Both the position numbers and the translations under genes were made by a program. 64,000 nt of DNA, taken from positions 4,125,623 through 4,189,622 of the forward strand of contig OY282444.1 in NCBI GenBank assembly GCA_958296125.1, read 5' to 3'. Below, in pieces: positions 1-64,000 of this stretch. Under the pieces are notes generated by a model, which saw nothing but the letters and a program-made list of their open reading frames with translations, ran no database searches and was not told where the DNA came from. Source of the DNA: an uncultured Poribacteria bacterium. Lineage in GTDB: Bacteria > Poribacteria > WGA-4E > PCPOR2b. Positions within the stretch are counted from its first letter, which is position 1. Every line of letters begins with the position of its first letter.

Positions 1-215
1 CGTCTTTTGGGGGTTACTTCAAGTCCCCGATCTGTATAATCAGGTTGCCCCCAAAATGCGATCACTTCGTCTATGCGATTTGCAACCCCATACCCCGGAA
101 TCTCGACATCTTTAGACTCGACACCTTTAGAATTGACACCTTTAGAATTGTCGCAACCAATCATTAATACGATTATGGCTACTCGCAATATTGTGTATCC
201 GCTAGTTCTTAACAT
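1..215 (-). CDS. Lipoprotein, N-terminal part only (runs off left edge)
   Basis: The frame opens at ATG 213-215 and stays open to the window edge, giving about 71 residues. The start MLRTSGYTILRVAIIVLMIG followed by Cys is a signal peptide with a lipobox-like ending, so the product is probably acylated on Cys21 and membrane-anchored. After the cysteine come three in-frame five-residue repeats (SKGVN, SKGVE, SKDVE), a likely flexible tether. Next comes a segment containing NRIDEVIAFWGQPDYTD, which recalls the GLSEARVIETYGEP segment of the TPR proteins at the other end of the window; that likeness is loose. A weak AAAGG lies about 10 nt upstream. The gene starts 70 nt after xylulokinase on the same strand, so it may be its operon partner. 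Function unknown. Confidence 0.65.
   Translation of the reverse strand, partial: MLRTSGYTILRVAIIVLMIGCDNSKGVNSKGVESKDVEIPGYGVANRIDEVIAFWGQPDYTDRGLEVTPKR
102..146 (-). repeat. Three 15-nt in-frame tandem repeats
   Basis: Three adjacent 15-mers differ at one to three positions (on the minus strand TCTAAAGGTGTCAAT, TCTAAAGGTGTCGAG, TCTAAAGATGTCGAG). They encode the SKGV(N/E) linker of the truncated lipoprotein. Because the unit is a multiple of three, copy change would alter linker length without shifting the frame. Confidence 0.85.
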
Positions 216-260
216 TGTATTGTTACCTTTTTATCTTTTGATATCAGGAGGAATGTCTCA

Positions 261-290
261 GTTAGGGATACCAGTTGACACCTCCCTAAC
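261..290 (-). repeat. Inverted repeat spanning the xylB stop codon
   Basis: Perfect 8-nt arms GTTAGGGA and TCCCTAAC are separated by 14 nt and include the xylB stop codon. No T-tract follows on the minus strand, so it is not a standard intrinsic terminator. It lies inside a 37-nt segment (263-299) that matches 2197-2232 in the deacylase gene at about 32 positions. Confidence 0.6.
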
Positions 291-1848
291 GAAACGTCCC
301 GGATACTGTATATCCTCCGCCCGAAACCACTGCCGTCACCCGATCAAACTGTGGCTTGAGCGCGGGATAAAGGGCGCGGTAAATCTGGTAGTGTTCCTCA
401 TAGATTCTCACATTTTCAGGATTCGGCTGCGCCACTGACGTGATTTTGATAATTTCATCTACTGCACTCTCGACACTGTCGTAAACTCCCGTTCCGATGC
501 CCGCGAGAATTGCTGCGCCAAATGCGGGGCCTTCGGCAATGTTAATCGTGACCAGTTCGGTGTCGTAGACATCAGCTTGAATTTGTCGCCAGAGTGAGCT
601 CCGTGCGCCGCCGCCTGTGGCGTAGATTCGCTCAACGGGCGTTCCTAACCCACGAATAATCTCCAGCGAATCGCGTAGGGCGTAGGCAATGCCTTCCATC
701 ACGGATCGAATCAGATGGGGCTTACCATGCCGCAATGTCATGCCGAAGAAGGTCGCTTTGGCGTTTGCATCCGCGTGGGGCGTGCGTTCGCCGGTCAGGT
801 AGGGTAGAAAGATTAAGCCCTCGCTGCCAACAGGTGCTTCTGCTGCGCGCTGGGTCAAAATCTGATATGGATCAACGCCTGCGACTTTTGCAGCCGCGAC
901 TTCTGGGTCACCCAAACTATCACGAAACCAACGGAATGCGCCGCCGGCTGAAAGCACTACGCCCATCAGATACCACTTGTGCGGCGCAGAGTGGCAAAAG
1001 CTGTGTGCCTGTAGGTTTGGATCCACTTTGGCTTCATCGGTATGTGCAACGATTGCTCCCGATGTCCCGATACTTGCCGAAACCCGTCCTGCCCTGACAA
1101 TCCCGTTGCCAACTGCGCTACAAGCGTTGTCCGCCCCACCTCCGACGACCGGAGTCCCCGCCGGGAGGCCCGTCAATTCGGCGACCTCAGCGGTAATCTT
1201 TCCACAGATATCGACCGACTCATACACGGGCGGCAGGAGCGATATATCGATACCGAGCTTGTGCAACACTTCCTCGGACCAGCATCGTTGCCTTACATCA
1301 AACAGGAGGGTCCCAGCTGCATCGGAAACCTCTGCGGCGATTTCTCCTGTCAAACGGAATCGGACGTAATCTTTGGGGAGCAACATTGTGGCCGTCTTTT
1401 CTATAATCTCTGGCTCGTTGTCTCTTACCCAGATCACTTTTGGCGCGGTAAAACCCTCAAGTGCAGGGTTACACGTGCGCTGCACCAGCAAATCCTCACC
1501 GACCGTTTCTGTGATGTAGTGGCACTGCTCCGTCGTCCGCCCATCACACCATAGCATTGCCGGACGCAAGACACGGTGTCTGTTGTCCATTAGTACCAAA
1601 CCGTGCATCTGACCGGAAAGCCCTAGTCCCTTGATTTCCTTAGGCGAGACCTGCGATTCGGCAAGCACCCTTTGGATGGATTTCACCGTTGCCAGCCACC
1701 AGTCCTCCGGGTTCTGTTCCGCCCATTTCGGTTGAGGTGTATACAGCGGATATTCCGCTAGGGTGCTGGCGTGCAGGCAACCCCCTTCATCAATGAGAAT
1801 TGTCTTCGCCCCTGTTGTTCCAACATCGATACCGATGAGATATGCCAT
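286..1848 (-). CDS. xylB: Xylulokinase (FGGY carbohydrate kinase)
   Basis: This cytoplasmic kinase transfers phosphate from ATP to D-xylulose to give xylulose 5-phosphate for the pentose phosphate pathway. The N-terminal FGGY domain opens with the phosphate-binding DVGTTGAKT. GLSGQMHGLVLMD near residue 85 is characteristic of xylulokinase within the family. The C-terminal domain carries YLTGERTPHADANAKATFFG and the ATP-binding GGGARSSLWRQIQADV. Length (520 aa) fits the family, which usually runs 480-520. AGGAAAA lies 8-10 nt before the ATG. The last ~15 residues after YPALKPQFDRV look like an unrelated tail, and the underlying DNA resembles part of the neighbouring deacylase gene. It lies 93 nt downstream of that deacylase. 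A related sugar substrate cannot be excluded. Confidence 0.88.
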   Translation of the reverse strand: MAYLIGIDVGTTGAKTILIDEGGCLHASTLAEYPLYTPQPKWAEQNPEDWWLATVKSIQRVLAESQVSPKEIKGLGLSGQMHGLVLMDNRHRVLRPAMLWCDGRTTEQCHYITETVGEDLLVQRTCNPALEGFTAPKVIWVRDNEPEIIEKTATMLLPKDYVRFRLTGEIAAEVSDAAGTLLFDVRQRCWSEEVLHKLGIDISLLPPVYESVDICGKITAEVAELTGLPAGTPVVGGGADNACSAVGNGIVRAGRVSASIGTSGAIVAHTDEAKVDPNLQAHSFCHSAPHKWYLMGVVLSAGGAFRWFRDSLGDPEVAAAKVAGVDPYQILTQRAAEAPVGSEGLIFLPYLTGERTPHADANAKATFFGMTLRHGKPHLIRSVMEGIAYALRDSLEIIRGLGTPVERIYATGGGARSSLWRQIQADVYDTELVTINIAEGPAFGAAILAGIGTGVYDSVESAVDEIIKITSVAQPNPENVRIYEEHYQIYRALYPALKPQFDRVTAVVSGGGYTVSGTFR

Positions 1849-1941
1849 AAATCTTTTCCTGCGAGTTGTGAGGCACGATATGTCAGTGGGTTAAAAGCTT
1901 ATTTTGAGATTTCCCGCGTTCCCCATCCTCTATCCAACTCA

Positions 1942-3489
1942 TTAGGGCGAATGTCGCACCACACGCCCCGGCAGTTGTCCTGTGGGGGTTCCGTCGTCAA
2001 TCACGGGCACACCGTTGACCAACACCCAGTTCACGCCAACTGCTGGCTGCACCGGCTCCTGCCATGTCGCACGGTCGGCAACGGTTTCTGGGTCAAAGAC
2101 AACCAGATCGGCAGCTAAGTCCTCAACGATTCGTCCGCGGTCCTTGATCCCAAAACGCGCCGCTGGAAACCCACTCATTTTATAGACAGCTTCCTGTAGG
2201 GACACCAGTTGACGCTCTCTGACGAAACGTCCAAGGTATTTCACAAAGCAGCCGTATCCCCGCGGATGCGGATGAGGAATATCGTAGACACCGTCGCTAG
2301 CAATCATCATTCGCGGGTGGACAGCCGTGCGGTCAACTGTCACTTTGTTATCCTCAGGCGGTGTCTGCCACGGAAAAACGAATGTTTCGATTCCTTCCTC
2401 TTCAAGCATTAGATCGTAAGCAAAGGCCGCCCGGGACTTACCCACACTCTCGGCGGCATCTGATAAAGTCATGCCGATGAATCGACCGGAGCGGGTATAG
2501 CCGACAATCTGATCGCCTCGCCCCAACTGTTCTTGGATATGGGGCAGGCATTTTTCCCGGACCGCTGACCGCTCCAAATTTGCCAGGACCTCCGTGAGAC
2601 TCCCCGCTTGGAACTCTGCCGGCAGCATCAGCGCGAGATGGGTCATCCCAGCAGGATAGAGATAGGATTCAAAGGTGAGATCAATCCCCTCGCGGTCAAC
2701 CTGCTCAAGTAACGCGGCGCTCTCGTCATCTACCCGCTCGTGAGAGATATGGACGGGGATGTCCGCCTGTTGGGCGAGCTCGAAGGTTTCTGCCCACGCT
2801 TTTTTCCGTCCGAGGATTCGGTAACGGATATGTGCGGCATAGATTGCACCGTATGAGGCTGCAAGCTTGCACAAAGTCACAAGTTCGCGGAGATCTGCGT
2901 TGGCACTTGGCTGGTAATCAAGCCCCAAGCATAGGCAACCCGCGCCCGCGTCCAACCATTCACGGGTTGTCTCCACCATGGTCTGCAATTCTTCGTCGGT
3001 GGCTGGTCGAGGGGCCCACCCCATCGCTCCCAGGCGAACTGCACAGTGCGGCACCTGTGGGTAAACGTTGGCGGGAGTATTGCCGGGGAAGATGCTCAGG
3101 TAATCTTCAGCAGTGGGCCAATCGAGTTTGGGTTCCGCATCCCCAACCGCAAACTGTGTATAACGCCACATCTCCTGTGCTTTCTCAGGCGGGAGGGGTG
3201 CCCAACCAAATCCATCTGGTGCGGTCAGCTGGGTGGTCACGCCCTGACGGAGGGCTCCCAGCTGATCTCGACCGCCCAACAGCGCAATCTCCGAATGAAC
3301 GTGGACATCAATGAAACCGGGGCTTACAATCTGCTCTGCCGCATCAATACCCCGGTTTGCCTGCGCGGGATCTAATTTTCCGATGGCAGCGATCCGGTCA
3401 TCAATGATACCAACATCGGCGGGGAAAGGCTCGCGTTCGCCTGTGCCATCAACAACCTTTCCGCCATGAATAATATAATCGAATTGCAT
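1942..3489 (-). CDS. N-acyl-D-amino-acid deacylase / D-aminoacylase family amidohydrolase
   Basis: A member of the amidohydrolase superfamily, metal-dependent TIM-barrel enzymes that hydrolyse N-acyl-D-amino acids, N-carbamoyl compounds or similar amides. The start DYIIHGGKVVDGTGEREPFPADVGIIDDRI and the end GRIVEDLAADLVVFDPETV are the composite beta-sandwich of the family. Metal-site motifs include GFIDVHVHSE (HxH near residue 63), AAHIRYR, HISHERVDDE and IASDGVYDIPHPHPRGYG (Asp and His). About 515 aa is usual. The start is set at ATG 3489 because GGAG lies 8 nt upstream; the preceding in-frame TTG has no better site. The exact substrate cannot be read from sequence. It is the first gene of a minus-strand group with xylB and the lipoprotein. 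Confidence 0.8.
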   Translation of the reverse strand: MQFDYIIHGGKVVDGTGEREPFPADVGIIDDRIAAIGKLDPAQANRGIDAAEQIVSPGFIDVHVHSEIALLGGRDQLGALRQGVTTQLTAPDGFGWAPLPPEKAQEMWRYTQFAVGDAEPKLDWPTAEDYLSIFPGNTPANVYPQVPHCAVRLGAMGWAPRPATDEELQTMVETTREWLDAGAGCLCLGLDYQPSANADLRELVTLCKLAASYGAIYAAHIRYRILGRKKAWAETFELAQQADIPVHISHERVDDESAALLEQVDREGIDLTFESYLYPAGMTHLALMLPAEFQAGSLTEVLANLERSAVREKCLPHIQEQLGRGDQIVGYTRSGRFIGMTLSDAAESVGKSRAAFAYDLMLEEEGIETFVFPWQTPPEDNKVTVDRTAVHPRMMIASDGVYDIPHPHPRGYGCFVKYLGRFVRERQLVSLQEAVYKMSGFPAARFGIKDRGRIVEDLAADLVVFDPETVADRATWQEPVQPAVGVNWVLVNGVPVIDDGTPTGQLPGRVVRHSP

Positions 3490-3530
3490 CAAGTATGCTC
3501 CATTACTGTGTTGGGGAGATTAGCTTGCGG

Positions 3531-3667
3531 GTTGCTTGGAATCCCGATTGCAGCGTCGGGGCCGTTCCTAACTCCCATAAATTCAACTTTTCGGTTGACA
3601 GGGAAAGATAGATCGGGTATGATGTAGTCAAGCTTCAACATAAATACAAGTTGCTTGGAATCCCGAT
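3531..3667. repeat. Exact 18-nt direct repeat flanking a promoter
   Basis: GTTGCTTGGAATCCCGAT occurs at 3531-3548 and again at 3650-3667 in the same orientation. The promoter of the lipoprotein gene lies between them, and the second copy is in its 5' leader. Further CCCGAT/ATCGGG-rich sequence follows to 3705. The style matches other short dispersed repeats of this window. Confidence 0.75.
3595..3623 (+). promoter_or_regulatory. Sigma-70-type promoter for the lipoprotein at 3720
   Basis: TTGACA (3595-3600) is a perfect -35 match. It is followed after exactly 17 nt by TATGAT (3618-3623), five of six at -10. The start codon lies about 90 nt downstream, leaving a leader that contains the 18-nt repeat and a strong Shine-Dalgarno sequence. 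Confidence 0.7.
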
Positions 3668-3719
3668 CGACCTGTCCCGATCTGTGCATCGGGGAGCATC
3701 GGGGAGGAGAAATGCACGA

Positions 3720-4187
3720 ATGCACAATAAATTTCATCTTTTCGGTCTCTTTACAAAACTCTTTCTGATTGGCATCATTTTTGGTGGGTGTGACGATGCG
3801 GGCTCAGGTGGAAGTGGATCGATGAGCCTGCTCAGGGGTGAGCCTGTGATTCTGGACTCTGCCCTCGCAATTAATGTCAGCGAAGATCGTCCGGATGGAA
3901 TTACTGACACCTTTTTTGACACGAGCGATCGGATTTACTTATGGATCTTGTGGGTAAATGTCGAAGGCCGTCATACCGTTGAAGTCAACTGGTTTTCGCC
4001 GGGAGCTGATTTAGACGACCCCCCCTTTCGAGAGGACCAGATGACCTTCACCTCCTCAATGGGGGATCAGGTTACTTGGTTCTTTATAGACGCGCCTTCA
4101 GGGGGCTTCCCCGATGGCGAATGGTTGGTCGAAATTTTTTTGGATGAGTTGTTTGAGCGGAGCCACGTGTTTGATGTCAAACGATGA
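3720..4187 (+). CDS. Small lipoprotein of unknown function
   Basis: A 155-residue product starting MHNKFHLFGLFTKLFLIGII, followed by FGGC: a basic N-region, a hydrophobic stretch and a lipobox-like FGGC, so lipid attachment at Cys24 is likely. A Gly/Ser-rich tether (DDAGSGGSGS) follows, then about 120 residues predicted mainly as beta-strand with many aromatic and acidic residues (YLWILWVNVEGRHTVEVNWF; VTWFFIDAPSGGFPDGEWLV). That pattern resembles small immunoglobulin-like secreted domains, but no family is recognised. ATG 3720 is chosen because AGGAG ends 10 nt upstream and the signal peptide begins there. An ATG at 3712 is only 2 nt from that site and opens just 18 codons. The gene faces purC convergently. 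Confidence 0.75.
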   Translation: MHNKFHLFGLFTKLFLIGIIFGGCDDAGSGGSGSMSLLRGEPVILDSALAINVSEDRPDGITDTFFDTSDRIYLWILWVNVEGRHTVEVNWFSPGADLDDPPFREDQMTFTSSMGDQVTWFFIDAPSGGFPDGEWLVEIFLDELFERSHVFDVKR

Positions 4188-4248
4188 CCGAAACATGAAG
4201 TGTGATGCGGTCTAAGTTCCCACTTTTTCTAGCCCCACAGTTCCACCT

Positions 4249-5145
4249 TCACAATAATTCTTGACCAACAATCAGCCGATAGGCCTCCAGATATTTTTCG
4301 CTGGTTTGGCGGATGACCTCCGCTGGCAATTCAGGTGCCGGGGGCTGTTTGTTCCAGCCAATCTCACTCAGATAGTCACGAACGTACTGTTTGTCAAAGC
4401 TGGGTGGGGAGCTACCGGGCTTATACGCGTCCCTGGGCCAGAAGCGAGATGAATCAGGGGTGAAGACCTCATCAATGAGAATCAGTTGACCATCAATCTG
4501 CCCAAACTCAAATTTGGTGTCGCAGAGGATGATTCCGGACTTTTCGGCATGCTCGCTCGCAGCTTCAAACAGCGCAAAACTGGTCTGGATAAGCTTATCC
4601 GACAAATCCTTTCCAATCGTTTTCTCCATCTCCTCGATTGAGATGTTCTCATCATGTTCGCCCTGCTCTGCTTTCGTAGCGGGTGTGAAGATGAGCTCTG
4701 GCAAACGCTCCGATTCCGTGAGTCCTGTCGGTAGCTTTTCTCCACATACCGTTCCATCCTGTTTATACTCCGACCACGCGGAGCCCGCAATGTATCCTCG
4801 CACGACGCATTCGATATCGATTCGGCTCGCTTTCCGCACAAGCATTGACCGCCCTTTAAGCACTTCCGCATCGGTCTGCAGCACGTCAGGATACTGTGAA
4901 ACATCTGTGGTGATGACGTGATTATCGACGATTGATTTTGTGTAATCAAACCAGAACTCGGAGAGTCCAGTGAGGAGGTGTCCTTTGTGCGGAATCCCAT
5001 TCGGCAGCACGACATCAAACGCCGAAATCCGATCCGTTGAGATAATTAATAATTGCTCACCAAGGTCATAGAGATCGCGGACCTTACCTCTGTTGGCAAG
5101 AGCAAGGTTCGTTAAATTTGTTTCTGTGATAACGTTTTGTGACAT
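4249..5145 (-). CDS. purC: Phosphoribosylaminoimidazole-succinocarboxamide synthase (SAICAR synthetase)
   Basis: This enzyme catalyses the ATP-dependent joining of aspartate to CAIR in de novo purine synthesis. Family signatures are visible: GKVRDLYDLGEQLLIISTDR at the nucleotide-binding N-terminus, SAFDVVLPNGIPHKG, RKASRIDIECVVRGYIAGSAW, EIIFTPATKAEQGEHDENIS-like sequence (here ELIFTPATKAEQGEHDENIS), IILCDTKFEFG, and LIDEVFTPDSSRFWP. At 298 aa it is the longer form seen in many bacteria and in yeast. ATG 5145 is chosen because AAGGAA sits about 7 nt upstream and homology begins here; an in-frame start 22 codons upstream is unlikely. It is the last gene of a minus-strand run starting at 7768 and lies 79 nt after the preceding gene. 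Confidence 0.95.
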   Translation of the reverse strand: MSQNVITETNLTNLALANRGKVRDLYDLGEQLLIISTDRISAFDVVLPNGIPHKGHLLTGLSEFWFDYTKSIVDNHVITTDVSQYPDVLQTDAEVLKGRSMLVRKASRIDIECVVRGYIAGSAWSEYKQDGTVCGEKLPTGLTESERLPELIFTPATKAEQGEHDENISIEEMEKTIGKDLSDKLIQTSFALFEAASEHAEKSGIILCDTKFEFGQIDGQLILIDEVFTPDSSRFWPRDAYKPGSSPPSFDKQYVRDYLSEIGWNKQPPAPELPAEVIRQTSEKYLEAYRLIVGQELL

Positions 5146-5224
5146 TTGAAATTCCTTATGAGATTTGTAGTTCCTAATATTGATTGTGTCTACGCTGTCG
5201 TGGTGAGACACAAACTCGCACAGT

Positions 5225-6163
5225 TTAGATTGGTAGTAAGGAGTTTTCGTTAAAAATAGACAAGCAATATCTCCAGTATTCGACCGCGTATTTTTTGACT
5301 TCCTCCGGTTGATTCGCTAAATCCATATAGCCCCGAATCCAACCAAGCAACAGGTCTTGAGATGCCTTTTTGACGGTGCAGCTTTCTACATCATAAGCGA
5401 TATTGCGAAAATTGTCCAGATCTTCTTCATCTAGGTGAAAATCAACCTCACGATAGAGGACTAAATTCACCATCAGCGCAATCGTGATTTGGCGGGCGGT
5501 ATCGCAATCGATGTTCGGAGGATAGTCAACGGCGAAAATTGGCTCTTGTGGTAAGGCTCGGAGGTAGCTGAGTCGGTGGTTGATATAGTCTAGCTGTTGA
5601 TTGGCGATGTTGATGTCGGCAAGCCTCATCAAGGCTCGGGGGGGGACGGATAGCTGATAAAGTGAAAGCTGTGCGGTATCAATCGCGAGTTTCCGCTCAA
5701 TAGTGGATTCCAGAAAATCAACTTCCCATTCGTTATAAGCGGGGATTTTCGCTTGATCGACAGGCCGCATCGCCGGTGTTGCTGGTGAGATGAGGACCGC
5801 TTTTTCAAGTGTATTTCGGGAACGTTCCACCAACTTATCAACGAGCGTATTGCCGATTTGAAAGAACTTAATCAACCGATTGCTGTTCAGTAGACGCACT
5901 GATTTGTCCAGTGCTCCTTGACAACCGTATTCCAGCCCCAAACTTGTCAACGTAAATGCTTCTTGGATCTGCCCTCGAATCTCCGTGCCCGAAGAGAGGT
6001 CTTCCACTTTGATTGCAATCAACTTGTGAGCAAGGGAGGCAGTATCTTGGTGAATTTTGTCCAGATGTGCAGGTGAAATTCGCCCCGTCTGTTGTCCATG
6101 TTCAAGGGTTTGGGCGAGAAATAGCCGCCTATTGTAATGAGTCAGCGCGTCAGCTTCAAACAT
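5225..6163 (-). CDS. Uncharacterised protein, possible C-terminal half of a DUF6178-like protein
   Basis: A 312-residue, largely helical soluble protein without signal peptide or membrane segment. The stretch LTSLGLEYGCQGALDKSVRL followed by NRLIKFFQIGNTLVDKLVER resembles the C-terminal part of DUF6178 proteins as I recall them. It begins at ATG 6163, overlapping the stop of the upstream gene in ATGTTTGA, with GAGGA 8 nt before; this points to translational coupling. An upstream GTG at 6181 is possible. Together the two genes would encode about 586 residues, near the length I recall for single-chain DUF6178 proteins. Family assignment is tentative and no biochemical function is known. Confidence 0.7.
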   Translation of the reverse strand: MFEADALTHYNRRLFLAQTLEHGQQTGRISPAHLDKIHQDTASLAHKLIAIKVEDLSSGTEIRGQIQEAFTLTSLGLEYGCQGALDKSVRLLNSNRLIKFFQIGNTLVDKLVERSRNTLEKAVLISPATPAMRPVDQAKIPAYNEWEVDFLESTIERKLAIDTAQLSLYQLSVPPRALMRLADINIANQQLDYINHRLSYLRALPQEPIFAVDYPPNIDCDTARQITIALMVNLVLYREVDFHLDEEDLDNFRNIAYDVESCTVKKASQDLLLGWIRGYMDLANQPEEVKKYAVEYWRYCLSIFNENSLLPI

Positions 6164-6980
6164 CTTCTGATTCCTCGTCACCTTCAGACCCCTCCTCGTC
6201 CTCTAAATTAAGTTGATCGAGGTCCACTTTTTCGAGAACCTCCGCTTCGGTGATGTCAATGCTACCGGCTTTATCGCGCTCCTGAACTCGTTCTTCCTGT
6301 TCCTCTTTCGCGCGGTCAAGCGACCCCCAGAGTTCTTCGCCTAACTCGTCTTCCCGATCTAGTCCGAAGAGCTCATACAGCACCCGAAGGAATAGGTCGG
6401 CATCCACTTCCCAGATTGCGTCCATGATTGTCTTCGCCCGTTCATCTGAGTAGTCAATACCCGGTGTTGACGGATCGACCAGTCCCTCCTCAATAAACAG
6501 GGCTTTGAAGTCTCCGTCCATCTCGACGCGCCCGCGCAGCAGGCTACCGAGAATGCCCACATCAATTTGGGAGAGCAGGTCTCCAATCTCATCTACCTCG
6601 CATTCCGACAACTCAAAAAGCCATAAATCGAGTGTTTTTTCATCGAGCGTGCCGTTACGCCACAAAACGAGATCCATCATTTCTTCAAACTGATCGGGTG
6701 CCAGACACGGTAACAGGGCGGATGCTGTTCCCGTCCCAAGCCTTGTGTCCAAGATTTGCAACACATCTTCCATTGGGCTCATCTGGATTAACTCGGTGCA
6801 GTCTGGGAGAAGATAAAACAATTCCTCACGCGCCTGCGCGTCCCGGGTGGATAAGATAACTTCTAGTTGCTGGTCTATTGTGTAGCCCTGAAAGAGTGCT
6901 TCAGCCGCGGGTGTCGGCATCCTTAGCAGTTTCTGGGCTTCGAGGTGTGGATCGATGAGTTTTGCACGACTCATACTCAT
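6156..6980 (-). CDS. Uncharacterised protein, possible N-terminal half of a DUF6178-like protein
   Basis: A 274-residue acidic helical protein. LLRMPTPAAEALFQGYTIDQ, ELFYLLPDCTELIQMSPMED, LLPCLAPDQFEEMMDLVLWR and LDLWLFELSECE recall the N-terminal half of DUF6178. The C-terminus is very acidic and low in complexity (LEDEEGSEGDEESEDV). It stops 8 nt inside the next gene, so the two are either a coupled pair or one gene with a frameshift in the acidic stretch. GAGGAA precedes the first ATG at 6980; a second ATG two codons on has better spacing. It sits 23 nt after the isomerase gene and is probably co-transcribed with it. Confidence 0.72.
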   Translation of the reverse strand: MSMSRAKLIDPHLEAQKLLRMPTPAAEALFQGYTIDQQLEVILSTRDAQAREELFYLLPDCTELIQMSPMEDVLQILDTRLGTGTASALLPCLAPDQFEEMMDLVLWRNGTLDEKTLDLWLFELSECEVDEIGDLLSQIDVGILGSLLRGRVEMDGDFKALFIEEGLVDPSTPGIDYSDERAKTIMDAIWEVDADLFLRVLYELFGLDREDELGEELWGSLDRAKEEQEERVQERDKAGSIDITEAEVLEKVDLDQLNLEDEEGSEGDEESEDV

Positions 6981-7003
6981 ATCTTCCTCATTGGTTGGAA
7001 ATC

Positions 7004-7768
7004 TTAATAGTTTTCTCGGACGAAATTGAGATTCTTCGCCGCCGAAGCTATCGGATCACCGTTGGACAGTGTTTCGAGGACAAACCAGCCGTCATAACCA
7101 ATTGCGTGGGTGGCTTCGATAACCGCGGGAAAATCGACTTCACCCTCGCCAGCGTGGCTGCCCGCAGTGTCTTTGATGTGCATCTGTGCGATAGCGTTTC
7201 CAAGCTGACGAATCTCTTTGGCGGCATCATATCCGAGGCCCGTGGCATTGCCCATATCGTAATAGACACCTACCGCCGGAGAGGCAACCTGATCGAGAAT
7301 CTGTTGGTGTTCGTCAGCCCTTAATGTCGATTCCAATGCGAGGCAAACGTTATGTTGTTCTGCTATCGCCGCGGCAGCCTTTACCCCGTCAATGAAACGC
7401 GGCGACGTTATATGCTCCGTTTCAATCTTACCATCGCCGAAGAAGGGCACAAGAATGACAATCGCCCCGAGTTTTGGGCACACCGCCGAGAGGTGTTGCA
7501 ACATTGCGATTCCTTCGGCTCGCGTTGCATCGTCTGGGTGGACAAATGTATATGAAGTGAAACTGCCCGGCGAGAGAGCCGGTATTTCAATGCCGGACTC
7601 TTCGGATAATGCCTTGATGTCATCTACACCGGACTCGCTCCAAAGTCGGTGCTCACGATAATTGGCACCGATACATATTTCAACGCCGTCAAAGCCAATC
7701 TCTTTCGCTTTGCCGAAGACCTCTTCAAAGGGCAAATCTAACATGCTATCTCGGATACCAACTTTCAT
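7004..7768 (-). CDS. Sugar phosphate isomerase/epimerase-type TIM-barrel protein
   Basis: A 254-residue cytoplasmic protein of the xylose isomerase-like TIM-barrel (AP endonuclease family 2) superfamily. Strand and ligand motifs appear in order: MKVGIRDSMLDLPFEEVFGK at the start, GFDGVEICIG, LALEST (Glu ligand), VGVYYDMGNATGLGYD (Asp ligand), IAQMHIKDTAGSH (His) and GYDGWFVLET (last Glu). These metal-ligand positions support an isomerase or epimerase that binds a divalent metal, but the substrate is not identifiable. AGGAGAG lies 6-8 nt before the ATG. It is the first gene of the minus-strand group that ends with purC, and it diverges from the transglutaminase gene. Confidence 0.82.
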   Translation of the reverse strand: MKVGIRDSMLDLPFEEVFGKAKEIGFDGVEICIGANYREHRLWSESGVDDIKALSEESGIEIPALSPGSFTSYTFVHPDDATRAEGIAMLQHLSAVCPKLGAIVILVPFFGDGKIETEHITSPRFIDGVKAAAAIAEQHNVCLALESTLRADEHQQILDQVASPAVGVYYDMGNATGLGYDAAKEIRQLGNAIAQMHIKDTAGSHAGEGEVDFPAVIEATHAIGYDGWFVLETLSNGDPIASAAKNLNFVRENY

Positions 7769-7965
7769 ATTTCTCTCCTGCAGAAATTAATTCATGATGG
7801 GAAGGGATTACTTCTAAGATAATTGCAATATGATACCATTTTTGAATTATTGGTGTCAAGAGAGGTTATGTGAGAAACCTTCGGGAGGCTCATCAACAGA
7901 TTTGAACGCAAACCTCCGTTTCACAATAAACGTTCTGGAGGTTAGTTTGGGCAGATGATTTTCGA

Positions 7966-7994
7966 TTGCCCCCTACTTCAACCTATGCTATGAT
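7966..7994 (+). promoter_or_regulatory. Probable promoter of the transglutaminase/C25 pair
   Basis: TTGCCC (7966-7971) is four of six at -35. TATGAT (7989-7994), five of six at -10, follows after 17 nt. It lies about 60 nt before the ATG at 8053. The rest of the 284-nt divergent spacer (7769-8052) shows nothing else recognisable. Confidence 0.5.
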
Positions 7995-8052
7995 AACGGA
8001 AAGGTGAACCGTGACAACGACACACAATGAATTGGCGAGGGAATACCATCTT

Positions 8053-9561
8053 ATGAAACAGCAGATTTTTTTTACCTGTTGTTTGCTTTTTATCTCAATT
8101 GGAGGTGCTGTAGGGCAATGGGTGAAAATAGATCCGGCGGAGATTGAGAAAATGATGCAGTTGCCTCAAGATAATTGGTTAAACCTAACACTGATGGGCA
8201 CGAAAATCGGATACGCCCATATCTATATGGAAAAATCAAGATATGAAGGTGAGGATGCCATTCGGGTGCGGGCTGACATGGTGATGGACCTCAAGCGCAC
8301 TGGCACCGGGTTGAGCCTCGCAACAACGCGAATCGCTTACGTCGGTATGGATCTGGTCCCTCGCTATTTTATTGCCACCTCCAATGAGACGGGCCAGGAG
8401 AAACGGGTTGAAGGACATGTCAGAAATGGTGTTGCTTACCTAGAGACAAGGCTTGCGGGAAAAACGACTCACACCCAGATGCCCATTTCAGCCGACACGA
8501 TTTTTGAACAGGTGATTGGTTACTTCCTGCTGCAACGTGGTATCCGGGTCGGTGATGCACATACCCTGCATGTATTCAATTTGGACCTCATGAAGCCCGT
8601 GAAAACGGTTGTCAGCGTTTTTCGAGAAGACCAGATCGAATTTGACAGCAAGATGGAGCCGGTCTACGTTATCAAGTGCACTATGGACATCATGGGCGGC
8701 CTCACGACAACCGAGTGGTTAGGACACGATGGCACAACTTATCGGATAGAGGTCGGGCTGATGGGGCTAAAAATGGTCTTGGCAAAGACCGATATGCAAA
8801 CAGCACTCGGTGAATCAGGAGAAGTTGACGTTATCCTGAATACAAAGATTTTTGCTCAAGGGAGCCCCCCAACTCCCCGTGCCCGTCGTTTCAAAGCGCG
8901 TTTGCAGTTGACCGAGGGGCAGTTGGACAAGGCAGTGATAAGCGATAGCCGTCAGAAACTGAACGTTGATAATGACTCACGCCATGGGGTGCTCGAAATC
9001 AACGTACCCGTAATTGATAGCGCGGAAACGCCGAATCTGCCGATACAAGATCGACATGGCAATGCGGAACTCGCGCCATTCTTGAAATCGACCGTGTATA
9101 TCCAAGCGGAGCACCCAATGATTTGGTCAAAAGCCGTTGAGGTGCTTGATGGGGAGCTGAATGCCTGGAAATCCGCCGAGAAACTGTGCCTATGGGTGTA
9201 TAAAAGCATCCATGACAAGAACCTGAAGGTTGGGTTTGGATCAGCATTACAGACGTTAGAATCGCTGGAGGGAGATTGCACTGAACATACGGTCCTAATG
9301 ATTGCGATGGCACGCTCCGTTGGTATCCCTGCGCGCGTTTGCGCGGGGCTTGTATTTCAGCATGACGCTTTCTACTACCATTTTTGGCCCGAAGTGTATG
9401 TGGGCGAGTGGGTAGCGATGGAGCCAACGCTTGGTCAAACTCAGGCAGATGCAAACCATATTCAACTCGCCGGCAGCAAGTTGGAATCTGACTCCATGCT
9501 GGAGTTCGGCGAAGGGGTGATACGGACACTGAATCAGCTTGAGATTGAGGTGCTTGAGTGA
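8053..9561 (+). CDS. Exported transglutaminase-like protein
   Basis: A 502-residue product. MKQQIFFTCCLLFISIGGAV, followed by GQ, is a cleavable signal peptide, so it acts outside the cytoplasm. The first ~340 residues are an unassigned beta-rich region. Residues ~380-480 are a transglutaminase-like (papain-fold) domain: GDCTEH with Cys409, FYYHFWPEVYVG with His443, then WVAMEPT. The third residue, usually Asp, is Glu457. Bacterial members may hydrolyse or cross-link peptide bonds; the specific activity is unknown. ATG 8053 is preferred over GTG 8011 because it opens the signal peptide and GAGGGA lies 11 nt upstream. It overlaps the C25 peptidase gene in GTGA, so the two are translationally coupled. 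Confidence 0.82.
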   Translation: MKQQIFFTCCLLFISIGGAVGQWVKIDPAEIEKMMQLPQDNWLNLTLMGTKIGYAHIYMEKSRYEGEDAIRVRADMVMDLKRTGTGLSLATTRIAYVGMDLVPRYFIATSNETGQEKRVEGHVRNGVAYLETRLAGKTTHTQMPISADTIFEQVIGYFLLQRGIRVGDAHTLHVFNLDLMKPVKTVVSVFREDQIEFDSKMEPVYVIKCTMDIMGGLTTTEWLGHDGTTYRIEVGLMGLKMVLAKTDMQTALGESGEVDVILNTKIFAQGSPPTPRARRFKARLQLTEGQLDKAVISDSRQKLNVDNDSRHGVLEINVPVIDSAETPNLPIQDRHGNAELAPFLKSTVYIQAEHPMIWSKAVEVLDGELNAWKSAEKLCLWVYKSIHDKNLKVGFGSALQTLESLEGDCTEHTVLMIAMARSVGIPARVCAGLVFQHDAFYYHFWPEVYVGEWVAMEPTLGQTQADANHIQLAGSKLESDSMLEFGEGVIRTLNQLEIEVLE

Positions 9562-12500
9562 AGTTTGGTATTCGTCAAGCAAACAAGTTCTGGTTTCGTC
9601 GCCCCGATGCTTTGATCGGGACTTACAAAACTGTGGATCCACGATTCCGTAAGCATTGGAACACCACAACAGGATCGGGATTTACATGTGCTTACCCCAA
9701 GGGCTTAGCGGTTCATTTACGTATCACGTTTTACACGCTTCTAATCTGCTGGTTTTCTGTCGTTACCGTCGCCGCCAAATCTCCGCTACAAATCATTCAA
9801 GCAAACACGGATAGTCTCCTTATCAAATTTGAGGCACCGACGCTGCAATTCAGTTCGCAAGCAATCAATGGACGTGCCTTTACGAGGATTTCTTTCACCG
9901 GGGCAACCCTCACGATGGATGTGGGATGCCCTAGCCTCCCTGTTTACCCACGATTAATTGGTATTCCCGTTGATGCCTCACCGCATGCGACCGTAATTGA
10001 TTCCCGGCTTGAAGTCCGCCAAACCGAGCGCATTATCCCCGCCCAACCACCGGGGCTCGCCACCCGTCAACCGACACCCATCATTGACATGGACTTTTAT
10101 CGACGGGATCGTCCCCAACCGATCAAGCTTGTCGAAGTTACGCCGATTGGGTTTATTCGTGGACAGCGGGTGGCACGCCTCCAGATTCAACCGATTCAGT
10201 ATAATCCTGCCAGATCGCAGCTCAAAATCTATCACGAACTGTTGATCCGCATCCACTTCAATGCGATCCCTGCCCCTCCCCGGTCCTATCGCGATTCAAA
10301 GCAACTTGCTGCTCCCTCCCGTGCCATGGAATCATCGCGGACTTTTGAGCAACTCTTTCAGGCAAAGCTGCTCAATTATAATCAGGCGAAGGCATGGCGA
10401 CGCTCACCTCAAGGTGTGCTGGCCGCCCCCACCGCGCAGCACGCTAGCGAACCTTCAAATAGATATAAAATCCTGATTAATCTAACGGGGATTTATAAAA
10501 TAACATATAACGAGTTCAGGCGCGCCGGTGCCAATCCGGCGCATATTGAGCTTGAGACCCTTAAAATGGAAAGCCGTGGACGGCGGGTCGGTCTTCACAT
10601 ATTTGATAGCGATGCAGACGGCCGGCTCGATCGGGACGACTCGATTGTGTTTTACGGGCAAGCACTTATCAGGGATAAGTTTACCGACACTAATGTGTAT
10701 TGGTTGAGTTGGGGCGGCGTTGGTCGTTCACAGGTCCTTGTTAGGGACGCTGCCCCAAAAACACCGAATGCGCCCACCCCGTTTGCTTTCAAGGAAACTG
10801 AACGCTTTGAACAGGACCGTAAGTATGACCGGCTGGTTGATGTGAAATCTGAGTTGGCGGACCACTATTTCTGGGAAAGCCTGACGGGTGGAGCAGACAG
10901 CAGGTTCAACCAGAAGGATTTCCCGATTCAACTGCCCCATGCAGCACCACAAGGGCAAATGAATCGGGATGCCGAGGTTCGTATTAAGTTTCAAGGGGCA
11001 TCGCGCGAAAGGAATGCCAGACATCAGGCGCGCATTCTGTTTAACGATGGACAACTTGGACCAGTTGCCGAGTGGCGGCAGCAAGCCGCACCACTCATTG
11101 AGCGTAAAATCGAACCGTCGCGATTTGTGCATCCGGAGGATACTGATGTTCTGAGGATTATATCCGAAGACCGTAATGGCACCCCGCCAGGCGAACCTGA
11201 TTTCTATCTGGATTGGTTTGAAATCGATTATTGGCACACCTTTGCGGCATCCGATGGAGTGCTTGCGTTTAACTCAGAAACCGAGCCAAGAAGGACCGGG
11301 CCCGTTCACTACCGCATAACAAACTTTCATCACCCCAATGTCGATGTGTATCAGATCCGCGACGGGAGTATCGTTGCAAAACTCACTAACGGTCGGGTTG
11401 AACGCAAGGACGCGACTTTCCAGCTGACCTTCGAGGATAATGTGACAGCACCAGTCGGCTACTTTGTGGTTGAGCGGGGGCACTATGCTCAGGTGGATCA
11501 TATTGTCCTTGCCAAGTCGTCGGTAATCAGCAATCCCGCAAACCAAGCGGATTACATCATTATCTCTCACAGTGACTTTATCAAGGGTATCCAGCCGCTC
11601 GCAGTCTTTCGGCGGTCACAGGGGTTATCCGTTATGGTCGTTGATGTTGAAGAGGTGTATGATCAGTTCAACCACGGGATTTTCAGCCCCCTCGCCATCC
11701 AGAGGTTTTTACATTACGCCTACACCCATTGGCGTGCCCCCAAGCCAACCTATGTCCTGTTAGTCGGCGATGCACACTATGACTATAAAGGGGCAACTGT
11801 CAAGCTATATCGGGGTGCATTTAACAGGGACTACGCCCTCTACCCAATCTACGTGCCGACGTTTCACGGTTGGGCTCCGGCGAGTGGGGAAACCGCGATG
11901 GATCACCGTTTTGTCACCATCAGCGGCGATGACCCTCTGCCGGATATGTTTATTGGGCGTTTACCAGTGCAGTTGACACAGGAGTTGAGTGATATGGTGC
12001 AAAAGATTATCGATTATGAGGCAAAGCGGCAGAACGGCTTATGGCAGGGCAGGTTGATGCAAGTCGCAGATAATGAGGTGGATAACGTCGGGGACGACAT
12101 TTTTGAGCAAACCCGCGAACAACTCGTTGAGGAACATATTCCCGTCGGCTACGACACCCGCAAGGTTTACCTGCGCCAAATTGGGAGTTCGGAGCGCACC
12201 ACCCAAGCTATCTTGACGACAATCGATGAGGGTGTCCTCGTCGTCGAATATTCGGGGCACGGTGGCACCCAAACGTGGGCGGATGAGGGCATTTTCCGCA
12301 TCGCGGATGCAGAGGGTTTGCGAAATGCACACCTACCGTTTATTATCACAACGACGTGTCTCAATGGACAATTTGATCAGCCCCTGCAATTTGGGCAACG
12401 CAGTTTAAGCGAACAATTCCTGATGGGAAGTGGCGGTGCCATCGGTGTCTTGAGCGCGACCCGTTTGACCTTTGCAACAGTCAATGCGGAGTTCGATAAA

Positions 12501-15500
12501 AATCTTTTTACCTCCATCTTCACCGTTACCCCTCCGACACTCGGCGCAATTATCGCTGAGGCAAAGACGCAGTTTATGATGACCGCTCCACAGCTGTGGA
12601 TTCCCGACGTAATGCAATACACCCTCTTCGGCGATCCGGCGACGCGTCTCGCTGTGCCAGCACTGGAGATTCAGGTCGAGTTGGAGCAAGTTGCAGTCGA
12701 TCCGAACAAAGAACTAATCATTCGCCACAACATTGTTGGGCAGCGTCAATTTTCACCAATTACAGGAGGAGTCGAGTTTCACAAGGTGCCCAATTTCAGC
12801 ACAGGGACAATGTCGGCAGTAGCACTGTTTGCGAACGACTTGGAGGATAATTCGCTCAACGATCTACCGGGACAAAAGACTGGTATCCAAGTATGGCAGG
12901 GTGAGTTTGGCGCGATTCGTATCCCCATTCCAGAAGATGTTGCCCCCGGACGGGGTATCGTTCGCCTCATGGCTTTCGATGATCAGCGGACAGCGGTGGG
13001 CGGCAAAAAGTTTTGGACGTATCAACCCGCCATCCTCGAAGTCCGCGAAGATCTTGATCCACACATCACCAACACATTAAATCTTTCCGCGTTGATAGTG
13101 GACAATGAAGGGCCTCCGGGACTAAAGTCAATAGAAGCGGTTTGGAGTGACACTGTGGAATCCAAGGAACGCACGGTGGCGATGATACCCCATCCTGCAC
13201 CGCCGGCCCCCGCGGTAAACGGTGGGCGGTGGTATAAGCTGCATACCGCCATTCCCCTGCCGAAAGGCGGCCAGACGGTGCAGTATCAAATCGTGGTGAC
13301 CGATCGCACCAACCATACCATCAGGACCGACAAAAAATCACTCAAGGTGCCCGAAGGGGCGAATATCGCCATCGCTTCGGCAGCAAGTGCTCCCCTCCGC
13401 TACACCTTTTCAAAGGAGAAGAAAGCCCACACACTTACCGCTAAACTTGTCAACGATGGTGGGCACAAAATCGATGTCGCCATCGAAGTTTGGTTCGCGG
13501 AAGGGGGGTTGGATCGGAATGGGGACGGTCAAATCGACCCTGAAGCAGATGTGCTTGGACGGGTCTGGGTCAGCACCGATGCGTGGCATTCAGGGGAGAC
13601 GCATCTTCAAGAAACGACAGCGACATTAATCCTCGCTGAACCGTTGTCCACCGGCTTTCATCAGATCTATGTCTTCGCGGATCCAGAATCGCCCGACGAT
13701 AATCACGAGGATGGGGTTATCGGCAAGCTCGACGAGCCCCGATCATTTGATAACAAAGGGTCCCAATCTTTCGTAGTCAACGAATTTACCTTGAAGGCGG
13801 ATGAAGAGCTCACCGCATTCAGTTTGGATCGGGTATTTGATGTTGTATTCCCAACTGGAGCTACCCCTGAACGCACAACAACGTTTTCCATCAATACAAT
13901 CGAACCGCCCATCTCATTTCAGCCCGACCTTCGTTTTGCCTCGCTGCCCCGTGTGCCAGCCTCGCGAAGCGGAGCATACCAAGTTGAATTGTATGCCGAG
14001 GCAGAACGATTGGTCCAGCCAGCGGGGCTCAAGTTCCGTTTCGATCTGGCTGCTTTGAAAGATTACTTGCAGACAAATTGGGGCCTGAATTCTGAAGCGG
14101 TGGAATTCAATGCCGCCCTACAAAGCGAAGTCGAAAATCTCGCGATCTATCAATGGCAAGCGGGTATTAACGCTTGGAAGTGGGTTCCCTCCGAGGTTGT
14201 GCGCGATCCTACCGGAAACTTGGTTTCGGAAAAATTTGCGACACCAACACAAGCCGAAAACGCAAGTGTTCAAAGATTACGAACCTCTTATATTCGCGTC
14301 AGTCCAAGCCTCACGCCGACAGGAAAATGGGCAATCCTTTTCCTCGATGCAGATCGGTATCGAGTCCTGCTTCAAAAAAAGGGTAAAAGTGAAACCGAAG
14401 AACTTAACCAAACCGGGCGCATCGATCAACCCCTCAGAGACGAGGGATTTGGGATCGAGTTAGAGATTCCTCGCCTTGGGGGAACAGACAGACTAGGCAG
14501 AAATCTGGTCTTTGAATTCGGCGATGTGTTGACTTTTGAAACTGATGTTGGTCCAAACGGGGGAAGTGTTGGTGTCTCTGCACTGCGGCACACCAACCGT
14601 GGCGAAGGTTCTGCACATGTAAACATCGGGCCGAAAAATCAAATCAGCGGCAAAGGGGGTCAGACCGACGTTAATCATTGGCTGATTTTCTTCCGAGATA
14701 GCGAACACTTTGAATTACGAAATGCACAAAACGAGTTCGCTTTCCATACGACAGGAAAGCCCGCTGTGGGGAAGGTTAACCAGCTTTTGATTCTTGACAA
14801 CCTCGGAATCGAGGTGCTTGTCACGGCCCCGATGGGTTCGGGATTCAAAGGGACCGACACCCCGTCTTTCGAGTTTGGAGACAAGTTCAAGTTCAGCCAG
14901 ACGATTGTGGGCATCATCTCCGCAAAGACCAGAGAACTCTCGACTTTTGCGCTAATGCAGAGTTCAGACTTAGAGCCTCCCAAAATCCAGCTCTGGGTGG
15001 GTGGGGAAATACCTAAGTCCGGCAGCGTCATCCCCCCCCGCCCTGAAATCGCCTTCCTCTTGACGGATGAAAACGGGGTGGATTTGGACCGCTTCAACCT
15101 AGCTGTAAGTAAGGACGGAGGGGCGTTTGAAACGATTAAGGACCTTGAGGTTAGCGGCGGGCAGATGACATCGGTTTCCATCCGCTACAAGCCAACGCTG
15201 TCTATCGGCCGCTATCGTTTCAGAATCAGAGCAAACGACCTCACCGGGAATAGATTTGGTGGCAAAGACGGATTTCGTGAATTTACCTTCTCTGTGGAGG
15301 AGCAACCCGATCTTGAACCGCCAACGGTTGAAATCCGTGTCAACGATGAGGTGCTGACGGATGGAGCGATTATACGTGAACAACCGAAAATTGAGATTCT
15401 GATCACTGACGAAAGCGAAATCAGTCCAACGACGATTCAATATGCCTTCGGTTCGACAAATAGCCCACTGTTTCCACTGCCTGAAGATCGCTACAAACTT

Positions 15501-15941
15501 CAGTTCGATGTCGCCCAACCAACACAAGCGCGGATTGCCTTTGAACCCGATCTGTCAAATGACGAATACCAACTCCAGGTCCTCGCCACGGATGCCAGTG
15601 AAAACACGGTCGAATCACAAATCTACTGTTTCCGCCTTGAGGAGCCTGTGTCCATCACTCACCTATTGAATGTGCCGAATCCCATGCGCACCCATACGGT
15701 TTTTACCTATAATCTTGCACAGGCGCCAGACCAAGTCACAGTCAAAATTTATACCGTGAGCGGGAGGCTCATCCGGACAATCGAAGATGCCTCAGCAAGA
15801 CGGGGCTACAACGAGACCGACTGGGATGCTCGTGATGAGAATAGGGAACGTTTGGCAAATGGTGTCTACTTCTACAGAGTTATCGTCGAAAAAGATGGGC
15901 ACAAAAGCGAAAAAATCGGACGACTGGCAATTTTGTGGTAA
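9558..15941 (+). CDS. Giant C25 (gingipain/PorU-like) cysteine peptidase with C-terminal sorting domain
   Basis: A 2127-residue exported protein. The hydrophobic export segment is LRITFYTLLICWFSVVTVAA at about residues 55-75, after an odd N-terminal stretch partly made of a dispersed repeat. Residues ~80-270 look like a C25 propeptide (GCPSLPVYPRLIGIPVDA). The caspase-like catalytic domain spans ~670-1060, with EYSGHGGT giving His901 and FIITTTCLNGQF giving Cys934. Later beta-sandwich domains include two similar ones, each beginning DLEPP (near 1805 and 1915). The last ~90 residues (VPNPMRTHTVFTYNL ... NGVYFYRVIV) are a FlgD-like, T9SS-type sorting domain. The start is uncertain: GTG 9558 overlaps the upstream stop. 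Peptidase or sortase roles are both possible; PorU of known T9SS is about half this length. Confidence 0.85.
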   Translation: MKFGIRQANKFWFRRPDALIGTYKTVDPRFRKHWNTTTGSGFTCAYPKGLAVHLRITFYTLLICWFSVVTVAAKSPLQIIQANTDSLLIKFEAPTLQFSSQAINGRAFTRISFTGATLTMDVGCPSLPVYPRLIGIPVDASPHATVIDSRLEVRQTERIIPAQPPGLATRQPTPIIDMDFYRRDRPQPIKLVEVTPIGFIRGQRVARLQIQPIQYNPARSQLKIYHELLIRIHFNAIPAPPRSYRDSKQLAAPSRAMESSRTFEQLFQAKLLNYNQAKAWRRSPQGVLAAPTAQHASEPSNRYKILINLTGIYKITYNEFRRAGANPAHIELETLKMESRGRRVGLHIFDSDADGRLDRDDSIVFYGQALIRDKFTDTNVYWLSWGGVGRSQVLVRDAAPKTPNAPTPFAFKETERFEQDRKYDRLVDVKSELADHYFWESLTGGADSRFNQKDFPIQLPHAAPQGQMNRDAEVRIKFQGASRERNARHQARILFNDGQLGPVAEWRQQAAPLIERKIEPSRFVHPEDTDVLRIISEDRNGTPPGEPDFYLDWFEIDYWHTFAASDGVLAFNSETEPRRTGPVHYRITNFHHPNVDVYQIRDGSIVAKLTNGRVERKDATFQLTFEDNVTAPVGYFVVERGHYAQVDHIVLAKSSVISNPANQADYIIISHSDFIKGIQPLAVFRRSQGLSVMVVDVEEVYDQFNHGIFSPLAIQRFLHYAYTHWRAPKPTYVLLVGDAHYDYKGATVKLYRGAFNRDYALYPIYVPTFHGWAPASGETAMDHRFVTISGDDPLPDMFIGRLPVQLTQELSDMVQKIIDYEAKRQNGLWQGRLMQVADNEVDNVGDDIFEQTREQLVEEHIPVGYDTRKVYLRQIGSSERTTQAILTTIDEGVLVVEYSGHGGTQTWADEGIFRIADAEGLRNAHLPFIITTTCLNGQFDQPLQFGQRSLSEQFLMGSGGAIGVLSATRLTFATVNAEFDKNLFTSIFTVTPPTLGAIIAEAKTQFMMTAPQLWIPDVMQYTLFGDPATRLAVPALEIQVELEQVAVDPNKELIIRHNIVGQRQFSPITGGVEFHKVPNFSTGTMSAVALFANDLEDNSLNDLPGQKTGIQVWQGEFGAIRIPIPEDVAPGRGIVRLMAFDDQRTAVGGKKFWTYQPAILEVREDLDPHITNTLNLSALIVDNEGPPGLKSIEAVWSDTVESKERTVAMIPHPAPPAPAVNGGRWYKLHTAIPLPKGGQTVQYQIVVTDRTNHTIRTDKKSLKVPEGANIAIASAASAPLRYTFSKEKKAHTLTAKLVNDGGHKIDVAIEVWFAEGGLDRNGDGQIDPEADVLGRVWVSTDAWHSGETHLQETTATLILAEPLSTGFHQIYVFADPESPDDNHEDGVIGKLDEPRSFDNKGSQSFVVNEFTLKADEELTAFSLDRVFDVVFPTGATPERTTTFSINTIEPPISFQPDLRFASLPRVPASRSGAYQVELYAEAERLVQPAGLKFRFDLAALKDYLQTNWGLNSEAVEFNAALQSEVENLAIYQWQAGINAWKWVPSEVVRDPTGNLVSEKFATPTQAENASVQRLRTSYIRVSPSLTPTGKWAILFLDADRYRVLLQKKGKSETEELNQTGRIDQPLRDEGFGIELEIPRLGGTDRLGRNLVFEFGDVLTFETDVGPNGGSVGVSALRHTNRGEGSAHVNIGPKNQISGKGGQTDVNHWLIFFRDSEHFELRNAQNEFAFHTTGKPAVGKVNQLLILDNLGIEVLVTAPMGSGFKGTDTPSFEFGDKFKFSQTIVGIISAKTRELSTFALMQSSDLEPPKIQLWVGGEIPKSGSVIPPRPEIAFLLTDENGVDLDRFNLAVSKDGGAFETIKDLEVSGGQMTSVSIRYKPTLSIGRYRFRIRANDLTGNRFGGKDGFREFTFSVEEQPDLEPPTVEIRVNDEVLTDGAIIREQPKIEILITDESEISPTTIQYAFGSTNSPLFPLPEDRYKLQFDVAQPTQARIAFEPDLSNDEYQLQVLATDASENTVESQIYCFRLEEPVSITHLLNVPNPMRTHTVFTYNLAQAPDQVTVKIYTVSGRLIRTIEDASARRGYNETDWDARDENRERLANGVYFYRVIVEKDGHKSEKIGRLAILW
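9603..9620 (+). repeat. Hairpin-forming dispersed repeat inside the C25 N-terminus
   Basis: Arms CCCGAT and ATCGGG enclose GCTTTG. The surrounding ~9590-9700 stretch encodes the odd, non-hydrophobic leader of the C25 frame. It reads like the CCCGAT-rich repeats near 3660, so it was probably inserted between the original start region and the signal peptide. Confidence 0.5.
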
Positions 15942-16021
15942 CGGCGTGAGCCAATCGGTGAATCGCCAAATCAAGTTACGGTTTTAACGTGCTAACCCAT
16001 TTCTAACTATCCTGCTTTTCC

Positions 16022-16050
16022 TTGCACTTTACATGGAGATCGGTTATAAT
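16022..16050 (+). promoter_or_regulatory. Promoter of the hem-ccm gene block
   Basis: TTGCAC (16022-16027) is followed after 17 nt by a perfect TATAAT (16045-16050). It sits 113 nt upstream of hemB in the 221-nt gap after the C25 gene, and nothing else in that gap looks like a promoter. Confidence 0.75.
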
Positions 16051-16060
16051 GTACCGATCT
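16037..16060 (+). promoter_or_regulatory. Perfect inverted repeat centred on the -10 box (putative operator)
   Basis: AGATCGGT (16037-16044) and its exact complement ACCGATCT (16053-16060) flank the 8 nt TATAATGT. The -10 hexamer is therefore enclosed by the palindrome. A dimeric regulator bound here would block RNA polymerase. Which regulator and what signal (heme, iron, oxygen) cannot be told from the sequence. Confidence 0.6.
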
Positions 16061-16162
16061 TTTATACAACTTGTGGTCAGGTCAAATGTCCTCAAATGCT
16101 CCGTTTATTCTGAACTATGAAAATATCTCCGAAGCCACAATCAATTGCCTCAAGGAGTAATT

Positions 16163-17140
16163 ATGAGTCACTTTCCGATTTATCGTCCGAGACGGCTTCG
16201 TGCTAACGAGAATCTCCGACGGCTTGTTCGAGAGACACAGCTTTCTGTTGATGACTTAATCTACCCGATGTTTGTCGTCCACGGGGTTGATGTTGCATCG
16301 GAAATCCCATCAATGCCAGGGTGTTACCAATACTCGGTCGATCGGCTCGTTAGGGCAGCGAAGGAGTTAGCGGCACTTCGCATTCCGGGGGCGCTCTTAT
16401 TCGGGATTCCAGAATCCAAAGATTCGATCGGCTCTGAAGCCTATGCTGACGATGGCATTATCCAGCGTGCCGTGCGAGCCATTAAGGATGCAGTCCCTGA
16501 GTTGCTCGTAATAACCGATGTTTGCCTCTGCGAATATACAGACCATGGGCATTGTGGTGTCATCCATGAGGGGGAGGTGCTGAACGACCCGACGTTGGAG
16601 TTGTTGATCAAAGAGAGCCTATCGCACGCCCACGCCGGCGCAGATGTCATCGCCCCATCCGACATGATGGACGGTAGAGTTGGGGCTATCCGCAAGGCGT
16701 TGGACGAAAACGGATACGATCAAACCCCCATCATGGCGTATTCCGCAAAATATGCGTCCGCGTTTTACGGTCCCTTCCGAGAGGCGGCAGAATCCGCCCC
16801 GCAGTTTGGCGATAGACGCGCGTATCAGATGGATCCACCGAATGTGGAGGAAGCGTTGCGGGAGGTTGCTCTGGACATTGAGGAGGGTGCCGATATCCTC
16901 ATGGTCAAACCTGCGCTGTCTTATCTTGATGTACTCAGTCAGGTAAAAGCGCGTTTTCAGGTGCCTGTTGCCGCATACAATGTGAGCGGGGAGTACGCGA
17001 TGATTAAAGCCGCTGGACAAAACGGTTGGATCGACGAAAAGCGGGTTGCCCTTGAGGTGCTCACTAGCATTAAGCGTGCAGGCGCAGATATAATCTTGAC
17101 CTACTTTGCAAAATCGGTTGTGGAATGGCTTACAGAATAA
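16163..17140 (+). CDS. hemB: Delta-aminolevulinic acid dehydratase (porphobilinogen synthase)
   Basis: This enzyme condenses two 5-aminolevulinate molecules to porphobilinogen, in the cytoplasm. Length is 325 aa, usual for the family. Zinc-type ligands are present in [14 protein letters not shown] (three Cys). The two active-site lysines lie in [15 protein letters not shown] and in [21 protein letters not shown]-like sequence (here [20 protein letters not shown]) is the substrate-lid region. ATG 16163 is chosen because AAGGAG lies 6 nt upstream. It is the first gene after the operator-like promoter and is followed 19 nt later by hemL. Confidence 0.97.
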
Positions 17141-17159
17141 ACGAAAGGAAGAAAACACC

Positions 17160-18443
17160 TTGAATAACGCCAAATCTGTGGCAGCATGGCAAAAATCACA
17201 GCAATTTATCCCCGGCGGTGTTAACAGTCCCGTAAGAAACTTTAATAAGGTTGGCGGTGGCCCGATCTTTATCCAGCGTGGCAAGGGATCGAGGGTCTAT
17301 GACATTGATGGCAACGAATATATCGATTACTTGGCATCATGGGGCCCACTAATTTTAGGGCATGCACATCCAAGCATCCTTGAGGCAATTCAAGGGGCAG
17401 CCGAGAACGGCACCAGCTTCGGGGCGGCAACGGCGTTAGAAACTGAACTTGCCGAACTAATTGTCAACGCTTGTCAGTCGATCGAGATTGTTCGATTGGT
17501 CAACTCCGGTACAGAAGCCACGATGAGTGCAATCCGTGTGGCACGCGGATATACTGGGCGTGATAAGGTTATCAAGATGGCGGGCTGCTATCACGGGCAT
17601 GTTGATTCACTCCTTGCCGAAGCGGGGTCCGGGGTCGCAACCTTCAGCGTTCCTGAGTGTATCGGCATTCCGACAGATTTTACGCGGCACACCCTGGTTG
17701 TGCCGTTCAATGATGCGGATGCCGTGCGGCGTGTGATTGAAGCCAATCCTGAGCAGATTGCGTGTCTGATTCTTGAACCGATTGCGGGCAATATGGGAGT
17801 AATTCCACCGCGTGATGGCTACCTCCAAGAATTGCGCGAGATTACCGCCGAACACGATATTCTTCTCATTTTCGACGAGGTAATTACCGGGTTTCGCGTG
17901 GCGTATGGCGGGGCACAGTCTCTCTATGGAGTTACGCCCGATATGACCTGCCTTGGCAAGATTATCGGTGGCGGAATGCCAGTCGGTGCTTACGGCGGAA
18001 AAAAAGAGATTATGGAAAACGTCGCCCCACTCGGCGGGGTCTACCAAGCAGGGACGCTATCGGGCAATCCGCTTGCAGTGTCCGCTGGAATCGCAATGCT
18101 GAAAGCTCTTTCCGAACCTAACGTCTATGATCGGCTTGAGGTTCGTGCTGCTGCCCTTGCAGAGGGCCTCGGCGCAGCGACCAAACGCCATAGAATCGAC
18201 GCTTGGCACAGCCGAGTTGGTTCAATGTTAATGTTCTATTTCACGGGTGAAACGGTCACTGATTACGAGGGCGTGCAGACTGCGGACACCGAACGCTACG
18301 CGCCTTATTTCTGGGGCTTGCTTGAGAAGGGGGTTTATGTCGCCCCATCTCAGTTTGAGACCGGCTTTGTTTCACTAGCGCACTCTGAGGCGGATATAGA
18401 CCAGACAATCGAGGCAGCCGATGAAGTGCTATCGGGGCTTTAA
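17160..18443 (+). CDS. hemL: Glutamate-1-semialdehyde 2,1-aminomutase
   Basis: A PLP enzyme making 5-aminolevulinate from glutamate-1-semialdehyde, the step after HemA in the C5 pathway. FIPGGVNSPVRNFNKVGG is the typical N-terminus. NSGTEATMSAIRVARGYTGR binds the cofactor phosphate. FDEVITGFR carries the PLP-pyridine Asp, and LGKIIGGGMPVGAYGG holds the Schiff-base lysine. From TTG 17160 it is 427 aa, the standard length; the site AGGAAG lies 8 nt upstream and the TTG opens NNAKSVAAW. A longer frame back into hemB is unlikely. Together with hemA downstream it shows that this organism uses the glutamyl-tRNA route. Confidence 0.96.
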   Translation: MNNAKSVAAWQKSQQFIPGGVNSPVRNFNKVGGGPIFIQRGKGSRVYDIDGNEYIDYLASWGPLILGHAHPSILEAIQGAAENGTSFGAATALETELAELIVNACQSIEIVRLVNSGTEATMSAIRVARGYTGRDKVIKMAGCYHGHVDSLLAEAGSGVATFSVPECIGIPTDFTRHTLVVPFNDADAVRRVIEANPEQIACLILEPIAGNMGVIPPRDGYLQELREITAEHDILLIFDEVITGFRVAYGGAQSLYGVTPDMTCLGKIIGGGMPVGAYGGKKEIMENVAPLGGVYQAGTLSGNPLAVSAGIAMLKALSEPNVYDRLEVRAAALAEGLGAATKRHRIDAWHSRVGSMLMFYFTGETVTDYEGVQTADTERYAPYFWGLLEKGVYVAPSQFETGFVSLAHSEADIDQTIEAADEVLSGL

Positions 18444-18499
18444 TGTAGGAAAGAGAGAATAAGTGGAGAAACAGGAAGGAGGACAACGTTTCACATCCG

Positions 18500-19486
18500 A
18501 TGTCAACACGAAGCCTTAACGAAATTTGCCATCTTATTGCAGATGATCTGCAAGCTGTCGAAAAAAAACTCAGTGAGAAAACCACGAGTCATTACGATTT
18601 CGTTGATCTTGCTGTCCGGCATGTGGTCGAGGGGGGTGGGAAGCGGCTGCGCCCGATCCTGTTGTTGCTCTCCGCGAAAGCATGTGGCTATCAAGGCGAG
18701 GATGCTCATACGCTTGCAGCAACTGTCGAGCTGATCCATGTCGCATCGCTGGTTCACGATGATGTCCTTGATGAGGCTCCTATCCGGCGGGGGCGTGCAA
18801 CGTTGCACTCTAAGTGGGGCAACAAAGTGGCGGTGCTCGTTGGGGATTATCTCCATGCCCGCGTGCTTTCGATGCTTGTCGCTCGGCGTGCCGATGACCT
18901 CGCGATGGCACTTCTCTCCGACGCAACACAGTCAATGTGTGAAGGAGAAGTTATCCATGCCTATAAAAATGGGGATTTCAATATTTCGCAGGACGACTAT
19001 CTAAAAATCATCGAACTGAAAACGGGGAAACTTATCACCGCTTCATGTGCGATGGGAGCGATACTTGGAACGCAGGACCCGCAAATCGTCCAAGCCTTGA
19101 CAGAATATGGAAAAGCTGTCGGTGCAGCATTTCAGATTATCGATGATCTCCTTGACCTCGTGGCGGCTGGGGAAAAATTGGGTAAGGAACCGTTCAACGA
19201 TTTGCATGATGGAAAACTGACATTTCCTATGATCTACGCACGCGAAGTCTGTACAACTGAAGAAAGGACAGAGCTCGAACGGGTTTTTAGCTTAGAAATG
19301 GACGAGGCTGGGGCAATAGAATGGATCGAATCCTTTCTTGAACGCTATCAGATTCAGGCACATTGCCGTGGGGTTGCTCAAGAATATGCCGACCACGCGA
19401 AATCTGCTTTGAACGTGCTCCCCGAAACGCCTGCGAGAGATGCCCTTGCTCAGCTTGCGGACTACGGGGTATTGAGAGATTGGTAA
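18500..19486 (+). CDS. Polyprenyl diphosphate synthase (long-chain, trans)
   Basis: This enzyme adds isopentenyl diphosphate units to an allylic primer to make the side chain of a respiratory quinone or a similar lipid. Both aspartate-rich motifs are present: VHDDVLDEAPIRRG and FQIIDDLLDLV. GGGKRLRPILLLLSAKACGY is the typical first conserved block. At 328 aa it matches heptaprenyl/octaprenyl synthases; chain length cannot be set from sequence. GGAGG lies 17 nt from the ATG, longer than normal. Its place between hemL and the siroheme-type gene suggests co-supply of quinone (or of the prenyl tail of heme O/A) with tetrapyrroles for respiration. Confidence 0.9.
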   Translation: MSTRSLNEICHLIADDLQAVEKKLSEKTTSHYDFVDLAVRHVVEGGGKRLRPILLLLSAKACGYQGEDAHTLAATVELIHVASLVHDDVLDEAPIRRGRATLHSKWGNKVAVLVGDYLHARVLSMLVARRADDLAMALLSDATQSMCEGEVIHAYKNGDFNISQDDYLKIIELKTGKLITASCAMGAILGTQDPQIVQALTEYGKAVGAAFQIIDDLLDLVAAGEKLGKEPFNDLHDGKLTFPMIYAREVCTTEERTELERVFSLEMDEAGAIEWIESFLERYQIQAHCRGVAQEYADHAKSALNVLPETPARDALAQLADYGVLRDW

Positions 19487-19535
19487 AAAAGGATACGTAT
19501 TACGTATTATTCTTCATGGACACAGAGGGTACGGA

Positions 19536-20708
19536 ATGTTCTATCCAGCGTATCTGAACCTCCAAAACCGCAAATGTCTCGTTGTGGGCGCAGGGCTTGT
19601 CGCCGAACGAAAGGTGCTCTCTCTACTTCGCAGCGGTGGGGATGTAACGCTAATCAGTCCCGAAGCGACGCAGGCCAACGCTGACTTAGCACGAAGCGAT
19701 CAGATAACCTGGCATAAACGTCAGTTTCGGTCCGGCGATACGGAAGGGATGTTCCTTGTCTGTGCGGCAACCGATCTGCCGGAGATTAACACACAGGTTT
19801 TCAAGGAGGCACACGAAGTATATGGGATCAACCTTGTCAACGTGGTTGATGTGATTCCTGAATGCACCTTCGCAGCGGCATCCGTGATTACGCACGAAGA
19901 CCTAACAATCAGTATCTCCACAAGTGGCAAAAGCCCAGGATTATCCAAACGTATCCGAGAATATCTTGAAGCAAAGTTCAGCGCGGCATCTCTTTACGAT
20001 GAACCGTCTGAGGCAAATTTCACCGCGGCTCTTAAAGGCCACGGACTTCCGTACCCGGTCTATTTTTTGTTGGAGAATCGTCATTGTGTCGTAATCAGCG
20101 ATTCGGAGAAGATGCGGGAGCCCCTCGCGCAAAGATTGGACCTCTTGATGCGTTGCGGTGCATCTGTCGATCGGATTGCCTTGAACCCTGACAATCTGGA
20201 ACCTGTGTCAGGCACCTTTCTTGTGTTAGTTGACGATTTTGAGTCCGAAAATTTTGCCTTCACCGCCCTCGGTCAGTGTCAACTAATTGAATTCATCAAC
20301 GCTCCAGAATTTGGCACATTTACCACGCCGCTTCTGGTGAGGGACGGAGATCTGATTATTAGCATTTCCGCCAATCACATTCAGAAAACCGCTAAAGGTG
20401 TAAACGAAGAAGGTAACATCAGGTCTGTGCAAACCCAACTTGCCCATCAGTTTGAAAATAACGGCTATGGGGAGTTTATCAGTTTTCTCGGTTCGCTACG
20501 ACCGACGGTGATGGAAGCTATCCCAACTCAGAAAGGTCGCCAGCGATACTTTGATCACCTCATCGATCAGGTTCAGGGAAATGAAGCGCGAAAGTGCTGC
20601 TTAGGTTTTGAAGCCCCTAACTGCGCGGTCAGATGTACTTTCAATATGATTCGTAGCGGGCAAGCCGACGCTGCTCGTCAATATGCCCTTCAACGGATTC
20701 GCGAATAA
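19536..20708 (+). CDS. Tandem-duplicated SirC/Met8-like protein (precorrin-2 dehydrogenase type)
   Basis: A 390-residue protein. Residues 1-150 match precorrin-2 dehydrogenase, which oxidises precorrin-2 to sirohydrochlorin with NAD: YPAYLNLQNRKCLVVGAG, then LVAERK, VNVVDVIPECTFAAASVI and LTISISTSGKSPGLSKRIRE. The usual helical C-terminal part is missing after KFSAASLYDE. From about residue 172 the pattern restarts: YPVYFLLENRHCVVISDSE, IEFINAPEFGTFTTPLLVRD, LIISISANHIQKTA, and YGEFISFLGSLRPTV. The second copy has lost the GxGxVAxRK nucleotide-binding motif but keeps the C-terminal dimerisation/chelation-type region. It therefore looks like one active NAD domain plus a degenerate partner. GAGGG lies upstream of the ATG. 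Confidence 0.82.
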   Translation: MFYPAYLNLQNRKCLVVGAGLVAERKVLSLLRSGGDVTLISPEATQANADLARSDQITWHKRQFRSGDTEGMFLVCAATDLPEINTQVFKEAHEVYGINLVNVVDVIPECTFAAASVITHEDLTISISTSGKSPGLSKRIREYLEAKFSAASLYDEPSEANFTAALKGHGLPYPVYFLLENRHCVVISDSEKMREPLAQRLDLLMRCGASVDRIALNPDNLEPVSGTFLVLVDDFESENFAFTALGQCQLIEFINAPEFGTFTTPLLVRDGDLIISISANHIQKTAKGVNEEGNIRSVQTQLAHQFENNGYGEFISFLGSLRPTVMEAIPTQKGRQRYFDHLIDQVQGNEARKCCLGFEAPNCAVRCTFNMIRSGQADAARQYALQRIRE

Positions 20709-20712
20709 ACTT

Positions 20713-20726
20713 TAGGACTTACGCAC
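20713..20726 (+). repeat. Short dispersed repeat TAGGACTTACGCAC
   Basis: This 14-mer in the gap before the HemX-like gene recurs with one change (TAGGGCTTACGCAC) at 41242-41255. It is probably a genome-wide dispersed motif. Confidence 0.4.
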
Positions 20727-20743
20727 CTCTTATTTCTATCAAG

Positions 20744-21559
20744 ATGAATTCACTATTTTTTTATGCGCTTTTGTTGGTCTATTTGGTGGGGTGCATCCTT
20801 CACATTCTTTTCCTCACCACCGGAAATCGAAGGATTGCGAAATTCGCCTACTGGTTGACGATAGGCGGGTTTGCGCTGCACTCGTTGTTTATCCTGCTGC
20901 GCTGGCGGTATGTGGGACATCTAATGGCGTATTGGTATGACTCAACGTCCTTCCTAGCGTGGGCGATTATCTTGATTTATCTGTGCATCGCGCACCGGCC
21001 CCGCCTCCGCACGATCGGGGTTTTTGTTGTTCCCGCTGCTTTTATAGCCACCTTAGTCGCTTACACGCTACAAACTCAGGAAAATACTGCGATTCCCACT
21101 TATCTACAAAACTACTGGCTCATCGCCCATTCTGCCGTTATTTTTTTGGCTTACGCCGCATTCGTCGCCGCGTTTGGGTTTGGGCTGATGTACCTAATTG
21201 AAGAGAAGAAAATCCGTCAGAAGCAGCACATGCCCATCCACAATCTGCTGCCCGCGCTTGGCGGCTCTGACGAACTCGGTCATAAGTGTATCCTCGTTGG
21301 CGTAATTTTGATGACGATGGGCATTCTTATTGGGATACTTTGGACGCGGTATGTCCAAGAAGTCAAGTGGACATGGGTTGATTCAAAGGTTATTTTCACA
21401 ATCGCCACATGGCTTATTTATGTGCTACAACTCAGCATCCGTCAAGTTCTCGGTTGGCGCGGGCGCAAAACCGCCTATTCTGCAATCATCGGTTTTGCTG
21501 CGGTGTTGTTTACCTATGTAGGCGTTAATCTTTTTTTACCTAGCATACACGCATTTTAA
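20744..21559 (+). CDS. HemX/CcsA-family membrane protein
   Basis: A 271-residue integral membrane protein with about eight hydrophobic helices. The arrangement, and the late segment VKWTWVDSKVIFTIATWLIY, fit the cytochrome c assembly (CcsA/HemX) superfamily. The tryptophan-rich WWD heme-handling motif of true CcsA and CcmC/F is only partial here, as in HemX proteins encoded beside hemA. HemX in Bacillus lowers the amount of HemA; a similar role is inferred from its position, with hemA starting 3 nt after its stop. It is probably not part of a system II apparatus, because a full system I follows downstream. Confidence 0.75.
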   Translation: MNSLFFYALLLVYLVGCILHILFLTTGNRRIAKFAYWLTIGGFALHSLFILLRWRYVGHLMAYWYDSTSFLAWAIILIYLCIAHRPRLRTIGVFVVPAAFIATLVAYTLQTQENTAIPTYLQNYWLIAHSAVIFLAYAAFVAAFGFGLMYLIEEKKIRQKQHMPIHNLLPALGGSDELGHKCILVGVILMTMGILIGILWTRYVQEVKWTWVDSKVIFTIATWLIYVLQLSIRQVLGWRGRKTAYSAIIGFAAVLFTYVGVNLFLPSIHAF

Positions 21560-21562
21560 CAG

Positions 21563-22882
21563 ATGAACCAAATTGTCGTTGTCGGCACCAGTCATCATAT
21601 TGCACCGCTCGATTTTCGAGAACGGTTGTCGTTTTCTGAAAGCGAACTTACGGAAGCTTTCCAACTTTTAAGGGAACATCCCGATGTTCAGGAGGCAACG
21701 ATTCTCTCAACCTGTAACCGTGTCGAAGTCTATGCGGTGACCCACGGCAAAAACGGTTGTGCCACGCTTTCCGATTTTCTGTCAACTTATCATCAAATCG
21801 AGCCACAACAACTGGGCAAGTTTACATATAGCCATCAAAATCTTGATGTTATTCGTCATATCTTTGAAGTAACTGCAAGCCTTGATTCTATGATTGTCGG
21901 CGAGCCTCAGATTCTCGGTCAAGTGAAAGAGGCATATACCCAATCACTCGCTGCTGGAGCAACTGGTGATATTCTGAACCGCCTGCTTACCAAAGCGATA
22001 AGCGTCGGAAAGCGAGTCCGCACTGAGACCAATATCGCCGCCGGTGCAGTATCCATTAGTTACGCAGCGGTTGAACTTGCCAAGAGGATCTTTCAAAGTC
22101 TAGAAGATAAAACGGTTGCCATTATCGGTGCCGGCGAAATGAGTGAATTAACGGCGAAACACCTAGTGAAGAACAATGTTTCCCAAGTCATCGTGGCGAA
22201 CCGCACCTATCAGCGGGCAGTCGACATCGCCAAAAAATTCAGTGGGATTCCCTTGACATACGACGCTGACCTGAGTTTCCTTGTCGAAGCGGACATCGTG
22301 ATTAGCTCAACCGATGCCCCGCATTACCTAATCCACCGGCATTCGCTTGCAGAGATTATGAAAAAACGGAAGTATCGCTATATGTTTCTGATCGACATCG
22401 CGGTGCCTCGTGATATCGACCCTGAAGCGAGCAAAGTAGACAATGCCTTCCTGTATAACATCGATGATCTTGAGGCGGTGGTCGTCTCTAATCTCAAAGA
22501 TCGACACCAGGAAGCGGAGATTGCAGAGCAAATTGTCACAGAAGAGGTCGCAAAATTCCAGTCACAGTTGCAAGTCTTTGAAGTCAACCCAACGATCAAG
22601 GCACTCCATCAACAGTTTCAGCAGGTCGCTTCAAAAGAGTTAGGAATCTGTCTTGACAAAGCGCAGCTGACCCCTAAACAGCAGAAGATGGTTGAAGCCA
22701 TGACGCAATCGATTATCAAAAAATTGTTGCATCAACCGACGAAGCATTTGCGTGGGGTTGCCTTAAATCCCGATCTTACCGGGGCGGTCAATGATAGCAA
22801 TGACGAGCATGTGAAGTGTGTCCGCGCGCTGCAGGAGTTGTTTGATTTGGAAAATACGCGTGATAGGAATCTAAGAGGGTAA
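21563..22882 (+). CDS. hemA: Glutamyl-tRNA reductase
   Basis: This enzyme reduces glutamate on tRNA-Glu to glutamate-1-semialdehyde with NADPH, the first committed step of tetrapyrrole synthesis. VVGTSHHIAPLDFRERLSF and LSTCNRVEVYAV (catalytic Cys) mark the catalytic domain. MIVGEPQILGQVKEAY follows it. VAIIGAGEMSELTAKHLVKN is the NADPH-binding site. The C-terminal helical dimerisation domain ends with the DLENTRDRN region. Length 439 aa is typical. There is no clear ribosome site; with only 3 nt after the HemX-like gene, translation is probably coupled to it. Confidence 0.96.
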   Translation: MNQIVVVGTSHHIAPLDFRERLSFSESELTEAFQLLREHPDVQEATILSTCNRVEVYAVTHGKNGCATLSDFLSTYHQIEPQQLGKFTYSHQNLDVIRHIFEVTASLDSMIVGEPQILGQVKEAYTQSLAAGATGDILNRLLTKAISVGKRVRTETNIAAGAVSISYAAVELAKRIFQSLEDKTVAIIGAGEMSELTAKHLVKNNVSQVIVANRTYQRAVDIAKKFSGIPLTYDADLSFLVEADIVISSTDAPHYLIHRHSLAEIMKKRKYRYMFLIDIAVPRDIDPEASKVDNAFLYNIDDLEAVVVSNLKDRHQEAEIAEQIVTEEVAKFQSQLQVFEVNPTIKALHQQFQQVASKELGICLDKAQLTPKQQKMVEAMTQSIIKKLLHQPTKHLRGVALNPDLTGAVNDSNDEHVKCVRALQELFDLENTRDRNLRG

Positions 22883-22894
22883 GCGGTATACTGC

Positions 22895-23809
22895 ATGAAA
22901 CAAAATATCACCATCGGCACACGCGGCAGCCAACTTGCCCTTTGGCAAGCGGAATATGTGAGGAAACGTCTGAATCATCACTTTCCTGACCGATCGATTG
23001 AACGCAAAGTTATCAAAACAACAGGGGACAGAATTACAGACCGTTCTCTCGTCGGGCTCGGCAAGGGGGTCTTCACGAAAGAGATTGAGATTGCACTCTT
23101 GGACGAAACGATCGACCTTGCCGTGCACAGCATGAAAGACCTGCCGACCGAACTTCCCGATGGGTTGTGTATCGCGGCTCTTCCTGTGCGCGCTGACCCT
23201 CGCGATGTGCTAGTCACGCAGTCTGGCATGCTCCTTGATCAGCTCCCGAAAGGGGCGAAAATTGGAACGACAAGCCCACGTCGAAGAGCTCAACTTTTAC
23301 ACTTACGCCCTAATTTGCAGGTTGTGGATGTCCGCGGAAATCTCGACACGCGCCTTCGTAAACTGCATGAAACGGAACTTGATGGGATCATCCTTGCTGC
23401 CGCGGGAATTAAACGGTTGATTGGTGCGGAAATTATTACGGAGTATTTTGAGGTGGATCAGATGGTCCCTGCTGCCGGGCAAGGGGCATTGGGGATTGAA
23501 GTGCGCGAAGCTGATTTTGAAATGAGGACGTTGTTGGACGCGATCAACGATAGCCATAGTGAAATTGAGGTGCTTGCGGAGAGGGGTGTGTTGGGTGAAT
23601 TGGGTGGTGGGTGTCAAGTTCCCATTGGTGTCAACGCACGGTTGAAGGCGAATAGGCTTCAGCTGATTGCTACTGTTTGCAGCCCCGACGGAAAGCATCG
23701 CATCCTTGAGCGGCTATCGGGCGATTCGGGGGGTGCCCAAGAGTTGGGGATCAACCTTGCGACACAGCTGATTCAGAGGGGCGCGCACAAACTTCAAAGT
23801 GAAACGTAA
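22895..23809 (+). CDS. hemC: Hydroxymethylbilane synthase (porphobilinogen deaminase)
   Basis: This enzyme polymerises four porphobilinogens into hydroxymethylbilane. The N-terminus ITIGTRGSQLALWQAEYV is diagnostic. KGVFTKEIEIALLDETIDLA, VHSMKDLPTELPDGL, and GTTSPRRRAQL are substrate-binding blocks. LGELGGGCQVPIG holds the cysteine (Cys240) that carries the dipyrromethane cofactor. Length 304 aa is standard. It lies 12 nt after hemA. Confidence 0.96.
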   Translation: MKQNITIGTRGSQLALWQAEYVRKRLNHHFPDRSIERKVIKTTGDRITDRSLVGLGKGVFTKEIEIALLDETIDLAVHSMKDLPTELPDGLCIAALPVRADPRDVLVTQSGMLLDQLPKGAKIGTTSPRRRAQLLHLRPNLQVVDVRGNLDTRLRKLHETELDGIILAAAGIKRLIGAEIITEYFEVDQMVPAAGQGALGIEVREADFEMRTLLDAINDSHSEIEVLAERGVLGELGGGCQVPIGVNARLKANRLQLIATVCSPDGKHRILERLSGDSGGAQELGINLATQLIQRGAHKLQSET

Positions 23810-23848
23810 ACAGATCTTATGTTTGACACATTACCTAAACCGTGAATC

Positions 23849-25387
23849 ATGGATGCCATAAATGGTAAAGTCTACCTTGTTGGGGCAGGCCCAGGCGATC
23901 AGAAACTGATTACGCTCAAAGGGATTGAGTGCCTTCAACGTGCAGATGTTGTAATCTATGACCTGCTCATCAATGTCAAATTGCTTGAGCACTGTCCTCC
24001 CCATACCGAAAAAATCTATGGTGGAAAAATGACAGGTGAGCAGGAGCAACGCCAAGCCGAAATCGATAATCTGATGATTCGGCACGCGAGAGCGGGCAAG
24101 ACGGTTGTCCGACTCAAAGGCGGCGATCCGTTTATATTTGGGAGAGGCGGAGAAGAGGCACTGACACTTGTGGGTGCCGATATTGATTTTGAAATTGTGC
24201 CCGGTATTACTTCAGCAATCGCTGCCCCGGCGTATGCAGGTATTCCTTTGACGCATCGGAATTACTCGTCCTCCGTTGCGTTTGTCACAGGGCATTCAGC
24301 GGCGTTGAAAGCGGATTCGACAATCCGTTGGGAGCAGCTCGCTACAGGTGTGGACACGCTGGTGGTTCTCATGGGGGTGGGTCATTTACGTGAGATAGCG
24401 GCGCGTCTGATTCAACATGGACGTTCACCTGATACACCGATTTCTCTCGTTCATTGGGGGACGACACCGCGACAAAAAACGCTTGAGGGCACTCTCGCAG
24501 ATATTGTTCAAAAGGTAGAGGTTGCTAATTTTCGCAATCCGGCGGCAATCGTTGTCGGTGAAGTCAACACTTTGCGCGAACAGTTGCGCTGGTTTGATCG
24601 AAACCCGCTCTTTGGTCGCCGGATTATTGTCACGCGTGCCCGGGCGCAAGCCAGCGACTTCGCGGAATGTCTCGAAGCTTATGGTGCCGAAGTCATCCAA
24701 TTCCCGACGATTGAAACCAGGCCAATTCCCAACAACGTTAGGTTGGGCAGGGCAATCGATCAACTTGCGACATATAACTGGGTCATTTTTACTAGCGTCA
24801 ATGCGGTGGAGTATTTCTATCGTCACCTGCGGGAAAATGGCAAAGATGCCCGATCCCTCGGCACCGCTCGTATCTGTGCAGTTGGCCCAAAAACTGTAGC
24901 GGCATTAGATCAGATTGGGATTCGCGCGGATTACGTCCCATTGCAATCTCGCGGTGCTGTCGTTGCGGCTGAATTAGAAAGGGTGGCGGGCCAAAAGATT
25001 CTGCTGCCGCGTGCTTCGATCGCCGCTGATGATTTACCTAACGGCTTACGAGATAGAGGCGCGATTGTTAACGCGATCCCAATCTATGAGACCGTCAAAG
25101 CCAGTGCAGCGGACCGTGAGGCACTCGAAGGGGCCCTACACAACGGACAAATCGACATGGTGACATTTACAAGTTCGTCAACTGTTACCAACTTTCTGGA
25201 GATGTTCGATTTATGCCCGCCCGCTGCCCTGCTCGACCGGGTCCACATTGCGGTCATTGGACCATCAACCGCCGCAACTGTGAAAGCGCATAGACTGACG
25301 GTAGACATCGTTGCGAAGAAAGCCTCTGTGGAAGCACTCGCAGAAGAGATTGTCAAGTTCTATACACGAAAGGAAAAACGAGTATGA
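23849..25387 (+). CDS. cobA-hemD: Fused uroporphyrinogen-III C-methyltransferase / uroporphyrinogen-III synthase
   Basis: A 512-residue two-domain enzyme. Residues 1-245 are a SAM-dependent methyltransferase (VYLVGAGPGDQKLITLKGIE; VVRLKGGDPFIFGRGGEEA; EIVPGITSAIAAPAYAGIPL) that makes precorrin-2. Residues ~255-505 are uroporphyrinogen-III synthase (GRRIIVTRARAQASDFAECL; WVIFTSVNAVEYFYRHL; MVTFTSSSTVTNFLEMF), which closes the ring. The fusion couples ring closure with C2/C7 methylation, the entry to siroheme and related products. It is well known in Clostridia and delta-proteobacteria. The stop overlaps the ccmE start in ATGA, tying tetrapyrrole genes to cytochrome maturation. Confidence 0.94.
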   Translation: MDAINGKVYLVGAGPGDQKLITLKGIECLQRADVVIYDLLINVKLLEHCPPHTEKIYGGKMTGEQEQRQAEIDNLMIRHARAGKTVVRLKGGDPFIFGRGGEEALTLVGADIDFEIVPGITSAIAAPAYAGIPLTHRNYSSSVAFVTGHSAALKADSTIRWEQLATGVDTLVVLMGVGHLREIAARLIQHGRSPDTPISLVHWGTTPRQKTLEGTLADIVQKVEVANFRNPAAIVVGEVNTLREQLRWFDRNPLFGRRIIVTRARAQASDFAECLEAYGAEVIQFPTIETRPIPNNVRLGRAIDQLATYNWVIFTSVNAVEYFYRHLRENGKDARSLGTARICAVGPKTVAALDQIGIRADYVPLQSRGAVVAAELERVAGQKILLPRASIAADDLPNGLRDRGAIVNAIPIYETVKASAADREALEGALHNGQIDMVTFTSSSTVTNFLEMFDLCPPAALLDRVHIAVIGPSTAATVKAHRLTVDIVAKKASVEALAEEIVKFYTRKEKRV

Positions 25388-25830
25388 ATCGAAAAAGGAC
25401 CAAGATTATCATTGCGAGCCTTATCTTAGCGGCTGCGATGACGAGCCTCGTTGTTGTCGGGGTAAAGGACACAAGTATGCGGCACTTCACGCCGGATGCG
25501 CTCATTGCACACGCCCAAGAGGTTCACAATAAGAGCATCCAAGTGGACGGGTTAATTGCGGAGGGAAGCACTCAATGGGATCCAACACAGTTTCAGCTCA
25601 CCTTTGCGGTCCGAGATCGAGATGGAAAAGCGAGCGTCAACGTAATCTATGCAAATAGACTCAGACCCGACAATTTCAAAGATGGCGGGAATGTCTTTGT
25701 TCAGGGGAAGTATAACGCGGCCGAAAACCGCATCGTTGCCTCCAAACTCCAAACGAAGTGTGCGTCAAAATATGAAGCAGCTGAAGGAATGACGGCACAG
25801 ACCGGCGGCACAAACAGAAGCGATTATTGA
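25384..25830 (+). CDS. ccmE: Cytochrome c maturation protein CcmE, cysteine (CxxxY) type
   Basis: A periplasmic heme chaperone anchored by one N-terminal helix (IIIASLILAAAMTSLVVVGV). The OB-fold core is recognisable: VDGLIAEGS, FAVRDRDGKASVNVIYANRL, PDNFKDGGNVFVQGKY. In classical CcmE the heme is bound covalently by the His of an HxxxY motif. Here the matching place reads TKCASKYEA, with Cys126 and Tyr130, the CxxxY variant known from Desulfovibrio and some archaea. The length of 148 aa is normal. Its ATG overlaps the stop of cobA-hemD. Confidence 0.92.
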   Translation: MNRKRTKIIIASLILAAAMTSLVVVGVKDTSMRHFTPDALIAHAQEVHNKSIQVDGLIAEGSTQWDPTQFQLTFAVRDRDGKASVNVIYANRLRPDNFKDGGNVFVQGKYNAAENRIVASKLQTKCASKYEAAEGMTAQTGGTNRSDY

Positions 25831-25854
25831 TCCTCAGAAAGGGGGAGACACGTT

Positions 25855-27867
25855 ATGGCAGAATTGGGGGAGGCAGCAATATGGCTTTCAGTTTTTTCCT
25901 GTCTGTGGGCCCTGACAATGCTCTGGATGGGATTGCGTCATAACAACTACAACGCAGTCATCAGCGGCCGAAATGGGGTCGTTGGGACCTTCGCTTTAAT
26001 AACGCTTGCAACCGGGGCGTTGGTCTACAGTTTTGTCACAAACGACTTCTCAATGAGATATGTCGCCGAAGTCTCTAGCTATGATCAGCCCCTGTTGTAT
26101 AAGGTCACTGCGTTGTGGGGACGGATGTCCGGCTCGCTCCTGTTTTGGCTTTGGCTTGTGACACTCTTTGGTGCCTTGGTCGTATGGACAAACCGACGTG
26201 CGGCAGATCACTTCGCAGATTATGCCCTCATCCCCATCTCAATAGTCCAGCTCTTTTTTATCATTCTCGTGACGGGTTTAGTCGAAGGTGTTTATAATCC
26301 GTTGGAGCGTTTTCCCGATGGCATGGTTGCCCGGGACGGTGCCGGAATGAATCCGCTGCTGCAAACACCGAGCATGGCTTTTCATCCGCCATCACTTTAT
26401 ATCGGCTTCGTCAGTCTGACCGTGCCGTTTGCCTTTGCTGTCGGTGCTCTTGCTGCCGGAAAGATAGGCAGTGAGTGGATTGGCAGATCGCGGCGATGGA
26501 TGATGGCATCTTGGATGGTGTTGACGCTTGGTATCACGCTCGGTGGGAATTGGGCCTATCGTGAGCTCGGATGGGGAGGCTATTGGGCATGGGATCCCGT
26601 CGAAAACGCCTCTTTTATGCCGTGGCTGCTCGGCACCGCCTACCTCCATTCGGTGATGATCCAAGAGAAGCGGAACATGCTCAAGCTCTGGAATATCATC
26701 TTGATTACGCTTGCGTTTGAGTTTACGTTGTTGGGCACTTTCATCACCCGTAGCGGTATAATCACCTCCGTGCACGCATTTGCACAATCCGACATCGGGG
26801 GGTATTTCCTAGGGTTCATTTTCCTTTCTACACTCGGTGTCATTGGGCTGCTAGCTTATCGCTGGAACGACCTTAAAAGCCCGAATCGCCTTGAATCTCT
26901 CCTTTCCCGCGAAAGCGCGTTCCTCCTAAACAACTGGATGCTTGTGGGGTTGACCCTGATTATCCTTTGGGGAACGCTGTGGCCAATTATCACGGAACAG
27001 GTCACCGGCGAAAAAGCCGCGGTCCCGGAGGAATTTTTCAATCAGGTCGTCATTATCCCCGGGCTACTTCTCCTGTTACTCACAGGTGTCGGCCCAATTA
27101 TTTCATGGAAAAAGTTGACACCGAGCAATTTCAAACGGATGTTCGCCAAACCGATTGTTTTCGGGGTAGGCAGCGGCATACTTACGTGGGTATACCTTGC
27201 TTTGAAAGGACACGCAGCCCCAATTTATTCCACACTTTGTGTCTTCGCTGGCGTTTTTGCCCTCGCAGCCATCTTTGACGAATTTTATCGCGGATCAAAA
27301 TTGCGATCCAAACGGGGTGGCACCTCACGCTTTGATGGACTCATACAACTCATTCAACGCAACAAACGTCGATACGGCGGCTACATCGTCCATATCGGTA
27401 TCGTGATTTTATACATTGGGATTTTGGGGTCTAAAGGTTATTTTCTCTTGGAATCGAAGGGGTTACAGCTTGATGAATCAATGGAGATCAGCAACTACAA
27501 GCTCACAATGCAGGATGCGTTTCAGGAGGAACACCCGAATTTTTCGCTCGGTGGCGTTGTTTTCGCGGTTGAAAAAGGTGGAAGGCCAGTGGGGACGATG
27601 CGTCCGGCGCGTGGATTTTATCACAAAGCCGGGCAGGGCGAAGATAATACTATCGAGTCATCCATACGCCATTTCGGGTTAAACGACCTCTATGTTGCAT
27701 TAGGGCCCCTCCCTGAAAACGTGCCTGCCCATGTGCAATCGGGCGGAATCGTTTCTGTTCAAGTTTACCATAATCCCCTTGTCAATGTTGTCTGGATCGG
27801 TGTTGGCATCATGATGATTGGTGGACTGGTCGCAATCCTTGAGAAACAGGTCAAAGGGGATATGTGA
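25855..27867 (+). CDS. ccmF: Cytochrome c heme lyase subunit CcmF
   Basis: A 670-residue polytopic membrane protein that receives heme from CcmE and helps attach it to apocytochrome c in the periplasm. The WWD motif appears as GWGGYWAWDPVENASFMPWL. GMNPLLQTPSMAFHPPSLYI and FTLLGTFITRSGIITSVHAF carry conserved histidines. A large periplasmic domain lies between the penultimate helix (~510-530) and the last (IGVGIMMIGGLVAIL). AAAGGGGGAG lies 8 nt before ATG. It is followed 1 nt later by ccmH. Confidence 0.96.
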   Translation: MAELGEAAIWLSVFSCLWALTMLWMGLRHNNYNAVISGRNGVVGTFALITLATGALVYSFVTNDFSMRYVAEVSSYDQPLLYKVTALWGRMSGSLLFWLWLVTLFGALVVWTNRRAADHFADYALIPISIVQLFFIILVTGLVEGVYNPLERFPDGMVARDGAGMNPLLQTPSMAFHPPSLYIGFVSLTVPFAFAVGALAAGKIGSEWIGRSRRWMMASWMVLTLGITLGGNWAYRELGWGGYWAWDPVENASFMPWLLGTAYLHSVMIQEKRNMLKLWNIILITLAFEFTLLGTFITRSGIITSVHAFAQSDIGGYFLGFIFLSTLGVIGLLAYRWNDLKSPNRLESLLSRESAFLLNNWMLVGLTLIILWGTLWPIITEQVTGEKAAVPEEFFNQVVIIPGLLLLLLTGVGPIISWKKLTPSNFKRMFAKPIVFGVGSGILTWVYLALKGHAAPIYSTLCVFAGVFALAAIFDEFYRGSKLRSKRGGTSRFDGLIQLIQRNKRRYGGYIVHIGIVILYIGILGSKGYFLLESKGLQLDESMEISNYKLTMQDAFQEEHPNFSLGGVVFAVEKGGRPVGTMRPARGFYHKAGQGEDNTIESSIRHFGLNDLYVALGPLPENVPAHVQSGGIVSVQVYHNPLVNVVWIGVGIMMIGGLVAILEKQVKGDM

Positions 27868-27868
27868 A

Positions 27869-28378
27869 ATGAAAAGCTGCCGCACTGTTCTCTTTATCTT
27901 AATGTTCTTCAGTCTCTTAATTTTAATGGCGGATGCCCAAGAGCAGGAGCTCACAACCGATCCATCGCTTGAATCAAACTTAGAGCAACTGACGACCAGT
28001 GTATATTGTTACTGCGGCTGCGTCCGAGAGACGATTAGAAATTGCGTCTGTGGCACCGCCCAACAGATTGAAAAGGACTTTTACCATCGCCTCGTCGCCG
28101 GGGGAACGGTTCAACAGATTCGAGCTGACTATCTTGCAAGGCACGGGCCGCAGTATTCAGCACTCATGCCCGCCAAAGGATTTAATATCGTCGCTTATGC
28201 CGTGCCTGCCGTTATCATCGTGCTGATCGGCGTTGTTGTCTTTCTGGTGCTTAGATCAAAGCGCAACGCAGCGGTGGCGAAGGTGCCTGTATCGACAGAG
28301 CCACAGCGGTCAACATCGGCAGATCAATACGAGCAAATTGAGGAAGAACTCCGATCCAGATCGGAGCAGCGAAGGTAG
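27869..28378 (+). CDS. ccmH: CcmH-like cytochrome c biogenesis protein with an expanded cysteine motif
   Basis: A 169-residue exported protein: signal sequence (SCRTVLFILMFFSLLILMAD), periplasmic domain and one C-terminal helix (IVAYAVPAVIIVLIGVVVFL). CcmH reduces or holds apocytochrome cysteines. The classical LRCxxCQ motif is replaced by CYCGC and then CVC ten residues later, five cysteines in all. After it, QQIRADYLARHGPQYSALMP matches the family. ATG 27869 is chosen because AAAGGGG lies 9 nt upstream and the signal peptide begins there. The unusual cysteine set beside a CxxxY CcmE suggests a variant heme-ligation route. Confidence 0.82.
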   Translation: MKSCRTVLFILMFFSLLILMADAQEQELTTDPSLESNLEQLTTSVYCYCGCVRETIRNCVCGTAQQIEKDFYHRLVAGGTVQQIRADYLARHGPQYSALMPAKGFNIVAYAVPAVIIVLIGVVVFLVLRSKRNAAVAKVPVSTEPQRSTSADQYEQIEEELRSRSEQRR

Positions 28379-28414
28379 GCATTTAGGGTTGATTAACAGT
28401 TAGGAATTTGGCTT

Positions 28415-28753
28415 ATGTTTTTTGTATTTCTATGGATTCTTTTACTTGGGGTTCCCCTTTTGGTCTATCTGGGTTTGCCCCTGTGGTCAAAGGCACGCCC
28501 ATCTCCAGCAATGGATGCCGTTGAAGCTCGAATGCGATCGTTGTATCTTGAGCGTGAACGTAGCTATTCGGCACTCGTAGACCTTGAGGAAGATTACGAA
28601 ACGGGCAAGCTGTCCCGAGCAGATTATCAAGCTCTACGAGGGCAACTGTTGCAAGAAACAGCAGCGGTCTTGACGCAGATTGAAACATCCGGCATGGCAT
28701 CTGTGGAAGCAGAAATCGAAAGATATAAACAAGAAAAACAGTCGCGGGGCTAA
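28415..28753 (+). CDS. Short CcmI-like membrane protein
   Basis: 112 residues: one N-terminal membrane helix (FFVFLWILLLGVPLLVYLGL) and a charged helical tail. The tail segment YSALVDLEEDYETGKLSRAD is like the N-terminal part of CcmI, the apocytochrome chaperone subunit; the TPR domain of full CcmI is absent. AGGAA lies 9 nt upstream of ATG. It sits 36 nt after ccmH and 8 nt before the next gene, inside the ccm cluster, which supports a role with CcmF/H. Confidence 0.72.
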   Translation: MFFVFLWILLLGVPLLVYLGLPLWSKARPSPAMDAVEARMRSLYLERERSYSALVDLEEDYETGKLSRADYQALRGQLLQETAAVLTQIETSGMASVEAEIERYKQEKQSRG

Positions 28754-28761
28754 AATAAAAT

Positions 28762-30030
28762 ATGCACAACAATTTTCATGTTTTATTTTTTATATTGATG
28801 GCTTCAATCTGTCTCTCCTCTGCCGTTGGACAAAGCGACATCGGCAAAATCGAGGGGCAGGTCATAGATAAGAGGGAAAATCTGCCACTTTCTCAACAGT
28901 TAGTGGTTTTACAGATTCACCGGGAAAGCGAGGATGTCCAGCAGCGTGAAACGGTGACAGACGATAACGGATTTTATAGCTTCGACAGGCTCTCAACAGC
29001 TTTCAATGTGCATTATGCTGTTTCGACCAATTATGAAGGCGAGGAATATATCGAACGGGATCTCGTTTTGTCGGAATGGTTGCCTAATATCAAAGCCAAT
29101 ATTGAGATTAGGGCGTTTACGGATGATCCGTCGCAGGTGAAAATTCGGCAGCATACGCTTATCATTGGCCCCCCTCCAGCGGATCATGCCCCTGATGGAG
29201 CGGTTTCCGTGCTGGAGCTCATTCAAGTCGAAAATACTAGTGAACTGGCGTTTCAAGCATCAATAGATAATCAACCGGCAGGTATACATTTCAACTTACC
29301 AAATAGTTACGAAAATCTTCAGCTGAATCAGACCGTCAAACAGGAGCATAGGGTAACCGCAAACCTGTTAATTGCCAACCAATCATTACCCCCGGGAGCA
29401 CATCAAATCGGATATTCCTACTTGATTCACATTGTTGATTCGGATTTAGTGCTCTCCCGAAAACTGACGTTTGATACCGCCCAATTCTATGTATTCATTT
29501 CAGACGGAATGCCCTTGGTGCCACAATCGAGAGTTCTGGGAGCGGGTCGTCGGGAGCAAATCCACGGACAGGTGTATACCATTTATGCGACGAATCCGGC
29601 GAAGCCGCTATCAACGAGGCAAACGGTAGATCTACGCTTCAAAGTTACATCTACTGCTCCTCCGTCTCAAAGTGGCATGGGTGAAACCGCGAGACAACCA
29701 TCTGACCCAAAGCTGATTGCGTTGATCGCGCTCTCCGCGGCACTTGCAGGGGGTTTCTTGGTTGTGGCAATTTTCAAAATCCGCCCCCCAATGCCGAAGC
29801 GGTCTGACGAATCCCAGCAGCCTCAAGGGGCACCCGATGCAAGTTGGCTCGGTAAGCTGGATGCCGCCGACCTTGAGCGGACACGGGTTGCGCGGCTTGA
29901 GATGATTACCCGTCTGGAGACGTTGTCCGAAAAGCGCGAAATCTCCGATCGGGTTTATAAACGGTTACGGAAAGAGCAGGCAGATCGGCTTGCTGCTGTC
30001 TTGGCACGCCTCAATAGGGAAGGAAAATAA
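28762..30030 (+). CDS. Exported protein with carboxypeptidase-regulatory-like domain and membrane tail, in ccm cluster
   Basis: A 422-residue protein. MHNNFHVLFFILMASICLSS, then AVGQ, is a signal peptide. Residues ~28-110 resemble a carboxypeptidase regulatory-like beta-sandwich (GKIEGQVIDKRENLPLSQQL; TVTDDNGFYSFDRLS). A second beta-rich domain follows (~130-300). One membrane helix (LIALIALSAALAGGFLVVAI) at ~315-340 precedes a cytoplasmic helical tail (ARLEMITRLETLSEKREISD). That tail resembles the CcmI-like helical segment upstream. The substrate or partner is unknown; position within the ccm genes suggests an accessory factor for cytochrome maturation. It ends 3 nt before a 32-codon frame. 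Confidence 0.7.
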   Translation: MHNNFHVLFFILMASICLSSAVGQSDIGKIEGQVIDKRENLPLSQQLVVLQIHRESEDVQQRETVTDDNGFYSFDRLSTAFNVHYAVSTNYEGEEYIERDLVLSEWLPNIKANIEIRAFTDDPSQVKIRQHTLIIGPPPADHAPDGAVSVLELIQVENTSELAFQASIDNQPAGIHFNLPNSYENLQLNQTVKQEHRVTANLLIANQSLPPGAHQIGYSYLIHIVDSDLVLSRKLTFDTAQFYVFISDGMPLVPQSRVLGAGRREQIHGQVYTIYATNPAKPLSTRQTVDLRFKVTSTAPPSQSGMGETARQPSDPKLIALIALSAALAGGFLVVAIFKIRPPMPKRSDESQQPQGAPDASWLGKLDAADLERTRVARLEMITRLETLSEKREISDRVYKRLRKEQADRLAAVLARLNREGK

Positions 30031-30033
30031 AAC

Positions 30034-30132
30034 GTGAATCCTGAAGAAATCCTCAATCTGGAAGCTGAATCTCTATCTATCGCGGCCCTCGAAAGCCTTG
30101 CTTTGAGGATTGAAGCCGCAGTTTTCTACTAA
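30034..30132 (+). CDS. Possible 32-residue peptide between ccm genes
   Basis: A GTG-initiated frame (MNPEEILNLEAESLSIAALE, then SLALRIEAAVFY) with AAGGAAAA about 9 nt upstream. Its TAA overlaps the ATG of ccmA in TAATG. The peptide is acidic, Leu/Ala/Glu-rich and would form an amphipathic helix; no membrane segment. It could be a real small subunit, or a leader whose translation delivers ribosomes to ccmA. Confidence 0.45.
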   Translation: MNPEEILNLEAESLSIAALESLALRIEAAVFY

Positions 30133-30848
30133 TGATGCTCCTCCAAGCCTCCCAAATCACGAAACGCTTTGGCAATCGAATCGTGTTGAACGGGCTCGAC
30201 CTCAATCTCCGGTCCGGTGAAGTTGTTACAATTTTTGGGCCGAACGGAGCAGGTAAAACAACGCTCATTCAGATTCTTTCAACATTGATTAAGCCGACCT
30301 CCGGGACGCTTCAAATTGGAGGGATCGATGCCCTTGCAGAAGCGTTACGGGCCCGACCATCATTGGGGTTGGTCGGGCACGAACCGCTCGCTTATCTCGA
30401 CTTGAGCCCTTATGAGAACCTGAAATTTTTCGGACGACTCTACGGACTTGATGGGTTAGAACAGCGCATCGCAGATCTTCTCGACGAGGTCCAACTAATC
30501 CCTTATGCACACGAGCCTGTCAAGCTCTTCTCACGTGGCATGATCCAGCGATTCATGATTGCCAAGGCACTGATCCACGATCCGATGCTACTCCTTTTTG
30601 ACGAACCGTTTTCAGGGCTTGACCTTGCTGCGAAACAATTTGTGTTAAAGCGAATTGATCGGGAACGCGCCCGTGGCAAAGGGATTGTCCTCACAACGCA
30701 CGACACGGAATTGGGTTATCACATCGGTTCCCGCTTCCACTTTCTGTTGGATGGTCAAATTGAGAGAGGCGCAGAGAAGGAAGATATTGGATTGGAAGCG
30801 TTGGCTCGTGAGTATGAGGATAGATTGAACAGATGTCAACAGAGGTAA
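30132..30848 (+). CDS. ccmA: Heme exporter ATP-binding protein CcmA
   Basis: The ATPase of the CcmABC(D) complex that drives release of heme-loaded CcmE. The Walker A is FGPNGAGKTTLIQ, the signature is atypical (LFSRGMIQRFMIAKAL), and the Walker B is LLLFDEPFSGLD followed by the H-loop TTHD. Length 238 aa is near the usual 205-230. Two adjacent ATGs are possible (30132, 30135); the first overlaps the stop of the 32-codon frame. The stop codon lies inside a perfect 15-nt tandem duplication. Confidence 0.9.
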   Translation: MMLLQASQITKRFGNRIVLNGLDLNLRSGEVVTIFGPNGAGKTTLIQILSTLIKPTSGTLQIGGIDALAEALRARPSLGLVGHEPLAYLDLSPYENLKFFGRLYGLDGLEQRIADLLDEVQLIPYAHEPVKLFSRGMIQRFMIAKALIHDPMLLLFDEPFSGLDLAAKQFVLKRIDRERARGKGIVLTTHDTELGYHIGSRFHFLLDGQIERGAEKEDIGLEALAREYEDRLNRCQQR

Positions 30849-30870
30849 ATTCCGAAGAGGTAAATTCCGA
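30841..30870 (+). repeat. Perfect 15-nt tandem duplication over the ccmA stop
   Basis: AGAGGTAAATTCCGA is repeated exactly twice (30841-30855, 30856-30870). The ccmA TAA stop is in the first copy. Each copy offers an AGAGG, but both are over 30 nt from the ccmB start. It looks like a recent local duplication. Confidence 0.85.
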
Positions 30871-30901
30871 TTCCGTTTAAGAGGGGAGTCCATTTTAATT
30901 A

Positions 30902-31618
30902 ATGGGAGTATTTCGTCAAATCGGTTGGCTGATTCACAAGGACCTCGCACTCCAATTCCGCACAAAGGAGATGCTGGCTTTAATCATCGTGTTCAGCGTG
31001 GTAGTCGTGCTAATTTTCTGCTTCGCATTTGGACCGATTTTTCCCGAAAAGTTGGAGGAACGGGGAAAATTGGCTGCCAGCGTGTTATGGGGGACATTTT
31101 TGTTTGCGGGCATCATCACCCTGAATAGGTCTTTCGATATTGAACGCGCAAACGGCGCACTGCACGGACTGAGGTTGACCGGGGTAGATGCGAGTTACTT
31201 TTACCTCTCAAAGGTTGTCAGTATCTTCGTGTTTCTCATATTGCTGGAAGTCATTGTCACCCCGATCGCCCTTCAATTTCTAGATGTGCTCACTATTTTA
31301 CCTGTTGCGCTGCAAAAGGAACTCCCTTGGCTCTTACTTAAACTCATCGGGGTGCTTGCGATTGGAACACTCGGTTTCTGTGCGGTGGGGGTCATCGTAT
31401 CGGGCATCTCTACCAATACGGACGGAACGGAGAGTCTACTTTCCGTGATTTTACTGCCGCTGACCTTTCCGGTGATTATGGCCGGAGCAAAATGCACGGT
31501 TTCTCTGCTGACAACCGGTGGGCTTGAAGGAAACTTCTGGATTTCAATTTTGATTGTCTACGGGCTCATATTCCTAGCAAGCTCATCTCTCCTCTTTGAG
31601 TTTGTTGTTGAAGGATGA
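30902..31618 (+). CDS. ccmB: Heme exporter membrane protein CcmB
   Basis: A 238-residue membrane protein with six hydrophobic helices, the permease partner of CcmA. Family traits include the N-terminal GWLIHKDLALQFRTKEM, the NRSFDIERANGALHGLRLT segment, and IVSGISTNTDGTESLLSVIL followed by LPLTFPVIMAG. Length is standard (about 220-240). The ribosome site (GAGGGGAG) is about 14 nt from ATG, rather far. It overlaps nothing; ccmC starts 37 nt later. Confidence 0.9.
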   Translation: MGVFRQIGWLIHKDLALQFRTKEMLALIIVFSVVVVLIFCFAFGPIFPEKLEERGKLAASVLWGTFLFAGIITLNRSFDIERANGALHGLRLTGVDASYFYLSKVVSIFVFLILLEVIVTPIALQFLDVLTILPVALQKELPWLLLKLIGVLAIGTLGFCAVGVIVSGISTNTDGTESLLSVILLPLTFPVIMAGAKCTVSLLTTGGLEGNFWISILIVYGLIFLASSSLLFEFVVEG

Positions 31619-31655
31619 GTCTCTCCCTATAGACCTAATTTATAAAAGAGAAAAA

Positions 31656-32324
31656 ATGACACGCACTCAACTGATTGGGCTGCTTTCAACAATTTTTCTA
31701 TTTGTTGCCATCTACTTCATTTTCAGCTTCGCCGAAATTGAGATGACCATGTTAGAAGTCCAGAAGATTTTCTACTTCCATATTTCTGCGGCGATCACTG
31801 TATTCCTTGCTTTCGGCGTAACCTGCATTTTCAGTATTCTCTACCTAATCAAGCGGGGCGACACATACGATACGATTGCACTGGTTTCAACGGAAATCGG
31901 GATTGTTTTCGGGGTGGTCGTGTTTACCACCGGTCCCATTTGGGCGAGATTTGCTTGGAATACTTGGTGGAATTGGGAACCGAGGTTGACCAGCGCGTTG
32001 ATTCTTTGGTTGACATACATCGGTTACCTTATTTTGCGGTCTGCCCTCGCGGAAGAAAAAAAACGGATTTACTCCGCAGTCTTGGGCATCATCGGCTTCC
32101 TGAATGTGCCTATCGTTTACTTTTCGGTTGAGCTATGGCAGGGGGGCTTGCATCCGGGCACCGCCACCAAGATGAATCTCCCCGCAACCATGCAAACTGC
32201 GTGGTTGATTTCATGGCTTGCGCTGACTCTCCTCTACCTATTTTTGCTGATGTTCCGGTATCGCGCCGAGCAGATGAAATTAGAGTTAGGAACGATTCAA
32301 TACCGACAGATGAACGAATCTTGA
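31656..32324 (+). CDS. ccmC: Heme transporter/handling protein CcmC
   Basis: A 222-residue protein with six membrane helices that loads heme onto CcmE in the periplasm. The WWD-type motif reads WNTWWNWEPRLTSALILWLT, and conserved histidines occur in KIFYFHISAA and in QGGLHPG. ATG 31656 is chosen because the family N-terminus starts just after it; the longer frame would begin inside ccmB. The upstream sequence is purine-rich (AAAAGAGAAAAA) but without a strong Shine-Dalgarno sequence. Confidence 0.94.
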   Translation: MTRTQLIGLLSTIFLFVAIYFIFSFAEIEMTMLEVQKIFYFHISAAITVFLAFGVTCIFSILYLIKRGDTYDTIALVSTEIGIVFGVVVFTTGPIWARFAWNTWWNWEPRLTSALILWLTYIGYLILRSALAEEKKRIYSAVLGIIGFLNVPIVYFSVELWQGGLHPGTATKMNLPATMQTAWLISWLALTLLYLFLLMFRYRAEQMKLELGTIQYRQMNES

Positions 32325-32355
32325 CACACAAACGTCCTGTCTCTGGAGCAATTCG

Positions 32356-32709
32356 ATGTATAAAGGTTTATGGATAACGGTTCTCATCATTTTTGGGATC
32401 TTTTTCGGATTATTTATGCTGAGCCAAATTCCGGTCGCCATCACACAAGACGAGGTCTCCACGGCTGTCAGCGACGCTATTGCTGAAACGGATGCACAAG
32501 TAGACGAAACGGCAGTTGAACAGATTGTAACCCAAAAAGCGTTGGAAATATTGGAGGCTCGGCAGAAAAGACGGCTGAAATTCCTCGTTTCTGCTTATTT
32601 TATTATCTGGCTCATTTTCGGTCTCTATGTGTTACACCTCGCAAAAATGCAAGAGCAGTTGCACAAGCGGATCGAACAACTGCATAGCAGTTTACAACGC
32701 AAGGAATAG
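32356..32709 (+). CDS. Two-helix membrane protein with CcmD-like C-terminus
   Basis: 117 residues. A first membrane helix (GLWITVLIIFGIFFGLFMLS) is followed by an acidic periplasmic segment (EVSTAVSDAIAETDAQVDET). A second helix (FLVSAYFIIWLIFGLYVLHL) with a basic, heptad-like tail (AKMQEQLHKRIEQLHSSLQ) closes it. The second helix and tail look like CcmD, a small subunit that stabilises CcmC-CcmE; CcmD itself usually has one helix and about 50-70 residues. Last gene of the ccm cluster, 31 nt after ccmC. Confidence 0.65.
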   Translation: MYKGLWITVLIIFGIFFGLFMLSQIPVAITQDEVSTAVSDAIAETDAQVDETAVEQIVTQKALEILEARQKRRLKFLVSAYFIIWLIFGLYVLHLAKMQEQLHKRIEQLHSSLQRKE

Positions 32710-32738
32710 GTGGGAGGTCGGGCTTGGGATTAGTAGGT

Positions 32739-32764
32739 GGTCGGGATTGGGAAATCCCTCCTAC
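32739..32764 (-). repeat. Dispersed hairpin repeat, copy 1
   Basis: On the minus strand this reads GTAGGAGGGATTTCCC followed by AATCCCGACC. It carries inverted arms GGGATT and AATCCC. A second copy at 39864-39889 on the plus strand matches at 20 of 26 positions and keeps its own arms pairing. Confidence 0.6.
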
Positions 32765-32787
32765 GGAACAGAATCGATCGAAACAGC

Positions 32788-32816
32788 TTGACAGATTTTT
32801 TAAGCTGTCGTATTAT
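32788..32816 (+). promoter_or_regulatory. Strong promoter of the giant surface-protein gene, overlapped by an inverted repeat
   Basis: TTGACA (32788-32793) is perfect and is followed after 17 nt by TATTAT (32811-32816). The arms ACAGCTT (32783-32789) and AAGCTGT (32802-32808) form an inverted repeat around the -35 and spacer, a plausible regulator site. The leader to the first ATG (32964) is about 140 nt. Confidence 0.7.
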
Positions 32817-32963
32817 ATATGTAATTGTTTCTTAGTTTTGACAGGGAAAATTGTGGGAACTACTTGTGTGGGGTTGGCTTTGGTCAGTTGGCCGTTCTAT
32901 GCAGGTGCCCCCCTGTCTCCATTCTAGCATTTTACCCGAAAGGGTTTTTATTTTAGGAGAACG

Positions 32964-33020
32964 ATGATTGAACTACTCAAAGCCACTCAAAGCCACTCAA
33001 AGCCACTCAAAGCCCATTAA
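32964..33020 (+). other. Short frame from the best start codon, broken by repeat phase
   Basis: ATG 32964 has an excellent site (TAGGAGAACG directly before it) but reads only 18 codons (MIELLKATQSHSKPLKAH) before TAA. It lies 83 nt ahead of the open frame of the giant protein, two bases out of phase. One extra 10-nt repeat unit (93 nt), or two fewer (63 nt), would join it in frame to the signal peptide. Confidence 0.65.
32981..33010 (+). repeat. Decamer simple-sequence repeat, AGCCACTCAA x3
   Basis: Three perfect copies, flanked by degenerate units AACTACTCAA (32971-32980) and AGCCCATTAA (33011-33020). A 10-nt unit changes the reading frame with each copy gained or lost, as in phase-variable contingency loci. 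The rest of the 32710-33046 gap holds the dispersed hairpin repeat and the promoter. Confidence 0.9.
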
Positions 33021-33046
33021 CCCAACGACATAAAAGATGCGTATTT

Positions 33047-36000
33047 TTGGTTATCAGTTTGATGTTGGTTGCGGGGTTGTTCATTGACGAGGCCGCGCCG
33101 CAAGGCAGGATATTCTCTGACCTAATAGGTTTCGCCCTTAGTGATCCAACCAATCGATGGATTATTCCCGAGGGGGATATTCGGGGCGGCCGTGATTACC
33201 TGCTGACCATTGCGTATACAACGCACAATGACGACGATAAGCGGGGGTTTCAGTTTTGGCTCCCAGACGGTGTCGAGTTCCTTCGGAATTCCGAAGGGAA
33301 GGCCCGGGTGGGGACTCGGGTGCGTGCTTTCTACTCAGGAAGCATATCTATGGTTAATACTGAATTCTCTCCCGGTCTCTACACTACACTCCCCGGTCAC
33401 CCGCTTTACGATGACCCCGATGTGGACGATTCCACAGGTATATTCGTGGACGAGGGAGAGAAGTTGGTAAGAATCAAACAACAAATTTCCGCTATGGATA
33501 CAGATCCTACCGATAACGAAGCTATAGTGAGAGCTCACTACTTAGTGAGCTGTTTGATACATATCCGTCCCCTTGTCAAGGACACGACCTTTGTATTCAG
33601 GTATCAGGTCAACGCAGGGGGCACTTGGAGGGCGCTGGACACGTCGCACATAGACGTATCGACGCTCGCGGCCGATACGACCATCGTCTCTACCCCGACC
33701 GTCGTCACGGTCGCGCCTCCGATAATAACGGAATCGAACTACAGAACGCTCTGGCTAACCGTATTTAACCCGATGAACCAGGCACCTGTATATGGAAACC
33801 TTCAAGGAGAGGAAATTCGAGGTGATTTTGTATTCGTTCCGCTTGCAGAGCGGACAGGAAATGAGGAAAGCGCTGATCAAAGTATTACAAGAAGAAGGCA
33901 AGACGTAGGGGACAACGAAAACTGGCATTTATTCGTCAACGCAGGCCAAGTAAACATAGGCTGGGCTCACCGTGCTAACGCCAACTTGCCCGACCCGATG
34001 CCCTCGGTGATTGTCAAGGCGGATCCTAAGACCCCGCTTCCCCCTCTTGCTGCGGGCAGTGTTCGCAATGTTCTGGAGTTTACCTACAAGCCCAGGCCAA
34101 CGACTGAAAACATGGTTGGCGGTCGGTTTCGGATTGCGATACCACCGGGTTGGAAGGTTTCTAACAAGTTCCTATCAATCAAGGAGAGTGATAGTGATAC
34201 GCCGATATACGAAACGGATAAAGATGGCAATGTCGGCCCCGGTGCTAACCTCGCAGATAATAACAGCGTGACAAATGTAGAATTTGAAGCGGACAAGCGG
34301 ATAACCGTCACCCTCGGTTCGAGTTGGAATGCCCAGAGGAGTGTTGAGAAAGCCCTCATCATCCGATTTGGTGATGTGACTGCCGCTATCCCTAGGAGTC
34401 TGCTTGGCATGGACACTCGGGGTAACACCGATGCGGCCGATGATATCAGGTATGCTGGCTATGAATTCCGATGCAGTGCCAGCACCAGGGACAATGTTCT
34501 GCGTCTGTTACTGGTTTCACCGGTAGTTAGGGTTGGCAATATCATAGGAGATGGTCCGCCGGTTGCTGACACCTCTAATGCTAATACCCGTGACCCCCTC
34601 ACAAGAGAGCTTAAAATCACACCGGGTCGGGTATTCCCGGGCGAGGAAAAGACCCGATTCACACTCACCTTTACCGCCCCTGGGCCGATGCACAACAGTG
34701 AGCTAGCGTTATCCTTTCTACCCGCAGGAGTCGGAATGGCCCATTTAGGGCCAAAGGACACCCCTGTGGCTGGTGATTTCAAGGTGTGGACACGGGGCGG
34801 GGGAGCCATTGGTGCCGAGATGGTTACGGCGGGTGATGCCAGCAATCCTGCGAAGCTAACTATCCCGATTACCACGCTTGATACGGGTCAGCAAATTATC
34901 GTCTCCTATACTCGCGATGCTGCGATTGGGAGTAGCACTGATGCGGGTATCACCGCGGAGACCATTGTCAAGCGCGGTGTCGCCGCTGATGTTGAGCCGA
35001 CGCTTATCAAATCTGAGACCGCCGATGCGAAGGTGAGTGGTGGGAAGTGGATTGCTGTCGGCGGTTCTGGTAAGGTGGATCTGTCGCCGGTTTCGGTGGA
35101 GGCGGGTTCGCAGCGTCGCGATATCACCCTGACGTATACCGCGTATACCGACCTGACGGACACAACGATCGTGATTACTCCGACCGGGATTGTCATAGAT
35201 GCCAGTGCCGATCAGATACTCCAGGATGATAACTCTGCTGCCTACGGGTATGTCACCGGTTCGGAGTCTGATAGTTTAACGGTAGCGACCTCGGAAGATA
35301 CGGGGACGCTGACTTGGACAAGTATCAGCGTTAAGAAAGGGAAAACGGTAACGGCGAGAATCCGCCGGGTCAACATCGTAGCCGATGCGGGCGAGTATCC
35401 CTGGGCTGTGACGGTTGGAGGTCAGACAGATGCAATTCAGGACGATCCGACCACCACAGAAGTGAATGAGATCCCGATCCTCTCGGTTGTGCAGACCTCA
35501 GCGGATGCGATAACATTTGCAATCGATGGGGCCGACACGTTCTCCGCCGGCAGTGAGGCGACCATCAATTTCAAGTTTACAGCGGAGTCGACCCCGATAC
35601 GGGGTGGCTTGGTTCGGTTGACCATCCCGTCCGCGTTGGGCAGTGCGCCGACGAAGACGAAAGGGGTGGCGGGCCGGGTACAAGTCCTTGGCAATGCTAA
35701 AACAAGCGGTGGGAAAACGGCTATTGGTGACGATGAGATCACGGTCTCCGGTCGGACGGTTAGCGTTGCGATTGGGCAGCTAAATGTCGGTGATTCCGTC
35801 ACGATTAGGTATGGTCGGACGGATGACGACGGGAAGGCGGCGGTGTTACATCATGTCGCCGCTGATGTCGAAGTGACCGGTAGTTTTAGAACCGCCTCGG
35901 GTGGGAGCACCCGGACGGCCGGGACGGTCACGGTTACGCTGAACAATATCGTCGACGGTAAGGCTGCTGCGGTGCTATCGCCGGCCTCAATCGAGGCGGG

Positions 36001-39000
36001 TAGTAGTAATCGGGCGTTAGAGGTGACGTTCACTGCGGCAGGCACGATGGACGGGGGCGCGGTAAGTCTCGAGCTTCCATCGGGTTGGGGTTCGATGCAG
36101 AATGACCCTCAAAAGCGGAATTACATAACGACGCGCGGTTCGGGGGTCTCCTCATTGGAAATCGGTAGCAACCTTGTGATCGCGACAATCGATAAGCTCG
36201 CCAAAGGTGGGAGTTTCCGATTTATCTATGGCGGTGGGACCGGTGCCGATGTCGGTGCGGAGGTTCAGGATGTTGTTGGGACCGCCGACTTCACGATTAA
36301 ATCTGATGGGGATGGGGACGGTGTTTTCGCCCTCATTACTAGTGAATTGGAGCACAAGGACCGGGAGAAGATAAGAAACCCTGACAAGACGGGGAAGATT
36401 TATAAAGATAGGCCCGGTATCTTACAAATCAAAGTGACCGGTGCATTGGACGGCACCGGAACGGCGACGGTTGATACGGAAACGGTCCGTGCGGCTGCGG
36501 ACGATGTGATATTGGTATTTACCTACACCCCAAGCCAGACCATTGAAGATGGGGCGTTGAAAATTACCGTGCCATCGAGCTGGAGTAAACCCCAAGTTGA
36601 AGAGGTGGGTGAGCCGGGGTATACCGAAGTGGAAGGCGTTGGGTTGGGTTCCGCCGCGGACGATGATAAGTTCTCGGTGACGGTGCCTATCTTTTCGCTT
36701 GACAAAACCAATAGTATTAGGATCACCTACGGTGCTGCCGGCACCGGGCGTGCGGTAGCCTCTGCTACGACGGGCACCGATGCGTTTCGGATTGCGATTC
36801 GGGGGCATGAAGGGGGCAACTTTGCACCGATTCGCACGCAACCGACGATAACGGTCAACCCGCAAGCGAGTGGGAAAGGCAAAGCAGTCCTTGCCGTAAC
36901 CGATGGCGATGCGGCACTCCATACCGGGGATACTGACCGCGAGTTGACCGTCACCTACACTGCGGCGGGTCAAATGATTGGAGGCAAGGTTCGGTTGACC
37001 ATCCCCGCTGGTTGGTCTGCGCCGAGTGCGGAGACGGTGACGGTAACACCCCCGTTTTCGTCCACCTTTGACGGTCAAATGATCATCGTTGAGGGTGTGA
37101 ATTTGAGTGCCAACGGAACCGTGACGTTTGTCTATACAGGTGATGTGCAGCCAACTGCGGCGACGGGTGTTACCTTTGCCGTTGCGGTTCACGGTGGTGA
37201 CGCAGCCGATTCGTATGCTGATGTCTCCGGTGAGGCGACAATGCTCACCGTTGATGTTGCAGAGGCGAGACCGGGCTCCGGTTCAGGGACCGTCAGCCCG
37301 CGGATTGTCCAAGCGGGTGCAACAGGGGTGGACCTGACGTTTACCTACACCGCTGTCGGCATCATCGATGCGCCCCGTGAGTTCCGAGTTCAAGTTCCTG
37401 CTCCGTGGACGGCACCCAACAATGCTGCCACTTCAGAGGAGGACAAGGGAACCTACACCGTGGTGCACAGGCACAGGGGTGCCGCGACGACGGTGAGTGT
37501 GGAGAAATTGGACCCTGTCGGCCGGGATATGGTTGCCCGCGTGAAGTTGGGTGGGCTTGAGGTAGAAGCGGGTGATAAAATTATTTTCACCTACGAGAAT
37601 GCCGATGCGCCTGCGAATCGTGAAGTTACGCCGTTCAAGATCCTGTTTGATGGCAAGCTGGTTGCCTCCGACGTTCAGGTCAGAGTCCAAGACTCCACCC
37701 CGAGCCAGCTTTCGTTGAGCAGTGCCGGTGCCGTTTCCGCTGATGCCGGGGCGATGCCGCTAGCTATCACGGTTGGGCTGCGAGATGCTGATGGCAATGA
37801 GACCGCGATGGGGACCGATGTCGATGTTACCCTCACCTCAAGCTCAGCCGGCATTTTCTCTGAGACCGCTGAGGCGACGGGGACCGAAGCCATTACTGTG
37901 ACTATCCCTACCGGTGATGTTGCAGCGATGGTTTACTACCATGATTCGACGGTTGGGGCAGCGACGGTCACCGCGACCGCGCCGAACCTGACACCGGCAA
38001 CGCATGAGGTGACGGTCACGAGCGATATGATAACCCTTCTAACCGCTTCGATTGATACAACCATGGCAAAGGCGGGGGACACTGTAACGGTCACCGCCAC
38101 CGGCACCGCGAATCAGATGCTAACGTTCTCGATCGGTGCGATTGTGACTGGGGCATCAATGACCGAGTCACCTGAAGGGACCTATACCGGCAGCTATACA
38201 GCCGTTGCGGACCTACACGATGGAGTCCATGAGGTCACGGTGACGCTCACGGAAACAGGTTCGAGCTTGTCTGCGGGGATGTTGACCGTTGACACGATGG
38301 CACCGGCGGTAACGGTTGCCGCATCTCCTGACACCGTTTCAAACGAGGAGATGGTGACGATCACGGCTACGGTTACAGATGCTGGAGCGATTGCTTCGGT
38401 GATGGCGGATGTCTCGATGCTGGATTCGACGCAAACGACGGTCGCACTGACCATGGCAGATGACGCTTCAGATGGTGCTTACAGTGCTGAAGTAACCATC
38501 AGTGCAGATAATGAAGCGATGAACGGCATGCAAACCATCACAGTGACAGCGATGGATGCCGCCGGTAACAGTGGCATGGCCTCTGCGATGGTTATGTTAC
38601 AAAATAGCCTTGAATATACTTCGATGATACCGTCAGGGGTTAGCTTGTTCCACGTGCCACTCAAGGTTGAAGGCCTCGACACTGTGGGCGATCTCCGCGA
38701 GATGCTTGGCGATGCTGCCACGCTCGCCACCATCTATGATGGCAATTCGTGGAATAGTCGCAGCGATGCCGTGCCGATAACCGCTGACCTGGGTATCGTC
38801 CTTTCGATGACCGCTGACACAACGCTCACCTTCACCGGCGATGCGTGGGACGATGGCACCATCAATCTCCAAGCGGGACAGAACCTCGTTGGGCTGCCTC
38901 TCAACGATGCGAGCGTGACCAATGTCAGCGACATCATAACGCTGTTCGGTGGGAGTGTCGCAAACATCATTGTTTCAATCGATGGCAATTTCCAAGCCAT

Positions 39001-39784
39001 CAGCCAAGCCGGGGATCCCGGTGACGGGCCCGTCATGGGGGACGCAGCATATCTCATAACGGCAACTGCTGATGCTTCTGCAACGCTCACCGGGGACGGG
39101 TGGACTAACAACACGATGGCGGGGGCTGCACCTATTGCGCTCGCTGGATACAAGGTTGACGGTCAAACCCCGGTCCTTGATGTCCGCGGGGCTGTTGTTG
39201 ACGAAGTTACCGGACTCGCAAAGGAAGGCTTCCGCGTCAAGGTGAAGAACCTATCAACAAAAACTTCACTCAGTCGGATCACCTCCGATGAAATGGCAGC
39301 GATCGGATACAACATGACCTTTGTTGACCTTAATGACGCTCATGCCGCACGGGTCGGCGATGTCATTGAGATTTCCGTTGATTCACCAGATCCGTTGATT
39401 GGGGTCAAGCCGGTGCGCCACATCGTTACAACAGATGATGTGAAGCGCGGTATCCTTGAGATGGAAGACCTCATCGCTTATGAGATTCCGGCAGAGACCG
39501 AACTGCTTCGGAACTATCCAAATCCGTTCAACCCAGAAACGTGGATTCCGTATCGTCTGGCAGAAGATGCTGATGTTACGTTGACCCTCTACGATTCTAC
39601 CGGGCGGGTGGTGAGAACCCTTGACCTCGGCCATCAAACCGCAGCGGTTTATGAGTCGAGAGCCAAAGCTATCTACTGGGATGGCAGAAACCGATTCGGG
39701 GAACAGGTTGCTAGTGGCATTTACTTCTATAGCCTCAGTGCCGGTGACTTCTCTGCCACCCGTAAGATGCTGATTCTAAAGTAA
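33047..39784 (+). CDS. Giant repetitive exported surface protein with T9SS-type sorting domain
   Basis: The open frame gives 2245 residues from TTG 33047. Its start, VISLMLVAGLFIDEAAPQG, is only the hydrophobic half of a signal peptide; the basic N-region is upstream and out of frame. About eight homologous beta-sandwich modules follow, near residues 336, 523, 678, 844, 977, 1141, 1290 and 1414. Each has a pattern like EVTFTAAGTMDGGAVSLELP followed by Gly-Trp. Next come bacterial Ig/invasin-like domains (~1545-1850) and an IPSGVSLFHVPLKV domain (~1862-2040). A C-terminal signal follows: YPNPFNPETWIPYRL, WDGRNRFGEQVASGIYFYSL, RKMLILK. It is probably a cell-surface or matrix adhesin. The true start depends on the decamer repeat or on a T-run at 33044-33048. 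Confidence 0.85.
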   Translation: MVISLMLVAGLFIDEAAPQGRIFSDLIGFALSDPTNRWIIPEGDIRGGRDYLLTIAYTTHNDDDKRGFQFWLPDGVEFLRNSEGKARVGTRVRAFYSGSISMVNTEFSPGLYTTLPGHPLYDDPDVDDSTGIFVDEGEKLVRIKQQISAMDTDPTDNEAIVRAHYLVSCLIHIRPLVKDTTFVFRYQVNAGGTWRALDTSHIDVSTLAADTTIVSTPTVVTVAPPIITESNYRTLWLTVFNPMNQAPVYGNLQGEEIRGDFVFVPLAERTGNEESADQSITRRRQDVGDNENWHLFVNAGQVNIGWAHRANANLPDPMPSVIVKADPKTPLPPLAAGSVRNVLEFTYKPRPTTENMVGGRFRIAIPPGWKVSNKFLSIKESDSDTPIYETDKDGNVGPGANLADNNSVTNVEFEADKRITVTLGSSWNAQRSVEKALIIRFGDVTAAIPRSLLGMDTRGNTDAADDIRYAGYEFRCSASTRDNVLRLLLVSPVVRVGNIIGDGPPVADTSNANTRDPLTRELKITPGRVFPGEEKTRFTLTFTAPGPMHNSELALSFLPAGVGMAHLGPKDTPVAGDFKVWTRGGGAIGAEMVTAGDASNPAKLTIPITTLDTGQQIIVSYTRDAAIGSSTDAGITAETIVKRGVAADVEPTLIKSETADAKVSGGKWIAVGGSGKVDLSPVSVEAGSQRRDITLTYTAYTDLTDTTIVITPTGIVIDASADQILQDDNSAAYGYVTGSESDSLTVATSEDTGTLTWTSISVKKGKTVTARIRRVNIVADAGEYPWAVTVGGQTDAIQDDPTTTEVNEIPILSVVQTSADAITFAIDGADTFSAGSEATINFKFTAESTPIRGGLVRLTIPSALGSAPTKTKGVAGRVQVLGNAKTSGGKTAIGDDEITVSGRTVSVAIGQLNVGDSVTIRYGRTDDDGKAAVLHHVAADVEVTGSFRTASGGSTRTAGTVTVTLNNIVDGKAAAVLSPASIEAGSSNRALEVTFTAAGTMDGGAVSLELPSGWGSMQNDPQKRNYITTRGSGVSSLEIGSNLVIATIDKLAKGGSFRFIYGGGTGADVGAEVQDVVGTADFTIKSDGDGDGVFALITSELEHKDREKIRNPDKTGKIYKDRPGILQIKVTGALDGTGTATVDTETVRAAADDVILVFTYTPSQTIEDGALKITVPSSWSKPQVEEVGEPGYTEVEGVGLGSAADDDKFSVTVPIFSLDKTNSIRITYGAAGTGRAVASATTGTDAFRIAIRGHEGGNFAPIRTQPTITVNPQASGKGKAVLAVTDGDAALHTGDTDRELTVTYTAAGQMIGGKVRLTIPAGWSAPSAETVTVTPPFSSTFDGQMIIVEGVNLSANGTVTFVYTGDVQPTAATGVTFAVAVHGGDAADSYADVSGEATMLTVDVAEARPGSGSGTVSPRIVQAGATGVDLTFTYTAVGIIDAPREFRVQVPAPWTAPNNAATSEEDKGTYTVVHRHRGAATTVSVEKLDPVGRDMVARVKLGGLEVEAGDKIIFTYENADAPANREVTPFKILFDGKLVASDVQVRVQDSTPSQLSLSSAGAVSADAGAMPLAITVGLRDADGNETAMGTDVDVTLTSSSAGIFSETAEATGTEAITVTIPTGDVAAMVYYHDSTVGAATVTATAPNLTPATHEVTVTSDMITLLTASIDTTMAKAGDTVTVTATGTANQMLTFSIGAIVTGASMTESPEGTYTGSYTAVADLHDGVHEVTVTLTETGSSLSAGMLTVDTMAPAVTVAASPDTVSNEEMVTITATVTDAGAIASVMADVSMLDSTQTTVALTMADDASDGAYSAEVTISADNEAMNGMQTITVTAMDAAGNSGMASAMVMLQNSLEYTSMIPSGVSLFHVPLKVEGLDTVGDLREMLGDAATLATIYDGNSWNSRSDAVPITADLGIVLSMTADTTLTFTGDAWDDGTINLQAGQNLVGLPLNDASVTNVSDIITLFGGSVANIIVSIDGNFQAISQAGDPGDGPVMGDAAYLITATADASATLTGDGWTNNTMAGAAPIALAGYKVDGQTPVLDVRGAVVDEVTGLAKEGFRVKVKNLSTKTSLSRITSDEMAAIGYNMTFVDLNDAHAARVGDVIEISVDSPDPLIGVKPVRHIVTTDDVKRGILEMEDLIAYEIPAETELLRNYPNPFNPETWIPYRLAEDADVTLTLYDSTGRVVRTLDLGHQTAAVYESRAKAIYWDGRNRFGEQVASGIYFYSLSAGDFSATRKMLILK

Positions 39785-39801
39785 ACTAACCTCAACGACA
39801 T

Positions 39802-39846
39802 AGCTGCTAAATGCTTCACGACGAGGCATTTAGCAGCTTTTTTTTT
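39802..39846 (+). terminator. Intrinsic terminator of the giant gene
   Basis: A perfect 13-bp stem (AGCTGCTAAATGC with GCATTTAGCAGCT), an 11-nt loop and a run of nine T. It begins 17 nt after the stop codon. Confidence 0.95.
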
Positions 39847-39863
39847 GTGTAAATAGTTCTCCT

Positions 39864-39889
39864 GTGGGAGGGAATTCCAATTCCCGATG
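39864..39889 (+). repeat. Dispersed hairpin repeat, copy 2
   Basis: GTGGGAGGGAATTCC followed by AATTCCCGATG, with inverted arms GGGAATT and AATTCCC. It is the counterpart of the copy at 32739-32764 in the opposite orientation, so the pair brackets the giant gene. Confidence 0.6.
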
Positions 39890-40009
39890 CAACCATAGGG
39901 AGTAAATTCCTTAGCCCCAGCGGGACGAAACTATTCCCAAAAGATGAACCGACACATTGGATTTGCGACTATTTTTAGGCATTTTGGGATGAGTGAATGT
40001 AAACTCCAC

Positions 40010-41071
40010 TTACACCTTTCCTTCAAATCGGATGCCCGTTGGAATCACATCGGTACTTTCACCGCGTCGCATCGCTTCTGCGGTATCAAGAACGCTGCGG
40101 AGGTCATGTTGTGGTTCATATCCCAGGAGACTTTTGATCTTGTGCAGATTGAACTCGAAATGATTTGATGAGGGCACTTTCGCTTCGACATAATCCAGAT
40201 TATATCGCTCGGCAAGATAAGGAACATCCCGTTCCCATCGAAACAACGCCGCGCCCCCAAGCGTGAATTCCTCTCCAATCGCCTCTTCCCTTTCGATTCC
40301 CAAAACCAATCCTTGGGCAATATCCCGGACATCCGTAAACTCTTGTTTGTAAGGGCACCCGTTCGGATTTAGACTGATGAGAAATTTCTCCTCGCCGGTC
40401 CAGAGCGATTTTATAGTTTCAATCATCTCCTGCTCCTCCGGAGTGTCGCCCGTTTGATCTTTATATCGCTCGTAAACTGGGTTAAAGAGGAACAGTTGAG
40501 GCAATCCATCTGCATTGAGAAATTCGCCGGGTTCAATAACTGTGGCAAAACGGAAGACTGTCGTTGGGATGCCGTATTGATAGTGATAGGTCATGGCTAA
40601 TTCTTCACCGATCCATTTGGTCAGGAAGTATGGCATGTGCTTGTAACGGCTCACCATTTCTTCGGAGATTGGCTCCTCGAAAAAACGTCCTTTTTCGCCT
40701 AGTCTCCAATAAATTGCCTCTGTGCAGGCATAAACGAAGCGGTGAAGATTCGGCAGGCTCTCTCGGATGCACTCCAAGATATTGAGCGTTCCCATTCCAT
40801 TGATATTCAGATATTGCCGGTTATCAAATGGACCTCCAAACGCAGCTGCAAGGTGATAGATTGCGTCCACCCCCTTGACCGCCTGTTTCACATCGTCGAG
40901 GTTTCGCAGATCACCGACAACCGTCTCGACGCGGTCATAACTATCGAGTTTATCCGCACGACTTGAGTCACCGGGATAAACAAAACTGCGGATGTCGTGC
41001 CCTTTTTCAAGCAGGCGTTTCACGAGATTTGCCCCGATTCTGCCTGTGCCTCCTGTGACTAAAATTTTCAT
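40010..41071 (-). CDS. NAD(P)-dependent epimerase/dehydratase (extended SDR)
   Basis: A 353-residue cytoplasmic enzyme of the extended short-chain dehydrogenase/reductase family, acting probably on a nucleotide sugar or related polyol. MKILVTGGTGRIGANLVKRL is the Rossmann glycine motif. DAIYHLAAAFGG follows, then FVYACTEAIYW (Thr in the catalytic Ser/Thr position). PYFLTKWIGEE holds the catalytic YxxxK. YKQEFTDVRDIAQGLVLGIE is the usual later substrate-region block. The substrate is not identifiable. A very strong AAGGAGGGG lies 7 nt before ATG. It stands alone on the minus strand, 160 nt convergent to the giant gene's terminator region. Confidence 0.83.
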   Translation of the reverse strand: MKILVTGGTGRIGANLVKRLLEKGHDIRSFVYPGDSSRADKLDSYDRVETVVGDLRNLDDVKQAVKGVDAIYHLAAAFGGPFDNRQYLNINGMGTLNILECIRESLPNLHRFVYACTEAIYWRLGEKGRFFEEPISEEMVSRYKHMPYFLTKWIGEELAMTYHYQYGIPTTVFRFATVIEPGEFLNADGLPQLFLFNPVYERYKDQTGDTPEEQEMIETIKSLWTGEEKFLISLNPNGCPYKQEFTDVRDIAQGLVLGIEREEAIGEEFTLGGAALFRWERDVPYLAERYNLDYVEAKVPSSNHFEFNLHKIKSLLGYEPQHDLRSVLDTAEAMRRGESTDVIPTGIRFEGKV

Positions 41072-41241
41072 TGGATGTCCCCTCCTTGAGTTGGCTCCAC
41101 TTGCTATATACTATAGGATTTAGACCTACAATCAATCGCCTAACTACAAACTACACGGTGTCAGCTTTCAGAAGAACTAGCATAACGCCCCATCTTGATA
41201 ATTAATACTAAGTCTTAAAAATCTATCAAACTCAATCAGGA

Positions 41242-41255
41242 TAGGGCTTACGCAC
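41242..41255 (+). repeat. Second copy of dispersed motif (TAGGGCTTACGCAC)
   Basis: Matches 20713-20726 at 13 of 14 positions. It lies in the 244-nt gap between the epimerase and the sigma-54 regulator, where nothing else is recognised. Confidence 0.4.
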
Positions 41256-41315
41256 TTCGGTTGTGAAAATCGTTACCCCGATTTCCGACTGTCTATGACT
41301 TTGACATCTAGGTAT

Positions 41316-43247
41316 TTATCGCTTCCTGTCGAGCAGATTATATTTCTTTAACTTCCTATGAATGGTGACTCGATTGATACCCAGAGCCTGTGCAGCCTTT
41401 GTAATATTATTATGTGTTACTCCAAGAGCATGGACAAGGGCTTGTTTCTCGATCTCTTCAAGGGAAAGGATTTCGGTTGAGGCTGAAGCAAAGGATGGCA
41501 TACTATCGCCGTAGCTATCAGGGGTATAGCCCTTGCTCGTTGCATGTAGTCCGCTTAGAGCGGGGTTGCCCCCTTGTAACACATCTGATGTCTCTAAAAG
41601 CACAGCACGCTCAACTGTGTTCTCCAATTCTCGGACATTGCCAGGCCAGTCATAGCTCATCAATAATTGTAAGGCACCTGTGGAAAATCCCGAAATCGGT
41701 TTATCCGCAGCTTTGGCGTATTCTTGCAAGAAATGATGTCCCAATAGGGGGATGTCTTTACGTCGTTCTTTGAGAGGTGGAATCGATATCGGAAAACCGG
41801 CAACGCGATAAAAAAGGTCTTCGCGAAACTCACCGGTTTTCACCGCTGTTTCCAGATTTTTATTGGTCGCTGCGATAACCCGGACGTTGATGGGGATGTT
41901 CCCCGTGCCGCCGACACGCTGAATTTCCCGTTCCTGAAGCACCCGCAACAATTTAGCTTGAACTAGTGGCTGCATGTCAGCGATTTCATCGAGAAAGATA
42001 GTCCCGCCATTTGCACTCTCGAATTTTCCAATTCTTTGCATCGTTGCGCCGGTGAAGGCACCCCGCTCGTGTCCAAAAAGTTCGCTTTCAATAAGGGTTT
42101 CAGGGATGGCAGCACAGTTGACAGCGATAAATGGCTCCGCTTTTCGCGGGCTGTTAACATGAATGGCTTTTGCGACGAGCTCCTTACCTGTGCCGCTTTC
42201 TCCCTGAATCAGAACGGTAATATTGCTTCCGATCGCTTGTTGCATCAGGGCGTAAACCGCTTTCATCTCTTTGCTCTTGCCGACAATTTTATCAAACGCA
42301 TATTTCATTTCAAGTTCAGTGCGCAAACGGGAGACTTCGGCTTTCATCTGGCTAATTTCAATCTCTTTGGAAATGTCGCGAAAAACGGTAATACGCCCGA
42401 TGATATTTTGTTCAATATCATGCACCGGTGCTGTGAATCGGTAGAGCATTTTGCGTTTTGGTTGGCGAACCTCCGCGACCTCTTCAAACACCTTCTCAGG
42501 GTGTGCGAGCAGTAAAGTCTCCGTCTCTTCAAAGTGCCCCGGTTCTTGGAAGTATTGTTTGGCATGCTCGCCTAACCTATCGGGCGACATTTGCTTCAGT
42601 GTCTCCGTCGTCAATTCAAACATCTCTTCATATCCCTGATTTGCGAACTTCAGATGTCCCGTGACATCGAACATCGCGATGGCATCCCCGGTGGAATCAA
42701 GAACGGCTTCAAGTCTTTGATTGCTAACTTCGAGTTGTAGGTGTTTGTCGTCCAATTCGCTTTCAACGTTCCACTTCTCCGCAAGCGCAAGCGTTATCTG
42801 CTGAATTTCCTCGCGAGCAAATGGCTTTCTGATATAGAGCAGCTTGTGAAGCAGGTCCATCTCACGGACAATCTCACCAAGTGATTTATCGGTATACGCT
42901 GTCATGAGAACGATCTCGATATTTTCGTCAATGGATCGAACCCGCCGCGTCGTTTCAATCCCATCTATGCCCGGTGGCATTCTTATATCTATGTATGCAA
43001 CCGCGACTGGATTATCTGTTTCGATTGCCATCTTTATAATGTTATAAGCTTCAGCACCACTTCTCGCGTGGAGGAGTTCAAATGTCGGAAGGAAACTCTC
43101 ATCGACTTCTGAAGCAAATGCTTCTGCCAAATCATCTGTTGAGGTGCCCATTAAACTGGGCGTGAGCATCTCCTCAAAGTCCTGATGAATCTCCTGCTGA
43201 TCATCTACAACCAAGACACGATAGTTCCAGTCCTTTTTGAATTCCAT
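41316..43247 (-). CDS. Sigma-54-dependent response regulator (REC-PAS-AAA+-Fis)
   Basis: A 643-residue transcription activator. Residues 1-150 are a receiver domain (LVVDDQQEI; Asp87 in [10 protein letters not shown]; Thr116; Lys141 in RKPF) with an insertion after its first helix. Residues ~175-295 are a PAS sensor. The AAA+ domain spans ~320-550 with Walker A GESGTGKE at 349-356 and [10 protein letters not shown], the sigma-54 contact loop, at 393-401. A Fis-type helix-turn-helix closes the protein ([20 protein letters not shown]). It would bind upstream activating sites and remodel sigma-54 polymerase when phosphorylated. AGGGGCG precedes ATG. It lies 141 nt after the kinase gene, its probable partner. 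Confidence 0.93.
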
Positions 43248-43388
43248 AATACGCCCCTATTGTTGCGCGTGTTCCCTACTCTGTATTACGTGATGCTGGA
43301 CTTTTCAAACAAGTGCTAGGGCTCCACCCCCCAAGGTTTACCTATTTGGGGTGAGCGGATGTGAACCCCGGTTTATCGGGCCACCCCC

Positions 43389-45428
43389 TCATGGGGTGAC
43401 GGAAGAGAGTGGGAGAATCACTCGCATCGTTGTCCCCTTGCCGATACCATCACTTAATGGATAAATTTTCCCATTCAATCCATTGACAAAGTTCGCTATC
43501 GAATGCAGACCGAGCCCACTTCCCGATTCTTTGGTTGTATAATCTCCCCCAAAAATGACTGTAAATTTATCCTTTTCAATCCCGACACCGTTATCAATTA
43601 CCTCAAGAATGAAAGAACTCAATTTGACATAGCACCGGACTTTGATGAAAGGCGGGGCACTGAGACCCGTTGATGCAGCAAGCGCATCTATGGCTTCGAT
43701 CGAATTTTTGATTAGATTCACCAACATTTGATGAAATTGACTCTCTTGTGTCCGAATCTCTTTCGGGGCATTATCGCAATCAACATGAGCTTCAACCTCT
43801 CTTTTCTTGATGGATTCCGCCAACACCGTGATGGCATCGTTTGTTGCCTGCCGAAGATTGATATCTTTGCGATATACACTGCCTTTGCCAAGTGATTTCT
43901 GCATTCTGACGATATCAGCGATGTGCTCGGCTCGATCCTGTACACGGCTGACTGTCTTTATCAACTTCTCATCTTGGCTCATAAAATCTTCTGCGAGGCC
44001 GATAATAAAAGGGGCGACTTTTTGGCCTTGTGGATCATTTTTGACATAATCGCCAAAGTTATCTTGATGCCCTTCGATTGCGTTTGCCAGTGCCCTGAGA
44101 CGGCCTGTCAGTCGATTCTTCACTAGATTTTCGTAAACGGTCCCAATTCCTATCGTCACGCTGTTGATAGCATTCCCAATATTGTGGAGCAATGTATCAA
44201 CAATCTCCAATCTGCCTTGCGTGTAAGCGCGAGCCAAGGCTTCCTCCGTTCGCTTGCGCTCGGTGACATCGCGAAAAACGATAACTCCCCCTCTTTGCTT
44301 ACCTAATTCATCTTGTAATGGTCTACCAGCAACTTCAATGTAAACGCCCTGTGGCACCTTCTGATTGCGTATAAATATTTCAACGTTGTTTGAAAACTCG
44401 CCGCGTATCGCGCGCGTGAGCGGAAATTCAGCTGATGGGAAGGGGGTAATCGTATCGGGCAGAAATAAACCGTATTTTTCAGGAAATTCACTCAGCATTG
44501 TCTCCATGGCAATATCAATAAATCCCTCAGCTTCCGGGTTGAAAAACAGGAATTTCCCGGTTTCATCGGCGACAATCACGCCATCGCCCATACTATCCAG
44601 AATAGATTGCAAAATTCGGGTTTGACTCTGTAAGGCATCCGCAGTCAACCTCAGTGCTTCCTCTGCCTCCCGACGTCTAGTGATGTCCCGGAAGACCAGA
44701 ACAACGCCGGTCGTGTTTTGATTGTCGCTTCTGATGGGGGCAGCACTGTAATCAATAGGAGTCTCTTTGCCATCACGAGCAGCGAGTCTGCTTGGTTCCG
44801 CCAGACCGACAACAATTCTCCTCTGGAGGGCTTGCATGATATGCGTTTTGATGGGAGTGTCTGTCTCTTCACTAACGACATTGAAGACCTCTTCCAAACC
44901 TCTGCCAAAAGCGTCCTCCTGGCGCCAGCCTGTCAGAGTTTCAGCAACGGAATTTATGAATTGGACGCGCCCATTTTCGTCGGTAGCAATCACGGCATCA
45001 CCGATACTTTTCAGAATTGTCGAAAGCCACTGTTCGCTCTCCTTAAATTTCCTTTCCATCTCATGCCTGTAAAGCGCAATCTCGATGTTAAGGTGTAATC
45101 TCCGTTCAGCGAACGGCTTGAGTACATAGCCAAAGGGCTCGGCTATCTTTGCCCGTTGCAATAGGCGTTGATCTACATAAGCCGTCAGGTATACTACAGG
45201 AATATTGAAACGGGCACGCATCAGTTCAGCAACAGCTATCCCGTCCATATTTCCTGCCAACATCATATCTATCAGTGCCAAATCTGGGCGTGCTTCTGCC
45301 GCCTTTTGCATCGCTGCTTCTCCGGACGAAACGACAGCGCAAACGACATATCCCAAACTTTTCAACAGATGTTCGATGTACCCAACGACATCGCTATCAT
45401 CTTCAACAATCAGTATTTGTTTTGCCAT
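43389..45428 (-). CDS. Soluble PAS histidine kinase with N-terminal receiver
   Basis: A 679-residue cytoplasmic protein without membrane helices. The order is receiver (ILIVEDDSD; Asp54; Lys104 in LKPF) and PAS 1 (~130-250, ending VFRDITRRREAEEALR). PAS 2 follows (~268-390, ending VFRDVTERKRTEEALA). Next comes a dimerisation helix with DTLLHNIGNAINS (His415), then the HATPase domain with LVNLIKNSIEAID, DNGVGI and GSGLGLHSI. Signal sensing must be internal, and the N-terminal receiver suggests control by another kinase or a phosphorelay to the sigma-54 regulator downstream. AAAGGT lies 11 nt before ATG. The stop codon falls in a GC hairpin without a T-tract. Confidence 0.92.
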   Translation of the reverse strand: MAKQILIVEDDSDVVGYIEHLLKSLGYVVCAVVSSGEAAMQKAAEARPDLALIDMMLAGNMDGIAVAELMRARFNIPVVYLTAYVDQRLLQRAKIAEPFGYVLKPFAERRLHLNIEIALYRHEMERKFKESEQWLSTILKSIGDAVIATDENGRVQFINSVAETLTGWRQEDAFGRGLEEVFNVVSEETDTPIKTHIMQALQRRIVVGLAEPSRLAARDGKETPIDYSAAPIRSDNQNTTGVVLVFRDITRRREAEEALRLTADALQSQTRILQSILDSMGDGVIVADETGKFLFFNPEAEGFIDIAMETMLSEFPEKYGLFLPDTITPFPSAEFPLTRAIRGEFSNNVEIFIRNQKVPQGVYIEVAGRPLQDELGKQRGGVIVFRDVTERKRTEEALARAYTQGRLEIVDTLLHNIGNAINSVTIGIGTVYENLVKNRLTGRLRALANAIEGHQDNFGDYVKNDPQGQKVAPFIIGLAEDFMSQDEKLIKTVSRVQDRAEHIADIVRMQKSLGKGSVYRKDINLRQATNDAITVLAESIKKREVEAHVDCDNAPKEIRTQESQFHQMLVNLIKNSIEAIDALAASTGLSAPPFIKVRCYVKLSSFILEVIDNGVGIEKDKFTVIFGGDYTTKESGSGLGLHSIANFVNGLNGKIYPLSDGIGKGTTMRVILPLSSVTP

Positions 45429-45865
45429 TGTTGTATGTACCTTTTTCTTTCGGTATTACTTCGGTATTACTGCGGAACGACACAACTCCTATTCCCCGGA
45501 ATCACCACGAAAAATCGCTTGCCTCTGACCGAATTTTCTGATACACTGTGATAATGCTAAGATAATGCTAACGCGCTATAGGTGCTTATGATGTGCGAAA
45601 TTAGACAGCCCCGCCCTGTTACAGGTTTAATTAAATTTTACAGCTACGAACAAAAATGTGCATAACGCTGACGGAAGTAGACGCTTACTTTGCCCGCCGC
45701 TTCCCTGTCGAAAACAGGCCCGCTGACCTTAGGAGGGGGCGATGGGCTATACTTCCCAAGCCTTTAACCGCTGGGCAAATGATTCGACCTTTTCAGCAGG
45801 TTGGCAAGGCGCACTCCCTACAGAATACGTTTTACGGTTCGTTTCACGAAAGGAGATGAGATTAA
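45429..45865. other. 437-nt divergent gap with two short tandem duplications
   Basis: This gap separates the divergent kinase and NYN genes. It has an exact tandem 11-mer (TTCGGTATTAC, 45449-45470) in the kinase leader. It also has two copies of GATAATGCTA (45550-45559, 45561-45570). TTGCCT and TACACT spaced by 17 nt near 45520-45546 could be a weak plus-strand promoter. A 67-codon frame at 45656-45859 lacks coding character. No gene is supported. Confidence 0.6.
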
Positions 45866-46675
45866 ATGCCTGAAGGACAGCAAGAACAACGTATCCTAGC
45901 GATGTTTATTGACTTTGAAAACCTTGCTATCGGATTCGAGGAGAAACAGAAGAAGCAGCAGAAGGAGAAAAAAGGGCGCGAGGGGCAGGTCGCTTTTGAT
46001 GTTCAGAAAGTTTTGGGGCGCCTAGTCGAAAAGGGAAATGTCGTTGTCAAAACCGCTTACGCCGATTGGCACCGCTTTTTTAAGCACCGACAACCCCTCC
46101 ACGAAGCTGGCATTGAGTTGATTGAGATTCCAAGGCGTTCAAGGAGCGGTAAGAATTCAGCGGATATTCGCTTGTGCGTGGATGCGATTGATTTGTGCTA
46201 TTCAAAGGAACATATCGACACCTTTGTCGTGCTTTCGGGGGATAGCGATTTCGCCCCACTTGTTGCTAAGCTCAAGGAGAATGGAAAGTATGTCATTGGG
46301 ATGGGTCTGCAAGAATCCACCTCAAGTCTTTTGAGCGAGAACTGCGATGAGTTTATCTATTATGAGGAGCTTGAGCAGGACGAAACCACAGATCAGCAGA
46401 CTGAAAGGAATATCCCAAGGGAGCTACGGGATGTCTTCGATCTGCTATTCAGCACCGTCCGTGGGCTCATCCGTGAAAACCATGAAGTCTTGTGGTCTTC
46501 AATGATCAAAGATACAATAAAGCGGAAACGTCCTTCGTTCAGCGAATCTTCTTATGGATTCAAATCTTTTAGCGAGCTCTTAGAAGATGCGGAACGTAGG
46601 GGGTTTATCACGTTGGAGAAGAATCCACGCAGCGGCACCTATGTGGTTGTGGGGTTTACGGAAAAGATGAAGTAG
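45866..46675 (+). CDS. NYN (PIN-like) domain protein with OST-HTH/LOTUS-like tail
   Basis: A 269-residue protein. The NYN domain, a PIN-like nuclease fold, spans ~10-165 with acidic residues in MFIDFENLA, NSADIRLCVDAIDL and VVLSGDSDFAPLV. GKYVIGMGLQESTSSLLSEN is typical of the LabA/DUF88 branch. Residues ~190-265 form a winged-helix-like domain (FSESSYGFKSFSELLEDAER; GTYVVVGF), as in OST-HTH/LOTUS modules that bind RNA. A lysine/glutamate-rich insert (EEKQKKQQKEKKGREG) lies between the first strand and the rest. It is probably an RNA-directed nuclease or RNA-binding regulator; the target is unknown. AAAGGAG lies about 13 nt before ATG. Confidence 0.85.
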   Translation: MPEGQQEQRILAMFIDFENLAIGFEEKQKKQQKEKKGREGQVAFDVQKVLGRLVEKGNVVVKTAYADWHRFFKHRQPLHEAGIELIEIPRRSRSGKNSADIRLCVDAIDLCYSKEHIDTFVVLSGDSDFAPLVAKLKENGKYVIGMGLQESTSSLLSENCDEFIYYEELEQDETTDQQTERNIPRELRDVFDLLFSTVRGLIRENHEVLWSSMIKDTIKRKRPSFSESSYGFKSFSELLEDAERRGFITLEKNPRSGTYVVVGFTEKMK

Positions 46676-46689
46676 CCGACCGAATCTTT

Positions 46690-46709
46690 TCAAAGGTTTG
46701 AACCTTTGA
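46690..46709 (+). repeat. 9-bp perfect palindrome after the NYN gene
   Basis: TCAAAGGTT and AACCTTTGA are separated by 2 nt, 15 nt after the NYN stop and 18 nt before the next start. It has no T-tract, so a hairpin at the mRNA end or an operator are both possible. Confidence 0.55.
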
Positions 46710-46727
46710 GATAAGAGATTGCTAAAA

Positions 46728-47987
46728 ATGCGTGAGTTTTTAGGGCTTTCCAACATATCCCCTCAAATTTGCCGCCTATTACAAGAGATTGGGAAGTTGG
46801 GGGAGGGGGCATCCCGGTCGGTCTATGTTGTTGGCGGCTTTGTCCGAGACCTTCTCATCGGGCGCGAGAATTTGGACATCGATATTGTTGTGGAGGGCGA
46901 CGCGGTTGAGTTTGCCTATCAACTTGCCAAAGTGTGGGGCGGCAAAGCACAGGCACATCACCAGTTCAAGACCGCGACCGTCACCCGGCCCGATATGCTG
47001 AAGCTCGATTTTGTCAGTGCACGCAACGAAACTTATCCGAGTCCCGGTGCGTTACCATCGGTTGAGTATGGCACAGTTGCAGCAGACCTCTGTCGTCGCG
47101 ATTTTTCAATCAACGCCCTCGCCATGCGACTTCAGCCCAACGCTTTTGGCGAGCTCGTTGATTGCACGGATGGCCTGCGGGATTTGCGCGCCGGACGGAT
47201 TCGCACCCTGCATGAGCGGAGTTTTATTGATGACCCAACCCGAATTTTCCGGGCGATACGGTATGAAGGGCGTTACAGTTTTCAGATTGTCGAAGCTGAT
47301 CAGCAGCGAATACTTGATGCAATCAATCAGGGTGTGCTGAATCTGATCAGTGCCCAACGTATCCGAAACGAAATTGACCACATATTGTCGGAAGCAGCCG
47401 CGCCGCAAATGGTTAATCGGATGTGCGAATTTGACCTTTTTGGTGCCGTTGATCCGACTTGGAAAATTGCACCCAATTTTGATGCGCTCTGGGCTGCCGC
47501 CGGTCAAGCGATTGAGTGGGCATCAATATCTCTCACGAATGCTCCGATTAACACAAGGGTGATACTTTGGATGACGCTGCTGACTTCTCCGATGGCAATC
47601 GAAGTTGTTGGCAGTCGATTGGCACTGGAAAATCAGTTGTGCACCAAACTTAGCGTTCAAACGCACATGGAACATGCTTTGAACGCGCTCTCGGTATCTT
47701 CCAAACCGAGTGAAGTTTATCAGTTGTTGAACCCGTATCCCCTAGAAGCTCTCGTTTTTGCGCTGATGCAACCGCACCAACCCGATTGGCGCGCGGGAAA
47801 GATCGGAAATTATCTGACGCACCTGAGAGATGTTCAACCCTTAGTTAATGGCGATGACCTCATTCAACGGGGATTAAAACCGAGCCGAGCGTTCGCGGAT
47901 TGGCTGTGGAAAGCGTTTGCCGCGCAATTAGACGGAAAAGTATCGACCACACAGGAGGCCTACCAATTTTTGGATATTAAAAAATAA
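46728..47987 (+). CDS. CCA-adding/poly(A) polymerase-type tRNA nucleotidyltransferase
   Basis: A 419-residue class II nucleotidyltransferase, which adds or repairs the 3'-CCA (or A tails) of tRNA. The catalytic GGFVRDLLIGRENLDIDIVV contains the DxD pair. CRRDFSINALAM follows, then GLRDLRAGRIRTLHERSFID and DPTRIFRAIRYEGRYSF, the neck that recognises nucleotides. The C-terminal helical part is divergent, so CCA- versus A-adding specificity cannot be settled. ATG 46728 is preferred; the frame also has a TTG nine bases upstream, and neither has a strong ribosome site. The stop overlaps the M50 protease start in TAATG. Confidence 0.88.
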   Translation: MREFLGLSNISPQICRLLQEIGKLGEGASRSVYVVGGFVRDLLIGRENLDIDIVVEGDAVEFAYQLAKVWGGKAQAHHQFKTATVTRPDMLKLDFVSARNETYPSPGALPSVEYGTVAADLCRRDFSINALAMRLQPNAFGELVDCTDGLRDLRAGRIRTLHERSFIDDPTRIFRAIRYEGRYSFQIVEADQQRILDAINQGVLNLISAQRIRNEIDHILSEAAAPQMVNRMCEFDLFGAVDPTWKIAPNFDALWAAAGQAIEWASISLTNAPINTRVILWMTLLTSPMAIEVVGSRLALENQLCTKLSVQTHMEHALNALSVSSKPSEVYQLLNPYPLEALVFALMQPHQPDWRAGKIGNYLTHLRDVQPLVNGDDLIQRGLKPSRAFADWLWKAFAAQLDGKVSTTQEAYQFLDIKK

Positions 47988-48673
47988 TGTTTAACATTGA
48001 CCCTTATGAAGCTATCCTTCGCGTCTGCCAATTTATCGTTTTGCTCACTTTTCATGAATGGGGACATGCGAAATCTGCCAACGTGCTCGGTGATCCGACC
48101 GCCGAGGATGAAGGCAGAATGTCATTCAATCCCGCGGTCCATATTGATCTAATCGGAACAATCGTTCTGCCGTTGCTTGGCACTTTATTTGGCGGGGCTT
48201 TTTTTGGTTGGGCGAAGCCTGTGCCCGTGAATCCACGCAACTTGAGAAACCCCAAACGCGACCTTATGATTATTGCCGCAGCGGGCCCGATCATGAATAT
48301 TATCTGCACTATTGTCATCTTGGGAATCGCCAAAATCTTACGAGTGACAATTGGATTCCCTGAAAGGGGAGAGGTCACACAATTTCAAATCTACAGAATC
48401 CTGCTGATCCAGAGTGCGATTATCAGTATCTATCTGGCAGTATTCAACATGCTTCCTCTGTTTCCGCTCGACGGATTTAGCGTCGTATATGGGTTGCTGC
48501 CGTGGCGGCAGGCGCAAGCGTTCGCACAACTACGTCCCTACGGGATGATCATTCTGATGTGCATTATTTTTGTACCCAATCTGCTCAACCTCCCGAACCC
48601 GGTTTTCTGGTTTATCGGGATAGTTTCTTACGGTATTTTCGATTTGATCGCAATCCTTGTGGGGTTGAGATGA
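47987..48673 (+). CDS. Site-2-type M50 metalloprotease
   Basis: A 228-residue membrane protein with several helices. The zinc site is LLTFHEWGHAKSA (HExxH), the third ligand is in NMLPLFPLDGFSV, and AAGPIMNIICTIVI matches the family. This is the short form without PDZ domain, of the sort that often cleaves membrane-bound regulators, although its substrate is unknown. Its start overlaps the stop of the nucleotidyltransferase, so both are coupled, and trpS follows 10 nt later. Confidence 0.9.
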   Translation: MFNIDPYEAILRVCQFIVLLTFHEWGHAKSANVLGDPTAEDEGRMSFNPAVHIDLIGTIVLPLLGTLFGGAFFGWAKPVPVNPRNLRNPKRDLMIIAAAGPIMNIICTIVILGIAKILRVTIGFPERGEVTQFQIYRILLIQSAIISIYLAVFNMLPLFPLDGFSVVYGLLPWRQAQAFAQLRPYGMIILMCIIFVPNLLNLPNPVFWFIGIVSYGIFDLIAILVGLR

Positions 48674-48683
48674 ATCTGAGAGA

Positions 48684-49688
48684 ATGAATTTGAAGGCAAT
48701 AACAGAAATGCAAAAAACACGATTAGTGACTGGAGTGCGTCCAACGGGCCTGTTACACATTGGGCACCTTGAAGGGATGTTGAAGAACACAGTAAGTCTG
48801 CAAAACAGATATGAGTGTTATCCGTTTATCGCGGATTGGCATTCGCTTACTGATGCGACCGACACCTCAAACCTGCCCGAATACACATTGCAAGCAGCAA
48901 TCGATTGGTTGAGTGCGGGGATTGATCCGGACCAGAGCACCCTCTTCGTTCAATCGCACATTCCCGAACATGCGGAGCTCTCCACCTTGCTCACGATGGT
49001 TACGCCGGTATCTTGGCTTGAGCGGTGTCCAACATACAAAGACAAAGTTCAAGACCTGACTCAACGTGAGGGCCCCTCGGCTGGCTTACTAGAATATCCG
49101 GTGTTGATGACGGCAGATATCATTGTTTACAAAGCAGAAATGGTTACGGTTGGAGCGGATAATGTCGCCCACCTTGAAATTTCTCGGGAAATTGTTCGCC
49201 GATTTAACCACATCTACGGCGAGGTTTTCCCGGAACCGAAGCCAATGTTGACGGAAGCCTCTGAGTTGCCAGGGCTTGATGGTCGCAAGATGAGTAAGAG
49301 CTATGGGAATGCCATTCAGTTGTCAGATCCACCGCAGGCAACGCAGACAAACCTTATGAAGATGGTAACAGATCCAGGACGGGTGCGTCGCAATGATCCC
49401 GGCAATCCCGATGTCTGCCCTGTTTTCGCATATCATCAGGTCTACAACCCCGACGAAGTCTCGCAGATTGATAAGGATTGCCGTTCCGCTGCAATCGGGT
49501 GTGTTGATTGCAAACGGAATCTCAGCGAAAAGTTAATCACTAAGTTGACACCGTTTTATGAAAAGCGGGCGGAGTGGGCATCCAAGCCGAAAACCGTCCG
49601 TGATGTCCTCGCGGATGGAGCGAGGCGGGCAAAAAAGATTGCTCAAGCAACGATGGCAGAAGTTCGATCCGCAATGAAGTTAGCGTAA
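48684..49688 (+). CDS. trpS: Tryptophanyl-tRNA synthetase
   Basis: This enzyme charges tRNA-Trp. The HIGH-type motif is GLLHIGHLEGML and the second signature is DGRKMSKSYGN. TADIIVYKAEMVTVGADNVA lies in the tryptophan pocket region. VCPVFAYHQVYNPDE and the C-terminal ARRAKKIAQATMAEVRSAM agree with the family, which runs about 325-340 aa. ATG 48684 gives 334 aa; ATG 48708 (MQKTRLVTGVRPTG) begins nearer to the homology and has AAGG 12 nt upstream, so either is possible. Confidence 0.95.
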   Translation: MNLKAITEMQKTRLVTGVRPTGLLHIGHLEGMLKNTVSLQNRYECYPFIADWHSLTDATDTSNLPEYTLQAAIDWLSAGIDPDQSTLFVQSHIPEHAELSTLLTMVTPVSWLERCPTYKDKVQDLTQREGPSAGLLEYPVLMTADIIVYKAEMVTVGADNVAHLEISREIVRRFNHIYGEVFPEPKPMLTEASELPGLDGRKMSKSYGNAIQLSDPPQATQTNLMKMVTDPGRVRRNDPGNPDVCPVFAYHQVYNPDEVSQIDKDCRSAAIGCVDCKRNLSEKLITKLTPFYEKRAEWASKPKTVRDVLADGARRAKKIAQATMAEVRSAMKLA

Positions 49689-49701
49689 AACTTGACACAT
49701 T

Positions 49702-49844
49702 GCTTTCCAAGGCAAAAACGGGCAGATCGTTCTCGACCAGGTTCGGACTGTCAATAAGCCCCGGTTGTTCAGATGGCTAGGACAGATCAACGAAGCACGG
49801 CACAAAAGGTGCTTGAGGTGTTAGCCGAAATATTCGCGACATAG
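49702..49844 (+). pseudogene. Decayed MazF/PemK-type toxin C-terminus
   Basis: In one frame the gap after trpS reads GKNGQIVLDQVRTVNKPRLF followed by RWLGQINEA, which is the C-terminal half of MazF/PemK RNases (QVRTVDKxRL...LG). Near GAAGCACGGCAC the match moves to another frame: STAQKVLEVLAEIFAT then TAG. The N-terminal half is absent. It is therefore a truncated, frameshifted relic of a toxin gene, next to a restriction-modification pair. Confidence 0.7.
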
Positions 49845-49865
49845 AAAGGGAATCAGGTAGTCCGT

Positions 49866-50624
49866 ATGGACCCTACCGCTTCAACTGGTACTCCCCAATC
49901 TCTAAAACCGATTTATGCAATTAAACTGGCGGTCTTTGAAGGGCCCCTAGATTTGCTGCTTCATCTGATCCAAAAGAATGAGATGGCGATTACAGACATC
50001 CCGATTGCAGAAATTACGGAGCAGTATCTAGAATATCTCAACTTCATGGAGATGCTAGATCTCGATGTTGCCTCCGAATTTCTAGTCATGTCAGTCACAC
50101 TGCTTCATCTCAAGTCCCAGAGTATTCTCCCCTCACCGAACTCGGATGAATCCCGCACATCCAAAGACCGGGCAGAACTGGTCAGACAGCTTTTGGAGTA
50201 TAAGCAGTTTAAGGAGGCTGCCCAGACGCTAGATTACTACGCAACGAACCGTGAGAAACTCTACGGCCGCAACGTGGACCCATACGCAGATGTAGAACCT
50301 TTGCGGGAAGTGCAGATTAAAGCGACACTCTTCGATCTACTCTCTGCCTTCAAGTCTGTAACCGAGCGAGAATTTGCAGTTGATGACTATTATGAAGAGA
50401 TTCAGGAAGAACAGATCACCGTTGAAGAAAAGATGGAGTTTCTCGAACGCCGCCTTAACGATGGCGAGCAGGTCCGGTTCGATGAACTGTTTTCTGAGTT
50501 TGCCAGCAAGCTGGAGCGAATCGTTACATTTTTAGCAACTTTGGAATTAATACGCCTCCAGCGAATCGGTGCTATACAATCGGGGCACTTCGATAACATT
50601 TATCTTGTGAAGCGTGACGCGTAA
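49866..50624 (+). CDS. scpA: Segregation and condensation protein A
   Basis: The kleisin subunit of the bacterial SMC-ScpAB condensin, which compacts and segregates the chromosome. The N-terminal YAIKLAVFEGPLDLLLHLIQ and ITDIPIAEITEQYLEYL bind the SMC neck. EFLVMSVTLLHLKSQSILP follows, and the C-terminal winged helix ends with FLATLELIRLQRIGAIQSG. Length 252 aa is normal. The partner scpB, normally adjacent, lies 1.6 kb further on beyond the restriction-modification genes. Confidence 0.94.
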   Translation: MDPTASTGTPQSLKPIYAIKLAVFEGPLDLLLHLIQKNEMAITDIPIAEITEQYLEYLNFMEMLDLDVASEFLVMSVTLLHLKSQSILPSPNSDESRTSKDRAELVRQLLEYKQFKEAAQTLDYYATNREKLYGRNVDPYADVEPLREVQIKATLFDLLSAFKSVTEREFAVDDYYEEIQEEQITVEEKMEFLERRLNDGEQVRFDELFSEFASKLERIVTFLATLELIRLQRIGAIQSGHFDNIYLVKRDA

Positions 50625-50659
50625 AACGCGATATTTATCGCGCAAAGGCAGATTGTTCA

Positions 50660-51529
50660 ATGATGGCGATAAAAACAGAGCTTTATCTTGGGGATTGCTT
50701 AGAGGTACTCGCCGATTTTGAGGCCGATTCATTCGACCTGATTATGACCTCTCCTCCGTATGCTGACCGCCGATCCAAAACGTATGGCGGAATCAATCCC
50801 GATGAATATGTCAATTGGTTTATGCCTCGAGCTGAAGCCCTTTTAAGGGTCCTCAAGGCATCTGGCACATTCATCCTGAACATCAAAGAGAAAGCCGTTG
50901 ACGGAGAACGGCATACCTATGTTATTGAGTTAATACTTGAGATGAGAAGGCAGGGGTGGTTGTGGACAGAAGAATTTGTCTGGCACAAGAAAAACTCCTA
51001 TCCGGGCAAGTGGCCAAACCGATTCAGAGATGCTTGGGAAAGATGTTTACAGTTCAATAAGACCAAGAAGTTCAATATGTATCAAGAGGCTGTCATGGTG
51101 CCGATGGGAGATTGGGCGGAGAAAAGGTTGAAGCATCTCAGTGAAACGGATCAGAAGCGGGATATATCGAGAGTGGGGAGCGGGTTCGGTAAGAACGTTT
51201 CAAATTGGTTAGACCGAAAAATGGCGTATCCGACGAATGTTCTGCACTTGGCAACGGAAACGGGAAATCGAAAACACAGTGCCGTTTTTCCCAAGACATT
51301 GCCCGAATGGTTTATCAAGTTGTTTACGAAAGAAAATGATTGGATACTCGATCCGTTTGCAGGCTCCGGCACGACGTGTCAGGTCGCTCAAACGCTGTTA
51401 AGAAATTCCGCCGGCATTGAAATTTTGCCTCAGTATTATCAACTGGCAAAGGAGAATATCAAGCCGACACAATATATGCTATTTGAAGAGGCGCACCATG
51501 AAACCCATTACACAACAGGAGATCGCTGA
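50660..51529 (+). CDS. Site-specific DNA methyltransferase (class beta, m4C/m6A type)
   Basis: A 289-residue modification enzyme that protects the host from the adjacent endonuclease. The catalytic LIMTSPPYADRR comes first and the SAM-binding DPFAGSGTTCQVAQTL near the C-terminus, the class beta order. TSPPY is most common in N4-cytosine enzymes, but N6-adenine cannot be excluded. AAAGGCAG lies 9 nt before the ATG pair. The 3' end overlaps the endonuclease gene by 32 nt. It starts 35 nt after scpA. Confidence 0.9.
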   Translation: MMAIKTELYLGDCLEVLADFEADSFDLIMTSPPYADRRSKTYGGINPDEYVNWFMPRAEALLRVLKASGTFILNIKEKAVDGERHTYVIELILEMRRQGWLWTEEFVWHKKNSYPGKWPNRFRDAWERCLQFNKTKKFNMYQEAVMVPMGDWAEKRLKHLSETDQKRDISRVGSGFGKNVSNWLDRKMAYPTNVLHLATETGNRKHSAVFPKTLPEWFIKLFTKENDWILDPFAGSGTTCQVAQTLLRNSAGIEILPQYYQLAKENIKPTQYMLFEEAHHETHYTTGDR

Positions 51530-52238
51530 TTATGTTGAGGCGAATATTCGAGGTTTTCACCAAAGAAGGTTAGATAACCTTCAAAAATTGAGACTGATGG
51601 ATGTCGTCAAACGAAAAAATCCCTATCTATTCAAGGCGAAAAACATTAACACGGCACAAGATTTTGTAAAGACCATCCTAGACGCTTTTCTGTCGTCACA
51701 GGAAGAAGGGATTTTTGGCGGGTTTTTAGGGGAACTTGCGATTTTTATTTGTTCAGAGGTATATAGTGGTCAGAAATCCTCAGCAGAAGGAATTGATTTA
51801 GAATTTGAAAGAGATAGTATAAGATACATTGTATCAATTAAATCTGGACCAAATTGGGGAAATAGTAGCCAAGTCGCAAAACTGCGAGACAACTTCAGGA
51901 AGGCTAAGCGAATCCTTAGCACAAATCGGTTATCAGCGAATGTTGTCGCTGTTAATGGTTGCTGCTATGGAAAGGATCGAAGGCCAGATAAAAGTGACTA
52001 CTTGAAGCTGTGCGGACAAAAATTTTGGGAATTTATTTCAGGTGATGATAACCTATACACTGACATTATTGAACCTCTAGGATATCAAGCGAAAGAAAAA
52101 AATGAGCAGTTTATGCAAGAGTATGCTAAAGTTATCAACAAGTTTACCTTTGAATTTATCGGAGCGTTTTGCAATGCTGATGGCAACATACTTTGGGAAG
52201 AAATCGTCAAATTTAGTTCAGCAGAAACCACGTCTTGA
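51498..52238 (+). CDS. PmeII-like type II restriction endonuclease
   Basis: A 246-residue protein. Blocks EIADYVEANIRGFHQRRLDN, KRKNPYLFKAKN, FLGELAIFICSEVYSGQKSS, VAVNGCCYGKDRRPD and LCGQKFWEFISG match, from memory, the PmeII family of endonucleases. GIDLEFERDSIRYIVSIKSG carries a PD-(D/E)xK-style centre (Asp, then IKS lysine). ATG 51498 is preferred because these conserved blocks begin there. The gene is visibly richer in A+T than its neighbours, a sign of transfer. It overlaps the methyltransferase by 32 nt and its stop lies just before scpB. The recognition sequence is not known. Confidence 0.75.
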   Translation: MKPITQQEIADYVEANIRGFHQRRLDNLQKLRLMDVVKRKNPYLFKAKNINTAQDFVKTILDAFLSSQEEGIFGGFLGELAIFICSEVYSGQKSSAEGIDLEFERDSIRYIVSIKSGPNWGNSSQVAKLRDNFRKAKRILSTNRLSANVVAVNGCCYGKDRRPDKSDYLKLCGQKFWEFISGDDNLYTDIIEPLGYQAKEKNEQFMQEYAKVINKFTFEFIGAFCNADGNILWEEIVKFSSAETTS

Positions 52239-52270
52239 AAACCCATCCTAAGTCCAATGGAGCTTCGCCC

Positions 52271-52867
52271 ATGCTTGACATCGAACATCCAATCGCCATA
52301 GATGCAACCAACACGCTAGCACCTGACCTAGACGAAATCAAATCAATCCTCGAAGCCATTTTGTTCGTTGCCAGCGAACCGATCTCGTTGGAACAGTTCA
52401 GTCAATTGTTCGATGGCGTATCTACTCGGCAAATCCGCCAAGAACTGATGCGGCTGCGGGACGAGTATCAGGAGCTGAATCGTAGCTTTCAGCTTATCGA
52501 GATTGCCAACGGGTTTCAAATCTGCACAGACACCGCGTATCACCAGTGGGTTGAAAAATTCTACACGCGCCAGATCCGCGTCAAGCTCTCACCCTCCGCC
52601 CTAGAAGCCCTCGCTATTGTCGCCTACAAACAGCCCGTGACGCGATCCGAAGTTGAAGAGATTCGCGGGGTCAACAGCGATAGCGTCCTAAGTTCGCTGA
52701 TCGAAAAGCAGATGGTTCGCATCGCTGGCCGAAAGCCCGGTCCAGGTCGCTCGCTTCTTCTTGCAACCACCGATGAATTTCTGGAACAGTTTGGATTGAA
52801 AGATCTGTCGACGCTCCCCTCACTGGAGGAAATTGAACAGATTCTTAATCAGGCAGAAACCGAGTAG
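52271..52867 (+). CDS. scpB: Segregation and condensation protein B
   Basis: The winged-helix partner of ScpA in condensin. IKSILEAILFVASEPISLEQ opens the first winged helix. LSPSALEALAIVAYKQPVTR, then SEVEEIRGVNSDSVLSSLIE and GRKPGPGRSLLLATTDEFLE, are family hallmarks. From ATG 52271 it has 198 aa, and GGAG lies 8 nt upstream. A TTG at 52235 overlaps the endonuclease stop but adds 12 residues without homology. The separation from scpA by a restriction-modification pair is unusual. Confidence 0.93.
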   Translation: MLDIEHPIAIDATNTLAPDLDEIKSILEAILFVASEPISLEQFSQLFDGVSTRQIRQELMRLRDEYQELNRSFQLIEIANGFQICTDTAYHQWVEKFYTRQIRVKLSPSALEALAIVAYKQPVTRSEVEEIRGVNSDSVLSSLIEKQMVRIAGRKPGPGRSLLLATTDEFLEQFGLKDLSTLPSLEEIEQILNQAETE

Positions 52868-52985
52868 GCCCCTGAATATTGCTCCGCAATGGGTTGGGAT
52901 TTCGCTGCGCGCAACTGACAGTGCCGCTCGACCCTAACCCCAAGGTGGAGTTGAGGTAACGAAACGTTAAATCCGGAGAATTTTA

Positions 52986-53927
52986 ATGGCGCATTATTTG
53001 GTTACAGGCGGTTGTGGATTCATTGGATCCCATCTTGTTGAAGCCCTTGTGCAAAAAGGAGAACGTGTGCGCGTGTTCGATAACTGCTCAACAGGTAAAG
53101 CCGAGAACATCGCGCATCTTCAAGGTCGAATTGAATTTGTAGATGGAGACCTGCGGGAACTTGAGGCTGTAAATCAGGCGGTTGCAGGTGTCAGCTATGT
53201 TTTCCATCAAGGGGCCCGGCCTTCAGTCGCCAGATCTGTTGCAGATCCCATTTTGAGCAACAATGTGAATATCAACGGAACTTTGAATGTGCTTGTTGCA
53301 GCAAGAGATGCGGGGGTAAAGCGCGTTATCTATGCAGCTTCCTCATCAGCTTACGGAAATATACCGACACTTCCCAGGTCTGAGACGCTCGCTCCGCAAC
53401 CCGCCTCCCCTTACGCGATTACCAAATATGTTGGCGAATGTTACTGTCGAGTTTTCACACAGGTTTACGGTTTAGAAACGGTTGCATTGCGATATTTCAA
53501 CATCTTCGGTCCTCGCCAGGATCCAACCTCTCAATACTCGGCGGTTATCCCTAAGTTCATTCACGCTTACCTGCACGGCAATTCCCCAGCAATCGAGGGC
53601 GATGGTGAACAGTCCAGAGATTTTACCTACATTGCAAACGCGGTCCATGCCAACCTGCTTGCATGTCACGCCGAAGGGGTTGCAGGAGAGGTTTTTAACA
53701 TCGGTTGTGGTCAGCAGACATCAATCAACAGGCTTGCAAGCCTCATCGGAGAAATGATGGAAGCTGATGCCAAACCTGTCTATACATCGTCGCGGCCCGG
53801 TGATGTTCGCCATTCTCGCGCGGATATCCGCAAAGCACAGCAACTGCTTGGTTATGAATCCAAAGTCGAGCTCAAAACAGGTTTGTGCCGAACTATTGAC
53901 TGGTTTCTCCGGCGATTTGATGCGTGA
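52986..53927 (+). CDS. NAD-dependent nucleotide-sugar 4-epimerase
   Basis: A 313-residue extended SDR enzyme resembling UDP-glucose/UDP-GlcNAc 4-epimerases, which supply sugars for surface polysaccharides. YLVTGGCGFIGSHLVEALV binds NAD. FHQGARPSVARSVADP follows, then IYAASSSAYGN with the catalytic Ser and SPYAITKYVGE with YxxxK. ALRYFNIFGPRQDPTSQYSA and DGEQSRDFTYI are substrate-site blocks typical of this branch. The exact sugar is not decided. CGGAGAA lies 6-8 nt before ATG. The 118-nt gap before it holds no recognisable element. Confidence 0.88.
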   Translation: MAHYLVTGGCGFIGSHLVEALVQKGERVRVFDNCSTGKAENIAHLQGRIEFVDGDLRELEAVNQAVAGVSYVFHQGARPSVARSVADPILSNNVNINGTLNVLVAARDAGVKRVIYAASSSAYGNIPTLPRSETLAPQPASPYAITKYVGECYCRVFTQVYGLETVALRYFNIFGPRQDPTSQYSAVIPKFIHAYLHGNSPAIEGDGEQSRDFTYIANAVHANLLACHAEGVAGEVFNIGCGQQTSINRLASLIGEMMEADAKPVYTSSRPGDVRHSRADIRKAQQLLGYESKVELKTGLCRTIDWFLRRFDA

Positions 53928-54009
53928 AACTCAAGTAATCACCTCTTTTATGAAATTGTATCTCCCCCTTCCATCATTCAATCCACAATCGCATTAGCAG
54001 GAGGAAAAA

Positions 54010-56745
54010 ATGCAATCGAGTCAAAGTTGGTCAATATGTTCAATCCTCGTCATATTGATTGTGCTTTTCACCGACCAGAGCTGGGCGCAACAATCCACCC
54101 CAGCCGAAACCGATGAAGAACTGATAGAAGATTTCGCGGAACGCGCAACGAGTGGGCTGAAGGGAAAGGTAATTTGGGACGGACAAGATCTATCGCAGAC
54201 AACTGTGCAGGTTTACAAAGATAAAGGCTTAAAGAATCTTTACACCGGGGTAACACAGTTAAACAGTGGTGAATTTGAAGTCCGTATTGAGTCGGGACGC
54301 TACTACCTTGTCGCTTTTGTGGACCTAAATCGCTCCGGCAAATTTGATACCGGTGACGGTATGGGGATTTTCGGCATCACAAATTGGGATGATTCAAATC
54401 AACAGAAACAGATTGTCAAGGTTGCGGATCGGCAGATGATTAGAGGGCTTGATATTATCATTACGGCAAGAATGCAGGAAGTTGACGGGCAGGGACAAAT
54501 TGTGTCCCTATCTGACTATCAAGAAGATCCGATCAAACAATTTAAATCGCAGTTGGAGATGATTTCGTCTGGCATCAAGGGGCAACTGACGTATGAGGGA
54601 CAGGAATCCTACAAAAACGCGCTGGTCTTCGCCTATACAGATCTATCATGGAAATACCGGGCAGGGGAAACACAGGTTGCAGCGGATGGCAGTTTTACGC
54701 TCAATCTGCTGCCGGGGAAGTATTACTTAATGGCGATTATCGATAAAAATAACACCAACCTGTTTGATTCAGGAGATGCTCTCGGTATCTACGGTGTTAA
54801 GGCTCTGCGCGAGCCCCAAGCATTTCCTCAACCTGTACTCGTTAGTCCCAACCAGTTTGTCTCGGACCTCCATATTACAATCGCAGGAAAACAGACAAAG
54901 AGTGGGCAAGTCGTTCCGATGGATGAACCTGCGGCGGAGCTAGATCCCGCTGCCCCCGCAACGGCGCAGGTCTCTGGCAAGGTGAGATGGACCGGGAATT
55001 CGTTGAAAGGAGGCGTTATCCAAATTTTCCGGGAGGCGGCACTACTCAGAGAGATACATCAGGTTGGAGTAGACGAGGATGGAAGATTCAGCCTTCAACT
55101 TCCAGCGGGGGATTATTATCTCATGGCAAACGTTGATGCGGATGGCGATGGTAAATATAGTTTAGGAGATGGGCTTGGCGGCTATGGAACCGCGGATATC
55201 ACAACCACTCCTCCGTCTGTATTGACTCTAGCGGCGGGGACCAACCCCGAAATCACAATTTTCGTGAGTGCCCGATATAATGCAGATGGACAACTTGAAG
55301 CAGTTGCTGAGGGGACTATTGATTTGAGCGAAGATAATAGCGGCGGCATTTCTGGTCAGATTCGGTGGGATGGGAAAGTATTTAAGGAAGGAATTCTCTC
55401 GATTTCAGAAACGCCTGACTTCCAGTCACCTGTCGCAATCTCATTAAATCTGGAGAACGATGGACGCTATGAGGTTTCGATACCACCGGGAGATTACTAC
55501 GTCATGGCGGTTGTCGATCTTGATGGCGATCGAAAATCAGGTTTACGAGATGGCGTTGGCATCTACGGCACGCGGCACCCTGTTCGCAGTAAAGTGTTAC
55601 AACGGGTCTCTGTGTTTCCAGATTATACCACGCCACACATAGATATTGAAATCTTTGCTATGTACATTGATGCAGAGGGCAACATCGCTGAAATCGAAGA
55701 TGGCGGTCGCTCCGAGATTAAACTCCAATACGGAATGCCCGAAGATGTTTTTCAATTTACCCGTTTCGGCCGTCAAATCGAGGAGTGGTGTTACTGGGCC
55801 CAAGGCGTTCGCTTCCGCTTTGAAGCCGTTGGAGCCGGTTGGAAATTGCAGACTCGGAAAGATTTTGAACCGACAGCTGAAGCACTTGAACAACTGAGAC
55901 AGCTTGATCAACAACCTCAACAATCGAGCCCCGATGAACCTGAGACAACACCGCTAAATGCTCTACTCTACTACAGCTTTGACGACATCATCTGGCAATG
56001 TATGCCGACAGTTGGGATACAACAACCGTTGGCAGTCGGCAGACGACCAACGGTCTCGCTGGATGGTAGACTCACGCATCTAGACCTTGAGGGAAACGTC
56101 ATTCTCCACGATTCAAATGCCCCGCAGGGCAGGTTATTGCTTGAGAGATATGAATTGGCAACGGATGTAACCATCTCGCCGGATGGTGCATACCTTGCGT
56201 TTGCCAGACAGGAAATGGGTCGGCAACACATCTATATTCGACATATTTCGAGTCGGGAAGAAATCCCTGTGCCCTCGACGGCGCAAGAGATGTTTACACC
56301 CACATGGAATCTAACCGGAGAACTGTTGGCTTACAGTACGAAAGGAAGCATCGAAAACCCAGAGCCCGGTGCGGACCGGAATATTTATAGCTACGCTTAT
56401 GTGATCGGGCGTGTTGAACCCATCAGTATCGGACCCGAAGACGATGCGGAACCTGCGTGGTCCCCATCAGATCCGAATCTCCTCGCTTTTTCCCGCGCAG
56501 AAGGGCGGCATCGCCAGATTTGGCTTGTCGAGTTGAGTCCGCAGGGAAAATCGAATGTGCAGCAGTTGACTCGCTACGGCGGCGAAAAACCGGTTTGGCT
56601 GCCTGACGGTTCAGCGGTCCTTTACGAAACCAACGGCCAGCTTTGGCAGATATCAAAGGACGCATCGAAAAACCGACCGGTGATGTTCAACGGACAGGTG
56701 ATTTTTGGACACGAGCCGTACGTAATCCCCCCGCCGATTCAGTGA
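54010..56745 (+). CDS. Exported protein: four repeat modules plus TolB-like beta-propeller
   Basis: 911 residues with a signal peptide (WSICSILVILIVLFTDQSWA, then Q). Four modules of about 110-130 residues lie near 49, 188, 322 and 446. Each has a pattern such as ISGQIRWDGKVFKEGILSIS, then a Gly-x-(F/Y)xV strand, PPGDYYVMAVVDLDGD, and GDGxGIYG. The DxDxDG parts may bind calcium. Residues ~650-905 resemble a TolB/WD40-type propeller (TISPDGAYLAFARQEMGRQH; PAWSPSDPNLLAFSRAEGRH; PVWLPDGSAVLYETNG). It has no C-terminal sorting signal. A periplasmic or surface binding role is inferred. AGGAGGAAA precedes ATG. Confidence 0.75.
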   Translation: MQSSQSWSICSILVILIVLFTDQSWAQQSTPAETDEELIEDFAERATSGLKGKVIWDGQDLSQTTVQVYKDKGLKNLYTGVTQLNSGEFEVRIESGRYYLVAFVDLNRSGKFDTGDGMGIFGITNWDDSNQQKQIVKVADRQMIRGLDIIITARMQEVDGQGQIVSLSDYQEDPIKQFKSQLEMISSGIKGQLTYEGQESYKNALVFAYTDLSWKYRAGETQVAADGSFTLNLLPGKYYLMAIIDKNNTNLFDSGDALGIYGVKALREPQAFPQPVLVSPNQFVSDLHITIAGKQTKSGQVVPMDEPAAELDPAAPATAQVSGKVRWTGNSLKGGVIQIFREAALLREIHQVGVDEDGRFSLQLPAGDYYLMANVDADGDGKYSLGDGLGGYGTADITTTPPSVLTLAAGTNPEITIFVSARYNADGQLEAVAEGTIDLSEDNSGGISGQIRWDGKVFKEGILSISETPDFQSPVAISLNLENDGRYEVSIPPGDYYVMAVVDLDGDRKSGLRDGVGIYGTRHPVRSKVLQRVSVFPDYTTPHIDIEIFAMYIDAEGNIAEIEDGGRSEIKLQYGMPEDVFQFTRFGRQIEEWCYWAQGVRFRFEAVGAGWKLQTRKDFEPTAEALEQLRQLDQQPQQSSPDEPETTPLNALLYYSFDDIIWQCMPTVGIQQPLAVGRRPTVSLDGRLTHLDLEGNVILHDSNAPQGRLLLERYELATDVTISPDGAYLAFARQEMGRQHIYIRHISSREEIPVPSTAQEMFTPTWNLTGELLAYSTKGSIENPEPGADRNIYSYAYVIGRVEPISIGPEDDAEPAWSPSDPNLLAFSRAEGRHRQIWLVELSPQGKSNVQQLTRYGGEKPVWLPDGSAVLYETNGQLWQISKDASKNRPVMFNGQVIFGHEPYVIPPPIQ

Positions 56746-57159
56746 CAGGCATTTACCTACCCTTCACGAATATAACAGCGCGATTTTCCATAACCTAAAG
56801 TCCGCTTCAAAACGTCTTGTGATAAAATCTAGAAAACACAAGGATTTCCCTGTTGCAAGGGCTCACCAACTATGGTAAAATGAATTTGTTATTTTCGCTG
56901 ATTTGGACAAGCACTGCCCCAATCTTTTCAATCCTGAAACTTGGTTCCCTTTGACATACTCCCAAATCTAAAGAATTGGGATTCTTAGAAGTCACTAAGT
57001 ACCCGGCGTGTTGCGCTACAATGTATGGTGAATTGAGCCCGGACACTCTCACGCAGCATCGTTGGTATCTGTGTCCCAAGTTTGAAGACCTGAGCCCTAG
57101 ACCTAAAGGAATTTTTTGAAACAGCGAAAGACAAAACCTCGAATTAAGGAGGCATTTTC
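56746..57159. other. 414-nt gap containing an IS200/IS605-like end
   Basis: No gene is supported here. The only recognisable element is the hairpin described at 56951-56990. The 5' side is AT-rich with no clear promoter. The last 20 nt hold the strong ribosome site (TTAAGGAGG) of the oxidoreductase. Confidence 0.6.
56951..56990. mobile_element. Possible IS200/IS605-type (TnpB-associated) terminal hairpin remnant
   Basis: TTGACATACTCCC is followed by a stem of CCCAAATCT and AGAATTGGG (one mismatch, AA turn) and then GGGATTCTTAGAA. This layout, with a CTAAAG-like loop, matches the transposon right-end/RNA scaffold hairpins downstream of tnpB genes in many bacteria, by recall. No tnpA or tnpB is present, so it would be a remnant or a non-autonomous element. 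Confidence 0.4.
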
Positions 57160-58293
57160 ATGGCAAATAAAAACAGCGTTGTCAGAGTTGGCGTTATCGG
57201 CCCAGGTGGCGCAGGACGTGGAAACACGCTCGCCTTTGCCACACGAGACGATGTCGAGATTGTTGCTGCAGCCGATAACAATGAACAAAGTCTCAATGCT
57301 TTAGAAAAGGGATTACGAGACCGGGTAGAAGGCTATCAGGAAGATAGTTTTAAACGTTATGTCGGTGAATATGAGTTCATTGAGATGTTGAATCGCGAAG
57401 ACCTCGACATCGTTGGGGTTTTCTCACCGCATTCTCTGCACGATATTCATGTCAAGTATGCCCTGCGGTCAGGATGCCATGTGCTGGTAGAGAAACCGAT
57501 GGCAAACGTCGTTGGTGACGCAATTACAATCACTAAGATTGCGATGGGTAGGGGTTTGCATCTAGTCGGTGGCTATCAGCGGCACTATGAGAACACCTAC
57601 ATCGCCGGAAAACAGGCGATTACCGAAGGCTTGATTGGGACCCCCCAAAAGTTTGATGTCTACCTGGCTCAACGCTGGGGCGGGGGGGGATGGCGCGGTA
57701 ATCCACGGTTCTCTGGCGGCGGTCAACCCAACGACTCCGGCAGCCATTTACAGGATATCTTCCTCTGGATGACAGGTTTATTGCCAAAGGAGGTGCACGG
57801 CACAACCGACATGGACTTTGAGGACGAAGCAGGTCAGCTTGTGCTAAAGTCTGTCGAAATTAACTCTAACACGAATGTCACAATGGACAACGGCGCAAGT
57901 GGCACAATTACTATTCTCGGCAATACGCGCACCGGTTTTGAGGAATGGGTCATTTTGGAAGGGGATGCAGGAACGTTGGAAATTAAAGACGATATCCGAT
58001 TTATCCCGAAAGGTGGCGAGCCTCAATCATTAGAATTCCAGCGGCCCGAAGGGTATCCACAAAGCAAAATCGATCAACTCGTTGGTTTAGTCAAGGGAGA
58101 ATATGACACGAACTATACGTCTGGAATCAACGGCATCCGCACCAGTTGGCTGACCAATTCGATCCTTGAGACAGGAAAACAACCAGACCAACAAAACTTG
58201 ATTCACTGCGACACGATTCTTGAAAAAGAAGGGTATGATCGCCAGTCTGTGTTAAACCTCATTGACGAATGTGCTTCAAAGCGGATGTACTAA
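57160..58293 (+). CDS. Gfo/Idh/MocA-family oxidoreductase
   Basis: A 377-residue NAD(P)-dependent dehydrogenase, acting probably on a sugar, inositol or amino-sugar derivative. VRVGVIGPGGAGRGNTLAFA is the Rossmann motif. IVGVFSPHSLHDIHVKYALR follows, and HVLVEKPMAN holds the catalytic-region EKP. GGYQRHYENTYIAGKQAI and GGGQPNDSGSHLQDIFLWMT are C-terminal domain blocks, the latter with an active-site-type His. No signal peptide. AAGGAGG lies 8 nt before ATG. Its neighbours give no pathway context. Confidence 0.88.
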   Translation: MANKNSVVRVGVIGPGGAGRGNTLAFATRDDVEIVAAADNNEQSLNALEKGLRDRVEGYQEDSFKRYVGEYEFIEMLNREDLDIVGVFSPHSLHDIHVKYALRSGCHVLVEKPMANVVGDAITITKIAMGRGLHLVGGYQRHYENTYIAGKQAITEGLIGTPQKFDVYLAQRWGGGGWRGNPRFSGGGQPNDSGSHLQDIFLWMTGLLPKEVHGTTDMDFEDEAGQLVLKSVEINSNTNVTMDNGASGTITILGNTRTGFEEWVILEGDAGTLEIKDDIRFIPKGGEPQSLEFQRPEGYPQSKIDQLVGLVKGEYDTNYTSGINGIRTSWLTNSILETGKQPDQQNLIHCDTILEKEGYDRQSVLNLIDECASKRMY

Positions 58294-58420
58294 CCGCTTA
58301 TTTGAAGGAAAAAAGGGGAAATTTGGAAATTTACACCAAAGTCGACGAGCAATCTCACGAAGGCTGCTCCATGTCAGCAAAAGTCTCAGTTTTACGTTAT
58401 AGGACGGAGGAGGATAAATT

Positions 58421-61156
58421 ATGAAACCTGTTAGACCTTATATCTCCCCTTCACCCATTATCATTATGCGGATGATCCTTTTCGTGATGATGAGCGTCAT
58501 CACAATGCTGCCCCAATACGCGTGTCTTTCAACGAGTACACAGAGACAAGCAGAAAAGCTCACCCATGAGAAGAATTATCAAGGCGCAATTGACGCGTAT
58601 CAAGCGGTCATCAACTCCAAAACCGGGACACCGGAGGCTTACCGCGCGCAGTTGGGCATTGCAAGACTATACATTGACAAGATGAATCAGCCCCAACTGG
58701 GCGTTAAGGCTTATCGAGACCTCATCGCTGCTGCGCCTGATAGTGGTGAAGCTGCCGAAGCACACTACCGCTTGGGAATTTACCACTTCAAAATGAAGGA
58801 TTATGAATCCGCGCAGCAGTCTTTTGATGCCATCGTTAACAAATTTCCGAACCTCGGCAATCTGAGCCATAATGCCCAACTGATGTTGGCGAAAAGCTAT
58901 GAAGAGGCTGGAGGCTATAAGGAAGCGGTCGCAATCTACGACAATGTTGTCAACCGCCATCCGGAGAGCGACCGCGCCGCTCAAGCCCTAACTAATAAAG
59001 CGCGAGTTCAAAAGGAATATCTGAAAAACAGCATCGCAGCGGAACAAACCTACCAATCTCTCATCAAACAGTATAACGATGTCGAAGGGGCGGAAGGAGC
59101 GATTGACGATGCCAGGCGGGAACTTCAATTGATGGGTGCGCGCATACCTCAACCGGATAACGACTTGGGTACCGCCTACGACCGCGCACAGGAACGGCGG
59201 ATGAAACGTCGCGAGCGTGACCGTCCGCGCGGTGGAGCTGAACTGAGTCCTGCGATGGGTTATGCAACATACGGAGATGCCGGTTTTGGCATAACCCCCG
59301 AAGAGGTCATAAGGGAGTTCGGGAACCCTTGGGAAGGCGGGGGCCACGGACGATCGGGACAGAGCGACGCTGAAACGCAAACAATGATTAAAGTGATTGC
59401 AGATCTCAATTTCCTTATCCAGAACTATCGGAATGCAGGGACACTGTATTTTCGCGCGATCGAAGTGGCGAAACAGACGTATAAAAAGATTGATCCTTAT
59501 GACTATATCCGTCTATCGGTCTGCTATCGCAAGGTAGGCATGCGCCAACGGGCGGCTGAGATTTTGAAAGAAGGCGCGAGAAAAAATGTAAAGGTGCTTG
59601 AAGCCGTCCTCAGTTCATCTGCGAATCGGTACAACGATGGCGAATACGAAAGGGTCCTTGAAACACTTCAGCCTATTGCGGGGTTGAATCGGACCAAAGA
59701 TTCGGAAATCTACTGGAGACTGGGATTGACCTACAAAAATATGGGGAATCTGCACAAAGCGGTTGAGTCCTTCGAGCGTAGTATTGCTAGTGACACGGAT
59801 TACACAGATTCGATCCAAAGTCTCGCCGAAGTGCTTAACTACCAACTTAAAGATAGAGAGCGGGCAATCATCTTTCAGGACATAATCGATACCCAAGGGC
59901 ATACCTGGATCGGTGGGAAAGAACTGGGAGATATATGCTATAAATATGGTAATTATCTCCGAGCGAAATCGAAATATGAAGCGGTGATACGCATTGCCCA
60001 ACGGGAAAAAGAGAATGATGACATAACCCCATCTGAAAGGCAGCATCTCAATGACCAGATTTTATACGCAAAGATACATGCGGCGATGGCAGATTATCAA
60101 AATGACCGGAGGGTGGGGGCTTCCCCACCGCAAGAATGGATAGATGCCCTTGCTGCTGAACATCCCGATCATCCGTTGATACCCTACGGTCGCGGACAGA
60201 TGGCACTGATCAAGGGAGATATCGAGACCGCAATTGCCGCTTTTGAGGTGGCGATACAAAAAGATCCGGCTTCTGATGTCGCACCTATCGCGCTCGGTGA
60301 ATACTACCTCTCACAGGAGAATCCCGATGCAGCAATCGCGGTATGGGAGGGGGCACTCAAGACCCACCCGGGAAGCCGCGGGGTCCGTCGTCGTCTTAAC
60401 ATGCTGAAACAGCAACGTGAAACACAAAAGAGATTGGAGCAACCGCGAGCGGCTGAAGCGGATGTAACTCCTAATCAATCAGGACGAGCTGCTGCCCTGA
60501 AACAACCGAAAAAGCGACAGCGTTTCTTACCTGCAAAACGGCGGACAATCTATCCGAGTAACCGCATTCCGAAATCACAACTACCGTCCGCGCTCTTCGT
60601 CGGGTTGAGCGAAGCCCGCGTCATCGAAACGTATGGAGAACCTGCTGAAATCCTTGAGCCCCCACCGAACCTTCCCAACGGCACAAAGCGATTTGCCTAT
60701 GGTGCCCTTGTGCCAGGTATGTCTAGCACCTTTAGTCTTGAAGGATCGGAGTTTATCTTCGGTGAAAATGGTGTTTTGGGATACCACAAAGTCTATTTCG
60801 GGGATGTCAACGCACTGGTAGGGGGCGACGGTGAGTATCCTGCGCTGCTCAATGAAATCCCTGACGAGTTAGCCTCAACTCTTTGCGATATCATCAACGA
60901 GCAGGTCTTTGAAGCGAAGAAGTATAATCTCATCGTCCAAAAGGCGCAGGTTGTCTGGGAACTCAATGATGAGCGATGGTGGGCGACGGTACACGCGACT
61001 TTTCCAGCTAGAGATTTTACTTCAGATAAGTCAATATACAACTACAAAGCGAAACTCAAAGACTATCGCATCATGGAATTGTTAGTGACCGATTCAAATC
61101 TTGCCCCGGATCTGTTCCTGATAAAACCCAAAGGAATAACCTATGAAAGCCGTTAG
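58421..61156 (+). CDS. TPR-repeat lipoprotein-like protein, paralogue 1 of 3
   Basis: 911 residues. The N-terminal MILFVMMSVITMLPQYAC is a signal sequence with a QYAC end that may be lipidated. A TPR block (~35-250) follows, with repeats such as NYQGAIDAYQAVI, YESAQQSFDAIVNKFP and YKEAVAIYDNVVNRHPESDR. A basic linker (RRERDRPRGGAELSPAMGY) follows at ~265-285. A second, longer TPR block covers ~330-670. The C-terminal ~220 residues form a separate domain (RRTIYPSNRIPKSQLP; FVGLSEARVIETYGEPAEIL; LIVQKAQVVWEL). It is likely a scaffold or outer-membrane-associated protein; no enzyme motif is seen. The ribosome site GGAGGAGG is strong. It overlaps paralogue 2 by 14 nt. Confidence 0.8.
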   Translation: MKPVRPYISPSPIIIMRMILFVMMSVITMLPQYACLSTSTQRQAEKLTHEKNYQGAIDAYQAVINSKTGTPEAYRAQLGIARLYIDKMNQPQLGVKAYRDLIAAAPDSGEAAEAHYRLGIYHFKMKDYESAQQSFDAIVNKFPNLGNLSHNAQLMLAKSYEEAGGYKEAVAIYDNVVNRHPESDRAAQALTNKARVQKEYLKNSIAAEQTYQSLIKQYNDVEGAEGAIDDARRELQLMGARIPQPDNDLGTAYDRAQERRMKRRERDRPRGGAELSPAMGYATYGDAGFGITPEEVIREFGNPWEGGGHGRSGQSDAETQTMIKVIADLNFLIQNYRNAGTLYFRAIEVAKQTYKKIDPYDYIRLSVCYRKVGMRQRAAEILKEGARKNVKVLEAVLSSSANRYNDGEYERVLETLQPIAGLNRTKDSEIYWRLGLTYKNMGNLHKAVESFERSIASDTDYTDSIQSLAEVLNYQLKDRERAIIFQDIIDTQGHTWIGGKELGDICYKYGNYLRAKSKYEAVIRIAQREKENDDITPSERQHLNDQILYAKIHAAMADYQNDRRVGASPPQEWIDALAAEHPDHPLIPYGRGQMALIKGDIETAIAAFEVAIQKDPASDVAPIALGEYYLSQENPDAAIAVWEGALKTHPGSRGVRRRLNMLKQQRETQKRLEQPRAAEADVTPNQSGRAAALKQPKKRQRFLPAKRRTIYPSNRIPKSQLPSALFVGLSEARVIETYGEPAEILEPPPNLPNGTKRFAYGALVPGMSSTFSLEGSEFIFGENGVLGYHKVYFGDVNALVGGDGEYPALLNEIPDELASTLCDIINEQVFEAKKYNLIVQKAQVVWELNDERWWATVHATFPARDFTSDKSIYNYKAKLKDYRIMELLVTDSNLAPDLFLIKPKGITYESR

Positions 61157-63830
61157 GTGCGACATCTTCAGCCTTATCGCCGTGATAGCGATGACCCAGT
61201 ATGCTTGTGTTGCGTCAAGTCCACAGCAACTTGCCGGAAAACGCATACAGGAAAAGGATTATCAAGGTGCAGTTGAAGTATATCAGGCGATAGTTGAGGC
61301 CAAACCCGAAACGCCAGAAGCACGTCAAGCGCAACTCAGCATCGCCCAATTATACACCGAAAAAATGAATCAACCCCAACAGGGTATCCAGATCTATCAA
61401 GATCTCATCGCTGCGGCTCCTGACAGTGAAGAAGCTGCCGAAGCGCATTGGGGCTTGGGGCTTTATGCCTTCAAATCGGAGGACTATCAATCGGCGCAAC
61501 AGTCTTTTGATACCATCATTAACAAATTTCCGATATCGAAGCGCAGTCATAACGCCCAGCTCATGTTGGCAAAAAGCTATGAGGAGACTAATGATTATCG
61601 AAAAGCGGTAGAAATCTACGGCAATGTGGCAAACCGCCATCCGGAGGGCAAGCGGGCGACGCAAGCATTGGTTAATAAAGCCAGAATTCAGGGGGAACGT
61701 CTCCGAGATCAGAACGCCGCCAAGCGAACCTACCAATCTATTGTCAAGCGGTATGGCAACATCGAAGACACGGCAGAATCAGTTAATACTGCAAAGCAGG
61801 AACTTCGCATGATGGGGGCGACTATCCCCATACCGAATGATCAGTCCCTGACACAACTGGAGCGTACATTGGAGCGCCAGAGGCAGCGCCGTGAAAGAGA
61901 CCGTCCACGGGGTGGGGTTGAACGTAGCCCTGCAATGGGGGCAGCACCAGATTACTTAAACTCCGGTTTCGGCGTAAATCCTGAAGAGATTATGAGGCCC
62001 TTTAAGACAATCATCCAAGAAATAGGAGGAGAAGGTTTAGAGGGAGGCGTTTACCATGACACGGTGCTTAAGATTGCTCAACTGAATTTGGATACTGAGA
62101 ACTATCGTGATGCCGGGGCGTTGTTCTTTCATGCAATCGGGCTCGCCGAACGCAATCAGGCACCGATTGATCCGTATAGCTATCTCCGTCTCTCCCTCTG
62201 TTATCGCAAGTTGGGCATGCATCAGCACGCCAGTGAAATGGTAAGAAAGGCAATCAAAAAAGATGGGCGGGTGTTTGAAGCTATCATCGAGACCGCTGCC
62301 AATCAATACGTTGACGAGGATTATGAAAAAGCCATCGCGACTTACAACACCGTCCTAGGGTTGAATCGATCCAGAGATCCGGAAATCTACTGGAGAATAG
62401 GGTTGGCATACAAAAAGATGGGCGATCCGCACAAAGCGGTTGAATCCTTTGAGCGCGCCATTGCTGTGCAAACCGATCATGCCGAAGCCCTCCAAAGCCT
62501 TGCCGAAGTGCTTCACTACCAACTGAAAAATACCGAGAGAGCTGCGATCTTCCAGGACCTCGTCGATCGGAAAGGTGAAACCTATGCAGGTGAAAAAGAA
62601 TTGGCGCATCTCTGCTACAAATACGGCAACTATGGTTGGGCAAAATCGAAATACGAAATCGCAGCGCGGATTGCCCAAAAAGAAAAAACAGATGATACAA
62701 CTCCATTTCAGAGACGGGGGATAGACAACCGGATTGTCTATGCGCGGGTGCATGCGGCGATGGCATCCTACAAGAGCGGAATGGAGGAGAAGGCACAAGA
62801 AATTATCGATACGCTTGTCGCCGAATATCCCAATCATCCGCTGATACCTTATGGACGGGGGCAATTCGCCGCCCTCAAAGGGGACACGGATACCGCAATT
62901 GCTGCCTTCAAAGCGTCGATAGAACAAGATCCCAGTTTTTATGCGGCCCCTATCGTTCTCGGCGAATACTACCTGTCGCAGGGATATGCCGATGAGACGG
63001 TGGCGTTATGGAAAAAATCGCTCAGAGTCAATCCACTGAATCGTGTGGTGCGTCATCGGCTCCACGAGTTGACAAAACAGGTTGCTTTGAATTCCGATTC
63101 CATGGGGATTGACTCCAGATCCAAAGACCGGGGAAAACCGATCGAAGTCCTGCAAGGCGGGGTTACAACACCAACACCCTCCTCCCAACTTAGCAGCTCC
63201 GCAGTGGCTGACACGCCGGGGAGCGGGGAGGGCTTCGTCAAGCGACGGACAATCTATCCGAAGCACCGTATCCCGAAATCAAAACTACCGCCCGCGTTTT
63301 TCGTTGGGTTGAGTGAAGCCCAAGTCACCGACACGCACGGACAACCATCCCAAATCTTGCCCGCTGCAGCCAACATCCCAAGTTCCACAAAGCGATTAGC
63401 CTATGGCGATCCGATACACGATATAACGAATGTCACTATCATTGAAAGTTCGGAGTTCATTCTCGGTAAAGACAACGTGCTGGGATTCCGCAAAATCTAT
63501 GCTGGAGACATCAATGCGGTGGTGGGCAGTCCAACCGAGTATCCTACTTTGGTCAATGAAATTCCTCAAGCATTGAGTTCAACACCCTGCCATATTATCA
63601 GCGAGAAAATCATTGATACAAGCAAGTATTTCCTTATCGTTCAAAAGGCACAACTAGTTTGGGAACTCGAATCGGAACGCTGGCTAGCAACGGTATACAC
63701 GACCTATCCAGCCAATGATCGCAAATCGGAACGGTCCATCAATAAGTACAAACCAAAACTGAAAGACTACCGTATTATGGAACTTTTGGTGACAGCTAGG
63801 GAAATCCCCCTTAATATCAGCTTCAAGTAA
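61143..63830 (+). CDS. TPR-repeat lipoprotein-like protein, paralogue 2 of 3
   Basis: 895 residues, collinear with paralogue 1 throughout. The start is IFSLIAVIAMTQYACVASS (QYAC again). TPR units include DYQGAVEVYQAIVEAKPE and DYQSAQQSFDTIINKFP. The basic linker is RRERDRPRGGVERSPAMG, followed by the second TPR block and the same C-terminal domain (RRTIYPKHRIPKSKLPPAFF; VGLSEAQVTDTHGQPSQIL; KDYRIMELLVTA). AAAGGAA lies 6 nt before ATG, inside the end of paralogue 1, so translation is coupled. The shared C-terminal domain is unlike any family I recognise. Confidence 0.8.
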   Translation: MKAVRCDIFSLIAVIAMTQYACVASSPQQLAGKRIQEKDYQGAVEVYQAIVEAKPETPEARQAQLSIAQLYTEKMNQPQQGIQIYQDLIAAAPDSEEAAEAHWGLGLYAFKSEDYQSAQQSFDTIINKFPISKRSHNAQLMLAKSYEETNDYRKAVEIYGNVANRHPEGKRATQALVNKARIQGERLRDQNAAKRTYQSIVKRYGNIEDTAESVNTAKQELRMMGATIPIPNDQSLTQLERTLERQRQRRERDRPRGGVERSPAMGAAPDYLNSGFGVNPEEIMRPFKTIIQEIGGEGLEGGVYHDTVLKIAQLNLDTENYRDAGALFFHAIGLAERNQAPIDPYSYLRLSLCYRKLGMHQHASEMVRKAIKKDGRVFEAIIETAANQYVDEDYEKAIATYNTVLGLNRSRDPEIYWRIGLAYKKMGDPHKAVESFERAIAVQTDHAEALQSLAEVLHYQLKNTERAAIFQDLVDRKGETYAGEKELAHLCYKYGNYGWAKSKYEIAARIAQKEKTDDTTPFQRRGIDNRIVYARVHAAMASYKSGMEEKAQEIIDTLVAEYPNHPLIPYGRGQFAALKGDTDTAIAAFKASIEQDPSFYAAPIVLGEYYLSQGYADETVALWKKSLRVNPLNRVVRHRLHELTKQVALNSDSMGIDSRSKDRGKPIEVLQGGVTTPTPSSQLSSSAVADTPGSGEGFVKRRTIYPKHRIPKSKLPPAFFVGLSEAQVTDTHGQPSQILPAAANIPSSTKRLAYGDPIHDITNVTIIESSEFILGKDNVLGFRKIYAGDINAVVGSPTEYPTLVNEIPQALSSTPCHIISEKIIDTSKYFLIVQKAQLVWELESERWLATVYTTYPANDRKSERSINKYKPKLKDYRIMELLVTAREIPLNISFK

Positions 63831-63861
63831 AATCAGATGAACAACGCAGAGGAAAACAGAT

Positions 63862-64000
63862 ATGAAAACTATTAGATTTAGCATCTTCTTTTTACCACTT
63901 GCTGTGGTGGTGATAACACAGTGTGCTTGTGTTTCAAAGAGCGTAGACAAACAGACGCACCAACTTATCCAAGAAAAGGACTATCGAGGCGCGGTTGATA
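63862..64000 (+). CDS. TPR protein, paralogue 3 of 3 (N-terminus only, cut by window edge)
   Basis: ATG 63862, with GAGGAAAA 5-6 nt upstream, opens FSIFFLPLAVVVITQCACVS and then the first TPR unit (LIQEKDYRGAVD). It matches the starts of paralogues 1 and 2. The frame is open to the edge (46 residues seen). It follows paralogue 2 by 31 nt. Confidence 0.75.
   Translation, partial: MKTIRFSIFFLPLAVVVITQCACVSKSVDKQTHQLIQEKDYRGAVD

Follow-up and report, generated by a model that had tools for sequence, protein, structure and literature searches.

The gene at positions 19536-20708 (forward strand) of the window, by which we mean the whole 64,000-nucleotide stretch of Poribacteria DNA analysed here, encodes two SirC/Met8-like copies in tandem. 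Siroheme-making enzymes are normally pairs of identical chains, and we consider it probable (at roughly 0.68) that in this protein such a CysG-B/Met8/SirC homodimer of the siroheme branch has been fused into one chain with one active site, which would probably serve as both dehydrogenase and chelatase. A preliminary description of the DNA had proposed the tandem at exactly these coordinates, and the proposal was borne out by a comparison of the profiles of the two halves (E 2.4e-11) and by a family search, which found the double architecture in 70 of the 73 genomes of one Poribacteria order. Judged from its sequence, the protein is a genuine variant of a known enzyme family, of long standing and well conserved. 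The same description knew of no described protein with the layout, and the literature that we searched, with incomplete coverage, contained no paper on a tandem SirC or on siroheme in Poribacteria.

The tandem gene and its locus

The gene starts with ATG and has a clean frame of 390 amino acids. It belongs to a series of tetrapyrrole genes (hemB, hemL, polyprenyl synthase, tandem SirC, ccsB/hemX-like, hemA, hemC, cobA-hemD), and synteny shows that its position in this heme operon is conserved across the order. The product of the cobA-hemD fusion makes precorrin-2. The features of the locus and of the protein are as follows, all on the forward strand.

16145-19486 (+): hemB, hemL and polyprenyl synthase, co-directional, upstream of the tandem gene (Pfam; order conserved across the Poribacteria order)
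19536-20708 (+): whole tandem gene, a predicted SirC/CysG-B pseudo-dimer, 390 aa plus stop (open reading frame; 70/73 order genomes; 63-row alignment)
19536-19874 (+): Rossmann domain 1, residues 1-113, nucleotide site GAGLVAERK (18-26) intact, catalytic Asp105 (PF13241; D105 and N102 in 63/63 rows)
19875-19985 (+): dimerisation domain 1, residues 114-150, tetrapyrrole-site residues T129, G131, S133, P134, R141 (PF14824; conservation; roles of the CysG residues from PMC7018833)
19986-20042 (+): linker, residues 151-169, in place of the missing helical domain 1, low model confidence (pLDDT <50 at 157-168)
20043-20324 (+): Rossmann domain 2, residues 170-263, glycine-rich nucleotide motif lost (hhalign; residue mapping to CysG)
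20325-20456 (+): dimerisation domain 2, residues 264-307, tetrapyrrole-binding loop lost (CysG S128, G130, S132, P133; residue mapping)
20457-20582 (+): helical domain, residues 308-349, with G319, R322 and R335 invariant and F339 (F in 60/63) (PF10414; CysG G159, R162, R175, W179)
20583-20648 (+): four-cysteine insertion, residues 350-371, with C354, C355, C363, C367 (each 63/63; absent from single-copy SirC and CysG)
20649-20705 (+): C-terminal helix of the helical domain, residues 372-390 (aligned to the C-terminus of single-copy SirC)
20744-25387 (+): ccsB/hemX-like gene, hemA, hemC and cobA-hemD fusion, downstream of the tandem gene (Pfam, NCBIfam; synteny)

Elsewhere in the window, positions 9558-15941 encode a 2127-aa protein with a C25 (gingipain-type) peptidase domain and its propeptide, whose C-terminus is FlgD_ig / type IX secretion-like, and a 2245-aa open reading frame at 33047-39784 has a C-terminal FlgD_ig / Por secretion tail as its sole recognised part. 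Two 911-aa open reading frames, suspected to be paralogs from their equal length, proved on comparison not to be.

Both halves are SirC/CysG-B homologues

In order to compare the two halves we built profiles on an alignment of 63 orthologs. The half-1 profile matched the half-2 profile over 123 columns (hhalign, with the E value given above), and the single-copy SirC of sister orders matched the whole of half 2 over 187 columns (hhalign, E 2.2e-18). Searched against the PDB, the 63-row profile of half 2 found CysG (E 3e-7), while phmmer with the single half-2 sequence found no match there; the profile was needed because a single half-2 sequence is too diverged. Direct alignment of half against half within one sequence exceeded 200 shuffles in most of 12 orthologs. 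It gave z 4.6 in the window's protein (0/200 shuffles as high) and was weak in some orthologs (L041: z 2.5, 4/200 as high), and it is therefore the profile evidence that settles the repeat.

Domain searches gave the same division of parts. NAD_binding_7 (PF13241) matched residues 6-113 (E 3.8e-28, 98.5 bits against a cut-off of 22.1) and gave no Pfam match to half 2 alone. Sirohm_synth_M (PF14824) matched residues 122-146 (E 4e-7, 29.8 bits, cut-off 25), a domain preceded by the catalytic D105. CysG_dimeriser (PF10414) was found only at 310-344 (E 5.5e-4), where its 20.1 bits lie just below the cut-off of 23; the ortholog L042 passes this cut-off with 26.2 bits. The helical domain thus follows copy 2 only, and not the copy with the intact Rossmann domain. 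The whole protein scored 126.6 bits (cut-off 62.3) with TIGR01470 (cysG_Nterm), and three NCBIfam siroheme models each matched it in two stretches. No class II chelatase domain (CbiX, CbiK or Ferrochelatase) was found in it by Pfam. As had been proposed, copy 1 keeps its nucleotide site (VGAGLVAERK, residues 17-26) and lacks the helical part, and copy 2 has lost the nucleotide site and keeps the helical part. The same order of motifs had also been ascribed to both copies; this is correct for the Rossmann and dimerisation parts and incorrect for the helical part, which is present once.

Structure prediction agreed with the profiles. The AlphaFold2 model of the whole chain (pLDDT 86, pTM 0.84) had CysG, SirC and Met8 as its top 31 Foldseek matches in the PDB, and supports the pseudo-dimer reading of the preliminary description. 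Half 2 modelled alone gave lower values (pLDDT 76, pTM 0.64), a difference that would follow if it is packed against half 1 in the full chain. Its fold, which it had been said beforehand would refute the tandem if unrelated to SirC, resembled this family only: all 12 Foldseek matches at E<=0.001 were CysG, SirC or Met8. The profile comparison, conservation and dN/dS led us to reject both a chance repeat and a pseudogene; that the layout is kept in 70/73 order genomes excludes an artefact of sequencing or decay. Taken together, these sequence comparisons confirm that both halves are homologous to SirC/CysG, with a repeat beyond chance.

A probable single active site per molecule

The CysG-B dimer is domain-swapped, and domain swapping between chains is the rule of the family (PMC7018833). 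Each active site takes Rossmann and dimerisation residues from one chain and helical residues from the other, so that the dimer has two symmetric sites, yet no crystal structure shows ligand in more than one of them (PMC7018833). We mapped the residues of the CysG site onto the tandem protein. CysG N101, D104, S128, G130, S132, P133 and R140 correspond to N102, D105, T129, G131, S133, P134 and R141 of half 1, all invariant in the 63 rows, and D104 is essential for both activities of CysG (PMC7018833). In half 2, G20 is replaced by E/A/D/K, A24 by P/E/Q, N101 by E252 (63/63) and D104 by D/N, and the places of S128, G130, S132, P133 and R140 hold A/T/S/P, N/S and others, or mixed residues. On the helical side, R162 and R175 are kept as R322 and R335 and the hinge G159 as G319 (63/63 each), and W179 is F in 60/63 rows; K166 is not kept (L/M), which counts against the reading, though it is also missing from the sister SirCs. 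The residues R260-D262 of CysG-A, which help the site, have no counterpart in the tandem chain, a further point against.

What has been lost, helical domain 1 on the one hand and the nucleotide and tetrapyrrole residues of copy 2 on the other, together makes up one of the two sites of a dimer, and from this we infer a pseudo-dimer with one active site. What is retained, Rossmann and dimerisation domains 1 together with the helical domain, makes up the second, so both halves of the chain would be needed for it. The supposition that one half supplies catalysis and the other a surface for dimerisation or metal chelation is therefore not quite right when the residue mapping is read on the CysG structures (PMC7018833). 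By analogy with the CysG crystal structures, the two dimerisation domains would pair within the chain and Rossmann domain 1 would sit over the C-terminal helical domain to give one complete site, leaving the second void with its helical domain deleted and its nucleotide motif gone. The single site would oxidise precorrin-2 from the neighbouring CobA-HemD to sirohydrochlorin with NAD+, and insertion of Fe2+ to complete siroheme would probably take place there too.

The pairing of Rossmann domain 1 with the helical domain within one chain is drawn from analogy, and the chains could instead pair between molecules, half 1 with the half 2 or the half 1 of another chain, giving two ordinary sites per dimer and a fusion that changes little. 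Swapping between chains would follow the family rule (PMC7018833), and the model shows a flexible linker at 157-168, which permits both arrangements. We nevertheless regard this as unlikely, since the single chain is modelled with a high pTM, above that of half 2 alone, and what has been lost is exactly the pair of parts that make up one site, in keeping with a single site per pseudo-dimer. Far less credible is that half 2 is a decaying, functionless duplicate carried as a mere passenger. Half 2 does evolve faster than half 1, with a mean identity of 0.50-0.54 in Rossmann domain 2 and dimerisation domain 2 compared with 0.76 in half 1, and it has lost its nucleotide motif. However, every pair tested gave half 2 a dN/dS below 0.4 (about 0.17-0.38, as against about 0.05-0.13 for half 1). 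The sole helical domain of the chain lies in half 2, where R322, R335, G319 and the four cysteines are invariant, and all sampled families of the order have kept this half. Every part of the protein is under purifying selection, half 1 most strongly and half 2 less tightly, and the constraint on half 2 largely refutes the notion of a passenger.

Distribution and origin of the fusion

Among 10 genomes of the other orders of the class, six had a single-copy SirC (an open frame of 205-241 aa), one (G062) had a SirC-HemA fusion and three gave no match, as did the two remaining genomes of the phylum. A tblastn search of 72,556 plasmid records returned none that covers 80% of the tandem query. The gene was missing from three order genomes, whose assemblies are 88-95% complete. 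In G034 (95% complete), in accordance with expectation, neither the tandem gene nor a siroheme-type nitrite/sulfite reductase (NIR_SIR) was found, possibly through joint loss of the siroheme branch; in G004 and G033, contrary to expectation, NIR_SIR was present and the tandem gene was not detected.

The order HemL-PPS-SirC is common to the sister loci L037 and L039, which places the fused gene in the ancestral position. In the tree, the half-1 sequences group together and so do the half-2 sequences (100/100 support for each), which is consistent with one early fusion in the order. Half 2 lies on a long branch; it may be a duplicate of half 1 or may descend from another SirC. The protein of G062 (L040:2421-4079, reverse strand), 553 aa, in which SirC is fused to glutamyl-tRNA reductase (HemA), is a second SirC fusion in the class; it differs from the tandem protein in its partner and in having one SirC copy.

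Which enzyme inserts the iron

Met8p and CysG are bifunctional, combining dehydrogenase and ferrochelatase. Separate sirohydrochlorin chelatases were sought in the 73 order genomes, and neither CbiX/SirB (PF01903; 0/73 after discounting one match inside the HemH gene of G023) nor CbiK (PF06180; 0/73) was found. NIR_SIR reductases were present in 71/73, including the window's own genome, where the gene (L079:1335-3770, forward strand) encodes an 812-aa nitrite/sulfite-reductase-like protein with a C-terminal TusA/YedF-like sulfurtransferase domain (about residues 742-810). The presence of NIR_SIR without CbiX/SirB or CbiK suggests that the tandem protein inserts iron too, and from the enzymes missing in these draft genomes it is probably a bifunctional dehydrogenase and chelatase.

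Sister genomes offer a comparison. Four of family f7 (G066-G069) have single-copy SirC, CbiX and NIR_SIR and lack the B12 gene CbiD, which is absent in G066-G070 and present in G061-G063. With CbiD missing, the CbiX of these f7 genomes is probably a siroheme chelatase, and the idea that all sister CbiX genes serve B12 was rejected for G066-G069; it stands only for G061-G063, whose chelatase may serve B12 given the presence of CbiD. Single-copy bacterial SirCs without an adjoining CbiX are known (L100), so the lack of CbiX alone does not explain the fusion.

Alternatively, the tandem protein could be a precorrin-2 dehydrogenase only, with iron being inserted into both sirohydrochlorin and the heme precursor by the order's divergent four-cysteine HemH. 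HemH is present in 71/73 order genomes and has a divergent N-terminus, and in B. megaterium SirC is described as the dehydrogenase and SirB as a distinct chelatase (PMC4063343). The conserved D105, being essential in CysG for both activities (PMC7018833), does not discriminate between the two readings. The objection lies with the substrate. No HemH is known to us to act on sirohydrochlorin. We judge this alternative rather unlikely and prefer a bifunctional tandem protein, with HemH perhaps as a helper.

Comparison with known chelatases and the four-cysteine insertion

The tandem protein shares with SirC, Met8p and CysG-B (class III chelatase fold; PDB 3dfz, 1kyq, 1pjq, 6p5x) the Rossmann, dimerisation and helical domains, the catalytic Asp (D105, CysG D104), the Ser/Thr, Pro and Arg of the tetrapyrrole site, and a CobA adjoining in the genome. 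It differs from them in having two copies per chain, the first without a helical domain and the second without a nucleotide site, in the one active site expected per molecule, and in the four-cysteine insertion in the helical domain; unlike CysG, it is not joined to a methyltransferase. Among class II chelatases, the small symmetric homodimer CbiX-S is thought to have given rise to the asymmetric two-domain chains of CbiX-L, CbiK and HemH (PMC4063343). The path from homodimer to asymmetric fused chain is the same, but the fold is unrelated, and the tandem protein with its CysG-B fold would be the class III counterpart.

Neither the insertion nor the absence of a separate sirohydrochlorin chelatase had figured in the preliminary description. 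The insertion separates the helical domain from the last helix and has an invariant CCx7Cx3C (C354, C355, C363, C367). A survey of ferrochelatases gave CX(1,11)CX(1,11)C as the pattern of those with [2Fe-2S] clusters (HemH/PpfC/CpfC, with an XCCX internal motif), an adjacent CC being typical of internal insertions (PMC8529089). CCx7Cx3C fits this pattern, including the adjacent pair, and in both cases four clustered cysteines lie in an insertion; the fold and the substrate differ, and a cluster in the tandem protein is putative. From the motif, an iron-sulfur cluster or a metal ion is the probable ligand of this insertion, which adjoins the helical domain. A zinc site or a redox switch may be alternatives, and any role that we might assign to it, in iron delivery, sensing or structure, would be guesswork.

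A fuller reading, which we put forward tentatively and regard as somewhat doubtful, is that of a single-site class III pseudo-dimer, a siroheme synthase whose helical domain has gained an iron-sulfur cluster and which, as a self-contained dehydrogenase and ferrochelatase, replaced CbiX/SirB. If true, both the step from dimer to fused chain and the [2Fe-2S] acquisition of class II ferrochelatases would have been repeated in an unrelated fold, with the fusion as counterpart to the one thought to have yielded class II chelatases from a small homodimer. How one CysG site performs both dehydrogenation and iron insertion is debated, and a natural enzyme seemingly with a single site would allow a direct test of the need for the second, with the invariant four-cysteine insertion as a place to look for the route of iron into a class III chelatase.

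Four cysteines were also observed in the HemH of the order (L075:307-1341, reverse strand, equivalent to G000:C1 near 152863-153669, and 20 orthologs), so that both chelatase candidates of the order carry a CC-type four-cysteine motif. Those of HemH lie just after the first strand, as PGCC x5-7 C x5-6 C in most, and are invariant in the order sequences compared. Cysteine motifs of ferrochelatases have been described in an internal insertion or at the C-terminus only (PMC8529089), and from its sequence the N-terminal site of the HemH motif looks like a third location.
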